DNA from: Bacteroidales bacterium
GTDB taxonomy: Bacteria; Bacteroidota; Bacteroidia; Bacteroidales; UBA10428
Assembly (NCBI GenBank): GCA_016934395.1
Contig: JAFGSZ010000020.1
Span: forward strand, 1 to 64,000
DNA: 64,000 bases
Direction of reading: 5' to 3'
Made by a program: the position numbers and the translations under genes. Below are positions 1 to 64,000 of the stretch, piece by piece. The notes under the pieces were generated by a model. The model was not told the DNA's origin and made no database searches. It saw only the letters and a program-made list of their open reading frames with translations. The first letter of the stretch is position 1. Each line of letters starts with the position of its first letter.

Positions 1-237
1 GATCATGATCACCGGGATATCGGTTGTTTTTTCCATAATTTTCCCCAGTACCTCAATACCATCCATATCCGGCATTTTAATATCGCAAAGAACAACGTCA
101 AAATTATTATTGTCAAATTTTTCCAGACCTTCTGGTCCGTTTTCTGCAAGCTCCACAGTATGCTGTTCATATTCCAGGATATCTTTCAGGGTATTCCGGA
201 TACTTCTCTCGTCGTCGATCACTAATAAGTTTGCCAT
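1..237 (-). CDS. Response regulator, receiver domain (partial, C-terminus beyond window)
   Basis: The reverse strand from ATG at 235-237 stays open to the window edge and gives 79 residues of a CheY-like receiver domain. The acidic pair (VIDDE) lies at residues 6-10, and the phospho-acceptor Asp lies in the stretch LCDIKMPDMDG. The start fits the usual receiver N-terminus (MANLLVIDDE). In Bacteroidota this type of N-terminus often belongs to NtrC-like sigma-54 activators, but the AAA+ and DNA-binding parts would lie outside the window, so the output domain is unknown. It is transcribed divergently from the YfhO-type gene at 412; the 174 bp between them should hold both promoters. Confidence 0.9.
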   Translation of the reverse strand, partial: MANLLVIDDERSIRNTLKDILEYEQHTVELAENGPEGLEKFDNNNFDVVLCDIKMPDMDGIEVLGKIMEKTTDIPVIMI

Positions 238-411
238 GGTATTTTTTAAAATTTAAAGCCAGTTCTGTGATATCTGTATCGTAATAACAGTTTAATCACA
301 CATTAATTAATTCAGTTATATTTGAAAAATATAAAAATGAATGATTAAAAATAGCAGATTTTTATGAATTTGTGGAATTTTCTGTCCCCAGAGTTAACAA
401 TTTGAAATTAT

Positions 412-3400
412 ATGCAATTCCCAATGTTAAAAAAGGTATCGAAGCATGCTTATGTTAAATGGACTGTTCTGACCAAAAATGAACGGGCAGATAATCTGAT
501 TATTTTGCTGGTATTAATCCTGGGAATGTGGCCGGTGGTTTTTATGAAATATACTTTAAAATGGGATGCTGAGAGCTTGTACCTGCCCTGGAAACATTTT
601 ATTACCGAAAGCCTGGTTAATGGTCATATTCCATTATGGACCCCCTTCATTAATGCCGGTTTCCCGCAAATGGGCGATCCGGGTACCTGGTATCCGGTAA
701 GCTGGTTGTTGGGCTTTATTCGAAAATACGATTTTTATTCTCTTAATATTGAATTTCTGATCCATCTTTTTATTGCCGGTGCCGGTGTTTTAAAGTTTTG
801 CCGGTTTTCTAGATTTACCAGGAATACTTCCCTGATTATGGCTATTTCATACATGTTCTCAGGATTTTTTATCTCGAATGCCCAGCATATTGGCTGGCTT
901 GTCGGTGCAGCCTGGATCCCGTGGATATTCTATTTTTTGTTACGATTATTAACAATCCCAACTTTAGAAACATCAGTATTATTTGCATTGGTCTGTTTTT
1001 TTTCACTTTCCGGCGGGTACCCGGGGGTATTTATCATTACTGCTTATTTGGTATTGCTTGTAGTGATTTATCAATTGCTGAAAAGCCTCTTTTTAAAAGA
1101 ATACGCGAGGTTAAAAAAATCTCTCTGGTTTTTAACTACTGCCCTGGTTGTTTTTATGGTGTTGAGTGGAGTGGTACTATCCGCTTCGTTTGACATTTCG
1201 CATTATATCAGCAGGAACAACGGGCTGGAATATCATAATAATTCATGGGGCATTCAGAATGGGTCATTATACCCGGTGGATATGCTTACTTTTATCATTC
1301 CGTTTGGGGCTTCGGTAAATGATAAAAGTTTTTGGATAGAAGATTTTTCATTAATCAACCTCTACATTGGAATACTGCCTTTGATTTTAATTTTTACAGG
1401 ATTACTTGCAAATAGCAAAAATAAAAAAACAGGAATTTTTGTACTAATTGCCCTGGTCTTTCTGGCAACCGGCATGGCTACAATTTTTCCTTTCAGAAGA
1501 TGGCTGTATACCCTGGTACCTTTTATGGATCTTTTCCGCTTTCCCACCTTGTTCAGAATTTTCACCATAGCCTTTCTTTTATTGGCAATGGGGTATGCCC
1601 TGGAAGTATTAATTAAAGACAAAAATTTTAAAGAAAAACTTTTAAAAGGTTTAATTGTAACGCTCTGTTTTATTCTGTTGTTTATAATTGCAGCATTGTT
1701 CAAAGTCCGTTTTAAATTTTCCGGCAACTTTAATCCTGCCGGAATGTTCACATTTTTGAAATCCACAGGTGTATGGGAACGAATACTTATTCAACTATTA
1801 ATACAATTTTTTTTAATCTCCGGGCTTCTTTTCCTGATCAGAAAAAAAACCGGGAATTATGGCAGTCTGCTCTTACTGTTTGTAGTATTTGACATGATTT
1901 TGGCAGTAAGGCTTAATTCCCCTGCAACCATAACCGGGGCCCAGTCGCCAAAAAAGTTTATTTCTTTCCGGAATCTGCCGGATGATTATCCCATACCCGA
2001 TTTATCCAACCCCATGTTATATACGGGCGATGATTTTTACCGAAAAAACAACCGGTTGTTTTATACCAATAATGGAAGTTTTCTCAAAATTCCTTCTTAT
2101 GATGGAAATTCACCTTACTCATTAAAAACTACTAAAAATGCAATTAAAAACAATTGCTTCGATGAATCTATGCAGTACCCGCTGCTGTTTTTCACTTCAG
2201 GAAACGATGAAAGGGGAAGGATCGATTCAATGGAGGTTGACCGGGACTCTGAAGATAAAATTAGAATTATATCCTTTGATCCAAATCGTATCCTGATGAA
2301 GACAAAGGCAGAGAAGCCCGGAACACTATGTTTTTTGCAGAATTATTATAAAGACTGGAAAGCTTTTGTTGATGGCCGTGAAAGCGCCATTACCCTGATG
2401 AACTGCACTTTTATGGGCATTGTATTACCGGAAGGGGAACATACAGTAGAATTCCGGTTCGCGCCCGGGAAAATCAGGTTTCTTTTTTACGTTTCTTTTA
2501 TTTTTTTATTGATAATCCTGGTATATCTGCTTATGGATACCATTAGACATTTGCAAAGCGAAAGCAATAAAACCAGCAGAAATATTTTGGTTTTGACAGT
2601 GATGATTATTTTGTTTCTGATTTTAGGAAATAAAGTTTCTAGAAATACAAATGCAGAATTGTACAATAAACTTCAAACGGAATTACAGAAAGCTAAAGCA
2701 GAAAACCCGTCTTCATCATTTTTAACTATATTGAATATCGATAATCCGGATAATCCAGCAATTACTTCGCGCAAAGATTCATTCTGTCAAATACGGTTGT
2801 CTGGATATGAAGATTTGCCGGGGTTTATTACTCTGCTGGACACCATTTCAGCGGATAAACTATTTTATGCACATATTAATGCAGCCCATATTCCTGAAAT
2901 TGAATTTATGCTAGGAGACAAATACCCTGCAGTTATCTCTAAAAAAGAATATGGGAATGCCCGGTTTTACTTGTTTGGAAGCGAAAGTAATATTAAAGAA
3001 TCCGGGAATACTGTGAATTACTTAAATGATTTTGAAAAAAATTATCCGTACTGGACAGATATACCGAATATACTAGATAGTATTGTAAAATGGGACGGGA
3101 AATACTCAATTAAACTTGATTCGAACCATATATACAGTCCTGCGTTCAGGTGTAAATTTAAAGAGGTAACTGATAAGAAGAATACGAGGATAATAATAAA
3201 ACTCAAAACAAAGTTCGATCCGGATGCCCATCCCTTACTGGTATATGAGGTAATTAGAAACGGGAAAAGGATAATATGGGAAGTGCAGGATATGGCATTT
3301 TTTTATAATCAGAATACATTTTGGCAAACTGTGTATTATCTTCAGAATGAAAATTCATTTTTAAAGCCCGGGGATGAAATACAGATCTATGTATGGAACA

Positions 3401-3462
3401 ATACAAAAAAAGAAGTTTTTATTGATAATTTTCAGGTGCAGTTTATTATTTCAAAAAAGTAA
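412..3462 (+). CDS. YfhO-type multi-spanning membrane protein with C-terminal beta-sandwich domain
   Basis: The 1016-residue protein has about a dozen hydrophobic segments in residues 28-540. An acidic residue (D52, KWDAESLYLPW) in the first periplasmic loop resembles the GT-C glycosyltransferase fold. A periplasmic domain around residues 640-690 carries the YfhO-family signature YYKDWKAFVDG, followed by two more membrane segments (about 690-740). The YfhO family is thought to act in glycosylation of lipoteichoic acid or other envelope polymers; here the substrate is unknown. Unlike ordinary YfhO proteins it continues for 270 residues and ends (about 870-1016) in a predicted beta-sandwich that resembles the end of the next gene. 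The start could also be M5 (424). A TATATTTG box at 317-324 may be its -7 element. Confidence 0.75.
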   Translation: MQFPMLKKVSKHAYVKWTVLTKNERADNLIILLVLILGMWPVVFMKYTLKWDAESLYLPWKHFITESLVNGHIPLWTPFINAGFPQMGDPGTWYPVSWLLGFIRKYDFYSLNIEFLIHLFIAGAGVLKFCRFSRFTRNTSLIMAISYMFSGFFISNAQHIGWLVGAAWIPWIFYFLLRLLTIPTLETSVLFALVCFFSLSGGYPGVFIITAYLVLLVVIYQLLKSLFLKEYARLKKSLWFLTTALVVFMVLSGVVLSASFDISHYISRNNGLEYHNNSWGIQNGSLYPVDMLTFIIPFGASVNDKSFWIEDFSLINLYIGILPLILIFTGLLANSKNKKTGIFVLIALVFLATGMATIFPFRRWLYTLVPFMDLFRFPTLFRIFTIAFLLLAMGYALEVLIKDKNFKEKLLKGLIVTLCFILLFIIAALFKVRFKFSGNFNPAGMFTFLKSTGVWERILIQLLIQFFLISGLLFLIRKKTGNYGSLLLLFVVFDMILAVRLNSPATITGAQSPKKFISFRNLPDDYPIPDLSNPMLYTGDDFYRKNNRLFYTNNGSFLKIPSYDGNSPYSLKTTKNAIKNNCFDESMQYPLLFFTSGNDERGRIDSMEVDRDSEDKIRIISFDPNRILMKTKAEKPGTLCFLQNYYKDWKAFVDGRESAITLMNCTFMGIVLPEGEHTVEFRFAPGKIRFLFYVSFIFLLIILVYLLMDTIRHLQSESNKTSRNILVLTVMIILFLILGNKVSRNTNAELYNKLQTELQKAKAENPSSSFLTILNIDNPDNPAITSRKDSFCQIRLSGYEDLPGFITLLDTISADKLFYAHINAAHIPEIEFMLGDKYPAVISKKEYGNARFYLFGSESNIKESGNTVNYLNDFEKNYPYWTDIPNILDSIVKWDGKYSIKLDSNHIYSPAFRCKFKEVTDKKNTRIIIKLKTKFDPDAHPLLVYEVIRNGKRIIWEVQDMAFFYNQNTFWQTVYYLQNENSFLKPGDEIQIYVWNNTKKEVFIDNFQVQFIISKK

Positions 3463-3500
3463 ACATAGGTGAAAGGATCATTTATTTGACTTGACTGAAT

Positions 3501-5630
3501 ATGGGGAAGATTAGTTATTTTCGATTCATGAAAGAAATTAAGGAACATATTTTAATTGTTATTCTGCCTTTATTGTTACTGGTTACCGAATTTTGTTTCA
3601 GTAAGTATTATCAGTACTTTTATATGTCGGTTGCTGATCCGGTATATGCGTATCTGTTTAATGGTTTAAATTTAGCAATTGGAGAATGGGAACTAGGCCA
3701 TACAGACCATCCCGGAACCCCGCTTCAGATTCTGGTGGCCCTGATTATCAGAATTGCCTACTTTTTCAGGAAAACGGATCTTGATATTATAGCTGATGTT
3801 CTTTCAAATCCCGAGTTGTATCTTGGATTAACAAGTCATTTATTAATTTTATTAAATATTTCAGTTCTATGGTTTTCAGGAAGTTTAATCCTGAAAAAAA
3901 CCAATTCAGTTCGTAAAGCCATTTTTTTTCAAAGTGCGATATTCCTTTTTCCTACCATATTCCTGAAGCTTTCAATGGTAATGGCTGAAGCTTTTTACCC
4001 GGCCATAATGATGATGCTTATAACATGGATTGTTTTGCATCTTATTTCGCGTTCCAATAATTCGGGACATACTTTTAAATACCCGTTAGTGTATGGTGTG
4101 TTTACAGGTCTGGCGCTGGCAACAAAAATCCTTTTATTTCCGGTAATAATAATACCTCTTTTAATTATTAGAAGTTGGAAAGGTAAAATTAGTTATCTCC
4201 TTATATCAATGATCAGTTTTATTGTATTTATCCTTCCGGCTATAAATAAAATGCAACGGTTTATACAGTGGTTTTTACGGATACTTTTTCATAAAGGAGT
4301 TTATGGAACAGGAGAATCCGGGTTTGATCTTTCCGCGCACGTAAACAATATTAAATTAATTGCAGAAAATAACCTTATGTACGTGTTCTTCTATTTTTTA
4401 TTGTTGATTTTTCTTGTCTTTATTGTATCCGGAAAAATCAGTAAAAAAATACGAAACAAATCATATTTTCGGGTATTTACAGGCTTGTTAGTTTTTCACA
4501 CTTTACTGATATTATTAGTCAGCAAACAATATTCAGATCATTATTTAATTGCCGGATATTTATTTATCCCGTTAACAGCATATATTGTCTACCAGTTAAT
4601 TCAGCAAGAATACCCGGGGCTGTTTTCAAAATTTAAGGAAAATAATCGGAATTTTTTATTAATTGTTTTTATCGGATTTAATTTAGCTAATGTGCTTATT
4701 AAAGTTGATATAGCCAGTTGGAGCAATAATCCTTTAAAGGAAACCATAAAATATAGTACTGAAAATATTAAAAGCCAACCGCGTATTATTGTTAGTAGCG
4801 GGGCTTTTGATTCCCCATTTAAAGAATCCGGACTATATTTTGGATTATCCTATTCGGGGAAGTTGAAAAGTAGATATGCCGCTATGTTGAAAAAATTGTA
4901 TCCTGATACCTATTTTTATTTTAACCGGCAAAATTTATTAAATGACTGGAGCAGCTTATACTTTGCTGAAGATATTTTCAGGAAATATGATTCGGTTTTT
5001 GTTTATGTTAAAGACAGAGATAGCCTGCTGATCCGAAACCTGTCGGATAAATTTATTCATTTGGGAGAATCATCAGGAATTAAAATTATTCAGCAAGACT
5101 ATTATAAAAATCAACAGTCAAAGGAATCTCTATATAAATTTAAATGTATAGACAGGATAGACGACAGGAATGTAAAGCATATTGAAAGAACTTATTGTAA
5201 TTGTGAGGAGAAGGATTCTTCCGGCCAGTTTCTCACTGGCTCTGAAGGTTGTTTTGTAAGCAAGGCATTTTTGCAAACTGATGAATCCAGTTTTCGGGGC
5301 ACGTATTCCGTAAAACTTTCACCGGAAGAACCTTATGGCCTGGATATGTTTTTTAAAGTCAATCCCGGAGATCAATTTAGACTTTCGGTTTGGAGAAAAA
5401 GCTCTCAGGGGGAGGGTGTATTTGTATTCACATCCTTTCCGGATAAAAGTTTTTATGAGGCGGGCGGCGCGGTTCAGAAATATTTAGGGGAATGGGGGAA
5501 AATTGAGTTTAATGTTGAGGTGCCTGAATCATATTCAGGCGATAGTTGTCATATTTATTTTTGGAATCAGCTACAAAAAAATACTATTTATTTAGATGAT
5601 CTTGAAATTGAAAGGTCACCAAAGAATTAA
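3501..5630 (+). CDS. GT-C-like integral membrane protein with C-terminal beta-sandwich domain
   Basis: The 709-residue protein has about 10-12 hydrophobic segments over residues 15-410. An early loop carries SVADPVYAYLFNGL and then GHTDHPGTPLQ, which looks like the acidic first-loop motif plus conserved loop of dolichyl/undecaprenyl-phosphate sugar-dependent GT-C enzymes; I infer a glycosyltransferase but could not place the family. Residues about 553-709 are soluble and end in a jelly-roll-like module with the pattern IYFWN..YLDDLEIE, shared with the preceding protein (IYVWN..FIDNFQVQ). The gene lies 38 bp after its neighbour on the same strand, so the two are probably cotranscribed. The start could be M1 (3501) or M10 (3528). 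Its stop is one base from the convergent ppx stop, leaving no room for a terminator. Confidence 0.6.
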   Translation: MGKISYFRFMKEIKEHILIVILPLLLLVTEFCFSKYYQYFYMSVADPVYAYLFNGLNLAIGEWELGHTDHPGTPLQILVALIIRIAYFFRKTDLDIIADVLSNPELYLGLTSHLLILLNISVLWFSGSLILKKTNSVRKAIFFQSAIFLFPTIFLKLSMVMAEAFYPAIMMMLITWIVLHLISRSNNSGHTFKYPLVYGVFTGLALATKILLFPVIIIPLLIIRSWKGKISYLLISMISFIVFILPAINKMQRFIQWFLRILFHKGVYGTGESGFDLSAHVNNIKLIAENNLMYVFFYFLLLIFLVFIVSGKISKKIRNKSYFRVFTGLLVFHTLLILLVSKQYSDHYLIAGYLFIPLTAYIVYQLIQQEYPGLFSKFKENNRNFLLIVFIGFNLANVLIKVDIASWSNNPLKETIKYSTENIKSQPRIIVSSGAFDSPFKESGLYFGLSYSGKLKSRYAAMLKKLYPDTYFYFNRQNLLNDWSSLYFAEDIFRKYDSVFVYVKDRDSLLIRNLSDKFIHLGESSGIKIIQQDYYKNQQSKESLYKFKCIDRIDDRNVKHIERTYCNCEEKDSSGQFLTGSEGCFVSKAFLQTDESSFRGTYSVKLSPEEPYGLDMFFKVNPGDQFRLSVWRKSSQGEGVFVFTSFPDKSFYEAGGAVQKYLGEWGKIEFNVEVPESYSGDSCHIYFWNQLQKNTIYLDDLEIERSPKN

Positions 5631-5631
5631 T

Positions 5632-6564
5632 TTAGACATCCTGTAAAAGCTCATAAACCAACCCCTCTTTCATAGAAAAATTCGACTGAATTATTTCACG
5701 GATCTGTAATTTTTCAACCACTCTTTTTGTAAATAAAGCAGCCAGCACAATAAATTCTATTCGCAGGGGTTCCAGGCCTTTCATTTGCTGACGTTCGGCA
5801 ATTGTTGAAAAGATTAATTTATTATACAAGTGTAAAAAAGCCTCTAATGTTATAGGTTCTGCATGGGGAGCTTTGGCGGTCTCACTTTCAAAATGCTCAT
5901 TCTCTCTGATCATAGCCGTAAAACTCTCAAATGCACCAGATGCTCCTGCCAGGGTGGTTAAATGATATTCCCCGGCAACATCGTATAATTCGGATAATTC
6001 TGTATCGATATATTTTTTTAAATGTTCAATCTCAGCTACAGTAATCGGATCGGAGGGTAAAAATTTTTCAAGCAGCAGGGCTACACCGAGTTTATAACTT
6101 TTTCTCCAGAATATCTGGTCCCTGTTGGCAATAATAAATTCATTGCTTCCCCCGCCAATATCAAGAATTAATATTGGGTTTTTGTTCAGTTTCAGGGTTT
6201 GTTTTACACCTAGATAAATTAACTCGGCCTCACGCTCACCGGAAATATTTTCGATAGTTATACCAAATCGGGTGAAAATCTCTGCAACAAAATCCTTCCC
6301 GTTATCGGCATTCCGGAGGGCAGCAGTACCGAGTGAATATATTTTATCAACGTGGTAGTTTTGCAGGGTCTGGTAATGTTCTGAAATGGCGTTTATGCCC
6401 CTGGCATAAGCGCCTGAACCTATAATACTTTTATGTATCCCTCCCTGGCCAAGCTTTACAGGAATTTTATGGTTATATAAAATCTGATAGTCGCCTTTTT
6501 TGAAACTTTCAGCAATAAGCAGGTTAAAAGTGTTCGTGCCCAGGTCGAGAACGGCAATGCGCAT
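5632..6564 (-). CDS. ppx: Ppx/GppA family phosphatase (exopolyphosphatase-like)
   Basis: The 310-residue cytoplasmic protein has the ASKHA ATPase-type fold. Phosphate-binding loop 1 is LDLGTNTFNLLIAES (residues 6-20), the middle conserved stretch is SGEREAELIYLGV (about 108-120), and loop 2 is LDIGGGSNEFI (134-144). The family hydrolyses polyphosphate or the 5' phosphate of pppGpp. The length matches the short, two-domain class without the C-terminal HD-like domain. It is the last gene of a minus-strand run grpE-dnaJ-ABC ATPase-ABC permease-ppx, 48 bp after the permease, so it may be expressed with chaperones under stress. Exopolyphosphatase and pppGpp phosphatase activities cannot be separated from sequence. 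Confidence 0.88.
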   Translation of the reverse strand: MRIAVLDLGTNTFNLLIAESFKKGDYQILYNHKIPVKLGQGGIHKSIIGSGAYARGINAISEHYQTLQNYHVDKIYSLGTAALRNADNGKDFVAEIFTRFGITIENISGEREAELIYLGVKQTLKLNKNPILILDIGGGSNEFIIANRDQIFWRKSYKLGVALLLEKFLPSDPITVAEIEHLKKYIDTELSELYDVAGEYHLTTLAGASGAFESFTAMIRENEHFESETAKAPHAEPITLEAFLHLYNKLIFSTIAERQQMKGLEPLRIEFIVLAALFTKRVVEKLQIREIIQSNFSMKEGLVYELLQDV

Positions 6565-6612
6565 ATAACAATTAAGATATTTGGAGTTAATACTTTCCCA
6601 TCGAAAATCCTG

Positions 6613-7977
6613 CTAATATTTAAACCGTATCCACTTCCAGATTTCTTTGTAGCTCACTTTTTTTCCATACATTAAAATTCCGGTACGGTAAATTTTTCCG
6701 GCAAGCCACACAGAACCAATAATTGTAATCACGAGTACAACCATTGATGTAAGTACTTCGGTCCATGGCACGCCAAAAGGAATGCGAGCCATCATCACAA
6801 CAGGAGAGGTAAGCGGAATTACCGAAAACCAGAAGGCAATTTCTCCTTCAGGATTGGTTATGGCATTTACCATAACCAGAATACTGATGATCAGCGGTAT
6901 GGTTACCGGCAGCATAAACTGCTGGGTATCGGCCTCGTTATCTACAGCAGAACCAATTGCAGCAAAAAATGATCCGTACAAGAGGTATCCTCCCATAAAA
7001 TAAAATAAGAAGGACCCGATAATTACTATAAAATTCACACCTTTTAAATCGTCCAAAAATCCTGAAAACTCGGCGTTACTTGTCTGTGGCGTAATCTGAT
7101 CTGCAGGAACATTTCCTGCCTCAAAAATACTTTTAGGGGCAAGTTGTTCGGCAGGCGGTACCTCGGGACCCAATACAAAGTGCTGGGCTGCGGTGGTTAA
7201 CGCAAAGGTGAAAATTACCCAGAATAAAAACTGGGTCAGTCCAACCAGCCCAATGCCCACAATCTTCCCCATCATTAACTGAAAGGGTTTTACCGATGAA
7301 ACGATAACTTCAACAATACGGTTGGTTTTCTCTTCAATAACACCTCGCATAACCTGGGCGCCAAAAAAGAAGATGAAAAAATACAATAAAAATGCAGCGC
7401 CATAACCCACACCGCGTTTTAAATTTTGAAGGTTTTGTTCCTGGTAGCCGCCCTTTTCCAGTTTTATGGTTTTAAAGTTTATGTTGGTTTGTACAGAGGC
7501 CAGCACATCTACAGGGATATTCTTTTTAATCAGCTTCGTATCCTGAATATATTTCTCCAACGATCGTGTAATATGGGATTCAATACCCAGGCTGGGCTGT
7601 TTTTTTGTGTAAAATTCAACGGTCTCCGAAGTATAAACATTATGCGGAATGAATAGTACTGCATAATAATCGGATTGCGGCAATGCAAGTTTCATATCTT
7701 CCAGACGAGTGTTTCCCAAGTACTCGAACCGGAGGTATTCTTTATCGGGAATTACACCCTTAAACATCATAAGCGAATCCGGAACAGGCTGATTATTTTC
7801 ACTGTATTCGATAACGGCAATAATTTTTTCCTCTTTATCTTCTACCTGCGAAAGCCATACTGGCACAACCATTAACGCAGCAAATAAAATGGGCCCGAGG
7901 ATAGACATGATAAGAAATGATTTTTTTCTCACCCTTGTCATGTATTCCCGTGCAATTATCAGACTTATTTTACTCAT
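6613..7977 (-). CDS. ABC-2 type transporter permease (NatB/YhaP-like)
   Basis: The 454-residue protein has an N-terminal membrane segment right after MSKISLIIAREYMTRVRKKSF, a long extracytoplasmic region (about 45-195), and then five to six membrane segments. The cytoplasmic coupling motif is IEEKTNRIVEVIVSSVKP (about 220-237). This is the typical layout of ABC-2 permeases of the NatB type, with one early segment, a large loop and a C-terminal bundle. The partner ATPase gene lies 29 bp upstream on the same strand. Known NatAB-type systems export Na+ or other small solutes; the substrate here is not evident. One extracytoplasmic loop is rich in Pro and Glu (around 7070-7180). Confidence 0.85.
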   Translation of the reverse strand: MSKISLIIAREYMTRVRKKSFLIMSILGPILFAALMVVPVWLSQVEDKEEKIIAVIEYSENNQPVPDSLMMFKGVIPDKEYLRFEYLGNTRLEDMKLALPQSDYYAVLFIPHNVYTSETVEFYTKKQPSLGIESHITRSLEKYIQDTKLIKKNIPVDVLASVQTNINFKTIKLEKGGYQEQNLQNLKRGVGYGAAFLLYFFIFFFGAQVMRGVIEEKTNRIVEVIVSSVKPFQLMMGKIVGIGLVGLTQFLFWVIFTFALTTAAQHFVLGPEVPPAEQLAPKSIFEAGNVPADQITPQTSNAEFSGFLDDLKGVNFIVIIGSFLFYFMGGYLLYGSFFAAIGSAVDNEADTQQFMLPVTIPLIISILVMVNAITNPEGEIAFWFSVIPLTSPVVMMARIPFGVPWTEVLTSMVVLVITIIGSVWLAGKIYRTGILMYGKKVSYKEIWKWIRFKY

Positions 7978-8006
7978 AATAATTAGTTTGATGGAAGGTT
8001 TTTGAT

Positions 8007-8921
8007 TTAAGATGCCTCAACGGCTTTTATAAAAATTTCGTTCATTCCCGGAATAAGTTCCTTAAACGATTTAATCTGAACATGAGGAATAAGTTTGGAC
8101 AACAATTCATTGCTTGATTTTTTATCGTCTATCTTAATCTTTGCTAAATTTATTTCTCTTTCGCTTTTATTTTCAAGAACTTCAAACGAATTATTGATAG
8201 CATGTTCCAGATTTTCAGGTAAACCGATGTACTGAATCTCAAATATATTGGATTTGTATTCTTGCCGGATATCGTTGATTTTCCCCTCAAGCAGGGTTTC
8301 TGATTTATTGATAAGGGTAATATGATCGCAAAGTTCCTCGACCGATTCCATATTATGGGTGGAAAAAATAACCGTGGCGCCTTTGTCGCGCAGATTTAAA
8401 ATTTCCTGTTTTAACAATCGGGTATTGATGGGATCGAATCCGCTGAAGGGTTCATCAAAAATTAATAACCCGGGTTCATGAAGAATGGTTACAATAAACT
8501 GAACTTTTTGCTGCATGCCTTTCGAAAGCTCTTCCACTTTTTTATTCCACCAGGCCTGCATCTCAAATTTATTGAACCAGTAGTGCAGGCGCTTCATGGC
8601 TTCTTGTTTTGGAATTCCTTTTAGCCTGGCCAGGTAAAGGGCCTGTTCCCCGACTTTCATTTTTTTATATAATCCACGTTCTTCAGGAAGGTAGCCGATA
8701 TTATAAATATCTTCGGCCTTAAATTTTCTTCCATTGTAAATTAATTCACCTTTATCGGGGGCAGTAATCTGATTGATGATGCGGATTAATGTGGTTTTTC
8801 CTGCGCCATTGGGCCCAAGCAGGCCGTATATACTCCCCTTCGGGACATGTATACTTACATTATTTAACGCGAGGTGATTTGCATACCGTTTTTCAATTCC
8901 AATAGCGTTGAATAGTTCCAT
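8007..8921 (-). CDS. ABC transporter ATP-binding protein (NatA-like)
   Basis: The 304-residue ATPase has Walker A GPNGAGKT (residues 36-43), signature LSKGMQQKVQF, Walker B LLIFDEP followed by FSGFDP, and the switch His in IFSTHNMESVEEL. A C-terminal extension of about 90 residues after the ATPase core is usual for exporters of the DUF4162-containing NatA/CcmA class. It should pair with the permease 29 bp downstream. It follows dnaJ by 62 bp on the same strand, so readthrough from the chaperone promoter is likely. Function is inferred from family only; the exported compound is unknown. Confidence 0.9.
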   Translation of the reverse strand: MELFNAIGIEKRYANHLALNNVSIHVPKGSIYGLLGPNGAGKTTLIRIINQITAPDKGELIYNGRKFKAEDIYNIGYLPEERGLYKKMKVGEQALYLARLKGIPKQEAMKRLHYWFNKFEMQAWWNKKVEELSKGMQQKVQFIVTILHEPGLLIFDEPFSGFDPINTRLLKQEILNLRDKGATVIFSTHNMESVEELCDHITLINKSETLLEGKINDIRQEYKSNIFEIQYIGLPENLEHAINNSFEVLENKSEREINLAKIKIDDKKSSNELLSKLIPHVQIKSFKELIPGMNEIFIKAVEAS

Positions 8922-8983
8922 TAAGAAAAAGTTAAATATAGGGTTTGAATTATTTGAGCACTTTTACTCTGTAATATTACATA

Positions 8984-10138
8984 TTACTCAAAATAATTTT
9001 TCATTTTTTCAAAAAAAGATTTATCTACATCCCGCATATCGGGAACTAGATTTGGTGATTCCTGCAGTTTTTCAAATATCCGTTTTTCTTCTTTTGTCAA
9101 CGATTTTGGAATCCATACATTTATACTTACCAGAAGGTCTCCTTTTCCATATCCGTTAATTTCAGGAAGTCCTTTTCCACGCAATCGTAAAATTCTTCCG
9201 GGTTGCGTGCCGGCTTCGATTTTGATTTTTACTTTTCCGTCAATAGTAGGGATCTCAACGGTGTCTCCTAAAATAGCCTGGGAGATACTTATAAAGAGGC
9301 CATACAAAAGATCATTTCCATCGCGAACCAGTTCAGGATGTTTTTCTTCTTCAATAATAATCAGCAAATCTCCATTGATTCCCCCACGACGGGCGGCATT
9401 CCCTTTACCCGAAACATTCAGTTGCATTCCTTCACCAACACCGGCAGGAATTTTAATGCTGATTATTTCCTGATCTTTAACAATTCCTTCACCATGGCAC
9501 TTTGTACATTTTTCCGAAATAATTTTTCCTTCTCCACCGCAGGACGGACAGGTTTGGGTGGTTTGCATCTGGCCCAAAAAAGTGTTTGAAATTCTTGTAA
9601 CATGCCCGCTGCCGTGACATGTAGAACAATTGGAATAAGATGAGCCCTGCCGCGCTCCCGTACCATTGCAGGCATCGCAGCTTACATATTTATTAACTTT
9701 AATTTTTTTCTCAACACCATTGGCAATTTCCTGCAGGGTAAGTTTTACTTTAACTCTCAGGTTGGATCCTTTGGTAGTTCTTCGTGAAGTCCGGCTACCG
9801 CCACCAAAACCGCCAAAACCGCCAAAGCCAAAATCACTAAAGATATCTCCAAACTGGCTGAAAATATCCTCCATGGTCATATTATGTCCGCTAAATCCCC
9901 CGGCGCCATTACCACTAACTCCTGCATGGCCAAATTGATCGTAACGGGCCCGTTTCTGAGAATCGCTCAATATCTCATAGGCTTCAGCAGCTTCCTTAAA
10001 ATTTTCTTCAGCCTGTTTATCTCCGGGATTTTTATCCGGGTGGAATTTTATGGCCTGCTTACGGTACGCCTTTTTTATTTCTTCCTGCGTAGCATTTTTC
10101 GACACATCCAGTATTTCGTAAAAATCTCTTTTCGCCAT
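8984..10138 (-). CDS. dnaJ: Chaperone DnaJ (Hsp40)
   Basis: The 384-residue co-chaperone stimulates DnaK ATPase and delivers unfolded clients. The J domain is residues 1-70 with HPD at 33-35. A Gly/Phe-rich linker with repeats of GGFGGFGGG follows (about 75-115), then four zinc-binding CxxCxGxG motifs (starting [24 protein letters not shown] and CTKCHGEG), then the two C-terminal substrate-binding beta domains. The full type I domain set and length are normal. It begins 5 bp after grpE, so translation is likely coupled; dnaK itself is not in the window. Confidence 0.98.
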
Positions 10139-10143
10139 AATTT

Positions 10144-10746
10144 TTATTCTCCAATTACTACTTTTGAGAACCTGATTACCTTATCATTGAGCAGGTAACC
10201 TTTTTCTATTACATCTACAATTTTCCCTTTTAGGTTCTTCTCAGGGGCCGGGATTTTAGTTATTGCCTCGTGGAAGTCATAATCAAAATCCTTTTTCAGG
10301 GCATCGATTTCTTTTACTCCGTTTTGTTTTAGAAACTCACCGAATTTATTGTATATATGGATCACACCGTCTTTAATGGCCTGAATATCGCCAGCCTGTT
10401 CAATGTTTTTCATTCCCCTTTCAAAATCATCAATAACCGGCAGGATATTTTTTAAAATTTCCGCACCGGCATATTTTGTCAGGTCCGCTTTTTCTTTTAA
10501 GGTACGCTTTCTGTAATTGTCAAATTCAGCGGAGAGCCTGAGGTATTTATCATGAAGTTCTTTATTCGTATCCTCCAACTCTTTTAATTTATTACTGCTA
10601 TCGTCTTTTTTTGGAGTATGTTTTTTAGCAGTTGATTTTTTATGTGTTTTTGTTGTCGATTTTTTTTGTGAAGCTTTTGTTACTTCCTCTTTTTCGTTTT
10701 TATTTACCACTTCTTTATCTTTTACGGTATTATCAATCTTTGTCAT
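10144..10746 (-). CDS. grpE: Nucleotide exchange factor GrpE
   Basis: The 200-residue protein is the ADP/ATP exchange factor for DnaK. A Lys/Ser/Thr-rich N-terminal extension (about residues 20-50) precedes the long dimerising helix containing [19 protein letters not shown], and the C-terminal beta domain carries the GrpE signature region ([26 protein letters not shown]). The lysine-rich leader is longer than in E. coli GrpE. It is the first gene of the chaperone/ABC/Ppx run, 156 bp from the end of the upstream lipoprotein gene; that gap contains a nested inverted repeat (10794-10836) that could be its heat-shock operator. Confidence 0.97.
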
Positions 10747-10793
10747 TGCTCTAATTTTGAAAATATTAATATTCTCTTTTCAGCCACGAATGT

Positions 10794-10836
10794 TGTCAAA
10801 TAACTTGCCATTTTTAGTTGGCAGGACAATTTGACA
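10794..10836. promoter_or_regulatory. Nested inverted repeat upstream of grpE (candidate heat-shock operator)
   Basis: Two concentric dyads share almost the same centre. The outer arms are TGTCAAAT (10794-10801) and ATTTGACA (10829-10836), a perfect 8-bp inverted repeat. The inner arms are TGCCA (10806-10810) and TGGCA (10819-10823). The site lies 48-90 bp upstream of the grpE start. It is not the CIRCE element. Its position in front of grpE-dnaJ suggests a repressor site or a stress-sigma promoter region; that is inference. It could also act as an RNA hairpin at the end of the preceding transcript, but no T-tract follows it on the minus strand. Confidence 0.5.
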
Positions 10837-10902
10837 GACAAAAAGTTATCTTCTATTAACCCCTGAAATGTTGAATAGTTATTAATTTTATATGATGTCA
10901 GT

Positions 10903-11466
10903 TTATTTCCTGAATTTTTCCAGGGTATTTTTAAGTTCTTCTCCCCGCAGGTTTTTAGCAATAATTATTCCGTTTTCGTCAATAAGAAAATTCGAAGGAA
11001 TAAAATTTACATGGTATATAGCAGCGGGTACCGATTGCCATCCTTTCAGGTCGCTGACATGATATTTCCAAGATAAATTATCCTGTTGAATGGCAGCTAC
11101 CCACGATTTTTTATCTTTATCGAGTGAAACACTGTAAATTGTAAATCCTTTACCATTAACAAAGGGAACATTTTTAAAGGCATGAAATGTATTTACCAGT
11201 TCCGGGTTTTCTTTCCGGCAGGGCGGGCACCATGATGCCCAGAAATCTACCAGCACCAGTTTACCCTGCAGGGATTCCAGTGTATAATTTTCACCTTCTG
11301 GTGATAAAAAGGAGAGTGCCGGCGCTTTATTTCCTATGTTCAGTCCGGGTTCTGCTGAAACGGTATTTATAGTAGTTTTTTTTGTAGCGTTGCTTTCCGT
11401 ATTTTTTTTACAAGAAAGGGAAAGCAATATAATAACAGTTAAAATAATTATTATGCTCCTTTTCAT
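10903..11466 (-). CDS. TlpA-like thioredoxin-fold lipoprotein
   Basis: The 187-residue protein has a lipoprotein signal peptide with Cys at residue 19 (LLSLSC). The thioredoxin-like domain carries the redox motif WCPPC (Cys80 and Cys83), preceded by LVLVDFWAS. It resembles the TlpA/ResA group, which reduces disulfides in the periplasm, for example during cytochrome c maturation or as a general redox protein. The usual cis-Pro region appears as NFIPSNFLID. It follows murA by 33 bp on the same strand, so it may be the last gene of the DUF4290-murA unit. Confidence 0.9.
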   Translation of the reverse strand: MKRSIIIILTVIILLSLSCKKNTESNATKKTTINTVSAEPGLNIGNKAPALSFLSPEGENYTLESLQGKLVLVDFWASWCPPCRKENPELVNTFHAFKNVPFVNGKGFTIYSVSLDKDKKSWVAAIQQDNLSWKYHVSDLKGWQSVPAAIYHVNFIPSNFLIDENGIIIAKNLRGEELKNTLEKFRK

Positions 11467-11499
11467 AGGTACGGCAATTAAAATTTTCGTGAAAATATT

Positions 11500-12807
11500 T
11501 TAGTCTATTCGGGTAATTTTTGCTCCCAGTGCTTTTAACCTTCCGTCAATATCCTGATATCCACGGTCAATCTGGTCGATATTATGTATGGTACTGGTTC
11601 CTTCAGCCGAGAGGGCTGCAATCAACAGGGCCACCCCGGCCCTGATATCGGGTGATGTCATTACCGTTGGCCGCAGTTTTACCTGCTTGTTTAAGCCAAT
11701 CACTGTGGCACGGTGTGGATCGCAAAGGATTATTTGTGCTCCCATATCAATGAGCTTGTCGACAAAAAAAAGCCTGCTTTCAAACATTTTCTGATGGATG
11801 AGAACGCTTCCTTTAGCCTGAGTTGCCACCACAAGGAGCACGCTCAACAGGTCGGGTGTTAATCCCGGCCAGGGCGCATCATCGATGGTCATGATGGAGC
11901 CATCAATAAATGTTTCGATCTCATAAGATTTCTGTGCAGGGATATAAATGTCATCCTTATGTTTTTCGAATTTTATTCCGAGCTTTTCAAAAGATCTGGG
12001 GATAATTCCAAGATTCTCAAAGGATACTTTTTTTATGGTAATTTCAGATTCTGTCATAGCTGCTAATCCAATAAAACTGCCAACTTCGATCATATCTGGC
12101 AGAATACTGTGTTTGCACCCGGAAAGTAACTTTACACCTTTAATGGTTAGTAAATTAGAACCTATGCCCTGAATGTTTGCACCCATTCTGTTCAGCATTT
12201 TACAGAGCTGCTGAATGTAAGGTTCGCAGGCGGCATTGTAAATTGTGGTGGTTCCTTTGGCTAATACGGCTGCCATAAGAATATTGGCAGTACCGGTAAC
12301 AGAAGCTTCTTCGAGAAGCATGCTGGTTCCTTTTAGGTTTTTGGCCTCAATACTGTAATATTCGTTTTTATGCTCATATGTAAACCGGGCTCCAAGGTTA
12401 ATAAGACCGTTCAGGTGCGTATCGAGTCTGCGTCGGCCAATTTTATCACCTCCCGGCTTGGGAATAAATCCTTTACCAAAACGCGCGAGTAACGGGCCGA
12501 TAATCATTACAGACCCACGGAGCCGTGCACTTTTAGATTTGTATTCTTCACTTAATAAATAATCAATATTGATCTGTTCAGCAGTAAATGAATATTTACC
12601 CGCATCCAGTTTTTGAACGCGCACCCCCAGTTCACTAATTACTGAAATCAGATTGTGGACATCAACAATTTCCGGAACATTTTTCAGAATAACTTCTTCC
12701 GGGGTAAGCAATGTGGCACAAATTACCTGTAGCGCTTCATTTTTTGCTCCCTGAGGCTGAATTTCACCATGTAATCTGCAGCCACCGTCTATTTGAAATG
12801 AGCCCAT
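11500..12807 (-). CDS. murA: UDP-N-acetylglucosamine 1-carboxyvinyltransferase MurA
   Basis: The 435-residue cytoplasmic enzyme transfers enolpyruvate from PEP to UDP-GlcNAc, the first committed step of peptidoglycan synthesis. N-terminal KNEAL (Lys22) is the conserved substrate-binding lysine motif, and ARFGKG, PGGDKIGRRRLDTH and the late SPDIRAGVALLIAAL are family hallmarks. The catalytic-loop residue that is Cys115 in E. coli is Asp here (D121, codon 12445-12447). That change is known to make MurA insensitive to alkylation by fosfomycin. It lies 18 bp after the DUF4290 gene, an arrangement common in Bacteroidota. Confidence 0.97.
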   Translation of the reverse strand: MGSFQIDGGCRLHGEIQPQGAKNEALQVICATLLTPEEVILKNVPEIVDVHNLISVISELGVRVQKLDAGKYSFTAEQINIDYLLSEEYKSKSARLRGSVMIIGPLLARFGKGFIPKPGGDKIGRRRLDTHLNGLINLGARFTYEHKNEYYSIEAKNLKGTSMLLEEASVTGTANILMAAVLAKGTTTIYNAACEPYIQQLCKMLNRMGANIQGIGSNLLTIKGVKLLSGCKHSILPDMIEVGSFIGLAAMTESEITIKKVSFENLGIIPRSFEKLGIKFEKHKDDIYIPAQKSYEIETFIDGSIMTIDDAPWPGLTPDLLSVLLVVATQAKGSVLIHQKMFESRLFFVDKLIDMGAQIILCDPHRATVIGLNKQVKLRPTVMTSPDIRAGVALLIAALSAEGTSTIHNIDQIDRGYQDIDGRLKALGAKITRID

Positions 12808-12825
12808 TTTGTCCGGTGGGGATTA

Positions 12826-13422
12826 TTATTTTTTTCGTGGTTGAGTTCTCTTCTTTTTATTCTTGCTTAGTAATTCCCTGATTTCGTTCAGTTTTAAATC
12901 TTCATTTACAGAAAGCTTTCCTTTGGATAATTCTTTAAGGTCCTGCAAAATTATTTCGTCGCTAACAATTTCGCGGTTCCATGTGAGGTATGATTTTTTC
13001 ATATGGTTGGCGATGGTTTTAATCAGTTGCTCTTTTTCCGGACCTTCAGGAAATTTTACAGCTTCATCGATTAAATATTCGATTATTTTCCCATAATGTT
13101 TATATCGGATCGTATGTGTGCCGTAAGCAACACTCTTTGGTTTTTCTGTTAAAATAGAAGGTTCGGGAACTTCATAAAGGTAATCTATATCCAGATCAAA
13201 GTTAGCCATAATGGCAAGATGATCCCAAAGCTTATGTTTAAAATCTACCACATCACGTAAGTGGGGATTCATATTTCCCATGATGGAAATCAGCGCTCTG
13301 GCCAGCCGGTTTCTTTCTTCTCTGTCATCCTGTTCTTTAATGTAATCCACCATCTTCTGAATGTTCCGCCCGTATTCAGGTAATACAAGTTTCGAACGTC
13401 TGGTGTTATAATCGTAGTTCAT
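12826..13422 (-). CDS. DUF4290 family protein
   Basis: The 198-residue protein has no signal peptide or membrane segment and is rich in charged residues. The start MNYDYNTRRSKLVLPEYGRN, the central HLRDVVDFKHKLWDHL and the Lys/Arg-rich end match DUF4290, a family of unknown function conserved across Bacteroidota and usually placed next to murA. It is the first gene of the transcription unit driven by the promoter at 13445-13475 and probably cotranscribed with murA. The tight link suggests a housekeeping or envelope role, but no activity can be named from sequence. Confidence 0.85.
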   Translation of the reverse strand: MNYDYNTRRSKLVLPEYGRNIQKMVDYIKEQDDREERNRLARALISIMGNMNPHLRDVVDFKHKLWDHLAIMANFDLDIDYLYEVPEPSILTEKPKSVAYGTHTIRYKHYGKIIEYLIDEAVKFPEGPEKEQLIKTIANHMKKSYLTWNREIVSDEIILQDLKELSKGKLSVNEDLKLNEIRELLSKNKKKRTQPRKK

Positions 13423-13444
13423 AAGTCTTTAATTAAATATGCTG

Positions 13445-13475
13445 CAAATCTAGTTGATAAAATGATGGTTTCAAA
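13445..13475 (-). promoter_or_regulatory. Bacteroidota-type sigma-ABfr promoter for DUF4290-murA
   Basis: On the minus strand the -33 box TTTG (13472-13475) and the -7 box TAGATTTG (13445-13452, matching TAnnTTTG) are separated by exactly 19 bases. Both boxes match the known Bacteroides consensus. The -7 box ends 22 bases before the DUF4290 start codon, so the leader would be short. Confidence 0.75.
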
Positions 13476-13489
13476 AAAAAATATTCGAT

Positions 13490-15829
13490 TTATGTGGTTT
13501 TCACAATCCTGAGTTTGGCAAATTTTAACAACAATTGTTTTTCCTGTCCAATTTTCTGGAAATATACCGTAGCCTTCTTATTTGGAAATTCACCTTCGAT
13601 ATGAATAATTTTTCCTAATCCAAAACGCTGATGTTCGACATTCATGCCTAATTGTATTTTTTCAGGTGGATCGGGCTTAAAATTTGGATCGGCGATATGG
13701 TTTACCGGCACTCCTCCTGATTTGGAAATATTGCTGACTTTTGTAAGTTTCCGTTTATCAAATGGAGTATCCTGATATGTTTTTTTCAATGGCAGATCTG
13801 TAAATTCATTATCTGAAAAATCTTGTGGAAAAACATTATTCTTGCGTAAAAACGGATTAGTATCTTTGTCGGGCCAGCTGACAAATTCCGAATCGATTTC
13901 TTCTATAAACCGGCTGGGCCTGCAATCGGTAGGTAATCCCCATTTGTATCGGGTTTGGGCGTACGAAATAGTAGCCCGTGTTTTTGCTCTTGTAAGGGCC
14001 ACATAAAATAACCTGCGCTCTTCCTCCATGTTTTTTGGTGACTCTACTGCCATTCTGGAAGGGAACAATTCTTCTTCTGCACCGGCGATATACACGTGGC
14101 CAAATTCCAAACCTTTAGCAGAGTGGATGGTCATTATAGTTACTTTGTTTTTATCCTCGTCTTTTTCGTTATCGGCATTGGTAAGTAATGAAACATTTTC
14201 CATGTATTTGTCTAACGTTACCTTTTCCAATTCCTCATCGTTTTGCTCTGTAAAATCCCGGATACCATTTAAAAGTTCTTCCACATTATCGTACTTGCTT
14301 CGCTCTTCGGGACTTTCACTTCCAAAGAGATCTTTTAATATACCGCTGATTGATGCAATATTCATAGCCGCATCGTAGGCATCCAGGGTTTGTACCTTAT
14401 TTGCCGCATCATTAATAATCCCGATAAAATCGGTAATTCTGCCTAAAGTGCCTTTATTTAATCCCGGGTTGTGTTCCTTTAATCCGTTAATAATCTCCCA
14501 GAGACTTACTTCTTTTTCGTTTGCTGCATATTCGAGTTTTTCAAGCGTTGTTTTTCCAATTCCCCGGGCCGGGTAATTTATAATACGTTTTAGGGCTTCA
14601 TCATCCAAATGGTTTATTGCAAGCCTGAAATACGCCAGGATGTCTTTAATTTCTTTTCGCTGATAAAAGGACAGACTTCCGTATACTTTATAAGGGATAT
14701 TTCTTTTTCGAAGGGCTTCTTCAAAAATCCTCGATTGAGCATTGGTACGGTATAAGATGGCAAAATCGCTGAACATTACCCGTTCTGAATGCTGGGTATC
14801 CAGTATCGAATTCGATACCAGAAATCCCTCTTCATTATCAGTAAGCGACTTTATAATATTTATTTTATTGCCAATTTCGTTTTTTGAATAAACCTCTTTG
14901 CTGATCTGGTCTTTGTTTTTTTTAATCACACTGTTTGCGGCATTTACAATGGTCTGGGTCGACCGGTAATTCTGTTCCAGCTTAAACAGGGAATGATCCG
15001 GATAATCGTTTTTAAAATTCAGGATATTTTCGATTTTTGCACCTCTGAAAGAGTAAATGCTCTGGGCATCGTCCCCAACCACACACACATTTTTATGGCG
15101 GGCTCCCAGCTTGTTCACAATTAAATATTGCGAATAATTCGTATCCTGGTATTCATCAACCAGAATGTACTGGTATTTTTGCTGATAAATTTTTAATATA
15201 TCCTGAAAATCACGGAACAAAATATTAGTGTTTAGCAAGAGGTCGTCAAAATCCATAGCCCCGGCTTTTTTGCACCGTATGGCATAAAGCTTATAAATAT
15301 CGGCCATACGCGGTCGTTTCGTTATCTGGTCGCGGGCCTGGATTTGAGAATTGCTAAAATATGCCTGGGCTGTGATCAGGTTATTTTTAGCCGAGGAGAT
15401 TCTTGAAAGCACCTCGCCGGGTTTATAGGTTTTATCATCTAGGCTTAAATCCCGGATAATTGACCGGATGAGGCTTTTGGAGTCGTCGGTATCGTAAATG
15501 GTAAAATTTGAATCGTAGCCCATAACAATTCCTTCTTTGCGCAATATACGCGCAAATATGGAATGAAAAGTTCCCATCCACAAGTATCTGGCAAGATCGG
15601 GGCCAACCAGGTTTCCGATACGATCTTTCATTTCCTTAGCTGCTTTATTGGTGAAGGTAAGGGCCAGTATTTTTCCTGGCTGGATTCCCTGACTAAGCAG
15701 GTAAGCTATTCGATAGGTAAGTACACGCGTTTTTCCCGATCCTGCGCCTGCAATTACCAGCGATGGGCCATCCACATTTTTTACAGCATTTAATTGAGAA
15801 GCATTCAGACTCTCCAGATATTTTTGCAC
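13490..15829 (-). CDS. uvrD: UvrD/PcrA-type superfamily 1 DNA helicase
   Basis: The 779-residue 3'-5' helicase is involved in nucleotide excision and mismatch repair and in removing stalled RNA polymerase. Q-motif-like start LNASQLNAV; Walker A AGAGSGKT (residues 27-34); motif II VDEYQDT (224-230); motif V region TIHSAKGLEF; motif VI RRLFYVALTRAK. The C-terminus (about 720-775, from GMNVEHQRFGLGKI) resembles the Tudor-like domain by which PcrA binds RNA polymerase. The start codon is GTG at 15829: a TAA lies two codons upstream and the next residues fit the family N-terminus. A TAACTTTG box on the minus strand (15859-15866) is a plausible -7 element. Confidence 0.95.
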   Translation of the reverse strand: MQKYLESLNASQLNAVKNVDGPSLVIAGAGSGKTRVLTYRIAYLLSQGIQPGKILALTFTNKAAKEMKDRIGNLVGPDLARYLWMGTFHSIFARILRKEGIVMGYDSNFTIYDTDDSKSLIRSIIRDLSLDDKTYKPGEVLSRISSAKNNLITAQAYFSNSQIQARDQITKRPRMADIYKLYAIRCKKAGAMDFDDLLLNTNILFRDFQDILKIYQQKYQYILVDEYQDTNYSQYLIVNKLGARHKNVCVVGDDAQSIYSFRGAKIENILNFKNDYPDHSLFKLEQNYRSTQTIVNAANSVIKKNKDQISKEVYSKNEIGNKINIIKSLTDNEEGFLVSNSILDTQHSERVMFSDFAILYRTNAQSRIFEEALRKRNIPYKVYGSLSFYQRKEIKDILAYFRLAINHLDDEALKRIINYPARGIGKTTLEKLEYAANEKEVSLWEIINGLKEHNPGLNKGTLGRITDFIGIINDAANKVQTLDAYDAAMNIASISGILKDLFGSESPEERSKYDNVEELLNGIRDFTEQNDEELEKVTLDKYMENVSLLTNADNEKDEDKNKVTIMTIHSAKGLEFGHVYIAGAEEELFPSRMAVESPKNMEEERRLFYVALTRAKTRATISYAQTRYKWGLPTDCRPSRFIEEIDSEFVSWPDKDTNPFLRKNNVFPQDFSDNEFTDLPLKKTYQDTPFDKRKLTKVSNISKSGGVPVNHIADPNFKPDPPEKIQLGMNVEHQRFGLGKIIHIEGEFPNKKATVYFQKIGQEKQLLLKFAKLRIVKTT

Positions 15830-15858
15830 GAAAACTTATTTTAAATGTATTGGGTGGC

Positions 15859-15866
15859 CAAAGTTA
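15859..15866 (-). promoter_or_regulatory. Possible -7 promoter box for the UvrD gene
   Basis: The minus strand reads TAACTTTG, a full match to TAnnTTTG, 29 bases before the GTG start of the helicase gene. No TTTG box is found at the expected 19-base spacing, so this is a partial match. Confidence 0.4.
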
Positions 15867-16064
15867 GCATTTGTTAAAAAAAATTCATGGATTTAAATCA
15901 TTTCTTATTCATAAGAAATTAACATTGTCTGTTACAAGAAGGATACGAATGATTAATTCGGTTTATTTTTTCTTATCATTGCATTTTACTATCAGAAAAT
16001 TAGATCGGGGTATACTAAAGTTCGACTAAAGAAGTTATTTTTATTGTTGATTTTGTGAAAAAAA

Positions 16065-17474
16065 ATGTTTAGAAATTTTGTAATCATTGTCGTATTTATT
16101 TTTCATCCGGTATATATATTTAGCCAATTATATGCACCTGATGCCAACTGGTCGGATGTAACTGACTATCCGGAGATATTCAATTCGGCAGATTTGTTGT
16201 GTGTTTTTAATGCATCCGAGTTTGCCGGAACAGTTCAGGGAGAATTGCTGGCCTATTCTATTGATTCTACCTATAGCTGGAATTTTGAGTGGTCGAAATA
16301 TAATCCTGCAACACTGAATTATGAAGTAATTTTATCGGATACCGGAATGTTTTCAGAATTATCGGGTATTGTGGAGACGGGTTCTTACAAGGTAAAAATG
16401 ACCAAGGGCAGTGAGGTAAGAAATTATGCCGGCTGGGTTTTTCTTCATGATTTTAATGTAGAGATTTTGAGTAAGGATATTCCGGGTAACACGGTACCGA
16501 TGCGATATTATACCTGCGACTTTCTCGATCTTTCTTCGCAACTTACCCGGGATACCCTCAGGTATAATATACCGGGAATAGATACCAATCTTATTCTCTC
16601 CAATAATTATTCGAATATTTCATGGACAGCTGATCCGCCGGTTGAATATTCACCCGCAGGGATACTGAATCCCAGGATTTGGAGTCCACCGGCTGAAGAT
16701 ACGGAATATACCATAACTATAACTGACCGGTTTGGTGCTGTAAGAAGCGATAAAGTACTTTACGAATCCATTCAGTCAGAAGCAGTTTTTTCAGAGGAAT
16801 ATATTAGTCTGAACAACGAAGATTATTATACAAATAAATACGATACTTTATTCTATAACAATAGTTATAACAGCGAGTATCACTCAGCCCCCATGAAACT
16901 TAAGTATACTAATAATTCTAAGAATGCAGTAAAATTTACATGGGAATTTGGAGATGGAGAAAGTTTATACTCCGAATTAATTGATGAAGAAATTGTACAT
17001 ACTTACTTGTTTCCGGGCGAATATGAAGTGAAATTAATTACAAAATCACAGGTTCCTTTCGAATGTGTGGATAGTTCAAAAGTTATTATTACGCTGTCAC
17101 CCCCACAGCTTAATGTACCCAATGTTTTTACACCAAACGGTGACAATAAAAATGATGTTTTCAGGGTATATGATGTATCGGTTATCGATTTTCATATTGT
17201 AATTTTTAACCGCTATGGCCGAAAGGTACACGAATATGAAGGCGATATCAGGGAGTGGAAAGGCTGGAACGGAAAAATAAACAATTCAAACGACGAAGCT
17301 GCTGAAGGAACCTATTATTACGTGATCGACAGGGCTATGGCCATTAAAGACTGGAAAGATCCGAAACTTGTTGACTTTGAAAATCCCGATTCTTCATCCG
17401 GTTCAACACAGCCGGAAGAAACTAAAAAAGATGTGTATAAAGGTGTAATCCATCTTTATCGGAATGCCAGGTAA
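16065..17474 (+). CDS. Secreted PKD-domain protein with gliding-motility-type (T9SS, CHU_C) C-terminal domain
   Basis: The 469-residue protein has a signal peptide (residues 1-21, ending IFSQ) and an N-terminal region of unknown fold rich in Ser/Asp/Tyr. A PKD domain covers about 285-345 (FTWEFGDGES, then VHTYLFPGEYEVKL). The C-terminal domain begins NVFTPNGDNKNDVF, the hallmark of the gliding-motility-associated C-terminal domain (TIGR04131), which targets proteins to the type IX secretion system. It is therefore probably exported to the cell surface. No PorP/SprF gene, the usual partner of this signal type, is adjacent. It stands alone, with UvrD divergent upstream and a terminator downstream (17536-17559). 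Confidence 0.88.
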   Translation: MFRNFVIIVVFIFHPVYIFSQLYAPDANWSDVTDYPEIFNSADLLCVFNASEFAGTVQGELLAYSIDSTYSWNFEWSKYNPATLNYEVILSDTGMFSELSGIVETGSYKVKMTKGSEVRNYAGWVFLHDFNVEILSKDIPGNTVPMRYYTCDFLDLSSQLTRDTLRYNIPGIDTNLILSNNYSNISWTADPPVEYSPAGILNPRIWSPPAEDTEYTITITDRFGAVRSDKVLYESIQSEAVFSEEYISLNNEDYYTNKYDTLFYNNSYNSEYHSAPMKLKYTNNSKNAVKFTWEFGDGESLYSELIDEEIVHTYLFPGEYEVKLITKSQVPFECVDSSKVIITLSPPQLNVPNVFTPNGDNKNDVFRVYDVSVIDFHIVIFNRYGRKVHEYEGDIREWKGWNGKINNSNDEAAEGTYYYVIDRAMAIKDWKDPKLVDFENPDSSSGSTQPEETKKDVYKGVIHLYRNAR

Positions 17475-17535
17475 ATAAATTTCCCCCAAAAACGGTCACT
17501 TAGATTCTGTATAATATTCTATTAATAACATAAAT

Positions 17536-17559
17536 AAAGCGCAGAATTGGCTGCGCTTT
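17536..17559. terminator. Hairpin terminator between convergent genes
   Basis: A perfect 9-bp stem AAAGCGCAG / CTGCGCTTT (17536-17544 and 17551-17559) has a 6-base loop and A/T-rich flanks. It lies between the PKD/CHU_C gene (+) and the TPM gene (-) and could stop both. Confidence 0.75.
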
Positions 17560-17608
17560 AATATTCGTTTTGTATCAGTATAATGTTGGAAAAGTACCGG
17601 AAATTGCA

Positions 17609-18106
17609 CTATTCCGGCTTAATTTCATTTGCAGGGATTTCCAGAAATTCAATAATTTCTTTACTGCCAGACCACAAACCACTAAAGTTATCCTCTAATT
17701 TAAATAGAGGAATCATTGTACTGTCAATAATACTTTTAGATATTTTAGTAGTAAAAACTTTTTCAATTCCCTTTCCGGAAGTAATCCAAACTTCACTGTT
17801 TTTTTCACTGAAAACAATAACTATTCCGTTATCCCTATCTGCTTTTCCAAGTTCATTAATATCAAAAAACTGTTGTGCATACATCCCAATAGTTTCGTAA
17901 TCACCATAATTATCTGTGGTTACCAGTACTATTTCATTGGTAGTTTTTTTCTCATGCTTCTGGAAAAGGTCATTAAATCTTTTTTCCTGTTCGTCATTTA
18001 AGACATCCTCATAATCATAAACAAATTTTTTCATCTCACCTTTTTTGTCAGATGAGCAACCCATCAGTGTTAGGATTACTAATGAGATTAGGATTGAGTT
18101 TTTCAT
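17609..18106 (-). CDS. TPM-domain lipoprotein
   Basis: The 165-residue protein has a lipoprotein signal peptide (LMGC at residues 14-17) followed by one TPM domain: VYDYEDVLNDEQEKRF, then NEIVLVTTDNYGD, then DNGIVIVFSEKN and VWITSGKGIEKVF. TPM domains occur in the YgcG and TPM_phosphatase families (TLP18.3/Psb32/MOLO-1); some have acid phosphatase activity and others help assemble membrane complexes. The usual glycine-rich, membrane-anchored tail of YgcG is absent. It lies 224 bp after the FusA2 gene, from which it is separated by a terminator, so it is likely transcribed alone. Confidence 0.85.
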   Translation of the reverse strand: MKNSILISLVILTLMGCSSDKKGEMKKFVYDYEDVLNDEQEKRFNDLFQKHEKKTTNEIVLVTTDNYGDYETIGMYAQQFFDINELGKADRDNGIVIVFSEKNSEVWITSGKGIEKVFTTKISKSIIDSTMIPLFKLEDNFSGLWSGSKEIIEFLEIPANEIKPE

Positions 18107-18271
18107 ATTATAGTTTGATTTAGTTTTATTTCATATTGCTAACTGTAGACTGAATAAAAGTAAGAATTATCTTTTTTTAAACCAATACCTTCCAATTATT
18201 TCGTTACCCGGACAAAAGTAATAAAGTTTGTATTTTAAAATATTCTTATTTACAAAAGTATTGTTAATTAT

Positions 18272-18304
18272 AAAAAAGGGTGTCCAATTAAATCTTGAAC
18301 ACCC
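18272..18304 (-). terminator. Rho-independent terminator of fusA2
   Basis: Read on the minus strand, GGGTGT (18299-18304) pairs with ACACCC (18278-18283) and is followed by TTTTTT (18272-18277). It lies 27 bases after the FusA2 stop codon. Confidence 0.8.
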
Positions 18305-18330
18305 TGGTATTTATTCCTTTATCGAATCTG

Positions 18331-20484
18331 CTATTCTTCCTTATCTTCAGCTTCGTAAGCTTTTAACAGTTCTTCCTGGAGGTCACCCGGAACCTGTGCA
18401 TATTCGTCGAACTTCATTGAATACATGGCCCTTCCTCCGGTTAGTGAACTCAGTGCAGTGGAGTATTTGTTCATTTCGGCCAACGGAACTTTAGCGCTGA
18501 TTTTTTCAAATCCCGATTCGCTGGTCATTCCCTGTACTATAGCACGGCGTCCCTGCAGATCACTGATAACATCACCCATTCTGTCTGAAGGTACAAATAC
18601 TTCCAGATCGTAAATAGGTTCCATAATTTTCGGACCGGCTTTCTTAAATGCCATACTAAACGCATTTCTTCCTGCAAGCTTAAATGAAATTTCGTTTGAA
18701 TCAACAGGATGCATTTTCCCGTCATAAACAGCCACCCTGATATCGCGGGCATAAGAACCTGTTAGCGGGCCTTCTTCAATTTTTTCCATAATCCCCTTTA
18801 AAATAGCGGGCAAAAACCTTGCATCGATCGAACCTCCAACAATACAGTTCAGGTACACTAATTTACCACCCCATGGTAATTTGATTTCTTCCTTATCACG
18901 CACTGATATTTTTAATTCTTTCCCGTCAAATTTATAAAACTTCGGATCTTCCATTCCTTCGGAATATGGTTCAATAATCATGTGCACTTCACCAAACTGG
19001 CCGGCACCGCCAGATTGTTTTTTATGTCTGTAATCTGCCTGGGCGATCTTGGTTATGGTTTCACGATAGGGAATTTTCGGAGTCACAAACTGGGTTTCTA
19101 TCTTGTAAATATTGTCTAAATGCCATTTTAAAATATTTAAATGATATTCACCCTGACCGGATAAAATTATCTGTTTAAGTTCTTTTGAATATTCAACAAT
19201 AATTGTCGGATCTTCAAATTGTAACCTGGAAAGGGCTTCACCGAGTTTTTCCTCATCTCCCTCACTAATGGGCTTAATGGCAGCCCTGTATTTGGGTTCG
19301 GGAAATGCAATTTTATCAAATTTATGAGATTTTGACTGATCGGTGAGTGTATGATTACTTTTTGTGGCTTTAAGTTTTACAGTGGCGCCAAGATCGCCGG
19401 CTGCCATGCCGGGTATTTTTGTGCGGTTTTTTCCGGCAACAGCAAATACCTGGGATATCCGTTCTTTATTATTGGTATTGTTGTTCAGCAGATCCATACC
19501 TTCTTTTATTTCGCCCGACATCACTTTGAAATAGTTGATTTCTCCTATATGGGGCTCCATAGCCGATTTAAAAATAAATATTGATGTAGAGCCTTTAGGG
19601 TCACATATAATTTCTTTTCCGTCGGTGGTTTTTGGTGCCGGCATTTCCTGAGGACCAGGAGCAACATTGGTTATAAATTCCAGTAAACGGCCAACCCCCA
19701 TATCTTTTTTTGCTGAAACACAAAATACAGGAAATATACCGCGTTGAATCAACCCTTCCGTTATACCTTTTCTCAATTCATCTTCTGTTAGGGTATCATT
19801 TTCGAAAAAAATCTCCATAAGAGATTCATCATTTTCAGCAGCTTTTTCAATGAGTTCGCTTTGTAATTTCTGAGCGTGTTCCATTTGATCAGCAGGGATA
19901 TCAAGGACATCTACTTTTCCTTCATCACCATACTTGTACATTTTCATGGTAAGCACATCAATTATAGAATTGAAGCCGGTACCGGGATTAACAGGGTACT
20001 GAACCACAGTTACATTATTTCCAAAACGTTCTTTTGCAGATTCCAGCGTTTTTTCAAAGTTAACCTTTTCATGATCCAGATGATTCAGGGCAATAATCAT
20101 TGGTTTGTTGGCCTTGGATATATAACGAAAGTGTATCTCAGCTCCTACTTCAACACCATTCTGGGTATTCAGGATCATTACAGCAGTATCGGCTACAAAA
20201 AGTGAAGAAATTATACCTCCGGAGAAATCGTCAAGACCAGGTGTGTCCAGAATATTAACTTTTTTATTATTGTATTCTGTATATAATAAAGTGGAGAAAA
20301 CCGAGTTTGTATTCTGGTGTTCTATTTCCTTGTAATCTGAAGCTGTATTTTTGCTTTCTACATCGCCTCTTCTGTCAATAACTTTGCCTTCAAACAGCAT
20401 GCTTTCTGCCAACGTGGTTTTTCCGCAACCGGAATTACCTGCTAAAACGATGTTTTTAATTTGATCGGTAGAATATGTTTTCAT
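18331..20484 (-). CDS. fusA2: Elongation factor G paralogue (FusA2/EF-G2) with altered GTPase motifs
   Basis: The 717-residue protein has the full five-domain EF-G layout. The P-loop GNSGCGKT (residues 16-23) is kept. The G3 motif, DTPGH in translocases, is DTPGL here (D80-L84), so the catalytic His is replaced by Leu, and the G4 motif NKxD is NHLD (134-137). The domain IV tip (QSGGAGQFGEVH, then DGKMHPVDSNE) and domain V are well conserved, so ribosome binding and translocation are plausible. In Bacteroides a second EF-G reported to lack GTPase activity supports translation under carbon starvation; this may be its orthologue. It is divergent from the str operon that encodes canonical EF-G. 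Confidence 0.92.
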   Translation of the reverse strand: MKTYSTDQIKNIVLAGNSGCGKTTLAESMLFEGKVIDRRGDVESKNTASDYKEIEHQNTNSVFSTLLYTEYNNKKVNILDTPGLDDFSGGIISSLFVADTAVMILNTQNGVEVGAEIHFRYISKANKPMIIALNHLDHEKVNFEKTLESAKERFGNNVTVVQYPVNPGTGFNSIIDVLTMKMYKYGDEGKVDVLDIPADQMEHAQKLQSELIEKAAENDESLMEIFFENDTLTEDELRKGITEGLIQRGIFPVFCVSAKKDMGVGRLLEFITNVAPGPQEMPAPKTTDGKEIICDPKGSTSIFIFKSAMEPHIGEINYFKVMSGEIKEGMDLLNNNTNNKERISQVFAVAGKNRTKIPGMAAGDLGATVKLKATKSNHTLTDQSKSHKFDKIAFPEPKYRAAIKPISEGDEEKLGEALSRLQFEDPTIIVEYSKELKQIILSGQGEYHLNILKWHLDNIYKIETQFVTPKIPYRETITKIAQADYRHKKQSGGAGQFGEVHMIIEPYSEGMEDPKFYKFDGKELKISVRDKEEIKLPWGGKLVYLNCIVGGSIDARFLPAILKGIMEKIEEGPLTGSYARDIRVAVYDGKMHPVDSNEISFKLAGRNAFSMAFKKAGPKIMEPIYDLEVFVPSDRMGDVISDLQGRRAIVQGMTSESGFEKISAKVPLAEMNKYSTALSSLTGGRAMYSMKFDEYAQVPGDLQEELLKAYEAEDKEE

Positions 20485-20551
20485 ATTTATTATTTAAGAA
20501 TTAAACAAGGTTGCTCACAAAGTTGTTTTATCTCTGGAATTTCGAGAGTTG

Positions 20552-20559
20552 CAAAAGTA
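20552..20559 (-). promoter_or_regulatory. Possible -7 promoter box for fusA2
   Basis: The minus strand reads TACTTTTG, a full match to TAnnTTTG. At the 19-base spacing the -33 site reads TTAC, only a half match. The predicted leader is about 60 bases. Confidence 0.45.
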
Positions 20560-20815
20560 ATAATTTTTTTATACAGAAGTAAATATCTGATTTAAATTCA
20601 CCAATTAAGTTAAGTTGCACGCGAATACTGCCATGTAAAACACTTTAAATTAATCAAATACAAAGAAATAGCAGAGCATTAATATTATGAGATTATTTGC
20701 CGGTTTTATATAAGAAATAGAAAATGTATTTAAACCGAAATATAATGTGTAACTATGCGATTATTTTATGGGGTTGAAAAATTATTCATAAAAGCTAAAT
20801 TATTTTAAAGCAGCT

Positions 20816-20846
20816 GTTGTTTTTAAAAAAAAATAATCTACCTTTG
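20816..20846 (+). promoter_or_regulatory. Promoter of the ribosomal protein operon
   Basis: A GTTG box (20816-20819, one mismatch to TTTG) lies exactly 19 bases from TACCTTTG (20839-20846, full match to TAnnTTTG). It ends 43 bases before the rpsL start and is the only strong promoter seen ahead of the 18-kb operon. Confidence 0.7.
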
Positions 20847-20889
20847 CAACCCAAATTTGAAAAATAATTGTTAAAAATTAAGGTTTTAT

Positions 20890-21264
20890 ATGCCAACAAT
20901 ACAGCAATTAGTAAGAAAAGGAAGAAAGAAGATTGTAGATAAGAGTAAAGCTCCTGCACTGGATTCCTGCCCTCAGAGACGAGGTGTTTGTGTAAGGGTA
21001 TACACTACTACTCCTAAAAAACCGAATTCGGCCATGCGTAAAGTAGCCAGAGTGCGGTTAACCAATGGAAAGGAAGTAAACGCATATATTCCCGGAGAAG
21101 GACATAATTTGCAGGAACACTCAATTGTATTGATCAGAGGCGGAAGGGTAAAAGATCTGCCAGGTGTAAGGTATCACTTAATTCGCGGAGCTCTTGATAC
21201 TTCAGGAGTTGAAGGCCGGACTCAGCGTAGATCAAAATACGGTACTAAAAGACCAAAAAAATAA
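20890..21264 (+). CDS. rpsL: 30S ribosomal protein S12
   Basis: The 124-residue decoding-site protein has the conserved loop [12 protein letters not shown] with Lys43, and the second loop with Lys88 and Asp89 ([10 protein letters not shown]). Both lysines altered in classical streptomycin-resistant mutants are wild type. It is the first gene of the str operon, 14 bp before rpsG. Confidence 0.99.
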
Positions 21265-21278
21265 AATTATTCTGAAGC

Positions 21279-21755
21279 ATGAGAAAGACAAAACCAAAGA
21301 AGAGGATATTGTTACCTGATCCAAAGTTCAATGATACTTTAGTGACCAGGTTTGTTAACAATCTGATGCTGAGTGGTAAAAAAAGTGTGTCCTACCAGAT
21401 TTTTTATGATGCAATGGACATAGTGGCGGAAAAAGGTAAAAATATTGAAGATGCTCCACTTGATATATGGAAAAAAGCGCTTGAAAATGTTACACCCCAG
21501 GTTGAAGTAAAAAGCCGGCGGGTAGGTGGTGCTACATTCCAGGTACCTACAGAAATACGTCCAGACAGAAAAGTGTCTGTAAGCATGAAACATCTTATAA
21601 GTTTTGCCAGAAAACGTAGCGGAAAATCGATGAGCGATAAGCTTGCCGCCGAAATACTGGCCGCATATAACGGAGAAGGAGGAGCTTTTAAAAGAAAAGA
21701 AGATACCCATAGAATGGCTGAAGCAAACAAAGCGTTTGCCCATTTCAGATTTTAG
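21279..21755 (+). CDS. rpsG: 30S ribosomal protein S7
   Basis: The 158-residue primary 16S rRNA-binding protein organises the 30S head. Hallmarks are [12 protein letters not shown], the beta-hairpin region [21 protein letters not shown] and the end [15 protein letters not shown]. Order S12-S7-EF-G as in the classical str operon; the 61-bp gap to fusA is one of the longest inside the cluster. Confidence 0.99.
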
Positions 21756-21816
21756 GGTTTATTTGACATACGAAATTTTTTTATAAATATAGTTGCTAGC
21801 TGATAATTAGTGTTTA

Positions 21817-23925
21817 ATGAGTAAAGATTTAATCTATACCAGGAATATTGGGATTATGGCCCATATAGATGCCGGTAAAACGACTACTACCGAGCGTATC
21901 CTGTTTTATTCCGGTATTACCCATCGAATGGGAGAGGTGCATGATGGTGCTGCAACAATGGACTGGATGGTTCAGGAGCAGGAAAGAGGGATAACAATTA
22001 CCTCAGCTGCCACAACGTGTTTTTGGGACTACAACAACAATAAATACAAAATCAATATTATCGACACTCCGGGTCACGTTGACTTTACTGTAGAGGTTGA
22101 AAGATCGTTACGAGTACTCGACGGAGCTGTTGCTGTTTTTTGTGCTGTGGGCGGTGTTGAACCCCAATCAGAAACCGTTTGGCGACAAGCAGATAAATAT
22201 AATGTTCCCCGTATGGCGTTTATTAATAAAATGGACCGCACCGGGGCCGATTTTTATGGAGTAGTTAATCAAATTAAGGAAAAACTCGGGGCAAATCCTG
22301 TTCCAATGCAAATCCCTATTGGTTCTGAAGATAATTTCAAAGGAATCATTGATCTTATTGAACGCAGGGCAATTCTGTGGAAAGAAGACGAAACCATGGG
22401 AACCAACTATGAATATTCCGATATTCCCGAAGAGCTTATTGAAGAAACTGAAGAATGGAGAGAAAAGCTTATTGAAGCAGTTTGCGAATCGGATGATGAT
22501 TTACTGGAACGTTTTTTTGAAAACAGGGAAGCAATTTCGGTTGAAGAATTTATGGAAGCAACCCGAAAAGCTGTTATCAACCGTACTATTGTACCCATAT
22601 TATGCGGTGCTGCATTTAAAAATAAAGGCATACAGCGTCTTCTTGATGCTATTTCCGCATTACTCCCAAGTCCTATAGATGTGGGTGCCGTGAATGGAAT
22701 CAACCCTAACAATGATGAAGAAATTACACGCGAACCCGATACTGAACAACCGTTGGCTGCACTGGCTTTTAAAATTGCAACCGATCCTTTTGTAGGCAGA
22801 CTGGTTTTCTTGCGTGTTTACTCCGGAGTTATTGAATCAGGGATGAATGTGTTCAATCCACGTACGGGGAAAAAAGAACGGATTACCCGTTTATACCAGA
22901 TGCATGCTAATAAACAAATTCCAAGGGAAAGAATTGAAGCCGGGGATATTTGTGCCGCAGTGGGATTAAAAAATCTGGTTACCGGAGATACTTTATGTGA
23001 TATTAAAAAGCCTATATATTTAGAATCAATGACATTCCCCGATCCTGTGATTGGAGTAGCCATTGAGCCTAAAACCCAGCAGGATATCGATAAATTGTCT
23101 ATTGCCCTCGGCAAATTAGCTGAAGAAGATCCTACATTCAGGGTGAAAACTGATGAAGATTCCGGTCAAACAATAATTAACGGAATGGGTGAACTCCACC
23201 TTGAAATATTAATAGACCGGTTAAAAAGAGAATTTAAGGTTGAATGTAATGTGGGTGCACCCCAGGTAGCTTACAAAGAAGCTATTGTTTCTACAGTGGC
23301 CCATCGCGAAATATTTAAAAAACAAACCGGCGGCCGCGGTAAATTTGCAGATATTCAGGTGGAATTGTCACCGGCAGATCCGGGAGAAAGCGGACTACAG
23401 TTTGTAGATGCTATTAAAGGCGGCAACATTCCAAAAGAATACATTCCATCTGTTGAAAAAGGATTTAAAGAAGCCATGCGAAATGGCGTACTGGCCGGAT
23501 TCCCTCTTGACAGCCTTAAAGTGGTGCTGAAAGACGGTTCATTCCACGCAGTGGATTCTGATGCCCTATCTTTTGAAATTGCTGCTAAACAGGCATTCAA
23601 ACATGGATTGGCTAAAGCAAAATCAGTATTGTTAGAACCCATTATGGCTGCCGAAGTGGTTACTCCCGAAGAATATATGGGTGATGTGATTGCCGATTTT
23701 AATAAAAGACGCGGACAGATTGAAGGTATGGAAAGCAAAGCCAATTCTAAGGTAATTAAAGCAAAAGTGCCTCTTGCAGAAAAATTCGGCTATGTTACCG
23801 TGCTTCGCACATTAACATCAGGGAGGGCAACATCTACTATGGAGTTTTCTCATTATGATGAAGTACCGGCTGAATTGGCAGGTAAAATAATAGATAAAAT
23901 AAAAGGAATTAAATCAACAGTATAA
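21817..23925 (+). CDS. fusA: Elongation factor G (canonical)
   Basis: The 702-residue GTPase drives translocation and, with RRF, ribosome recycling. All G motifs are intact: AHIDAGKT (residues 15-22), RGITI in switch I (57-61), DTPGH (83-87, catalytic His87) and NKMD (137-140). Domain IV tip [10 protein letters not shown] and GSFHAVDSD. The contrast with the divergent paralogue at 18331-20484, whose G3 His and G4 Lys are replaced, is clear. It is followed after 11 bp by rpsJ, so str and S10 operons are joined and tuf is not between them. Confidence 0.99.
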
Positions 23926-23936
23926 TTAATTAACTA

Positions 23937-24242
23937 ATGAGTCAGAAGATCAGAATAAAGCTGAAATCTTACGATCATAATCTGGTGGATAAATCGGCAG
24001 AGAAGATTGTAAAAACTGTGAAGACTACAGGAGCGGTTGTTAGTGGCCCCATTCCACTGCCTACTCATAAGCGGATATTCACGGTATTACGTTCTCCCTT
24101 CGTGAATAAAAAATCGAGAGAACAATTTCAATTATCTTCTTACAAAAGATTATTAGATATTTACAGTTCTACTCCCAAAACCATTGATGCACTTATGAGA
24201 CTGGAATTACCCAGTGGAGTAGAAGTAGAAATTAAAGTGTAA
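23937..24242 (+). CDS. rpsJ: 30S ribosomal protein S10
   Basis: The 101-residue protein has the conserved stretches [15 protein letters not shown] and [16 protein letters not shown]10 also joins NusB in antitermination. Only 11 bp separate it from fusA, so there is no room for the L4-responsive S10 leader known from E. coli. Confidence 0.99.
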
Positions 24243-24263
24243 CTTTTTGAAAAGTATAATATT

Positions 24264-24893
24264 ATGCCAGGATTAATTGGAAAAAAGGTCGGGATGACAT
24301 CCGTATTTAATGCTAACGGAGAGAATATACCTTGTACCGTGTTAGAGGTTGGGCCATGTGTTGTGACTCAAATCAAAAGCAAGGAATCAGATGGTTATTC
24401 GGCAATTCAATTGGCATTTGATGAAAAAAAGGAAAAAAGTTCATCCAAAGCAATGGTAGGCCACTTTAAAAAGGCCAATACCACACCTAAAAGAAAAGTT
24501 GTAGAATTGAGAGGATTTGTTAAACACTGGAAAGTAGGCGATACAATTACAGTAGATTATTTTAAGAATGATATCTGGCTCGATGTTACCGCAAAGTCTA
24601 AAGGTAAAGGATTTCAAGGTGTAGTAAAACGATATAATTTCCGTGGAGTAAACGATGCTACACACGGTCAGCATAACCGGAACAGGGCTCCCGGATCATT
24701 GGGCGCATCATCTTATCCGTCCAGAGTATTTAAGGGAATGCGAATGGCCGGCAGAACCGGAGGAAAATCGGTTAAATTATTAAATCTTGAAGTAGTAAAA
24801 ATTTTAGCAGATAAAAATTTATTAATGCTGAAAGGTGCGGTTCCGGGCGCCACAGGCTCATATGTTGTTGTAGAAAGCCCGGATAGAATCTGA
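24264..24893 (+). CDS. rplC: 50S ribosomal protein L3
   Basis: The 209-residue early-assembly 23S binder reaches the peptidyl transferase centre through its long loop. [15 protein letters not shown] is the typical start; [13 protein letters not shown] and [14 protein letters not shown] are family signatures. Length is normal. Confidence 0.99.
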
Positions 24894-24907
24894 TAAATTC
24901 GTATATA

Positions 24908-25531
24908 ATGAAATTAGCAATAGTAAATATTACTGGAAAAGATACAGGTAAAACAGTTGAGTTGAAAGATTCGATCTTTGGTATAGAACCGAACGATCAT
25001 GCTATTTACCTGGATGTTAAGCAGTATCTTGCCAATAAGCGTCAGGGTACACATAAGGCAAAAGAAAGAGCCGAGATTGCTGGTAGTACCCGTAAAATTA
25101 AACGTCAAAAAGGTACCGGTACAGCCAGGGCCGGGAGTATTAAATCTCCTGTATTCAGAGGTGGTGGAAGAGTTTTTGGACCCCGCCCGCGGAACTATGA
25201 TTTTAAACTGAATAAAAAAGTGAAATCATTAGCCCGTAAATCTGCTTTTACTTATAAAGCCAAAAACAACAGCATAAAAATTCTTGAGGATTTTCAGTTC
25301 GAAACTCCAAAAACAAAGGATTTTGCCGATATGATTAAAAACCTGGAAATCCAGGGCAATAAGTCCTTGCTTATCCTCGGTGAAATAAATAAAAACCTTT
25401 ATCTGTCATCAAGAAATATTCCACAGACAAAGGTTGTTACGCTTTCAGAATTAACCACATACGATATTATGAATAGTTCTCTGATACTTTTTGTGGAAAG
25501 TTCACTTGATAAGTTGCAGAACGAAGCTTAA
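24908..25531 (+). CDS. rplD: 50S ribosomal protein L4
   Basis: The 207-residue protein has the exit-tunnel loop region with [17 protein letters not shown], then the basic [17 protein letters not shown] stretch. The C-terminal globular part is normal. Autoregulation through an S10 leader is not expected because that leader is missing here. Confidence 0.98.
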
Positions 25532-25544
25532 AACTAGTTTAACA

Positions 25545-25550
25545 AGAGGT
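25545..25550 (+). promoter_or_regulatory. Shine-Dalgarno-like site before rplW
   Basis: AGAGGT lies 5 bases before the rplW ATG (25556). Such sites are uncommon in Bacteroidota, so it is noted, although it may be chance. Confidence 0.35.
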
Positions 25551-25555
25551 TAAAA

Positions 25556-25846
25556 ATGGATATATTAATAAAACCTATAGTTACAGAAAAAATGACTGCC
25601 CAGGGGGAGGATTTAAACCGCTATGGCTTTGTTGTGGATAAACGTGCAAACAAAATCCAGATCAAAAAAGCAGTCGAAGAAATGTACGGGGTATCTGTTG
25701 AATCGGTGAATACCATGATTTATCCCGGAAAAAATAAATCCCGCTACACACGCAGCGGAACAATAAGTGGCAAATCAAAGTCTATAAAAAAGGCTGTTGT
25801 TACTTTAGCACAAGGAGATACAATTGATTTTTATAGCAATATTTAA
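25556..25846 (+). CDS. rplW: 50S ribosomal protein L23
   Basis: The 96-residue tunnel-exit protein is a docking site for trigger factor and SRP. KPIVTEKMT, VDKRANKIQIKKAVEEMYGV and VNTM are conserved features. Ten bases separate it from rplB. Confidence 0.98.
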   Translation: MDILIKPIVTEKMTAQGEDLNRYGFVVDKRANKIQIKKAVEEMYGVSVESVNTMIYPGKNKSRYTRSGTISGKSKSIKKAVVTLAQGDTIDFYSNI

Positions 25847-25855
25847 CAAGTAAAT

Positions 25856-26680
25856 ATGGCAGTAAGAAAACTAAAGCCTGTTACTCCAGGTCAAAGACAT
25901 AAGATTATTGGAACTTTTGAGGAGATAACCAAAGCGTCCCCGGAAAAATCGTTGTTAAAACCCATAAAAAGATCGGGTGGAAGGAACAACAACGGTAAAA
26001 TGACGATGCGCTATATTGGAGGCGGTCATAAAAAGCGATACAGGATCATCGATTTCAATCGTGATAAAGACGGTGTAAGTGCAATAGTAAAGTCGATAGA
26101 ATACGATCCGAACCGCACAGCCCGCATTGCACTGGTAATCTATGAAGATGGTGAAAAACGCTATATAATCGCGCCCAATGGTCTAAAAGTAGGTCAAACC
26201 ATTCGTTCCGGTTCCGGTATAGCTCCCGAAGTAGGGAATACCCTTACTTTATCTGAAATACCGCTGGGTACGCTTGTGCATAATATTGAATTACGTCCTG
26301 GTCAGGGCGGTGTTCTTGCACGAAGCGCCGGTTCTTATGCTCAGCTTACATCAAGAGATGGTAAGTATGCAATTATGAAGTTACCTTCGGGTGAATCGCG
26401 TATGGTGCTGATTACCTGTAAAGCTACCGTTGGTACAGTATCTAATTCTGATCACGGACTGGAGCGTTCCGGTAAGGCAGGAAGAAACCGCTGGTTGGGT
26501 AAACGTCCGAGAGTTCGTGGTGTAGCCATGAACCCTGTCGATCATCCTATGGGTGGTGGAGAAGGCCGTGCATCCGGTGGACACCCAAGATCACGAAAAG
26601 GTGTTATTGCCAAAGGGTATAAAACTCGGGCTAAGAAAAAAGCTTCGAACAAATATATTATTGAAAGACGAAAGAGTTAA
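25856..26680 (+). CDS. rplB: 50S ribosomal protein L2
   Basis: The 274-residue protein of the peptidyl transferase region has the OB and SH3-like domains. The C-terminal loop [16 protein letters not shown] keeps the functionally important His of VDH, while the following His of E. coli is Met. The end is strongly basic ([19 protein letters not shown]). Confidence 0.99.
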
Positions 26681-26694
26681 ATAAATAGAGCATT

Positions 26695-26961
26695 ATGAGT
26701 CGATCATTAAAAAAAGGTCCTTTTATTGATTTTAAACTTGAGAAGAGAGTTCTTGACATGAGCAAGAGCGGGAAAAAAACTGTAGTGAAAACCTGGTCGA
26801 GAAGATCAGTAATTTCACCCGATTTTGTCGGTCACACCATTGCTGTTCATAACGGAAATAAATTTATACCTGTATATGTTACTGAAAATATGGTGGGTCA
26901 TAAACTGGGAGAATTCTCACCAACCAGAATTTTTAGAGGACACGGTGGTAAACAAAGATAA
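26695..26961 (+). CDS. rpsS: 30S ribosomal protein S19
   Basis: The 88-residue 30S-head protein begins [12 protein letters not shown] and contains [23 protein letters not shown], both diagnostic. Order L2-S19-L22-S3 as in the S10 operon. Confidence 0.99.
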
Positions 26962-26990
26962 AAATCTGACACAGAAAACTATATAATATT

Positions 26991-27446
26991 ATGGGTGCTA
27001 GAAAACGAAATAGAGCAGAGCAATTAAAAGAAGAAAAGAAGAACTTGTTTTATGCTACGCTTCAGAATTGCCCAACCTCTCCCAGAAAAATGAGGCTTGT
27101 GGCTGATATGGTTCGTGGCTTAGAAGTTAACCGCGCTCTCGATCTATTAAAATTCAGTTCTAAAGAAGCTTCCGCTAAAGTTGAAAAATTATTGCTTTCT
27201 GCAATAGCAAACTGGCAGAACAAAAACGAAAATATTAAAATTGAAGACAACCTTCTTTTTATAAAAGAAATTTTCGTTGATCAGTCAAGAACTTTAAAAA
27301 GAATTCAGCCTGCTCCTCAAGGTCGGGCACACAGGATTAAAAAACGTTCAAATCATGTGACATTAATTATCGATTCTGTGGTTCGGGAAGAAAAACCTGT
27401 GAAAAAAGCTGCTGTAGTTAAAGAAACCAATACAAAAACAAATTAA
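26991..27446 (+). CDS. rplV: 50S ribosomal protein L22
   Basis: The 151-residue protein has a tunnel-lining hairpin that includes [20 protein letters not shown]. It is longer than E. coli L22 (110) through a basic N-terminus and a Lys/Thr/Val-rich C-terminal tail, as is common in this phylum. Confidence 0.98.
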
Positions 27447-27451
27447 AATTA

Positions 27452-28159
27452 ATGGGACAAAAAGTCAATCCGATAGGAAACAGATTAGGGATCATTAAAG
27501 GATGGGATTCTAATTGGTATGGTGGAGATAATTATTCCGAAAAACTAATCGAAGATCATAAAATCCGGGAATACCTTAATGCCAGATTGGCAAAAGCCAG
27601 TATTTCAAAAATAATTATTGAGCGTACACTCAAGCTGATTACAGTAACAGTTAATACTGCCCGTCCAGGTATTATTATCGGTAAAGGTGGTCAGGAAGTG
27701 GATAAGCTTAAAGAAGAATTAAAGAAAATTACAAATAAAGAGGTTCAGATTAATATTTTTGAAGTAAAGCGCCCTGAACTTGATGCTACGATAGTAGCCA
27801 ATAGTATTGCCCGTCAGGTAGAAGGAAAAATTTCATACCGAAGGGCTATTAAAATGGCTATTGCATCTACAATGAGAATGGGCGCCGAAGGGATTAAAGT
27901 ATTGGTATCGGGCAGATTGGGAGGAGCTGAAATGGCCCGTTCCGAGATGTATAAAGAAGGCAGAACCCCGCTACATACCCTAAGGGCTGATATTGATTTT
28001 GCCCTTGCTGAAGCCCTTACCAAAGTAGGATTAATTGGGATTAAAGTCTGGATATGTAAAGGTGAGGTTTATGGGAAACGTGACCTGTCTCCAAACATCG
28101 GGGCTAAAAGTGCAAAGCCTAATAAGCCAAGCGGATCATTTAAGAAAAGGAGAAAATAA
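27452..28159 (+). CDS. rpsC: 30S ribosomal protein S3
   Basis: The 235-residue mRNA-entry protein starts [14 protein letters not shown]. The KH domain has the loop [14 protein letters not shown] and the C-terminal domain has [22 protein letters not shown]. The basic tail ends KKRRK. Confidence 0.99.
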
Positions 28160-28200
28160 AGAATATATTGTTGTTCTGAATAAGGAAAACCGAATAAGAT

Positions 28201-28623
28201 ATGTTACAACCAAAAAAGACAAAATTCAGGCGTAGTCAGAAAGCACGGATGAAAGGAAATGCCCAAAGGGGAAACCAACTGGCATTTGGTTCTTTCGGAA
28301 TAAAAGCCCTAGAATGTGCCTGGATTACAGGAAGACAAATTGAAGCTGCACGTCAGGCAGTTACAAGACATATGAAACGTGAAGGTCAAATCTGGATTCG
28401 AATTTTTCCGGATAAACCGATCACTAAAAAACCCGCTGAAGTGCGAATGGGAAAAGGAAAAGGTGCTCCTGAAGGATTTGTTGCCCCTGTAACTCCGGGA
28501 AGAATACTTATTGAAGCTGAAGGTGTTCCATTCGAAATTGCCAAAGAAGCTTTACGCCTTGCAGCGCAAAAGTTCCCTATTACAACAAAGTTTGTTGTAC
28601 GAAATGATTATTCAGAAAATTAA
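28201..28623 (+). CDS. rplP: 50S ribosomal protein L16
   Basis: The 140-residue protein sits near the A site and contacts t[14 protein letters not shown], then [36 protein letters not shown] and [12 protein letters not shown] are hallmarks. Spacing to S3 is 41 bp. Confidence 0.99.
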
Positions 28624-28634
28624 TTTTTTAAGTG

Positions 28635-28841
28635 ATGAAATCATCTGAAGTAAGAGAATTAAGTGTAAAGGAGATCGAAGAGCGGATCGATAATGAAAAA
28701 AACCTGCTTTTAAGGCAGAAACTCAATCATGCGATCTCTCCACTCGATAATCCTTTAAAAATAAAAGATACCCGCAAGAATATTGCACGCCTCAAAACGA
28801 TCTTACGGGAAAAATTATTAAGTGAAAATAAGAAAAGCTAA
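28635..28841 (+). CDS. rpmC: 50S ribosomal protein L29
   Basis: The 68-residue, two-helix protein at the tunnel exit has the typical start MKSSEVRELSVKEIEERI. An in-frame GTG one codon upstream (28632) is less likely than this ATG. The conserved pattern IKDTRKNIARLKTIL lies near the end. Confidence 0.97.
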   Translation: MKSSEVRELSVKEIEERIDNEKNLLLRQKLNHAISPLDNPLKIKDTRKNIARLKTILREKLLSENKKS

Positions 28842-28850
28842 ACTTCAATA

Positions 28851-29108
28851 ATGGAAAAAAGAAATTTACGTAAGGAACGTATTGGTATTGTGGTTAGCAA
28901 CAAAATGGATAAATCTGTTGTGGTTGCTGTTAAGAGGAAAATGAAACACCCTATTTATGGTAAGTTTGTTAATAAAACCACAAAATTTATGGCTCACGAC
29001 GAGTCGAATACTTCTAACATTGGTGACCTGGTAAAAATTATGGAAACCCGGCCACTAAGCAAAAATAAAAGTTGGAGATTAGTTGAAATTATTGAAAGGG
29101 CTAAGTAA
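28851..29108 (+). CDS. rpsQ: 30S ribosomal protein S17
   Basis: The 85-residue OB-fold 16S binder has [21 protein letters not shown], the family signature [24 protein letters not shown] and a normal length. Two bases separate it from rplN. Confidence 0.98.
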
Positions 29109-29110
29109 TC

Positions 29111-29476
29111 ATGATACAACAAGAAAGCAGACTTTTAGTTGCAGATAATAGCGGTGCTAAAGAAGTACTTTGCATTCGTGTGCTTGGTGGCACCAGGAAA
29201 AAATACGCTTCGGTGGGCGACAAAATTGTGGTAACAGTAAAAAGCGCGATACCTTCAGGCGAAGTGAAAAAAGGTACGGTAAGTAAAGCTGTAATAGTTA
29301 GAACCAAAAAAGAGATCAGAAGATCGGATGGATCTTATATAAGGTTTGATGACAATGCCTGCGTATTATTAAATAATGTGGAAGAAATTCGGGGTACACG
29401 TATATTTGGTCCTGTTGCAAGAGAACTTAGAGACAATTATATGAAAATTGTTTCCCTGGCACCTGAAGTGCTTTAA
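29111..29476 (+). CDS. rplN: 50S ribosomal protein L14
   Basis: The 121-residue protein at the subunit interface begins [19 protein letters not shown], contains [13 protein letters not shown] and [14 protein letters not shown], and ends [10 protein letters not shown]. All are diagnostic. Confidence 0.99.
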
Positions 29477-29494
29477 CATTAAAAAACTAGTGTG

Positions 29495-29818
29495 ATGCAA
29501 AAGAAAATACACATAAAAAAGGGTGATACCGTATTCGTTAATGCTGGCGAATATAAAGGCCAAAAAGGACGGGTGCTGGAAGTAATCAGAAAAACCAACC
29601 GGGCTCTCGTGGAGGGTATCAATATGGTGTCTAAACACTCCAAGCCAAATTCACAAAACCCGCAGGGCGGGATTATTAAAAAAGAAGCCCCGGTGCATAT
29701 TTCCAACCTTATGTTAGTTGATCCTTCATCGGGTGAACCTACAAGAATTGGTAAGAAATTAGGCAGTAAAGATAAATTAGTACGATATTCAAAAAAATCA
29801 GGAGAGGAGATTAAGTAA
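29495..29818 (+). CDS. rplX: 50S ribosomal protein L24
   Basis: The 107-residue assembly initiator has a KOW motif ([20 protein letters not shown]). The ATG at 29495 is preferred over an in-frame GTG one codon earlier. Its stop codon TAA shares its last A with the rplE start (TAATG), implying translational coupling. Confidence 0.97.
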
Positions 29819-30375
29819 TGGACTATACACCTACTCTTAAAAAGAAATACTACGACGAGATTGTACCCGCCTTATTAAAAGAATTTGGTTACAAATCCGT
29901 AATGAATGTACCCAAACTTAAGAAGATTATTCTTAACCAGGGAGTTGGTCAAGCTGTGGCAGACAAAAAACTTATTGATATTGCACAGGAAGAACTGACA
30001 ATAATTGCTGGTCAAAAAGCAATTCAGACCATGTCTAAAAAAGATATCTCAAATTTTAAACTGAGGAAAAAAATGCCTATTGGTGTTAAAGTTACCCTCA
30101 GAAGAGAAAAAATGTATGAATTCCTTGAAAGGTTAATCAGCGTGTCTTTACCCCGCATCAGAGATTTTAACGGGGTAACCAGCAAGCTGGATGGCCGGGG
30201 CAATTATACCATGGGAATTACAGAGCAAATTATTTTTCCTGAAATTGATATAGATAAAATCAATAAAATCCTCGGCCTCGAGATTACCTTTGTAACCTCC
30301 GCAGAATCCGATGAAGAGGGATATGCTTTATTAAGAGAATTTGGGATACCTTTTAGTAATATAAAAAGAAACTAG
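29818..30375 (+). CDS. rplE: 50S ribosomal protein L5
   Basis: The 185-residue 5S rRNA and P-site tRNA contact protein has [18 protein letters not shown], the KSKK-type [19 protein letters not shown] region and [19 protein letters not shown]. It overlaps the preceding stop by one base. Confidence 0.99.
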
Positions 30376-30376
30376 T

Positions 30377-30646
30377 ATGGCGAAAGAATCTATGAAAGCT
30401 CGTGAAGTGAAGCGTAAAAAAATGGTTGACAGATACGCTGAGAAAAGAGCACAATTAAAAGCTGAAGGTGATTACCAGGCATTAAGCCGGCTCCCCAGAA
30501 ATTCTAATCCTATTCGTTTACATAATCGTTGTAAACTAACAGGTCGGCCCAAAGGTTACATCCGGCAATTTGGGATCAGCAGGATTACATTCAGAGAAAT
30601 GGCTTCTCAGGGACTTATTCCGGGTGTAAAAAAAGCAAGTTGGTAA
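30377..30646 (+). CDS. rpsN: 30S ribosomal protein S14 (zinc-free long form)
   Basis: The 89-residue protein is the long C-minus type: the short zinc-binding form has CxxC...CxxC, while this one has a single Cys in [13 protein letters not shown]. RDFGxxRxxFRE equivalent is [13 protein letters not shown], ending KKASW. One base separates it from rplE. Confidence 0.98.
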
Positions 30647-30678
30647 AAATTGATTAATAAGATAAATATTATAATAAC

Positions 30679-31074
30679 ATGACAGACCCGATTGCAGATT
30701 ATCTGACCAGAATTCGAAATGCCATTATGGCACGTCACAGGGTGGTAGAAATACCTGCGTCTAATCTTAAGAAGGATATTACAAAATTACTTTTTGAAAA
30801 GGGGTATATTTTGAATTATAAATTTGAAGAAAAAGATGCACAAGGTTCAATTAAGATCGCTTTAAAATATCATCCAGAAACTAAAAAGCCTGCTATTAAG
30901 CACCTTGAGCGTATTAGTCGACCGGGATTAAGAAAATACACCGGTGGTTCCGATTTGCCTCGTGTGCTCAACGGACTTGGGATAGCTATTGTTTCTACCT
31001 CTAAGGGTGTAATGACGGATAAAGAAGCCCGTTCAACGAATATTGGCGGTGAAGTATTATGTTACGTTTATTAA
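30679..31074 (+). CDS. rpsH: 30S ribosomal protein S8
   Basis: The 131-residue central-domain 16S binder starts [15 protein letters not shown] and ends with the signature [20 protein letters not shown]. In E. coli S8 represses the spc operon by binding mRNA near rplE; no obvious copy of that site was identified here. Confidence 0.99.
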
Positions 31075-31077
31075 ATC

Positions 31078-31083
31078 GGAGGA
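31078..31083 (+). promoter_or_regulatory. Strong Shine-Dalgarno-like site before rplF
   Basis: GGAGGA lies 7 bases before the rplF ATG (31091), an ideal spacing. Most genes in this window, including neighbours in the same operon, lack any such sequence. Confidence 0.55.
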
Positions 31084-31090
31084 ATTTTAA

Positions 31091-31645
31091 ATGTCAAGGA
31101 TAGGAAATTTACCAATAGATTTACCAAAAGGAGTAACCATCACTGTTGGCACCGACAATACAGTAAATGTAAAAGGTCCGCAGGGTGAACTTAACCAGAA
31201 GGTAGATCCTGATATTAAAGTTGAGGTAAAAGACAACCAGATTGTTGTGTCCCGGCCTACAGAACAAAAGAGGCATAAAGCCCTGCATGGTTTGTACCGT
31301 TCATTAATCAGCAATATGGTGGTTGGAGTTTCAGAAGGATATACCGTGCAACAGGAATTAGTGGGTGTTGGTTATAAAGCTGAAGCAAAAGGCCAGATAC
31401 TAGAACTTTCGCTGGGGTATTCACATGATATTCATGTTAGACTTCCCAGGGAAATTAAAGTAGAAACCAAAACCGAAAGAAGAAGTAACCCGGTGATTAC
31501 ATTATCGAGCGCAGACAAACAACTTATTGGACAAGTTGCTGCCAAAATCCGTTCATTAAGACCACCTGAACCCTATAAAGGAAAAGGTATACGGTTTGTT
31601 GGTGAACAGGTTCGCAAGAAAGCCGGTAAATCTGCAAGTGTATAA
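31091..31645 (+). CDS. rplF: 50S ribosomal protein L6
   Basis: The 184-residue duplicated-domain protein near the GTPase-associated centre has MSRIGNLPIDLPKGVT, VKGPQGEL, GVGYKAEAKG and the C-terminal PEPYKGKGIRFVGEQVRKKAGK. Normal length. Confidence 0.99.
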   Translation: MSRIGNLPIDLPKGVTITVGTDNTVNVKGPQGELNQKVDPDIKVEVKDNQIVVSRPTEQKRHKALHGLYRSLISNMVVGVSEGYTVQQELVGVGYKAEAKGQILELSLGYSHDIHVRLPREIKVETKTERRSNPVITLSSADKQLIGQVAAKIRSLRPPEPYKGKGIRFVGEQVRKKAGKSASV

Positions 31646-31664
31646 TAGATTAATTTAAAGAAAT

Positions 31665-32024
31665 ATGTCTTTAACGAAGCAAGAAAGAAGAATACGGATT
31701 AAAAGAAGAATCCGGAAAAAAATTTCAGGAACTGCCGATATACCAAGAATGTCTGTGTTTCGGAGCAATAAGCAGATTTATGTTCAGTTTATCGACGATT
31801 TATCAGGCAAAACACTGATGGCTGTTTCTTCACTTCAAAAAGAAATAGCTGACAAGAAAGATGTTAACAAAACCGAACAAGCCAAACTTGTTGGTAAAAT
31901 GGCTGCTGATGTTTCCAAACAGGCAGGTATCACCCAGGTGGTTTTTGACAGAAACGGTTATTTATATCATGGCAGGATTAAAGCTCTGGCTGATGCAGCC
32001 CGGGAAGGCGGATTAAAATTTTAA
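31665..32024 (+). CDS. rplR: 50S ribosomal protein L18
   Basis: The 119-residue 5S rRNA-binding protein has a basic N-terminus ([14 protein letters not shown]), [19 protein letters not shown] and [26 protein letters not shown], all characteristic. Confidence 0.99.
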
Positions 32025-32030
32025 GAAATT

Positions 32031-32546
32031 ATGTCTACTAGTATTAGAAAAGTAAAAACAACGGATCTCGAGTTAAAAGACCGGCTGGTCAGCATCCAGC
32101 GAGTAACTAAAGTTACTAAAGGAGGGCGTACATTCAGCTTCTCGGCCATCGTAGTGGTGGGCAACGAAAATGGTATTGTGGGTTACGGACTGGGTAAAGC
32201 CAGTGAGGTGACCACCGCTATTGCCAAAGGAGTTGAAGATGCGAAAAAAAGCCTGATTAAAGTACCGGTTATTAACAGCACCATTCCTCATGAGCAATAT
32301 GCTAAATATGGAGGTGCCAGTGTTTTTATAAAACCTGCATCTAGTGGTACAGGAGTAAAAGCCGGTGGTGCTATGCGTGCTGTACTTGAAAGTGTGGGAG
32401 TGAAAGACGTGCTGGCAAAATCAAAAGGTTCATCAAACCCGCATAACCTTGTAAAAGCTACTTTTAATGCATTGCTGGAACTTCGGGATGCTTATACAGT
32501 TGCAAATCAGAGAGGCGTTAGCCTTGATAAAGTATTCAATGGTTAA
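32031..32546 (+). CDS. rpsE: 30S ribosomal protein S5
   Basis: The 171-residue protein acts in mRNA unwinding and accuracy. [31 protein letters not shown] and the domain 2 stretch [26 protein letters not shown] are diagnostic. Confidence 0.99.
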
Positions 32547-32550
32547 AATC

Positions 32551-32555
32551 AGGAG
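32551..32555 (+). promoter_or_regulatory. Shine-Dalgarno-like site before rpmD
   Basis: AGGAG lies 10 bases before ATG 32566 and supports that codon, rather than upstream in-frame ATGs inside rpsE, as the L30 start. Confidence 0.45.
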
Positions 32556-32565
32556 AATTTTTACA

Positions 32566-32745
32566 ATGGCTAAAATTAAAATTACACAGGTAAAAAGCAA
32601 AATCGGGAGTACATTACGTCAAAAGCGCACTCTTGAAGCTTTAGGCTTAAAAAAAGTCGACGGAACTGTTGAATTGGAATCTACTCCCCAAATACTGGGA
32701 ATGGTAAATAAAGTTCGACATTTAATAACTGTACAGGAATTATAA
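32566..32745 (+). CDS. rpmD: 50S ribosomal protein L30
   Basis: The 59-residue protein starts MAKIKITQVKSKIG and has LRQKRTLEALGL and MVNKVRHLITVQE, the standard L30 pattern. The open frame extends upstream into rpsE, but those residues do not fit the family; start 32566 gives the normal length. Confidence 0.97.
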   Translation: MAKIKITQVKSKIGSTLRQKRTLEALGLKKVDGTVELESTPQILGMVNKVRHLITVQEL

Positions 32746-32758
32746 ATAATATTAAGAT

Positions 32759-33205
32759 ATGGATTTAAGTAGTTTAAAACCGGCAAAAGGCTCTACTAAG
32801 AGTGAGAAACGAATTGGCAGGGGCCAGGGCTCGGGATATGGCGGCACATCAACCAAAGGTCATAAAGGAGCAAAATCCAGATCGGGATACAAAAGAAAGA
32901 TCGGATTTGAAGGAGGACAAATGCCTTTACAAAGACGTGTGCCCAAATTTGGTTTTAAAAATATTAACAGAGTAGAATATAAAGGAATTAACATTAATGT
33001 TATTCAGGCGCTGGCCGATAAGAGGAAAATAAAGGAAATTGATTTCCAGACACTTGTTGATGCCGGACTGGCCCAGAAAAACGATAAAATTAAAATTCTT
33101 GGTAACGGAAAGCTTACCTCAAAACTGGAAATTAAAGCTCATGCATTTTCAAAATCAGCGGTTAAGGCCATTGAAGACCTTGAAGGAAACGCTGTAAAAA
33201 TATAA
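32759..33205 (+). CDS. rplO: 50S ribosomal protein L15
   Basis: The 148-residue late-assembly protein has the Gly-rich basic N-terminal arm ([22 protein letters not shown] is the region around residues 20-41), [15 protein letters not shown], and a C-terminal [14 protein letters not shown]. Four bases separate its stop from the secY ATG. Confidence 0.98.
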
Positions 33206-33209
33206 TTTG

Positions 33210-34535
33210 ATGAAAGAATTTATCGAGACCCTAAAAAATATTTTCAAAATTGAGGATTTACGCCAGAGAATTCTTTACACCCTTGGTATTTTATTGGTTT
33301 ACCGTCTTGGTGCTGAAGTGGTTCTTCCGGGTGTTGATCCATCAAAATTGCAATTATTGCAACAACGGACATCTGAAGGTGTGTTAGGAATACTGGATAT
33401 GTTCTCAGGTGGGGCTTTTTCAAAAGCTTCAATTTTTGCCCTGGGAATTATGCCTTATATTTCTGCTTCCATTGTTGTTCAATTGTTGGGGATTGCCATC
33501 CCTTATTTTCAACGCTTACAAAAAGAAGGTGAAAGCGGCAGAAGAAAAATCAATCAGATTACAAGGTACCTTACAGTACTTATTCTGCTTGTTCAGGCTC
33601 CCGGTTATTTAACCCAGATACCACTTGAAGCGAGGGCGCTTCCCGGAACCTATTTTACCATCTCCTCGGTAATTATTCTTATCTCAGGTACAATGTTTGT
33701 AATGTGGCTCGGAGAGCGGATTACCGATAAAGGCATAGGAAACGGAATTTCCCTGATTATTATGATCGGGATTATCGCACGCTTTCCGTTTGCACTTTTT
33801 GGTGAATGGACAGCAAGACTGGAAAAACAAGGTGGTGGATTAGTTGCATTCTTATTAGAACTGGTATTTTTGTTCCTTGTATTTGTAGTAAGTATATTAT
33901 TGGTGCAGGGTACAAGACGTATTCCTGTTCAGTATGCAAAACGAATTGTGGGAAATAAACAATATGGAGGCGTTCGACAGTATATCCCGCTTAAAGTTAA
34001 TGCTGCCGGAGTTATGCCAATTATTTTTGCCCAGGCAATAATGACGTTGCCGTTGGCCTTTGCAAAATTTGGAGGAGAATCCATGTCGGGATTTATAGCT
34101 ACATTTGCAAATTTTACCGGATTTTGGTATAATTTTGTATTTGCTGTGATGATTGTATTGTTTACTTATTTTTATACCGCCATTACGATTAATCCCACAC
34201 AAATGGCCGAAGATATGAAGAAGAATGGCGGCTTTATTCCCGGGGTAAAACCGGGGAGGAAGACAGTGGAATTTTTAGATGGTATAATGTCGAAAATTAC
34301 ATTGCCGGGTTCTATTTTCCTTGCACTTGTGGCTATTATGCCTGCTTTTGCAATGATGGCAGGAGTAACGCAGGGATTTGCTCTGTTTTATGGAGGAACT
34401 TCGCTTTTAATTTTAGTAGGTGTTGTACTCGATACATTACAACAAATAGAAAGTCATTTGTTGATGCGCAGATACGATGGATTGATGAAATCCGGCAGAA
34501 TAAAAGGAAGAGCCGGCGGACCATCTTCCATCTAA
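33210..34535 (+). CDS. secY: Preprotein translocase subunit SecY
   Basis: The 441-residue inner-membrane protein has ten hydrophobic segments and forms the Sec channel with SecE and SecG. The plug region (GILDMFSGGAFSKASIFALGI) and the conserved cytoplasmic loops (RIPVQYAKR; FIPGVKPGRKT) are present. ATG at 33210 is preferred over an in-frame TTG one codon upstream. The adk gene often found next in other phyla is missing; map follows directly. Confidence 0.98.
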   Translation: MKEFIETLKNIFKIEDLRQRILYTLGILLVYRLGAEVVLPGVDPSKLQLLQQRTSEGVLGILDMFSGGAFSKASIFALGIMPYISASIVVQLLGIAIPYFQRLQKEGESGRRKINQITRYLTVLILLVQAPGYLTQIPLEARALPGTYFTISSVIILISGTMFVMWLGERITDKGIGNGISLIIMIGIIARFPFALFGEWTARLEKQGGGLVAFLLELVFLFLVFVVSILLVQGTRRIPVQYAKRIVGNKQYGGVRQYIPLKVNAAGVMPIIFAQAIMTLPLAFAKFGGESMSGFIATFANFTGFWYNFVFAVMIVLFTYFYTAITINPTQMAEDMKKNGGFIPGVKPGRKTVEFLDGIMSKITLPGSIFLALVAIMPAFAMMAGVTQGFALFYGGTSLLILVGVVLDTLQQIESHLLMRRYDGLMKSGRIKGRAGGPSSI

Positions 34536-34554
34536 ATTATGAATACGTTCTTTG

Positions 34555-35337
34555 ATGATCTATATTAAAACAGCCGAGGAAATAGAACTGTTGCGATTAA
34601 GCAATGATCTGGTATCACGAACCCTTGCTGCTGTTGCTGAATTAATAAAACCAGGTGTTACAACCAATCAACTGGATGTATGCGCCGAGGAATTTATAAG
34701 AGACCATAGTGCAGTTCCCGGGTTCTTAAATTACAAGGGATATCCCAAAACACTATGCACCTCGGTAAATAGCCAGGTTGTGCATGGAATCCCTTCTGAA
34801 TATGAACTAAAAGAAGGCGATATTGTTTCGATAGATTGTGGTGTTATCCTGAACAAGTATTATGGAGATTCGGCTTATACTTTTGCAGTGGGCGAAATCG
34901 ATAAAAAGGTGGAAAATCTTTTACAGGTTACCCGGGAATCATTGTTTAAAGGTATTGAACAGGCCACAGCAGGTAAAAGAATTGGAGATATAGGAAATGC
35001 CGTTCAAATGTATTGTGAATCGTTCGGGTATTCAGTAGTAAGAGAAATGGTAGGGCATGGTTTGGGTAAATATCTTCATGAGTCACCGGAAGTTCCCAAT
35101 TACGGAAAAAGGGGTACGGGTCCAAAACTTACTAAAGGTATGGTAATTTGTATTGAACCAATGATTAACCTTGGCCGGAAGGACATAGTTCAGGAAAATG
35201 ACGGTTGGACCATACGGACTCATGATCAGTATCCATCGGCACACTTTGAACTGGCTGTTGCAATAGATCACGAAAAGGCAGATATATTATCGACGTTTAA
35301 ATATATAGAAGAAGTATTAAAACTTAAAAAACAGTAA
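34555..35337 (+). CDS. map: Type I methionine aminopeptidase
   Basis: The 260-residue metallopeptidase removes N-terminal Met from nascent proteins. Metal ligands: two Asp in SIDCGVILNKYYGDSAY, His in MVGHGLGKYLHE, Glu in CIEPMI and the late Glu in SAHFELAVAI. ATG at 34555 is preferred to the in-frame TTG one codon earlier. It lacks an N-terminal zinc/SH3 extension. Confidence 0.98.
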   Translation: MIYIKTAEEIELLRLSNDLVSRTLAAVAELIKPGVTTNQLDVCAEEFIRDHSAVPGFLNYKGYPKTLCTSVNSQVVHGIPSEYELKEGDIVSIDCGVILNKYYGDSAYTFAVGEIDKKVENLLQVTRESLFKGIEQATAGKRIGDIGNAVQMYCESFGYSVVREMVGHGLGKYLHESPEVPNYGKRGTGPKLTKGMVICIEPMINLGRKDIVQENDGWTIRTHDQYPSAHFELAVAIDHEKADILSTFKYIEEVLKLKKQ

Positions 35338-35352
35338 ACAAAAAATTTGTGT

Positions 35353-35571
35353 ATGGCAAAACAGCCGGCTATCGAACAAGATGGTACCATAAAAGAAGCT
35401 TTGTCAAATGCAATGTTTCGTGTGGAATTAGAAAATGGACATGTGATTACAGCTCATATTTCAGGCAAAATGCGCATGCATTACATTAAAATATTACCCG
35501 GCGATAAAGTACGATTGGAAATGTCGCCATACGATTTAACAAAAGGAAGAATAACATTTAGATATAAATAA
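35353..35571 (+). CDS. infA: Translation initiation factor IF-1
   Basis: The 72-residue OB-fold factor blocks the A site during initiation. [36 protein letters not shown] and [23 protein letters not shown] match the family. The ATG at 35353 gives the standard N-terminus; a TTG two codons upstream is rejected. Confidence 0.98.
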
Positions 35572-35586
35572 GAAACGCAAATAACA

Positions 35587-35703
35587 ATGAAGATCAGAAC
35601 CTCTGTTAAGAAGCGCAGCTCCGATGATAAAATTGTAAGGAGAAAAGGACGTTTATACGTGATTAATAAAAAGAACCCGAAACACAAACAGCGTCAGGGT
35701 TAA
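35587..35703 (+). CDS. rpmJ: 50S ribosomal protein L36 (zinc-free form)
   Basis: The 38-residue protein starts [20 protein letters not shown] and ends [10 protein letters not shown]. The three Cys that bind zinc in C-plus L36 (E. coli positions 11, 14 and 27) are Ser/Asp, Lys and Lys/Asn type residues here, so it cannot hold the Zn ribbon. It sits in the canonical place between infA and rpsM. Confidence 0.97.
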
Positions 35704-35737
35704 TTAACAAATTTTAAATTTTATTAAATTTTATTCT

Positions 35738-36115
35738 ATGGCTAGAATAGTTGGTGTAGACTTACCAAAAGAAAAAAGAGGAGAAATAGGATTAACCTAT
35801 ATTTATGGTATTGGACGCAGCACGGCCCAAAAAATTCTTGATTCGGCAGGCATCGACCGGAATATTAAAGTTGAGGACTGGACCGATGAACAAATCGGAA
35901 AAATCAGGAAGTATGTTGGCGAAAATTTTAAGGTAGAAGGTGAACTTCGTTCTTCTGTTCAATTAAACATCAAACGCTTAATGGATATTGGTTCATATCG
36001 CGGTATCCGGCATCGTACCGGTTTACCTGTGAGGGGTCAGAGTACAAAAAATAACGCAAGGACCAGAAAAGGAAGAAGAAGGACTGTTGCAAATAAAAAG
36101 AAAGCTACCAAATAA
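35738..36115 (+). CDS. rpsM: 30S ribosomal protein S13
   Basis: The 125-residue head protein contacts P-site t[29 protein letters not shown], then [27 protein letters not shown], then a Lys-rich tail. First gene of the alpha-operon section. Confidence 0.99.
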
Positions 36116-36125
36116 GAAATAAATT

Positions 36126-36515
36126 ATGGCAAAAAAAACTGGATCATCAAAGAAAAGAGTAGTACAAGTTGAGCCCGTTGGACAGGCTCATATCCATGCA
36201 TCATTCAACAATATTATAATTTCCCTTACAAATAATCAGGGTCAGGTAATTTCATGGGCTTCAGCAGGCAAAATGGGATTTAGAGGCTCGAAGAAAAACA
36301 CACCCTATGCAGCACAAACAGCTGCCCAGGATTGCGCTAAAGTTGCGTTCGACCTTGGTTTGAGAAAGGTAAAAGTTTTTGTTAAAGGCCCCGGTGCAGG
36401 CCGAGAATCGGCAATCCGTACCATTCATACTTCAGGAATTGAAGTCACTGAAATCGTTGACATTACACCCTTACCACATAACGGTTGCCGACCGCCAAAC
36501 AGAAGACGGGTATAA
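36126..36515 (+). CDS. rpsK: 30S ribosomal protein S11
   Basis: The 129-residue platform protein has [40 protein letters not shown], and the end [18 protein letters not shown], which is diagnostic. Confidence 0.99.
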
Positions 36516-36555
36516 GGTATTCAGAGTTGAATTATTAAAAATTATTATATATAGA

Positions 36556-37161
36556 ATGGCTAGATATATTGGACCAAAATCAAAAATTGCCAGAAAGTTT
36601 GGAGAACCAATCTTTGGAAGTGATAGAAGCTTTGAGAAAAAGAATTATCCTCCCGGAATGCACGGTGTTAACAAACGCAGGAGAAAACTTTCTGAATATG
36701 GCACTCAGCTTAAGGAAAAACAAAAGGCTAAATATACCTATGGGATCCTTGAAAAACAATTTGTTAATTTATTCAAAAAGGCTTCCAGCAGTAAAGGTGT
36801 TACCGGTGAGGTACTGCTTCAATTACTTGAATCAAGACTTGATAATGTAGTTTACCGGATGAACATTGCACCTACACGTTCAGGCGCCAGGCAGCTTGTA
36901 ACCCACAATCATATTACAGTAAACGGTGAAGTAGTGAGTATTCCATCGTATACCTTACGACCCGGAGATATAATTGGTGTTCGTGAAAAATCAAAATCAC
37001 TTGAGGTTATTATCAATTCGCTCGAAGGTAAAAGTTTACGCTATTCCTGGTTAGAATGGGATTCTTCACAGTTAACCGGGAAATTTATGAATCGGCCCGA
37101 AAGAGAAGAAATACCCGAAAATATTAAAGAACAATTAATTGTAGAATTATATTCTAAATAA
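36556..37161 (+). CDS. rpsD: 30S ribosomal protein S4
   Basis: The 201-residue primary 16S binder starts [18 protein letters not shown] and has an S4 RNA-binding domain ([20 protein letters not shown]). An open frame reaching back to 36379 overlaps rpsK and is not the start. In E. coli S4 represses the alpha operon; a pseudoknot target ahead of rpsM could not be judged by eye. Confidence 0.98.
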
Positions 37162-37168
37162 AATATTT

Positions 37169-38161
37169 ATGGCAATTTTAGCATTTCAGAAACCCGATAA
37201 AGTTATATTGGTCGATTCGGATGAGAATTTCGGTAAATTCGAATTTCGTCCTCTTGAACCAGGTTACGGTATCACTATCGGTAATGCTTTACGGCGAATT
37301 CTGCTATCTTCTTTAGAAGGGTACGCTATAACAACAATAAAAGTAGAAGGTGTAGAACACGAGTTTTCTTCAATTACCGGAGTAATCGAAGATGTAACGG
37401 ATGTTATCCTTAATCTGAAACAGGTACGGTTCAAAAAACAAATCGACGATGTTGACGACGAACGGATAATGATTTCCATAACAGGACAGGAAGTTTTAAA
37501 AGCAGGTGACTTAGACCGGTTTTTGACCAGTTTTAAAGTATTAAATCCTGAACTGGAAATATGTCATATGGAGTCTGATGTGGATTTGCAGATGGAGATT
37601 ACAATTAATAAAGGCCGCGGTTATGTACCTGCAGAAGAAAATAAACCTCTCGATGCAGAGTTTGGTCTTATACCCATCGATGCTGTTTTTACTCCTATCA
37701 AAAATGTGAAATATGCAGTTGAAAATTATCGTGTAGAGCAAAAAACAGATTATGAAAAACTGGTTTTTGAAATTCAAACAGATGGTTCCATTCATGCAAA
37801 GGATGCATTAAAAGAAGCTGCAAAAATTCTAATCTATCACTTTATGCTTTTCTCCGACGAAAAGATCACTCTCGATGCAGATGAGCGTTCAGCTAACGAA
37901 GAATTTGATGAAGAAGTACTTCATATGCGTCAGTTGCTGAAAACAAAACTTGTAGATCTGGATCTTTCAGTAAGGGCATTAAATTGCTTAAAAGCTGCTG
38001 AAGTGGATACTTTAGGGGATCTTGTGAAATTTAATAAAAACGATCTGCTGAAATTCAGAAATTTCGGTAAAAAATCTCTTACCGAATTAGATGAACTGCT
38101 GTCAAGCATGAACCTAAACTTCGGTATGGACATAAGTAAATATAAACTTAATAAGGATTAA
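37169..38161 (+). CDS. rpoA: DNA-directed RNA polymerase subunit alpha
   Basis: The 330-residue subunit has an N-terminal assembly domain ([21 protein letters not shown] and VTDVILNLK) and a C-terminal DNA/activator-binding domain (about 245-320) with [20 protein letters not shown] and [16 protein letters not shown]. Normal length and complete. Confidence 0.99.
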
Positions 38162-38199
38162 CGGGAGTTGATACCCTGTAAATAAATTTGATATTTAAA

Positions 38200-38898
38200 A
38201 TGCGACACAGGAAAAATTTCAATCATTTAGGGCGGAAAAGCGGACACAGAAAGGCTATGCTGTCAAATATGGCAAGTTCATTAATAATGCATAAACGCAT
38301 CCAGACAACTACTGCAAAAGCAAAAGCCCTGCGGAGTTTTGTAGAACCTCTTTTAACAAAGTCAAAAGATGATTCTACGCATTCAAGAAGGATTGTATTT
38401 AGCAAATTGCAGGATAAAGAAGCGGTAACCGAATTATTCCGTGACGTTTCTCCTAAAATTATTGACAGGCCCGGCGGGTATACAAGGATCTTGAAAACCG
38501 GAACAAGACTTGGTGATAATGCCGATATGTGTGTGATCGAGCTGGTAGACTATAATGAAAATTTATTGGCTGCTCAGGAAGAAAAAGGCGGTAAATCCAA
38601 AAGAAGAAGACGGGGTTCGTCTAAGAAGAAAGAAGATAGTCCTAAGGCTGTAGCAGCACCTCAGACTGACCTTGAAAAGAAAACTCCTGCTGTTGAAGAA
38701 ACTAAAGAGATAACTTCTGAAGAAGCTGCTCCAGAAGCGGCTAAAGCCGAAGAAACTGTAAATACAAATGAAGTAATCGCTGAAGATACCGCAGTTGCTG
38801 AAGAAGCAGCGGAAATAAAAGCTGAGGACAAAGACGTCTCAGAAAAAAACGATGATCAGTCAGAAGAAACTCCGGAAGAAGAACCAAAGAAAGAATAA
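38200..38898 (+). CDS. rplQ: 50S ribosomal protein L17 with long acidic C-terminal tail
   Basis: The 232-residue protein has the L17 core (about 1-120: [20 protein letters not shown] and [16 protein letters not shown]), then a basic patch [13 protein letters not shown], and then about 95 residues made almost only of Glu, Ala, Thr, Asp and Lys. E. coli L17 is 127 residues. Such tails occur in Bacteroidota L17; their role is unknown. ATG at 38200 is preferred to the in-frame TTG at 38188. Last gene of the operon. Confidence 0.97.
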
Positions 38899-38934
38899 TA
38901 CGCTTCTCGTGAATACAATATTTTATCAAAGATA

Positions 38935-38967
38935 GGGATAAGGCTGTAATCAACTTATCCCTTTTTT
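38935..38967 (+). terminator. Rho-independent terminator of the ribosomal protein operon
   Basis: GGGATAAG (38935-38942) pairs perfectly with CTTATCCC (38954-38961) across an 11-base loop and is followed by TTTTTT (38962-38967). Confidence 0.88.
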
Positions 38968-39002
38968 GTTCAAACTGAATTATAAACTAATATAAAACTT
39001 AA

Positions 39003-40298
<1,296 letters not shown>

Positions 40299-40320
40299 TA
40301 ACCGATCGTTTGTTTGATAT

Positions 40321-40351
40321 AAAAGCTCCTTCGAAAAGGAGCTTTTTTTTT
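40321..40351 (+). terminator. Rho-independent terminator of enolase
   Basis: An 11-bp perfect stem AAAAGCTCCTT / AAGGAGCTTTT (40321-40331 and 40336-40346) with loop CGAA runs into a T-tract ending at 40351. Confidence 0.93.
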
Positions 40352-40411
40352 ATTCAGTAAACAACCTGTCTGTTTTTGTGTTATCTTAATTGATAATTTA
40401 TTTAGAAAGAT

Positions 40412-41731
40412 ATGTCAAAATTAAAAGAAAAATTAGCAGAAAAAATCGATGAATGGCGGCCCCGAATACAAAAATTACAGGATGAATACGGAGATGTCGT
40501 AGTTGATGAAGTTACCGTAAATAAAATTTTGGGAGGAATGAGAGGGCTAAAAAGCCTGATCACCGATATATCCTATCTCGATCCTATTGAAGGGATACGT
40601 TACAGGGGGTATACACTACCCGAGCTTTTTAAAAAATTGCCCAAGCCCCCGAATTCGGAAATGCCATATGTTGAAGGTGTTGTATATTTATTACTTACAG
40701 GCGAAATACCCGGAGAAAAAGAGATTGAGGATGTGCTTGATGAATTTAAAAAAAGAAGGATACTGCCACGCTATGTCTACGAAGTAATTGATGCATTTCC
40801 ATGTTGCAGCCATCCCATGGCAATATTTTCAACGGCTATTCTAACCCTGCACAGAGAATCTTTTTTTGCAAAAAAATACCATGCAGGCCTGCCAAAAGCA
40901 GATTATTGGGATCCGACATATGAGGATGCGTTAAACCTGTTGGCTAAGCTTCCGGAGATTGGTACGTATATTTATGCAAAGTTATATCGTGATGGTAAAC
41001 GCATACAATCCGATCCAAATCTCGATTTTGGAGCTAGTTTTGCACATATGATGGGGAAACCCAAACCCTATGACGATGTGTCGAGAATGCATTTTATCAT
41101 CCACAGCGATCACGAAAGTGGAAATGTTAGCGCCCATACAGGCCACCTGGTAGCCAGTTCCCTTTCGGATATATATTTATCTACTTCTGCAATGATCAAT
41201 GGACTTGCCGGACCATTGCACGGACTGGCCAACCAGGAAGTGCTTCGATGGCTTCATGAAATGATGGGAAAATTAAACGGTCAGATACCCAATGAAGAAG
41301 AAATGAAGCAGTTTGTATGGGATACATTAAACTCAGGACTGGTAATTCCAGGTTTCGGGCATGCTGTGTTAAGGAAAACCGACCCCAGGTATATGATCCA
41401 GAGGGAATTTAGTTTAAAACACCTTAAAGACGATCCCATCTTTAAGTATGTGGATATGTTGTATAAAGTTGTTCCCCCAATACTAAAGGAACATGGAAAG
41501 GCAAAAAATCCCTGGCCAAATGTGGATGCACAATCCGGAATTATTCAATGGCACTATGGTGTGCAGGAATATGATTTTTATACCGTGCTCTTCGGTATAG
41601 GACGTGCAATTGGTATTTCGGCAAATATTATTTGGGACCGTGCCCTGGGATACCCGCTGGAACGTCCAAAATCAGTTACCACAGAGATGCTGGAAAAAAT
41701 GGTTCAGGAAAAAGTAAATAAAGTGAAATAA
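40412..41731 (+). CDS. gltA: Citrate synthase, eukaryotic (Si) type
   Basis: The 439-residue TCA-cycle enzyme condenses oxaloacetate and acetyl-CoA. Catalytic His in PLHGLANQEVLRWL, His in GFGHAVLRKTDPRY and Asp in NVDAQSGI. HSDHESGNVSAHTGHLV and the start region DEYGDVVVDEVTVNKILGGMRG match the mitochondrial-type sequence family rather than the hexameric NADH-sensitive GltA of E. coli. This type is known in Bacteroidota and a few other bacteria. Flanked by terminators on both sides. Confidence 0.95.
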   Translation: MSKLKEKLAEKIDEWRPRIQKLQDEYGDVVVDEVTVNKILGGMRGLKSLITDISYLDPIEGIRYRGYTLPELFKKLPKPPNSEMPYVEGVVYLLLTGEIPGEKEIEDVLDEFKKRRILPRYVYEVIDAFPCCSHPMAIFSTAILTLHRESFFAKKYHAGLPKADYWDPTYEDALNLLAKLPEIGTYIYAKLYRDGKRIQSDPNLDFGASFAHMMGKPKPYDDVSRMHFIIHSDHESGNVSAHTGHLVASSLSDIYLSTSAMINGLAGPLHGLANQEVLRWLHEMMGKLNGQIPNEEEMKQFVWDTLNSGLVIPGFGHAVLRKTDPRYMIQREFSLKHLKDDPIFKYVDMLYKVVPPILKEHGKAKNPWPNVDAQSGIIQWHYGVQEYDFYTVLFGIGRAIGISANIIWDRALGYPLERPKSVTTEMLEKMVQEKVNKVK

Positions 41732-41758
41732 TATTTTTAAAATTATTTATTGTTACAT

Positions 41759-41789
41759 AAGGTGTTGGTTATCTCCGGCACCTTTTTTT
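41759..41789 (+). terminator. Rho-independent terminator of citrate synthase
   Basis: AAGGTG (41759-41764) pairs with CACCTT (41779-41784), followed by a run of seven T. It starts 27 bases after the stop codon. Confidence 0.82.
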
Positions 41790-41972
41790 AATTTCCGGAG
41801 CTATTTATCGGGATATATTTTTATTCGAATTTTTCAATTTCGAATCCTTTTTATTTTTAATGGTTTACCACAATTCCATGTAAAAAAATGTATTGCTGAA
41901 TTTGAGATAAAAATTGTATCTTAAACTTTGCTTATGTATTTTTATTATGGTTATTTATAAACATATTTTTGA

Positions 41973-44900
41973 ATGAACAGGGCTTATTTTTTAATATTAT
42001 TTGCACTTTTAAATTTAAGCCTGATATCTGAAGCTAAAACCTCCGAAATATTACATTATAATACGATTGACGGTCTTTCACAAACCAATATAAAGGATGT
42101 TTTTTTGGATAAAAGCCATTACTTATGGATTGGAACAAATGATGGGTTGAATGTATTTAATGGATATGAATTTAAAACCTTTAAGCATAATCCTGAAAAT
42201 AGTGCCTCTATATCCGGGAATATTATTAACCGGATCGGACAGGATAAAAACGGTAATCTTTGGGTGGCAACCAATAACGGGGTAAATATTTTTAATTTTA
42301 ATACCGGAGAATTTTCTACGGTTTATCCTGAAAAAGTTGATGCTAAATTTTCGAATAATATATCCAATCTGCAAATAGATCAGAATTATGCATATATAAT
42401 AAGTGAAAACTATCTCGGCAGGTTTTTGCTTAACGGGAAGCCGGATACTATCATTGAATTACCACAATCATTTTTTAATTATGAGTATAAATGGAGACTT
42501 CCTATCTGTGTTAACAGCAGAAATCATGAAGTGTATTTCTCCAACCGGCAGGATATTTTTAAGATTACCGGGAATAATGAGCTGATTAAAATCAACATTG
42601 ATTTTTTGTTTGAAGATGAGCAGATACATACTTTCTATTCGGATACCTCAGACATTTTATGGATTGGAACTTCCAGGGCAATATATGCCTATCGGATGAA
42701 TACTTCACAGGTTGAAAAAAGAATTAATGTATATGATGAACAGTCAAAAACAGGCTGGTCTGTTTTTTCCATGTATCCAAAATCAGATCAAACAATTTAT
42801 TTGGGTACCAATAATGGGATTATTATTTGTAATACTGATAACGGGAGGATTTCTATTCCGGAGTTTAATGAAAAAATGCCGATTTCATTTAGAAATTCTC
42901 TTGTCACCTCTATCGAAAAAGATTCTTCAAATAATTACTGGTTTGGAGCTTATAGCGGGCTTTTAAAATACCATGAAGGGAAAAGAATGTTTAATAACTA
43001 TTCAACAGAAAATATTCCCTCGCTACCGAATAATATTATTACTTCAATATATAAGGATAAAAATAACCGGATTTGGGCGGGTTGTTTGTTTAGCGGATTA
43101 AGCATAATTAACAAAGATTTTAAAGATGCCACAAGATATTATGTAGATCATGAAAATATCAGGCAAAGGCTTTCAGGGAACCGGGTAAATGGAATCTACG
43201 AATTGTCCGATGGAGACATATTCATTAGTACAGGTAATGGATTGGCAGAATATGATCCGGTTTCTGAAAAATTTATGCCTTTAGTCCTCAAGGATCAGGA
43301 TAGCCAAATAATTTCATTATTGCATACACAAATATATAAAATAGAAGAAGACCTTACGGGAAATTTATGGATGGGCACTTCTAAAGGCCTTTTTAAGTAT
43401 AATATTATTAGTGGTATAACAGAAAGCTATTTTACAGAAGAAGATTCAATACAATTATCTGTAACTGCATTACTTCTGCAAAACAAAGATACATTATGGC
43501 TGGGTACTCAATCAGGACTTGTTCTGATGATTCCGGAAAACGGAAGATATACTGTAATTATACCCGAACATCCTGAGTTCAATCCGGTTCCTAAAGAGAT
43601 ATATTCAATGTATATTGATAAAAACAATATTAATTTATGGCTGGGGACCAATTTTGGCTTGTGTAAATTTGACAGGAAAAATTTTGTTTGCGAAATTTAT
43701 AATGAAGACGATGGCTTTATAAATAGTTTTATTTATAATATTCTTGAAGACGAGGCAAATAACCTCTGGCTGAGCACAAACAAAGGATTAATAAAATTTA
43801 ATTATGTAAACAATACTGTTCAAAATTATACCACCCGGGATGGCCTGATCAATTTTGAATATAACACAAATGCAGCATTTAAGAGTTCAGACGGGGAATT
43901 TTTTTTTGGCGGCATTTCAGGGTTTAGCTCCTTTTATCCCGATTCGTTTATTATCAACAATCATATCCCACCGTTAGTAATTACAAAATTTAATATTATC
44001 CAGGGTGATAAAATAAGGGATTTTTATGTTGGCGAAAAAGATACTGTCTACATATCCTATTCGAATAATTATTTTGATATATATTTCGCAGCATTGGATT
44101 ATACGGCTCCTGATAAAAATCAATACCGGTATTCGATAACCAAAACAGGTAAAAAACCAGAATGGACATCCCTGGGGAACAAGAATAATGTTGTTTTTGC
44201 CGGCATGGATCCGGGTACGTATTTATTTCAGGTACTGGGTTCCAATAATGACCTCGTTTGGAATACAGAGGGAAAATCATTAATAATAATTATTGAAACC
44301 CCCTTTTGGAAATCTACCGAAGCAAAAGGTGTTTATATACTGATTTTTCTTGGAGCTATTTTATTTTTCTTTAGAATGAGAACCCGATCTTTAAGGGTAC
44401 TTAACCGAGAATACAAGGAACGTGAAAAAGTAGCCAGAAAAGTGGCGCTCCAGAAAGAAGAACTCACATTAATCAACAAAAATATTACCGATAGTATTAA
44501 TTATGCAAGGCGTATTCAGGAAGCAATGATGCCATCCAAAAAGATATTTAAAAATCTCTTACCCGAATCATTTATAATACACGAACCAAAAGATATTGTA
44601 AGTGGAGATTTTTACTGGATCGGTGACGTGGAGGGAAAAACATTTATTGCTGCTGTAGATTGCACAGGGCATGGTGTTCCCGGAGCTTTTATGTCGATAA
44701 TAGGATTTGAATTGTTTCGAAGAATTACTACAATTGAAAAGATACAGGAGCCTGCAAGAATACTGAATTCTCTTAACGAAGAATTCAAAACAATATTTAG
44801 TGATGTTGAAAATATTGCTTTTCGTGATGGTATGGACCTGGCATTTTGTACTATTGATATAAAAAACCGTGAACTCGAATTTGCCGGGGCATTTAATTCA

Positions 44901-45245
44901 ATATATATTATCAGGGAAAATACAATTATCGAAATAAAAGGTGATCGTTTTTCAGTAGGTTTAACCGATGATGAATTCGGTCTCCAGCCCTTTAAGAATC
45001 ATGTTATTCCTTTGCAAAACAACGATATGCTTTATCTTTTTACTGATGGATTTGCTGACCAGTTTGGAGGCCCGGAAGGGAAAAAGTATAAGTATCGCAG
45101 ATTCCGGCATTTATTACTAGCCATTCATCAGCTACCCATGGAAAAACAAAAATATTTCCTGCAAAAAAGTATATCCGAATGGAAAGGTGATCTGGATCAG
45201 GTGGATGATATTCTTGTAATTGGAACCAGAATTATTTTGCTTTAA
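41973..45245 (+). CDS. Two-component-type propeller sensor with SpoIIE (PP2C) phosphatase output
   Basis: The 1090-residue protein has a signal peptide (1-22) and two seven-blade-like sets of Reg_prop repeats (LWIGTNDGL, LWVATNNGV, LWMGTSKGL, LWLGTQSGL, LWLSTNKGL), then a Y_Y_Y domain (about 675-780), one membrane helix (about 786-805) and a short coiled coil. The C-terminal SpoIIE-type phosphatase has metal-binding Asp in DCTGHGVPGAF (D896), TDGFADQFGG (D1025) and a late DD pair. Such sensors read an extracellular ligand; the output usually dephosphorylates an anti-sigma-antagonist or other Ser/Thr-phosphoprotein. No partner is adjacent. Its stop overlaps the convergent kinase gene. Confidence 0.88.
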   Translation: MNRAYFLILFALLNLSLISEAKTSEILHYNTIDGLSQTNIKDVFLDKSHYLWIGTNDGLNVFNGYEFKTFKHNPENSASISGNIINRIGQDKNGNLWVATNNGVNIFNFNTGEFSTVYPEKVDAKFSNNISNLQIDQNYAYIISENYLGRFLLNGKPDTIIELPQSFFNYEYKWRLPICVNSRNHEVYFSNRQDIFKITGNNELIKINIDFLFEDEQIHTFYSDTSDILWIGTSRAIYAYRMNTSQVEKRINVYDEQSKTGWSVFSMYPKSDQTIYLGTNNGIIICNTDNGRISIPEFNEKMPISFRNSLVTSIEKDSSNNYWFGAYSGLLKYHEGKRMFNNYSTENIPSLPNNIITSIYKDKNNRIWAGCLFSGLSIINKDFKDATRYYVDHENIRQRLSGNRVNGIYELSDGDIFISTGNGLAEYDPVSEKFMPLVLKDQDSQIISLLHTQIYKIEEDLTGNLWMGTSKGLFKYNIISGITESYFTEEDSIQLSVTALLLQNKDTLWLGTQSGLVLMIPENGRYTVIIPEHPEFNPVPKEIYSMYIDKNNINLWLGTNFGLCKFDRKNFVCEIYNEDDGFINSFIYNILEDEANNLWLSTNKGLIKFNYVNNTVQNYTTRDGLINFEYNTNAAFKSSDGEFFFGGISGFSSFYPDSFIINNHIPPLVITKFNIIQGDKIRDFYVGEKDTVYISYSNNYFDIYFAALDYTAPDKNQYRYSITKTGKKPEWTSLGNKNNVVFAGMDPGTYLFQVLGSNNDLVWNTEGKSLIIIIETPFWKSTEAKGVYILIFLGAILFFFRMRTRSLRVLNREYKEREKVARKVALQKEELTLINKNITDSINYARRIQEAMMPSKKIFKNLLPESFIIHEPKDIVSGDFYWIGDVEGKTFIAAVDCTGHGVPGAFMSIIGFELFRRITTIEKIQEPARILNSLNEEFKTIFSDVENIAFRDGMDLAFCTIDIKNRELEFAGAFNSIYIIRENTIIEIKGDRFSVGLTDDEFGLQPFKNHVIPLQNNDMLYLFTDGFADQFGGPEGKKYKYRRFRHLLLAIHQLPMEKQKYFLQKSISEWKGDLDQVDDILVIGTRIILL

Positions 45246-46996
45246 GTATTAGCTGTTGACGGATTAAGTAATTTTTCCATTTTCTGGAGCAAAACTTCTA
45301 CCTGGAATGGTTTGCTTATATAATCATTCATGCCGGCAGCTAAACAGGTTTCCCTGTCACCCGAAAGCGCATTGGCGGTTATTGCAATTATCGGAGTATG
45401 CATTTTTGTGCTGGATTCGAGTTCACGTATTTTTTTTGTAGCAACGTAACCATTCATTACCGGCATCTGAATATCCATAAGTATAAGATCGTATTTTGTA
45501 GTACCAAACTTATCCAGCGCTTCTTTTCCATTAAATGCAACATCAACACTACCGACCTTATTCTTTAAACTTAATATTACAATCTTTTGATTTATACCAT
45601 TATCTTCTACAAGCAGAATATTGGCCTGCTTTAGATCTACCTTTTTCTGAGGTTCTATAATTTCTTCGGATAGTTCTTTTTTATCTTCTTTTTTGGATAC
45701 TCTTGCAGCTTGTTTATCTTTTGCAAATTCCAGCTGAAATTGTATTAATGTTTCATCTTTCTTCGGCTGAAGATTAAAATTTCCTCCATAAAAATTAATG
45801 ATTTTCTTGGCGATTGAAAAATCAAGGAAATATTGATCGTGCCGTTTATTTGTATTATTTTCTGCCTGTGATATAATAATGTAATTATCATATTCATCCT
45901 GAGAAGACAGCACCGCAGGAAAGTTAAGAGCAAATGTAACTTTTGTAAGGCTGTCAGTATCCTTTTGGGGAATAATTTCAATATTTAAATCTACCTTTTG
46001 AGTTAATTCAAGCTTGGTAATATTATCCATAATATTCAGGAACACTTGTTTTACCCGAATTGGATCTCCAATAAGATTGTTTTTTAAGCCTTTAGAAAAA
46101 ATTAAATTTACTCCGATTGTATCTTTATGTTGAGTTTTGAAGAGCTTAAATGTATTCTCAATCGTCTGCTGCAAATCAAAAGAAACATTATTTATCTGAT
46201 CTTTATCTAACTCGGTATGTGTAACTTTAACAATATTATTTACAACATTAATAAGATTATTTGTGGATGCAATTATTGTTTCAAAAACATCTTTCTGATC
46301 TTCATCCAGTTTTTTATTATTAAAAAAAGTGGTAACCAGGGTCAGGTTATTTAAGGGAGTACGAATTTGGTGCGAAAGTTTTGAAATAAAATCATCTTTT
46401 TTTCTGGTCTCACTCCTGGTGTCGCTGATTGCTTTTTCCATCTGCCGCATATTCATCAAACGTAACGATTCAGCAAAATAAACTATTGCCAGTATAAAAA
46501 TATATGCTCCGGAAAATTTCACAAAAAAGTTGAATTCATATCCAGCCCGAATTAAGATAATCTGATATAAAACCGGGATAAGAAGTGCAATAACTAAAAA
46601 GGAAACAGATATTATGGTTCCCCGTTTTAAACCGTTAATAATAACAGATATAATAGGAAATGAAAACAACCATAAATATCCGGAATAATATATATTATCG
46701 GGTAAAATAAGATATAATAAAACCAAGCCGATAATAAGGGTAATCATCGAATTACCCAATCGGTAGTTCAGGGTTTTTCTTACATATATATAGTTGAAAA
46801 GACTTAAAATAGTTGCGCATAGTAGAATGCTGCCCAATACAAATAGCTGACTAAAAAGTGAAATCAAAAAAAATACGAAAAAGAATAAACAGCTAATTAA
46901 ATTGACAAAAAACAGAATTGCCAGTTTATTGGTTACTTCAAATTCAGTATTACTATCAAATCCGTAAAGTAGTCTATCGAAAATTTTTTGTGACAT
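45242..46996 (-). CDS. Membrane hybrid histidine kinase with degenerate ATP-binding domain and intact receiver
   Basis: The 584-residue protein (from ATG at 46996) has five to six N-terminal membrane helices (about 25-175) and a HisKA domain with phospho-acceptor His209 (KLSHQIRTPLNN). The HATPase region keeps part of the N box (QVFLNIMDN, Asn325) but lacks the G1 (DxGxG) and G2 (GxGLG) boxes; the latter aligns with YFLDFSIAKK. The receiver domain (from about 458) is intact, with Asp508 in LMDIQMPVMNG and Lys in YISKPF. Kinase activity is doubtful; it could be a phosphatase, a phosphotransfer hub or a subunit of a heterodimer. A TTG six codons upstream (47014) is a less likely start. Confidence 0.85.
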   Translation of the reverse strand: MSQKIFDRLLYGFDSNTEFEVTNKLAILFFVNLISCLFFFVFFLISLFSQLFVLGSILLCATILSLFNYIYVRKTLNYRLGNSMITLIIGLVLLYLILPDNIYYSGYLWLFSFPIISVIINGLKRGTIISVSFLVIALLIPVLYQIILIRAGYEFNFFVKFSGAYIFILAIVYFAESLRLMNMRQMEKAISDTRSETRKKDDFISKLSHQIRTPLNNLTLVTTFFNNKKLDEDQKDVFETIIASTNNLINVVNNIVKVTHTELDKDQINNVSFDLQQTIENTFKLFKTQHKDTIGVNLIFSKGLKNNLIGDPIRVKQVFLNIMDNITKLELTQKVDLNIEIIPQKDTDSLTKVTFALNFPAVLSSQDEYDNYIIISQAENNTNKRHDQYFLDFSIAKKIINFYGGNFNLQPKKDETLIQFQLEFAKDKQAARVSKKEDKKELSEEIIEPQKKVDLKQANILLVEDNGINQKIVILSLKNKVGSVDVAFNGKEALDKFGTTKYDLILMDIQMPVMNGYVATKKIRELESSTKMHTPIIAITANALSGDRETCLAAGMNDYISKPFQVEVLLQKMEKLLNPSTANT

Positions 46997-46998
46997 TT

Positions 46999-47014
46999 TT
47001 GTACAATTGTGCAA
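46999..47014. promoter_or_regulatory. Near-palindrome just upstream of the hybrid kinase start
   Basis: TTGTACAATTGTGCAA is a 16-bp dyad with a single mismatched pair, ending 3 bases before the kinase ATG. A TAACTTTA box, similar to -7, lies further upstream on the minus strand. It may be an operator or an RNA element; the composition is AT-rich and chance is possible. Confidence 0.3.
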
Positions 47015-47243
47015 TTTTTATTGCATAATTATAATTATTATTTTTAAAGTTACTAAATAAAATTATAAACATTATATATTCGTTTATTTGCAGACCTGAA
47101 AGTGTATTTAAATTTTAATTAATATCAGGTAATATTTTATATTTATGTTGCATAGATAATAATTTTCATGTTCTTTATTATAACACCCGGCAGATTTTAT
47201 CGTTATCTATTTATTAATTATTTTTAGTATAAATAGCTCTGTA

Positions 47244-47924
47244 ATGAAAAGATTGTTTTTATTTATTTTCATTTTTGGTTCAGTCTCTACATACTTATTT
47301 GCTCAAAATGATTCGGCGAACCTCGTAAAATATACTCCTGATTTTAAATTTAACGAGGGGATTTTTGCCAGCTTTGCCCAGGTAAAAATAAACCAGCCTA
47401 TACCAAAATCGAGAATTTTGTCAGATCTGGATTTCTCCGATCAATATTTTTACGACCGGCTGCTTGAGGAAAAGAAAGTATATTATTTTGATAATATAGG
47501 CATAAAACATGAACTCCAGACTAAAAATATCTGGGGGTATTCCAGGAACGGATCTTTATATATTCATATCAATGATGATTTTTATAAAATTACTATAATC
47601 GGAAGCATTTGCCACTTTGTGGCCACTCAGACTACATATTCCAATAGTTATTCTGATCCGTATTATTACAATTATTACAATCCGTATCAATACAGGTATT
47701 ACCCGCGTACAAGTGAATCAACTGAGGTGAAGCAATATCTTTTTGATTTTAATACCGGTAAAGTATATGAATATACGGTGAGTGCATTGGAAATTTTATT
47801 AATGCAGGACCCGGAACTGTATGATGAATTTATGGCCTTGCGTAGTAAGAAGAAAAAACAATTAAAATTTTTGTACATAAGAAAATTTAATGAAAGAAAT
47901 TCATTGTATTTTCCTAAAAATTAA
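47244..47924 (+). CDS. Secreted protein of unknown function with Tyr-rich segment
   Basis: The 226-residue protein has a signal peptide (residues 1-20, ending YLFAQ). The body contains INQPIPKSRIL and SLYIHINDDFYKI. A low-complexity Tyr/Asn/Ser/Pro stretch (about 132-155; nt 47637-47710) has some ten tyrosines. I do not recognise the family. It lies 12 bp before another secreted protein gene, so the two are likely cotranscribed and may work together in the envelope. Confidence 0.75.
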   Translation: MKRLFLFIFIFGSVSTYLFAQNDSANLVKYTPDFKFNEGIFASFAQVKINQPIPKSRILSDLDFSDQYFYDRLLEEKKVYYFDNIGIKHELQTKNIWGYSRNGSLYIHINDDFYKITIIGSICHFVATQTTYSNSYSDPYYYNYYNPYQYRYYPRTSESTEVKQYLFDFNTGKVYEYTVSALEILLMQDPELYDEFMALRSKKKKQLKFLYIRKFNERNSLYFPKN

Positions 47925-47936
47925 AAAAGAAAGTCT

Positions 47937-48782
47937 ATGAGAAAATTATTTGTTTTGTTGACAGGATTGCTCCTTTGCGGAGCAGTGGCAGCACAGAGTT
48001 ATGTTCCTTCTAATGATGATATTAGCGCATTTTTTAATACAAAAACACTGGTAGTATTAGAAGATAATCCATTACTGGAATATAATATTGTGATAAAGGA
48101 AATTATGGAGCAGGAATGGAATATTACAGAGTATGAATTTATTTCGAAGAAAGAATTCGAGGAAAAAAGATTAGACCCGCAATACTCTTTTCTTTATAAC
48201 ACATTGGTAACTTTTGAAAATGATAAAACCGATGCGCGATACCGTTTTCTGCACTTATCTTTGGGGGGCGATTACTTCAGAATAAATCAGATGCCCGATA
48301 TTGCTTCTGTACCTTTATCGTATTTCAGTGTAGATGAGGATAATTATATTTATAAGCTGGGAATACTGGTACGTTTTATTCAAAACCATGCAAAACTTAT
48401 CAGGGAGCATCCTGAAATTGTTTCTGCCAATGTTTTTAAACACTATAACGATAATATAAAAGATATGCAGGGCAAGGTGCTTTATCTTCTGGAAGAAGAA
48501 CTTGCCAATGATGTAAATTCAGTACCCAGAATAAAAGATGTGTATCCTAACAAATTCAGGATTGTAACAAAAGAAGATATTGCACAGGCAATTAAGGAAC
48601 GGAATAATGATGTTGTGTTTTTACATAAAGTGGGGCCTGAGGGTACAAAAATTAATGCCAGGTGCTATAAGGTTATTATTGGAGCCGGTGACGCAAATTT
48701 TTATTATTTTGACTATCATAAAATAAATAGCAAGAATCCTGATGGATTCCTTAAACAGGATTTTAAAAAGCTTGTCAAATAA
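47937..48782 (+). CDS. Secreted protein of unknown function
   Basis: The 281-residue protein has a signal peptide (1-19, VAAQ). It has no membrane segment after that and no recognised motif; it is mixed alpha/beta in appearance, with LHLSLGGDYFRI and KVIIGAGDANFYYFDYHKI. The final residues FLKQDFKKLVK resemble those of several Bacteroidota proteins of unknown role. Probable operon with the preceding gene; followed by its own terminator. Confidence 0.75.
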   Translation: MRKLFVLLTGLLLCGAVAAQSYVPSNDDISAFFNTKTLVVLEDNPLLEYNIVIKEIMEQEWNITEYEFISKKEFEEKRLDPQYSFLYNTLVTFENDKTDARYRFLHLSLGGDYFRINQMPDIASVPLSYFSVDEDNYIYKLGILVRFIQNHAKLIREHPEIVSANVFKHYNDNIKDMQGKVLYLLEEELANDVNSVPRIKDVYPNKFRIVTKEDIAQAIKERNNDVVFLHKVGPEGTKINARCYKVIIGAGDANFYYFDYHKINSKNPDGFLKQDFKKLVK

Positions 48783-48792
48783 AAAGTTAATA

Positions 48793-48818
48793 AAACCTGC
48801 AGAATAGCAGGTTTTTTT
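48793..48818 (+). terminator. Rho-independent terminator
   Basis: AAACCTGC (48793-48800) pairs with GCAGGTTT (48807-48814) over a 6-base loop and is followed by T residues to 48818. It closes the two-gene secreted-protein unit. Confidence 0.9.
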
Positions 48819-48916
48819 CTTTATTTTAGGTTGTGGTTTTATACAATAACTTTAATTCGCAGTTATTTATTTAATTTGTAAATTTGAATAATCACAATAA
48901 TTGATCTTTTTAAAGG

Positions 48917-49660
48917 ATGAGGATTATTTCTACTTTATCGATTCTGGTATTTTCAATTAATTTTCTTTTGGCACAAGAAAACCCTCAGGTAAGCGAACTA
49001 TTATCACAAGCCAATAATCATATAAATGCAAAAGCTTACGACCAGGCCTTAGATAAACTTCAACAGGTGCTGCAGATTCAAATAAACAATGTGGAAGCTG
49101 AAAAGAAAAGAATTGAAGTGTATATTCTTATGGATAATCTTAAAGAAGCCTCAAACCTTATTGATGAAAATATTATAAAAAATCCTCGCGAGTTTTATTT
49201 TTTCTATCTGAGAGGTCTTGTAAACCTTAATAAAGGAAAATACGATAAAGCTATTAGTGATTTTGACCTTGCTTTAAATGCTACTTCTCCCAAAGAACGT
49301 TCTACCATTTACCTTAGACGGGGTATTGCCAATACTTATATTCAGGAATATGATCTTGCTATAAAAGATATGACTCTTGCTTTAGAAAATGACAATAGCA
49401 ATTTAAACGCTTATAACAGCAGAGGAATGGCATATTATGAGTTAAAGGATTACGTTCAGGCCGTAGACGATTTTAAAAAAGTACTTGAATATACCAGCGA
49501 TAATGCAATAACTTACTATAATCTGGCCATGTCGTATTTTAGAATGGAAGATAAAAAGAATGCCTGCAAAAATTTTAGTAAAGCTTGTTCGATGGGGTAT
49601 AAAAATGCCTGCCGTATGATTATGATGGAGTGTGTTGATGAAATAAATTTGCCTAAATAG
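48917..49660 (+). CDS. Secreted tetratricopeptide repeat protein
   Basis: The 247-residue protein has a signal peptide (1-19, LLAQ) and at least five TPR units (for example YLRRGIANTYIQEYDLAIKD, then AYNSRGMAYYELKDYVQAVD, then YYNLAMSYFRMEDKKNACK). It ends with a Cys-rich SEL1-like stretch (ACKNFSKACSMGYKNACRM), in which Cys pairs could form disulfides in the periplasm. It presumably acts as a protein-binding scaffold; partners are unknown. Confidence 0.85.
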   Translation: MRIISTLSILVFSINFLLAQENPQVSELLSQANNHINAKAYDQALDKLQQVLQIQINNVEAEKKRIEVYILMDNLKEASNLIDENIIKNPREFYFFYLRGLVNLNKGKYDKAISDFDLALNATSPKERSTIYLRRGIANTYIQEYDLAIKDMTLALENDNSNLNAYNSRGMAYYELKDYVQAVDDFKKVLEYTSDNAITYYNLAMSYFRMEDKKNACKNFSKACSMGYKNACRMIMMECVDEINLPK

Positions 49661-49717
49661 CGGGGCTTGTCACGAAACCGACTGATATCACATCTACTGA
49701 ACCTTCAATAATATTTA

Positions 49718-51688
49718 ATGGATCTGAGTATTGTAATAGTAAATTATAATGTAAAATATTTTCTGGAACAATGCCTGCATTCAGTATTTAATGCAATTAG
49801 CACACTAGAGGCTGAAGTTTTTGTTGTAGATAATAATTCGGTTGATGGTTCCTGTACCATGGTTTCAGAGAAGTTTCCCTTAGTAAAACTAATTTGTAAT
49901 TCGAAAAATTACGGTTTTGCAAAAGCCAATAACCAGGCAATAAAAAAAGCATCGGGGAAATATATTTTATTGCTGAATCCCGACACTGTGGTTGAAGAAA
50001 ACACATTTGTAAAATGTTTTCATTTTATGGAAAAACATTCGGAGGCCGGAAGTTTAGGAGTAAAATTAATAGACGGCAAAGGAAATTTCCTTCCTGAATC
50101 AAAACGCTCCCTGCCCACACCCGAAGTGGCCTTTTATAAAATTTTCGGCCTTGCTGCATTATTTCCCGGATCAAAAAAGTTTGGAAAATATCATTTGTCG
50201 TACCTCGATAGCCTTACACTTCATGAAGTTGAGGTGTTGCCCGGAGCATTTTTCTGGGTTAGAAAACAGGTATTGGATACCATCGGGTTGCTTGATGAAG
50301 ATTTTTTTATGTATGGCGAAGATATTGATTTGTCATATCGCATTCTTAAGGAAGGATACAAAAATTTTTATTTTCCTGAAACCACGATTATTCATTATAA
50401 GGGCGAGAGCACTAAAAAGGGTAGCGTGAACTATGTACTTGTGTTTTACAATGCCATGCGCATTTTTGCCCGCAAGCATTTTTCCAATAAAAATGCGCGT
50501 ATTTTTAACCTGTTGATCAATTTTGCTATTTTTTTCAGGGCCGGATTGTCCATTCTCAGAAGGGTAGCATTAAATATAATTACCCCGGTTCTGGACATGG
50601 GTTTAATGTATTCCGGATTTTATTTAATCGCCGTAGCCTGGGCCAGGTACAAATTTCATGACAGCAGTGCTTATCCAGAAGAATTCTTATATTTTGTGGT
50701 TCCGGCTTATATTTTACTCTGGATGGGGTCCATATTTTTTAACGGGGGCTACGATAGAAATTTGCGTACAATTAATCTGCTTAAAGGAATATTTTCAGGA
50801 GGATTGATTATCCTTCTTATTTATGCCCTGCTGCCGGAAACACTTCGCTATTCAAGGGCCATAATACTTATTGGAGCTTTTTGGGTAGGTTTCTCCACGC
50901 TGGGCGTCAGATACCTTTTAAGCAGGTTGAATCCGGGAAATTTTAGTATCAAAATAAAAAAAGTAAGAAAACGGATTGTTGTTATCGGGAAACTCACAGA
51001 AAGCAACAGAGTGATTTCCATCTTAAAAGAAACTCAGATTATCCCTGAAATAATCGGTATTGTTGATCCGGGAAAAGAAATGAAAAAATCAGATTATATA
51101 GGGCATATTTCACAAATAAATGATATTGTTAAAATAAACAAAGCTGAAGAACTGGTGTTTTGTGCAAAGGATATTTCATCGCAGCAAATAATTAAAACAA
51201 TGCTTGATTGCACAGGAACCGATCTCGAGTTTAAAATTGCTCCGCCTGAAAGTCTGTCTATTATTGGCAGCAATTCAATAGATACTGCAGGGGAACTGTA
51301 TACGGTTAATTTTAATTCAGTGGGAATTGCTATTAACCAACGTAAAAAACGAGTGCTGGATATAACACTGTCTATTTTGCTGTTGAGTATAAGTCCGGTT
51401 CTTATATTTTTTATACAACATCCCGGCAGGTTTTTTATTAACCTCCTAAAGGTGTTTCTTGGTATAAATTCCTGGGTAGGGTACCATAGAACTAATAATA
51501 CACCCGATGTTGACCTTCCTGAAATTAAAAAGGGAATTTTATCACCTTCAGATTCAGTGGATAAGTTTACGGATTCTGAGGAATTACAAATCCGGATGGA
51601 TCTGATTTATGCCAAAGATTACCGGATGATCAATGACATAAATATAATTTTAAAAGGATTTAAACATCTTGGAAGAAAAGTCTTATAA
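49718..51688 (+). CDS. Family 2 glycosyltransferase fused to a degenerate polyprenyl sugar-phosphate transferase
   Basis: The 656-residue protein has an N-terminal GT-A domain of the rhamnosyltransferase-like GT2 group (about 1-250): IVIVNYNVKYFLEQCL, LLNPDT and EDIDLSYRI. Four to five membrane helices follow (about 270-400), then a Rossmann-like CoA_binding_3 region (about 420-510). Residues 543-656 resemble a bacterial sugar transferase (PGT/WbaP): RVLDITLSILLLSISPVL anchor, LLKVFLG near the centre and DLIYAKDYRMINDINIIL at the end. The catalytic core of PGTs (KFRSM- and DELPQ-type motifs) is missing. The GT2 part probably adds sugar to a polyprenyl-linked acceptor; the rest may only position it at the membrane. 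Confidence 0.8.
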   Translation: MDLSIVIVNYNVKYFLEQCLHSVFNAISTLEAEVFVVDNNSVDGSCTMVSEKFPLVKLICNSKNYGFAKANNQAIKKASGKYILLLNPDTVVEENTFVKCFHFMEKHSEAGSLGVKLIDGKGNFLPESKRSLPTPEVAFYKIFGLAALFPGSKKFGKYHLSYLDSLTLHEVEVLPGAFFWVRKQVLDTIGLLDEDFFMYGEDIDLSYRILKEGYKNFYFPETTIIHYKGESTKKGSVNYVLVFYNAMRIFARKHFSNKNARIFNLLINFAIFFRAGLSILRRVALNIITPVLDMGLMYSGFYLIAVAWARYKFHDSSAYPEEFLYFVVPAYILLWMGSIFFNGGYDRNLRTINLLKGIFSGGLIILLIYALLPETLRYSRAIILIGAFWVGFSTLGVRYLLSRLNPGNFSIKIKKVRKRIVVIGKLTESNRVISILKETQIIPEIIGIVDPGKEMKKSDYIGHISQINDIVKINKAEELVFCAKDISSQQIIKTMLDCTGTDLEFKIAPPESLSIIGSNSIDTAGELYTVNFNSVGIAINQRKKRVLDITLSILLLSISPVLIFFIQHPGRFFINLLKVFLGINSWVGYHRTNNTPDVDLPEIKKGILSPSDSVDKFTDSEELQIRMDLIYAKDYRMINDINIILKGFKHLGRKVL

Positions 51689-51700
51689 TTTTTTGATAGT

Positions 51701-53011
51701 ATGGCGAATATTGAACTAATACTTCCTTCTATAGGTGAAGGTATTATCGAAGCTAAAATAACAAAATGGCTGATCTCTGAAGGGGATAAAATTGAAGAAG
51801 ATGAACCCCTGATAGAAATTGCCACAGACAAAGTTGACTCTGAAATTCCGGCTCCGGCAACCGGTAAGCTGGTAAAAATTATTTACAGGGAAGGAGAAAC
51901 ACCAAAAATAGGTGAAGTAATTGGTATTTTGCAAACTAATGGAGAAGATATTGAGAATCCTTCTATAAAAACCGGCAACACCGGAAAAATGGATAAATTA
52001 AAAACGGATAAAGAAAAAAGGCAATCTCCCAAGCCAGCTGTAGCAAAGGGTGAATTTGAGTTTACCAATGAAAATACCATTCAAAATAACATTTCCACAC
52101 TTATCAGGAACCTGGCAAAAACCCGTGGAATTACCTATGATGAGCTTAAACAAATTAAAGGATCCGGAAATGACGGGGATATTACAAAAGAAGATTTAAA
52201 TAATTATATCCTGGCCAACCGTCCTTTCAGGGTGGAACAACCCGCTTTAAAACCTGTGAGGCCGGCAGATCCGGAAGAGATGATTACACCCGGGATTCGT
52301 GAAGGTGAAGAACTTGTTGAAATGGACCGTATGCGGAAAATAATCTCACAGCATATGGTAGAATCCCTGAAAATTTCAGCTCATGTTACCTCATTTGTCG
52401 AGTTGGATGTTACCGGCATGGTCCAATGGCGAAATAAGGTGAAGAACCTGATATTGCAAAGGGAACAGGTAAAGCTTACATTTACTCCGATAATAGTAGA
52501 AGCTGTTGCCAAAGCGATCAGAGAATATCCCAATATAAACATTTCTGTAACCGGAGATAAAATAATAAAAAAGAATTATATAAATATCGGTGTAGCCACT
52601 GCTCTTGATAACGGGAATTTAATTGTACCTGTAATTAAATTTGCTGACAAGGAAAATTTATTGGGTCTTGCACATAAAATTCAGGATTTATCAACACGTG
52701 CAAGAAAAAATGAGTTAAAACCGGTTGAAATTACAGGAGGCACTTTTACGGTTACAAATATGGGACAGTTTAATAATGTAACCGGTACTCCGATTATTAA
52801 CCAGCCCGAGGTGGCTATACTGGCAATAGGTTCTATAAAACGTAAACCTGCGGTAGTTATTTCCGATGGAATAGAATCTATAGGAATCAGGGATATTCTG
52901 ATATTATCGTTAACGTATGATCACCGTGTGGTTGATGGAGCATTGGGAGGTTCATTTTTAAGCAGGGTAGGATATTATCTTGAAAATTTTGATATAAACA
53001 GGCCTGTATAA
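51701..53011 (+). CDS. Dihydrolipoamide acyltransferase (E2 of a 2-oxoacid dehydrogenase)
   Basis: The 436-residue protein has an N-terminal lipoyl domain with Lys44 in IATDKVDSEIP, a linker, a peripheral subunit-binding domain (about 135-170, IRNLAKTRGITYDELKQIKG) and the catalytic acyltransferase domain, ending with the active-site motif DHRVVDG (His408, Asp412). Substrate may be pyruvate, branched-chain 2-oxoacids or 2-oxoglutarate; sequence by eye favours pyruvate or branched-chain type. E1 and E3 genes are not adjacent in the window. Only 12 bp separate it from the glycosyltransferase gene, but a functional link is doubtful. Confidence 0.93.
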   Translation: MANIELILPSIGEGIIEAKITKWLISEGDKIEEDEPLIEIATDKVDSEIPAPATGKLVKIIYREGETPKIGEVIGILQTNGEDIENPSIKTGNTGKMDKLKTDKEKRQSPKPAVAKGEFEFTNENTIQNNISTLIRNLAKTRGITYDELKQIKGSGNDGDITKEDLNNYILANRPFRVEQPALKPVRPADPEEMITPGIREGEELVEMDRMRKIISQHMVESLKISAHVTSFVELDVTGMVQWRNKVKNLILQREQVKLTFTPIIVEAVAKAIREYPNINISVTGDKIIKKNYINIGVATALDNGNLIVPVIKFADKENLLGLAHKIQDLSTRARKNELKPVEITGGTFTVTNMGQFNNVTGTPIINQPEVAILAIGSIKRKPAVVISDGIESIGIRDILILSLTYDHRVVDGALGGSFLSRVGYYLENFDINRPV

Positions 53012-53185
53012 TATCAGGTGTATTTTTGTTTTCAGAGGATTTATTCTAGGGCTTATCTTTGTTTTTTCATAAATTGCAATGAATTGAAGGTTCAGAGTTA
53101 TAATGTTTTTATAAGTTTGTTAATTTCAGGTTTTTAAGTGTCTGCTATTTTTTTTTATCTTTACGAAAGACTAATTAAACGTATT

Positions 53186-56100
53186 ATGAAAGTGTTCCGG
53201 ATTTTGAATCGAAGTGCTTGTGTTTTAATTCTTTATTTTTTAAGCTTAGGTTCCATTTCGATATTCGCACAACTTAAACATGACTCGAAAAGCATGTTTC
53301 TCGATGCTGAATCCTATTTTCTTTTTGATGAATATAAAGATGCATTACCACTTTACCAGCGTTTATTATCAGAAGATCCAGATAATGCAAATCTGAATTA
53401 CAAAATCGGGGTTTGTTATTTAAACGATAAATATCAAAAAGAGAAATCCATTGCATATTTAAAAAAGGCTGTTGAGAATACCAGTAATAGTTACAGAATA
53501 AATTCTTTTAAAGAACGAAATGCCCCGCCCGAGGCATATTATTACCTCGGAAATGCTTACCGGGTGAACAACTTTCTTAATGATGCACTGGAAACATACC
53601 AGATATTTAAAGAAAGCGTAGATCCTGCAATATATGATCTAAACCTTGTAAATAAAGAAATTGAATCATGTAAGCGGGCTATAAAGATGGAACAAAATCC
53701 GGTATATTACGAGGCTGAAAATCTTCAGGAGCCTGTGAATAGCAGGTTTTCGGAATTAAATCCACTTATCTCGGGTGATGAAACAGCCCTGGTATATACT
53801 TCTGAATTACCTTTTTATACTGCCGTATTTTATTCAAAAAAACAAGCCGACGGTACCTGGGGTAATCCCATTAACCTTACCCCTTATTTTGGTGTGGATG
53901 GGAATACATATTCTACCGGTATTTCTTATAAAGGCGATGAAATTTATGTATATAGAAGTGATAATTTTGATGGAAATATTTATGTGAGTACACTAAATAA
54001 CGGTCAGTGGTCGGTTCTTGCCAAACTAAATGAAAACATTAACACAAAATTCTGGGAATCGCATGCAACAGTTTCAGCGGACGGCCTTACCTTATATTTT
54101 ACAAGCAACCGCACCGGGGGGTTCGGTGGCCTTGATATTTACAAATCTACACGTACAAAACGAGGCGCCTGGGGACCTGCGATAAATCTCGGACCGGTTA
54201 TAAACTCGCCATATAACGAAGAAACACCTTTTATTAGCGGTAATGGAAAACTATTATTTTTTAGTTCTTTTGGACATGATAATATTGGAGGATATGATAT
54301 CTACTATTCTGCTTTAAATCAAAATAACGAATGGTCTAAACCTAAAAATATAGGTTATCCGATTAATACCACCGATGATGATATGTTTTTTGTTCCGTAT
54401 GATAACGGGGCATTTGCGTATTACTCAATGTTTAATTCTGAAACTACCCTTGGCCTGAGTGACATTTACAAACTCCAGTTATTTTATGAACTGCATCCGC
54501 GGCAGTTTGTTATTAACGGCTCCGCGAAACCTAAAGGAACAAATACAATAAATTATAACAATCTTAAGGCCAAATTATTTAATAGCAAATCGCTTGAACT
54601 GGTGGATGAAAGTTCAATTAATCAAGACGGATCTTATCAGTTAAACGCTACAAATGGAGAGTATACTTTAGTGCTTAGCGGAGAGGAGATAAAAACCAGT
54701 GAGAAAGCCATTTCTCTTCCTATCAATAGTAAATCAACAAATATTAATATTGAACCAATGGCTCTTGAGGCCAGTATAACTGCCGAACCTCAGCCGGAAA
54801 TATTAAAACCCGGGCCGGTAGCCTACGTTCCTGTTCTGAAGGTGGATAAGGAGTACATTAAAGTTACTGATGATGAGGGAGTGCAGATTCGGTTAAATGT
54901 TGAAAAGGGATCAAAACTACTGGTTGAGGTTTATGCCGAAAACGAACAGTTAAGCTCGGAGCAGTTTGATATTAATCGCCGCCGTTTCAGTTACGGGTTT
55001 AAACCTGTGCCCGGAAAAAATGAAGTGCGGTTTCAAATTACTGATGCTAATGGCAATATAAATTCGAAAAATGTTGTGGTTGAATATACCCCGGCCGTAA
55101 CTGAGCAAACTCTCCCATTACCCCAAAAAACAGCCTTGCAAAAGTTAAATCCGGTATCGTCCCTGCTGCCATTTACATCGGGCAAAACCTATGACTATTT
55201 AGCTGAATTAAATAAGAAAGGCGGCATAAAAGATTTCAGTGAGTTATATGAGTTGCTGTCCCGCTTTGCTGAAGAAAATAATATAAGTCAGGATAGTATC
55301 AATTCGATTTTTGCTTCCATATTATCTCAAAAAAGCGCCCAACAGTTAAAAAATGAAATGTATGATATCTCCGGATCTGGTTTTCAGGAATCACTGAATA
55401 CTATTCAACCTGAAATTCTTAATAGTCTAACTTCCGAAACCCTTATAGCTTATTTACGAAACCATCCGGATAAGCTTTTTCCTGAAGAAGAGTTACAAAA
55501 CCTGTTATTAAGATTAACAGAAGATCCATCATCAGCAAAAACAGTGTTAAAACAATTAAAGAATTATGCCGGTCCCGAAACCCTGAATAAACTACAGAGT
55601 ATTAATCCTACCGGTATTGATAATCAGCAACTATTGGGTGAATTATCCAAACTCCTTTCAAAGGAAGAACTATGGAGATTATTAACTGATGCAGCCGCAA
55701 GCGAACCTTTAAGTCCGTTTTTCTTAAATCTGTTATTTGTTGCTGAAGGTGGAATAAAGGAAGCCCTTTCAGAAACTAGTTTTGAACAGCAGGGCATAAA
55801 AACATCCAGGGAATTAATTGATTATTTATTCAAAAGAGGTTCTGATTATGGATATACCGGAAGTGAATTAGTTGCTTTTATTGAAGAAGCACAAAATAAC
55901 CGAGAAGCTAACATCGAAAGATTTGTTGCGATACTTACCAATAAAGCTACCGGTACACTTAAGGATTACCTTACCGGATTTGATCCGAAAAAAGAAAAGG
56001 TTAAATCATTTTCCGGCTTACTCAATAAACTTGTTGATCAATCCCGCTATTCGAATTTTAGTATTGAACAGGTATATACGCTGCTGACCAGTCTGATCGA

Positions 56101-56482
56101 GATTAACAATATGGAGGATTTTATTAATAAAATGGCGGGTTATGCCTCCGGAGACCTGAAACTATTGCTTGAACGGGTTGATAAGTATAAATTTTCCACT
56201 CCTGTTGAACTTATTCAGTATTTATTAAGTCAGCGTGAAAATTATAATTATACTGAAAACGATATCAATGAATTACTGCTAAGGATGATCCTTGAAAAAG
56301 GAATAAAATATCTCGATACCGGAAAGGAATTAGTCATTCATTCACGATCGAAACAAGAACGAAACAGACTGATTGTTACCTTAGGGATTGCTAATGTGTT
56401 AATCTTATTTTTCCTTTTCTTTTTATTGTTCAAAAGAAGAAAATCAAAAAAAGATAAAAAACCTGATAATAAAACAGTTTAA
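53186..56482 (+). CDS. TPR-PD40 (PorE-like) protein with helical repeats and C-terminal membrane anchor
   Basis: The 1098-residue protein has a signal peptide (about 1-28, SIFAQ), TPRs (about 35-150), and a PD40 beta-propeller (about 170-425) with the signatures TLYFTSNRTGGFGG and GYPINTTDDDM. A CRD-like beta domain (about 440-525) and an Ig-like domain (about 550-635) follow. Residues about 660-1055 form at least four related helical units (for example SELYELLSRF, RELIDYLFKR, SGLLNKLVDQ, VELIQYLLSQ). A membrane helix (1062-1082) and basic tail KRRKSKKDKK should anchor it in the inner membrane. The start is ATG 53186: an upstream in-frame GTG (53138) adds 16 residues before a good signal peptide. 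First of five tandem paralogues; 11 bp before the next. Confidence 0.85.
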   Translation: MKVFRILNRSACVLILYFLSLGSISIFAQLKHDSKSMFLDAESYFLFDEYKDALPLYQRLLSEDPDNANLNYKIGVCYLNDKYQKEKSIAYLKKAVENTSNSYRINSFKERNAPPEAYYYLGNAYRVNNFLNDALETYQIFKESVDPAIYDLNLVNKEIESCKRAIKMEQNPVYYEAENLQEPVNSRFSELNPLISGDETALVYTSELPFYTAVFYSKKQADGTWGNPINLTPYFGVDGNTYSTGISYKGDEIYVYRSDNFDGNIYVSTLNNGQWSVLAKLNENINTKFWESHATVSADGLTLYFTSNRTGGFGGLDIYKSTRTKRGAWGPAINLGPVINSPYNEETPFISGNGKLLFFSSFGHDNIGGYDIYYSALNQNNEWSKPKNIGYPINTTDDDMFFVPYDNGAFAYYSMFNSETTLGLSDIYKLQLFYELHPRQFVINGSAKPKGTNTINYNNLKAKLFNSKSLELVDESSINQDGSYQLNATNGEYTLVLSGEEIKTSEKAISLPINSKSTNINIEPMALEASITAEPQPEILKPGPVAYVPVLKVDKEYIKVTDDEGVQIRLNVEKGSKLLVEVYAENEQLSSEQFDINRRRFSYGFKPVPGKNEVRFQITDANGNINSKNVVVEYTPAVTEQTLPLPQKTALQKLNPVSSLLPFTSGKTYDYLAELNKKGGIKDFSELYELLSRFAEENNISQDSINSIFASILSQKSAQQLKNEMYDISGSGFQESLNTIQPEILNSLTSETLIAYLRNHPDKLFPEEELQNLLLRLTEDPSSAKTVLKQLKNYAGPETLNKLQSINPTGIDNQQLLGELSKLLSKEELWRLLTDAAASEPLSPFFLNLLFVAEGGIKEALSETSFEQQGIKTSRELIDYLFKRGSDYGYTGSELVAFIEEAQNNREANIERFVAILTNKATGTLKDYLTGFDPKKEKVKSFSGLLNKLVDQSRYSNFSIEQVYTLLTSLIEINNMEDFINKMAGYASGDLKLLLERVDKYKFSTPVELIQYLLSQRENYNYTENDINELLLRMILEKGIKYLDTGKELVIHSRSKQERNRLIVTLGIANVLILFFLFFLLFKRRKSKKDKKPDNKTV

Positions 56483-56493
56483 ATTTTCCAATA

Positions 56494-58494
56494 ATGACCG
56501 GAAAAGCTTTAAAGCGAATTATTAGTTTCTTTGCAGCACTGTATTTTTTTTTCAATGTAACTGCACAGATATGGTCTTCAGACGAATATATTTATAACGA
56601 AGCCGAAGATTATATTATTTCAGAGGAATATACAGAAGCATTACCTCTTTTTCAGATGCTGGAAAAAAAGGGCTATAATAATGCAAATATTAAATATAAA
56701 ATTGGCGAATGTCTGATTAATATTCCCGGCCATAAATTGGAATCATTACCCTACCTGAAAGATGCATCAAACAAATGCTCTAAAACATACCAGGAAGGAT
56801 TACTAAACCAGTCCGTTGCCCCATTGAAGGCTTTGTTGTACCTGGGAGTAGCGTATCGTCTCGATAATAACTTTGACAAAGCGCTTGAGACATTTCAAAT
56901 CCTCAAAGATTCATTGGGTGAGGTAGCTGAATTCGAAACCATTGTTGATTTTCATATTAAAAGAATTGAGAATGCGAAAGAAATAGTAAAATCTCCCGTG
57001 GAATTTACGGAAAGCAGGCTCCCGGATTTTATTAATAACAAATTTTCAAATTTTAGTCCCCTGGTTAGCTCGGATTTATCACGGATTTTTTATATGACCC
57101 AATACCAGTTTTACGATGCCGTAATGGAAAGCTATAAAATAAATAATGAGTGGAATGAAACGATAAACCTTACACCTGAAATAAAATCTGATGGCGATTA
57201 TTATATTGTTGGTATTTCTAAGAACGGAGAAAAGATTCTTTTAAATTCATTTAACAGTTTTACCAGTGGCGATATTTATATTACCGAATTTATAGATAAT
57301 GTATGGACTAAATTGCACAAGTTAAATGATAATATAAATACCCGGTATAACGAAACCCATGCAAGCTTATCCCCAGATGGGAGAACCCTTTATTTTACCA
57401 GCAATCAGCCCGGAGGATTCGGCGGGCAAGACATTTATTCTTCGCAATTAGGCAAAGACGGGGAATGGCAACCTGCAAAAAATCTGGGCCCGGAAATTAA
57501 TACTGCATATAACGATATTGCACCTTTTGTAACTGATGATGGCAATTCACTCTTTTTCTGTTCCCAGGGACATTATAATATGGGAGGATACGATATTTTT
57601 CATTCCCGGACAGGGGAAAACGGCAACTGGCTTTATCCCTTAAATGTAGGGTATCCATTATCCACTACCGACGATGATATTTGGTATTTCCCGGTCGACA
57701 GCATTACGGGTTATTATTCCAGGTATTCTGATAAAGGGGAAACAGGAATGGATATCTATTCTGCAAGAATCATTGCTTTTTCCAATCCTGCAAGATTTTT
57801 AGTTAAAGGTGACCTTAAAACTGAGGATGAGGCCACGATATCAAATACCCGGTTAAATATTGTTGATGTTCTTAATAATAAGAAATTTGGGGAAATAGTG
57901 CCTGAAGATAATGGGACATTCAGTTATAAATTACCTTCAGGAAAATATCTGTTTCAGTTACAATCTGAAAATTTCGAACCATTTGAAAAAACGATCAATT
58001 TGCCAAAATACCTGCCCGAAGAGGAGATACTATTTACCGCACAGCTTAAAACCAAAATAATTGCAGAAAAAGATACTTTTTATATTGAAAATATACTTTT
58101 TGCCTTTGACAGTTATATAATTGACGGAGAAAGCAAAAGTTTTCTTGATAGTCTGATTATGTTGTTGAATCAATATCCTGAACTTACTATTGAAATTACC
58201 GGGCATACAGATGCTTTAGGTTCTGCAGCATACAACCAGATTCTTTCTTTACGCCGGGCCCGTGTAGTCAGCGACTATTTGGTTGATAATAAAATAGGCA
58301 ATGAACGGATTACTGTTAAAGGAATGGGAGAGTCGCAACCGGTAGCTGTAAATAAAAATTCTGATGGTACCGACAATCCTGTTGGCCGAAGATTCAACCG
58401 GCGTGCTGAAATTATTGTTAAAAACGAATATGATACCCTGATAATTCTCAAAAGCTTATTCATTCCTGACAGCCTCATTATTCCCCGTGATTAG
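56494..58494 (+). CDS. PorE-like protein: TPR, PD40 propeller, CRD, OmpA
   Basis: The 666-residue protein has a signal peptide (about 1-25, VTAQ), TPRs (30-150), a PD40 propeller (about 175-425: TLYFTSNQPGGFGGQDIY and VGYPLSTTDDD), a carboxypeptidase-regulatory-like domain (about 430-520) and an OmpA-family peptidoglycan-binding domain (about 535-650) with TGHTDALG and LSLRRARVV, including the Asp and Arg that bind diaminopimelate. This order is that of PorE of the Porphyromonas type IX secretion system, which links the T9SS to peptidoglycan. Cotranscribed with the preceding paralogue (11-bp gap). Which member, if any, is the true PorE orthologue cannot be decided by eye. Confidence 0.87.
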   Translation: MTGKALKRIISFFAALYFFFNVTAQIWSSDEYIYNEAEDYIISEEYTEALPLFQMLEKKGYNNANIKYKIGECLINIPGHKLESLPYLKDASNKCSKTYQEGLLNQSVAPLKALLYLGVAYRLDNNFDKALETFQILKDSLGEVAEFETIVDFHIKRIENAKEIVKSPVEFTESRLPDFINNKFSNFSPLVSSDLSRIFYMTQYQFYDAVMESYKINNEWNETINLTPEIKSDGDYYIVGISKNGEKILLNSFNSFTSGDIYITEFIDNVWTKLHKLNDNINTRYNETHASLSPDGRTLYFTSNQPGGFGGQDIYSSQLGKDGEWQPAKNLGPEINTAYNDIAPFVTDDGNSLFFCSQGHYNMGGYDIFHSRTGENGNWLYPLNVGYPLSTTDDDIWYFPVDSITGYYSRYSDKGETGMDIYSARIIAFSNPARFLVKGDLKTEDEATISNTRLNIVDVLNNKKFGEIVPEDNGTFSYKLPSGKYLFQLQSENFEPFEKTINLPKYLPEEEILFTAQLKTKIIAEKDTFYIENILFAFDSYIIDGESKSFLDSLIMLLNQYPELTIEITGHTDALGSAAYNQILSLRRARVVSDYLVDNKIGNERITVKGMGESQPVAVNKNSDGTDNPVGRRFNRRAEIIVKNEYDTLIILKSLFIPDSLIIPRD

Positions 58495-58710
58495 ATTAAA
58501 TTCATCCTTTTCGGCATGAATAATAATTTAAAATACCATTGTATTTTTCATGAAAAAAGTAACTATATTGTTAATTCTTAATAACTTTAAAATTATTTTA
58601 TATAAAAGGTATAGCTTATATAGATAGTTAGCTTGCTTACGTGGTTATAGATTAATGATTTAGCGATTTCTCGATTTAAATTGCTAATTTTGTTTTAAAA
58701 TTTTGATTTC

Positions 58711-60564
58711 ATGAAAAAATCTGTAATTATTTCATTTGTCTTATTGTTCTGTATTCTTGCAAGAGGTCAGAAAACTGAGGTTTCAACCAGAGATTATTTT
58801 GAAGATGCAGAATTTTTTCTTGAAAACGAGGAGTATGCCGATGCACTATATGATTATTTAGAGCTATACAACAGGGGTTATGAAAATAATAGTAATATTA
58901 ATTACAGAATAGGGTCATGTTATTTAAATATTAAAGGGCAAAAAGAAAAAGCTATACCCTATTTGCTTAAAGCCGTTGAGAATACTACAAAACGTTATCA
59001 GGAGAGTGTTTTGCGCGAAACCAGGGCACCCATAGATGCTTTTTTATACCTGGGTAATGCTTACCGTGTAACAGATCAGTTAGAAAAGGCCATCGCTACT
59101 TATAATCAATATATAAAATTAGCCGCAGATTTTGACGAGTCGGGTATTGAATACGCAAAACAACAAATCGAAGCATGTCTTATCGCTAAAGATTTTATGG
59201 AGACTCCTGTAGAATTTGAGAAAAGGAATTTAGGCCCCGAAATTAATACTTCTTCCTCAAATTATAAAGGGGTGATTTCAGGCGACGGAAATACCTTATT
59301 GTATATGATGGAATTACCTTTTTATCATGCCGTGTATTTTTCACAAAATGTAAATGGGGAATGGACAGCTCCTGTAAATATTACACCACAGATTCAATCG
59401 GATGGCGACCAGTTTGTAACCAGTGTTTCTTACGACGGGAAACAACTTTTTCTTACTAAGGAGGATAATTTTAATAGCGATATTTATATTAGTAATTACG
59501 AAAACGGATTATGGACCAAATCTGTTCCGTTGAGTAATAAAATAAATACAAAATTCTGGGAATCGCATGCCAGCATATCGGCTGATGGCAAGACCTTATA
59601 TTTTTCCAGCAACAGAAGGGGAGGCCTTGGTGAAATGGATATTTATAAATCTGAATTGAACGAATTTAACGATTGGAGCGCACCGGTAAACCTTGGAAAC
59701 AATATTAATACTGAATTAAATGAAGATACACCCTTTATCACAGAAGATGGCAAAACATTGTATTTCAGTTCACAGTCGCATAAATCAATGGGTGGTTACG
59801 ATATTTTTATATCGCATAAAGACGAACAGGGCAACTGGTCGGGACCGGAAAACCTGGGGTATCCGATAAATTCCACCGATGATGATTTATTCTTTTATCC
59901 CTGGAAAAATGGTAATGTAGGTTTGGTTTCAGTATTCTCCGATGATGGATTTGGAAAAGAAGACCTTTATGAATATTGGTTTGTGCCTTTCACGGCATTT
60001 GAAGAAGAGATAGCTTTAAAGGTTGGAGAAGACGTTGAAGAAGAAATGACTCAGCAGGAAATTGCAGATACTATACCTGCAGATATGGCCGAAGCAAAAA
60101 CTGAGGAACCGGTAGCAAAAGATACCATAAGCGAAATTGCTAAAATTGAATTTGATCTGGAACCTGTTTATTTTGGTTTTGACAGCTACCTTTTGAGAGA
60201 GGAAAATATAAGGATAATGGAAAAACTTATTGTTTTATTAAAAAACAATAAAGAATTTCAGGTAGTTATTACAGGTCATACCGATGCCCTTGGTGAAGCC
60301 GTATATAACTTAAGACTATCAGAACGTCGTGCCAAATCGGCATTGGATTATCTTGTAAAACATGGAATAAAAATAGAAAGGCTCACATCAAAAGGCATGG
60401 GCGAAAATCAGTTTGCAGCAATTAATGTAAATCCTGACGGCTCGGATAATCCTGAAGGCCGGAAGTTAAACCGAAGGGTTGAATTTGAACTTATAGGTGT
60501 GAATCAGGATAAAATTATCATAAAAATAAAACCAATTCCTGAAGAATTACGATATAAAGAGTAA
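58711..60564 (+). CDS. PorE-like protein: TPR, PD40 propeller, acidic linker, OmpA
   Basis: The 617-residue protein has a signal peptide (1-19, ARGQ), TPRs (25-150), a PD40 propeller (about 170-425: TLYFSSNRRGGLGEMDIY and LGYPINSTDDD), a Glu/Ala-rich linker (about 432-475) in place of the CRD of its neighbour, and an OmpA domain (about 478-600: TGHTDALGEAVYNLRLSERRA). It should be periplasmic and peptidoglycan-bound. It is 216 bp after the previous gene, and a TAATTTTG box (58685-58692) suggests its own promoter. Closely related to its neighbours in both TPR and propeller regions. Confidence 0.87.
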   Translation: MKKSVIISFVLLFCILARGQKTEVSTRDYFEDAEFFLENEEYADALYDYLELYNRGYENNSNINYRIGSCYLNIKGQKEKAIPYLLKAVENTTKRYQESVLRETRAPIDAFLYLGNAYRVTDQLEKAIATYNQYIKLAADFDESGIEYAKQQIEACLIAKDFMETPVEFEKRNLGPEINTSSSNYKGVISGDGNTLLYMMELPFYHAVYFSQNVNGEWTAPVNITPQIQSDGDQFVTSVSYDGKQLFLTKEDNFNSDIYISNYENGLWTKSVPLSNKINTKFWESHASISADGKTLYFSSNRRGGLGEMDIYKSELNEFNDWSAPVNLGNNINTELNEDTPFITEDGKTLYFSSQSHKSMGGYDIFISHKDEQGNWSGPENLGYPINSTDDDLFFYPWKNGNVGLVSVFSDDGFGKEDLYEYWFVPFTAFEEEIALKVGEDVEEEMTQQEIADTIPADMAEAKTEEPVAKDTISEIAKIEFDLEPVYFGFDSYLLREENIRIMEKLIVLLKNNKEFQVVITGHTDALGEAVYNLRLSERRAKSALDYLVKHGIKIERLTSKGMGENQFAAINVNPDGSDNPEGRKLNRRVEFELIGVNQDKIIIKIKPIPEELRYKE

Positions 60565-60652
60565 TGTTTTGTTGTTTCTTATTTCCATATCGTTTGGATA
60601 AACAATAAAACAAAATTTTTGTAACTAAATTTGAATATCAATTTTTTTCACC

Positions 60653-61972
60653 ATGAGGTATTCATTGCTGATATTCCTGCTGCTATTCCAGAGTTTACCT
60701 TATCTTACCGGTCAGGAAACCGGTACAATGGAAGAACAATTTGACGAAGGAGAATATTTTTATAAAAGAGGCGATTTTGATGAAGCCTTGTTTTACTATT
60801 TGAAATTAGTGGAAAATCAACCAGAAAATGCCCATTTTAATTTTAAAGCAGGCGAATGTTTTATGAATATCCCTGGAAAGGAAACAAAAGCTATTCCATA
60901 CTTTTTAGTTGCATCCCGAAATATTACCGATAAAAAATCCTACAGATCAAAATCTTTTAATGAAACACGTGCACCCTTGCATGTGTTGTTCTACCTGGGG
61001 AATGCCTATAGGATAAATAATGAACTGGACAAGGCCTTAGAGGTTTACGAAAAGTTTGTGAATTCACCGTATTACTGGGAAAATTATAATCTGGTGGTAG
61101 TGGAAAATGAAATAAAGTCAAGCGAACGGGCTAAAATTATTCAGGATAATCCGGTAAAATTTACTGAACATAAATTGGATACTTTAATTAACTCCGGATT
61201 TGCTGAACGCAATCCTGCAATATCAGGCAACGGAAATTCTATGGTATTCCTCCGGTCTCTGAAATTTTACAATGCTTTGTTTTATTCTGTAAAATCTGAT
61301 AATATTTGGTTGCCGCCGGTTAACATAAATCCACAGGTTGTTTCAGACGGGGAATATTCTCCGGTCTCACTTTCTTTTGATGGAAAAATATTGTTTCTGG
61401 TGAATAACGATGAAAATAACAAGGATATATTTATAAGTTATTTGCAGGATGGAATTTGGTCGAAATTAGAAAAACTGGATAAACCGGTGAATACTATTTT
61501 TAATGAAACACATGCCTGTCTGAATAAAGAAGGAAATATTCTTTATTTCACAAGTAACCGACCTCGCGGTGAAGGGGGTACAGATATCTATATGTGCAAA
61601 AAAAATAAAAACGGTGAGTGGGGCAAAGCAAAAAATCTGGGTAAGGAGATCAATACTGAATTTGATGAGGATACCCCGTTTATCACCAATGATAACAAAA
61701 CCTTGTTTTTTAGTTCAAAAGGACATTACAATATGGGAGGTTTTGATGTTTTTTATACCAATATGGGAGCAAAAAGCTGGGGACAGCCCATAAATCTGGG
61801 CTATCCGATAAACACTACCAGTGATGATCGTTTTATTGTTCCTGTTAATGCCGGTAAAATTGTGTATTTATCAAAAATTTCATCTGGCAATACCGGTGAT
61901 CCGGATATATTCGAACTTGATATACAATCCAACCTTTATCACCTCTATCAAGATTTTAACCGCAAGGAATAA
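60653..61972 (+). CDS. TPR-PD40 protein without anchoring domain (PorE-like paralogue)
   Basis: The 439-residue protein has a signal peptide (about 1-20, LTGQ), TPRs (about 25-145; LGNAYRINNELDKALEVYE) and a PD40 propeller (about 170-425; ILYFTSNRPRGEGGTDIY and LGYPINTTSDDRF). It ends 14 residues after the propeller, so it lacks the OmpA, SPOR or membrane segment of its paralogues and may be a soluble periplasmic subunit. The reading frame ends cleanly, and the following 120 bp do not encode an OmpA remnant, so it is not a simple truncation. A TAAATTTG box (60626-60633) lies 19 bases before the start. Confidence 0.85.
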   Translation: MRYSLLIFLLLFQSLPYLTGQETGTMEEQFDEGEYFYKRGDFDEALFYYLKLVENQPENAHFNFKAGECFMNIPGKETKAIPYFLVASRNITDKKSYRSKSFNETRAPLHVLFYLGNAYRINNELDKALEVYEKFVNSPYYWENYNLVVVENEIKSSERAKIIQDNPVKFTEHKLDTLINSGFAERNPAISGNGNSMVFLRSLKFYNALFYSVKSDNIWLPPVNINPQVVSDGEYSPVSLSFDGKILFLVNNDENNKDIFISYLQDGIWSKLEKLDKPVNTIFNETHACLNKEGNILYFTSNRPRGEGGTDIYMCKKNKNGEWGKAKNLGKEINTEFDEDTPFITNDNKTLFFSSKGHYNMGGFDVFYTNMGAKSWGQPINLGYPINTTSDDRFIVPVNAGKIVYLSKISSGNTGDPDIFELDIQSNLYHLYQDFNRKE

Positions 61973-62092
61973 TTTTCGTATAGTATTAAGCTAAAAGATT
62001 AGTAATAAGTTAAAATATACAGTTATTGCTACTAAAATTTATTATAAATTTAATGAATTGCAAAATTATCAAGGTTTAATATAAGGAATTGA

Positions 62093-63898
62093 ATGAATTG
62101 GCAATTCATTAAATATCAACTAAAGGCAGGATTAATTTGTATTCTGATTTGTTTTTCTTTTAAAGGATTTTCACAAACCGAAAAAGAAAACAAACAGAAT
62201 TTTTTATATGGCGAATATTATTTTAAAAAAGGATATTTACCAGCTGCACTCGATTTTTATCTTTTTGTCAATAAATCAAATCCTGAAAATGCCAATGTAA
62301 ACTATCGTATTGGTGAGTGTTATTTTGGTTTAAAAGGTAAAGAGAAATTGGCAATACCTTATTTTGAAGCCGCAGTAAAAAATATAAATCCTAAATATGT
62401 AGAAGGCAAGTATAAAAAAACCGAAGCTCCGCCTGAAGCCTGGCTGGAACTTGCTAATGCATATCATTGGGACCAGCAGCTCGAAAAAGCATTAATGGCC
62501 TATAACGAATATAAAAATTGGATAAAGAGGGATAAAAAGAAACTGGAAGAAACCGATCGCAAAATTCAGCAATTGGAGACTGCACGCAAATACATTATTA
62601 ATCCATTAAATATTCGAAAAGTAAACCTGGGGGAAAAAATAAATACCCGTTTTACAGATTATAACCCGGTTATTTCGGGCGATAAATCAACTATGGTTTA
62701 TACGTCATTTTGGGAATCGGTTGACCGGATTTTTATGTCAAAAAGAATTGATGGGGAATGGTCGGCATGGGTTGATATTAGTAAAGAAATAGGATCGGAA
62801 GGCGATTGCTATTCAGCCGCTTTATCCTATGATGGTAAAGAATTGTATATAATACAGCTTGGGATATTCGATGGTGATATTTTTGTAAGCAAAAGTAGTA
62901 AACGGGGTAAATGGTCGCGCATGGAACTGTTGGAAGGTAAGGTGAATTCTGATAAACAGGAAACCGGGGTAAGTATTTCACCTGACGGAAAGGTGCTTTA
63001 TTTTTGCAGTAACCGAAACGGAGGCGAAGGAGAATTTGACATATACCGGGCCACTCGCAAAAATGGAATATGGGACGATGTTGAAAATTTGGGCCCTGTT
63101 ATCAATACACCGTACAACGAAAAATCACCTTTTATAATGGACGATGGCAAAACCTTATATTTTTCTTCAGAAGGATTTGAAAATATGGGTGGATCTGATG
63201 TATTTTTTTCTGTACTTAATGAAAATAATAGATGGTCTGCTCCGCAAAATGTTGGATATCCTGTTAGTACCACCAGGGATGATGATTTTATCCTGGCTTT
63301 CGACGAGGGTAAAACGTTATATTTTTCAAGGGACTTTGATGATGGATTTGGAAGAAATGATATTTACAGTGTTCAAATATTACCTCCTGAAGAAAAAACC
63401 GCAGAACTGTCAGTTCAGCCCATAAACGAGATTATGGAAGACAATTATCAAACAAATACAGCCATAACTGCAACCGAAGATATTGATTTACAAATTCCCA
63501 TTCAGGAAAATGTTCCTGAAAAAGTGGAAGAAACCGATTTTAGTGAAAATTTAGCATCAAATGAATTTGAAAATGAACAGGCAGCTATTTCGCAAAATGA
63601 ACAATCAGATATTATAAAAGATGAACAACCTGCAATAACACAAAATAAAATTCTACAAGATAATAAAGGAGTTCCATTATATACCATTCAAATTATAGCT
63701 TTAAAAAATCCAGTAAATACAAGTTATTTCAGAAATTTAAAGAATGTAAAAATTTCGAGAGGGGATGATGGATTTCACCGCTATACATATGGCGAATACC
63801 CGGGTTACTCAATTGCCGAAACGGAGTTGCTGAAGGTTAGAAAACTGGGATATCCCAATGCTTTTATACGAAAAGTGGAATCGGTGCAGAACTATTAA
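62093..63898 (+). CDS. TPR-PD40 protein with C-terminal SPOR-like domain (PorE-like paralogue)
   Basis: The 601-residue protein has a signal peptide (about 1-27, KGFSQ), TPRs (about 30-150), a PD40 propeller (about 175-430; VLYFCSNRNGGEGEFDIY and VGYPVSTTRDDDF), and a Glu/Gln/Asn-rich linker (about 440-522). The C-terminal domain (526-601) resembles SPOR: YTIQIIALKNPV, then DDGFHRYTYGEY and a helix ending LGYPNAFIRKV. SPOR domains bind denuded peptidoglycan glycans, so this paralogue would reach the cell wall by another route than the OmpA-bearing ones. Last of the five tandem copies in the window. Confidence 0.85.
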   Translation: MNWQFIKYQLKAGLICILICFSFKGFSQTEKENKQNFLYGEYYFKKGYLPAALDFYLFVNKSNPENANVNYRIGECYFGLKGKEKLAIPYFEAAVKNINPKYVEGKYKKTEAPPEAWLELANAYHWDQQLEKALMAYNEYKNWIKRDKKKLEETDRKIQQLETARKYIINPLNIRKVNLGEKINTRFTDYNPVISGDKSTMVYTSFWESVDRIFMSKRIDGEWSAWVDISKEIGSEGDCYSAALSYDGKELYIIQLGIFDGDIFVSKSSKRGKWSRMELLEGKVNSDKQETGVSISPDGKVLYFCSNRNGGEGEFDIYRATRKNGIWDDVENLGPVINTPYNEKSPFIMDDGKTLYFSSEGFENMGGSDVFFSVLNENNRWSAPQNVGYPVSTTRDDDFILAFDEGKTLYFSRDFDDGFGRNDIYSVQILPPEEKTAELSVQPINEIMEDNYQTNTAITATEDIDLQIPIQENVPEKVEETDFSENLASNEFENEQAAISQNEQSDIIKDEQPAITQNKILQDNKGVPLYTIQIIALKNPVNTSYFRNLKNVKISRGDDGFHRYTYGEYPGYSIAETELLKVRKLGYPNAFIRKVESVQNY

Positions 63899-63911
63899 AA
63901 TTATAAAGAAA

Positions 63912-64000
63912 ATGCCTGAGAGAATTCAATTACGCGCTCTTGAACCCGAAGATTTGGATTTGTTATATAAATGGGAAAATGATACAAGAATCTGGACGGT
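63912..64000 (+). CDS. GNAT-family N-acetyltransferase (partial, 3' end beyond window)
   Basis: From ATG at 63912 the frame stays open to the window edge and gives 29 residues: MPERIQLRALEPEDLDLLYK, then WENDTRIWTV. This matches the N-terminus of RimJ/SpeG-like GNAT acetyltransferases. It starts 13 bp after the SPOR-type gene. The acceptor substrate cannot be told from this fragment. Confidence 0.7.
   Translation, partial: MPERIQLRALEPEDLDLLYKWENDTRIWT

Follow-up and report, generated by a model that had tools for sequence, protein, structure and literature searches.

The Tol-Pal system (TolB, Pal, and CpoB/YbgF), whose component roles are familiar, combines a TolB-type propeller, a Pal-type OmpA domain, TPRs, and an inner-membrane part. 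Those roles are also set out in the excerpts used here of a study of Cytophaga hutchinsonii (PMC5891637), which names tolA and tolB genes in that species; the phylum is thus not without them. The same excerpts describe CHU_0125 as a single gene with a Pal-like OmpA tail, the deletion of which impairs outer-membrane integrity. PorE (PG1058) of the type IX secretion system (T9SS) has, according to excerpts of PMC5053529 and PMC7192894, the order TPR, propeller, CRD-like, and OmpA, with an OmpA domain of the peptidoglycan-binding type; its C-terminal domain binds a peptidoglycan fragment (PMC7192894). PorE homologues number 2 to 13 in some Bacteroidota species (PMC5053529), 14 in Tannerella forsythia, and >20 in Flavobacterium johnsoniae (PMC7192894). 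The excerpts mention no TM- or SPOR-tailed sister of PorE, and we found no description in the literature of a multi-anchor set such as the one reported here.

Within the window, i.e., the whole 64,000-nucleotide stretch of Bacteroidales DNA analyzed, five ORFs on the same (+) strand span positions 53186 to 63898. The preliminary description ascribed to these adjacent genes a shared signal peptide, TPR block, and PD40 propeller followed by differing C termini. The ORFs and Pfam searches confirmed the shared head, and the tails proved to be, in gene order, a TM helix with a basic tail, OmpA, OmpA, nothing, and a SPOR-like domain:

49718-53011, + strand: upstream flank conserved next to the cassette, a GT2-type gene (49718-51688) and a lipoyl E2 acyltransferase gene (51701-53011)
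53186-56482, + strand: gene 1, 1098 aa; signal peptide, TPR, PD40 propeller, CRD-like, Ig-like, helical region, C-terminal TM and basic tail
53273-53695, + strand: gene 1 TPR block, residues ~30-170; Pfam TPR below cutoff, high-pLDDT helices
53705-54490, + strand: gene 1 PD40 propeller, residues ~174-435; PD40 6e-18
54503-55087, + strand: gene 1 CRD-like (residues 440-511) and Ig-like (555-634) sandwiches of predicted strands; residues 532-548 between them unsure
55181-56245, + strand: gene 1 helical region, residues ~666-1020, ~350 mostly helical residues with no assigned fold and low-to-middling pLDDT
56369-56431, + strand: gene 1 transmembrane helix, called from sequence, then a basic tail
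56494-58494, + strand: gene 2, 666 aa; TPR-PD40, weak CRD-like, OmpA domain
58096-58368, + strand: gene 2 OmpA domain, PF00691 1.5e-21, 77.0 bits
58711-60564, + strand: gene 3, 617 aa; TPR-PD40, acidic linker, OmpA domain
60169-60441, + strand: gene 3 OmpA domain, PF00691 4e-18, 66.0 bits
60653-61972, + strand: gene 4, 439 aa; TPR-PD40 head alone, without a tail
62093-63898, + strand: gene 5, 601 aa; TPR-PD40, linker, SPOR-like domain
63626-63895, + strand: gene 5 SPOR-like domain, PF05036 E 0.031, 15 bits, below the cutoff of 21

PD40 was matched in all five genes (E 7e-14 to 9e-23), as were TPR models, which in genes 1, 2, and 5 each fell below their curated cutoffs. An alternative upstream GTG at 53138 would extend gene 1 to 1114 aa. 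TolB was the leading PDB fold match by Foldseek and the top match of the gene 1 propeller (E 4e-9). VIA gave the gene 5 head comparable Z values against TolB propellers and glycosidase propellers; thus, the fold alone cannot single out TolB. Against TIGR02800 (TolB; cutoff, 343 bits), gene 1 scored 12.6 bits and gene 4 scored 15.4, with genes 2, 3, and 5 not among the matches listed. TolB exceeded this cutoff in none of 23 genomes of the family, and weaker matches occurred in 22. The locus also differs from Tol-Pal in that its modules are fused in one chain.

The earlier label PorE-like held for the heads, which match NCBIfam PorE at E 6e-36 to 6e-68, although none of the five (124 to 229.7 bits) reached the curated 600 bits of NF052230. 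CHU_0125 (NF053607) was the best or second NCBIfam match for all five, at 144 to 235.7 bits against a curated cutoff of 620. The PorE domain order is approached most closely by gene 2, for which a CRD-OmpA tail had been proposed: the OmpA domain stands, and the CRD match is weak (E 0.28). Gene 3 has a linker ahead of its OmpA domain, and Pfam gave no OmpA match in genes 1, 4, and 5. The outer-membrane PorE of P. gingivalis is a lipoprotein. Here, a search with a loose lipobox pattern retrieved 5 of 226 ORFs, and the window's five genes are not among these; the F. johnsoniae homologues likewise lack a predicted lipoprotein signal (PMC7192894, in excerpt).

The five heads are of common descent. 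In a search of the window's own genome, gene 3 was 37 to 41% identical to the other four heads (E 2e-94 to 4e-108). Identity dropped to 33 to 35% (E 2e-46 and 2e-45) for the paralogues ranking next, on contigs C143 and C78, and shorter pieces elsewhere reached up to 43% at E 1e-21 or weaker. Trees were built from subsets (96 and 69 rows) of 225 sequences, namely, 222 heads and 3 outgroup paralogues, after short, cut, or weak heads were dropped; the outgroup paralogues are three further PD40 genes from the window's own genome. In the 96-row tree, a group of 88 rows with 99% support excluded the three own-genome PorE-like paralogues and five heads from loci without a TM member; the deep branching order has little resolution, some long branches drew warnings, and no single branch separates the three outgroup paralogues together from the rest. 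Heads from TM-bearing loci form one group in this tree, and the check for propellers branching apart did not refute a single set. Anchor types track the head clades, genes 2 and 3 each lying in a clade of its own: 15 changes suffice to explain the anchor labels on the tree, whereas shuffled labels take 55.6 on average and came as low in 0 of 200 shuffles. TPR-only and propeller-only trees (69 rows) agree, at 11 changes each versus ~39 shuffled, and show no domain swapping between the two parts. The proposal that the set arose by duplication with differing anchors is supported by the trees and the loci.

The locus recurs, with at most one TM member, in part of the Bacteroidales, between the glycosyltransferase/E2 pair and a GNAT gene. 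In 17 of the 23 family genomes, a single contig carries TM, OmpA, OmpA, and tailless members in that order, with a SPOR member next in 6 of the 17; the set is kept side by side, not scattered, in related genomes. Among 97 loci, retrieved mostly with gene 1 queries that partly cover its TM-bearing tail and so favor TM members, 61 had one TM member, 36 had none, and none had two; 19 of the 36 lie farther than 1.5 kb from either end of their stretch. Both flanks were present at 45 loci; exactly one TM member was called in 41 of these, two in none, and no TM in 4. A TM member was accompanied by a member with a wall-binding-type tail (OmpA or SPOR) in 35 of these 45, stood alone in 2, and was joined by heads without such a tail in 4. 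Anchor number and kind vary among loci (e.g., TM>OmpA>sol and sol>TM>OmpA+SPOR), where classes follow set thresholds and "sol" includes unrecognized tails of 70 to 131 residues. The count of five is a local state.

At least 77 of 393 genomes of the order carry the cassette, and some relatives have an empty site at the same position. Among 20 candidate empty sites, chosen from genomes without a match at 1e-88, 18 had no head gene in the stretch, two of these stretches (L140 and L150) being shorter than 5 kb. The other two carry diverged head genes (one at L142 and three at L153), and 77 of 393 is thus a lower bound. A link to capsule export was considered and rejected: Wza-like genes in 9 and Wzc-like genes in 11 compared loci all came from the window's family and are thus not a property of the cassette. 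The window's own Wza-like and Wzc-like copies lie past its end (L009).

Both OmpA domains exceed the PF00691 cutoff (27.2 bits). That of gene 2 has a D/R pair 15 apart, a motif of such domains, and a strict [TS]D-x14-R pattern occurs in 69 of 87 OmpA-bearing proteins. For gene 5, the tail was predicted with a pLDDT of <50; thus, the SPOR call rests on profile matches. PF05036 matched at E 0.1 or better in 21 of 24 homologous tails (best, 7e-11), these 24 being drawn from 37 SPOR-labeled tails, with several weak tails among the 13 left out. Of eight tails in the gene 5 clade, four exceeded the cutoff (22.8, 42.7, 23.5, and 24.6 bits), three fell below it, and one (L041) had no match. When modeled, the gene 5 tail gives a weak match to a triple-SPOR protein encoded downstream. 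In gene 1, the CRD-like stretch matched CarbopepD_reg_2 below cutoff (E 8e-4). Self-BLAST revealed no repeats in the helical region, and among the 23 of 61 TM proteins whose tails were scanned, no Pfam family other than CRD-like occurred in more than one.

We consider it an even chance that the five products form a multi-anchor periplasmic scaffold linking the inner membrane and peptidoglycan, a reading based on sequence. In this model, heads of one TolB-like propeller plus TPRs would be secreted and attached at different places in the envelope: the C-terminal helix of gene 1 would anchor it in the inner membrane, the products of genes 2 and 3 would hold peptidoglycan through their OmpA domains, gene 5 would hold glycan strands through its SPOR-like domain, and gene 4 would supply a free head. 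The heads would most likely bind one another or one common partner, in which case the set would serve as a tether between the inner membrane and something that it anchors at the wall, and its products may constitute one complex or system. Several observations count against this scaffold, among them the loci noted above in which no TM member was called or the TM member lacks a wall-binding-type companion. Of 61 conserved head positions, 58 also occur in at least one of three other PorE-like paralogues, so no interface specific to the set is visible; set-specific head motifs were rejected, with three positions absent from all of these paralogues. In addition, deletion of the related CHU_0125 caused no division or spreading defect in the excerpted study (PMC5891637).

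Should the gene 1 tail be a cleavable C-terminal sorting signal, the lasting inner-membrane anchor would be lost. The tail is a hydrophobic stretch followed by KRRKSKKDKK, K/R-rich ends recur in its relatives (at least four K/R among the last 25 residues in 56 of 61 TM proteins, a class defined by hydropathy of the last 90 residues alone, and two or three in the other 5), and 23 loci have a rhomboid gene in the vicinity. However, the TM tails compared by eye show no common motif ahead of the helix, and the rhomboid gene is kept at the cassette-free site L141 too. We consider this reading very improbable. It is also unlikely, if less strikingly so, that the genes are independent duplicates, each protein having a different partner and the tandem order being a trace of origin. 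In its favor, the anchor classes go far back and have diverged at unequal rates, the relative of gene 1 in genome G149 is separated from the other three members, and the TM gene is alone in some flanked loci. Nonetheless, order and composition are kept across several families, and in the 97 stretches with head genes all neighboring head-gene pairs (167/167) are codirectional, with a median gap of 79 bases.

A tie between the cassette proteins and T9SS is conceivable but doubtful. The heads are PorE-like, the C-terminal domain of PorE binds a peptidoglycan fragment, and SprA is present in 21 of 23 family genomes and in at least 76 of the 77 cassette-positive order genomes listed. SprA is, however, near universal in the order (at least 371 of 393 genomes), such that co-occurrence carries little information and was discarded as a test. 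None of 23 listed neighbor families appeared T9SS-like by eye (the Pfam scan covered 8 neighbors on the window's contig), and the C78 gene outscores all five on PorE (330 bits) while also remaining below the cutoff.

A more specific version of the scaffold, which we offer tentatively, is a trans-envelope coupling machine analogous to Tol-Pal but derived from one duplicated head. Related TolB-like heads would bridge the inner-membrane copy and the copies bound to wall or septum, and the anchors would be exchangeable modules that one locus can gain, lose, or fuse (OmpA+SPOR). This recurring locus pairs one head with several envelope anchors, the inner membrane included, and makes the role of such PorE-like paralogues testable by a few deletions. 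The cassette is thereby a candidate link between the inner membrane and the wall in these bacteria.

Five genes, all in one direction, occupy positions 53186-63898 of the window, and their description as genes with a shared head and different tails was borne out by open reading frames, Pfam, and within-genome matches. PD40 and TPR were matched in all five, with each TPR model below its cutoff in genes 1, 2, and 5. The head of gene 3 matched the other four at E values of 2e-94 or better, versus 2e-46 for the next paralogue of the same genome. OmpA was matched in gene 2 and in gene 3. The C terminus of gene 1 consists of a hydrophobic helix (TM) followed by a basic tail; further components of this gene are CRD-like and Ig-like parts and a long helical one. 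The tail of gene 5 is SPOR-like, with its own SPOR match (E = 0.031) below the cutoff. For gene 1, the structure model has a mean pLDDT of 74.8; confidence is mostly good up to residue 634, apart from 532-548, and poor across the helical part. Foldseek returned TolB as its leading matches, and an archaeal propeller ranked third. For gene 5, only the head is modeled with confidence, and VIA aligned this head with arabinosidase-type and TolB propellers (Z = 16-18).

The gene 1 head was matched in all 23 genomes of the family, UBA10428. Conservation of the five-gene order, proposed as a check in the preliminary description, largely held for four genes: by our own count, TM>OmpA>OmpA>head-only lies on a single contig in 17/23 genomes. 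A SPOR gene comes next in 6 of these 17 loci (one of the 6 has two). The variable member of the set is the fifth gene. Among the other genomes, G161 has TM>OmpA>head-only, G149 has its gene 1 relative elsewhere, reading without a TM, and the loci of G152, G158, G166, and G167 are interrupted by contig ends.

At least 77 of 393 genomes of the order match the gene 1 head at an E value of 1e-88 or better; in a phylum sample, the only match at 1e-85 among 296 genomes is the window's own genome. Across the order, 98 stretches were inspected, certain ones from the same genome, and 97 contain head genes. All 167 neighboring head-gene pairs are codirectional, with a median gap of 79 bases. Because the stretches were retrieved mostly by gene 1 queries, some being the whole gene or its TM-bearing tail, TM fractions are biased towards TM in the following counts: one TM gene in 61 loci, none in 36, and never two; and, among the 45/97 loci with conserved neighbors on both sides, exactly one TM in 41 and a TM accompanied by one or more OmpA or SPOR members in 35. 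Among the 36 loci lacking a TM call, a stretch end is no more than 1.5 kb away in 17 and more distant in 19; many of the 36 contain OmpA and OmpA+SPOR genes. Four are flanked (L021, L111, L120, and L130); in L021 (10780-13734), an in-frame stop divides the TM-type gene into two ORFs (562 and 421 codons); either the assembly is in error here or the gene is broken. Compositions include TM>OmpA>OmpA>head-only (11 loci), TM>OmpA>head-only (9), head-only>TM>OmpA+SPOR (6), TM>OmpA>OmpA>head-only>SPOR (5), and head-only>TM>head-only (3).

On the upstream side, 68/97 loci have a GT2-type or E2 gene; on the downstream side, 60/97 have a GNAT gene. Twenty comparison stretches next to the same GT2 gene were taken from genomes lacking a strong head match: 18 have no head gene and 2 have diverged head genes; at three of the head-free sites (L141, L151, and L152), GT2 adjoins GNAT. 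The pattern is that of a cassette that is acquired or lost at one fixed site. Other features of the window's contig are as follows.

18331-20484 (-) and 21817-23925 (+): two EF-G-like genes by eye (717 and 702 aa), close together on opposite strands, with ribosomal protein genes adjoining
47244-48782: two adjoining signal-peptide-like proteins without a Pfam match; relatives of the second precede the cassette in L053, L057, and L061
49718-51688: GT2 N-terminus, then membrane segments (Pfam assigns the N-terminal part only); relatives precede the cassette in 58 loci, and 114/149 order genomes have a match at 1e-80, some to the GT2 part only
L009 (the contig including sequence past the window), 2812-4740, ~0.8 kb beyond the window end: a protein of 642 aa in which three SPOR-like repeats are visible by eye (Pfam SPOR, 24.8 bits); in 13 loci, a relative comes directly after the cassette; the next genes on L009 are Wza-like and Wzc-like

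At least four K/R residues fall within the last 25 residues of 56/61 TM proteins, and two or three in the other 5. The distance from head to C terminus ranges from 133 to 1054 residues (n = 60). Tether length in gene 1-type proteins varies about eightfold, from just 133-163 residues past the head in L082, L092, and L098 to ~1050 in the giant relatives (1489-1494 aa) of L065, L076, and L078. The D/R pair of the OmpA domain binds peptidoglycan; the strict [TS]D-x14-R pattern is kept in 69/87 OmpA-bearing proteins, and 15 of the other 18 retain D and R by eye, with a different residue preceding D. SPOR binds denuded septal glycan. Scanning 24 of 37 labeled tails homologous to that of gene 5 gave SPOR at an E value of 0.1 or better in 21; within the gene 5 clade, 4/8 tails pass the cutoff.

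In a 96-row head tree, an 88-row group (99% support) includes all heads of TM-bearing loci present; outside it fall five heads from loci without a TM (L108, L111, and L112) and three own-genome paralogues (C143, C78, and C102). Clades extending to other families contain gene 1 (17 rows, all TM; 98%), gene 3 (13 OmpA and 1 head-only; 99%), gene 4 (15 head-only; 99%), and gene 5 (6 SPOR; 99%); the gene 2 clade (6 OmpA; 98%) stays within the family. Anchor labels change 15 times on this tree, versus a shuffled mean of 55.6 (0/200 shuffles as low). Separate TPR and propeller phylogenies, also suggested beforehand, agreed, with 11 changes in each 69-row tree versus about 39. The main anchor classes are thus older than the families. 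Branching order between clades is uncertain, and tail losses or swaps are visible within them: a head-only gene of L098 sits among gene 3 relatives, and an OmpA+SPOR gene of L066 has head-only genes from L020 and L094 as its neighbors in the tree. The set is well supported as an evolutionary unit.

That the set is a type IX secretion accessory is rather unlikely. The PorE and CHU_0125 models pick up all five genes, with scores far under the cutoffs; the C78 gene is nearer to PorE (330 bits), still under 600. PorE homologues are numerous per species according to PMC5053529 and PMC7192894. The TolB cutoff was reached in 0/23 family genomes, with weaker matches in 22; in Cytophaga, a tolB gene is named in PMC5891637. 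Within the partial texts that our literature search returned, no multianchor set of this kind was described. Independent duplicates are slightly less likely than a secretion accessory; the most likely reading, which we hold with middling confidence, is that the set would work as one scaffold from the inner membrane to the wall.
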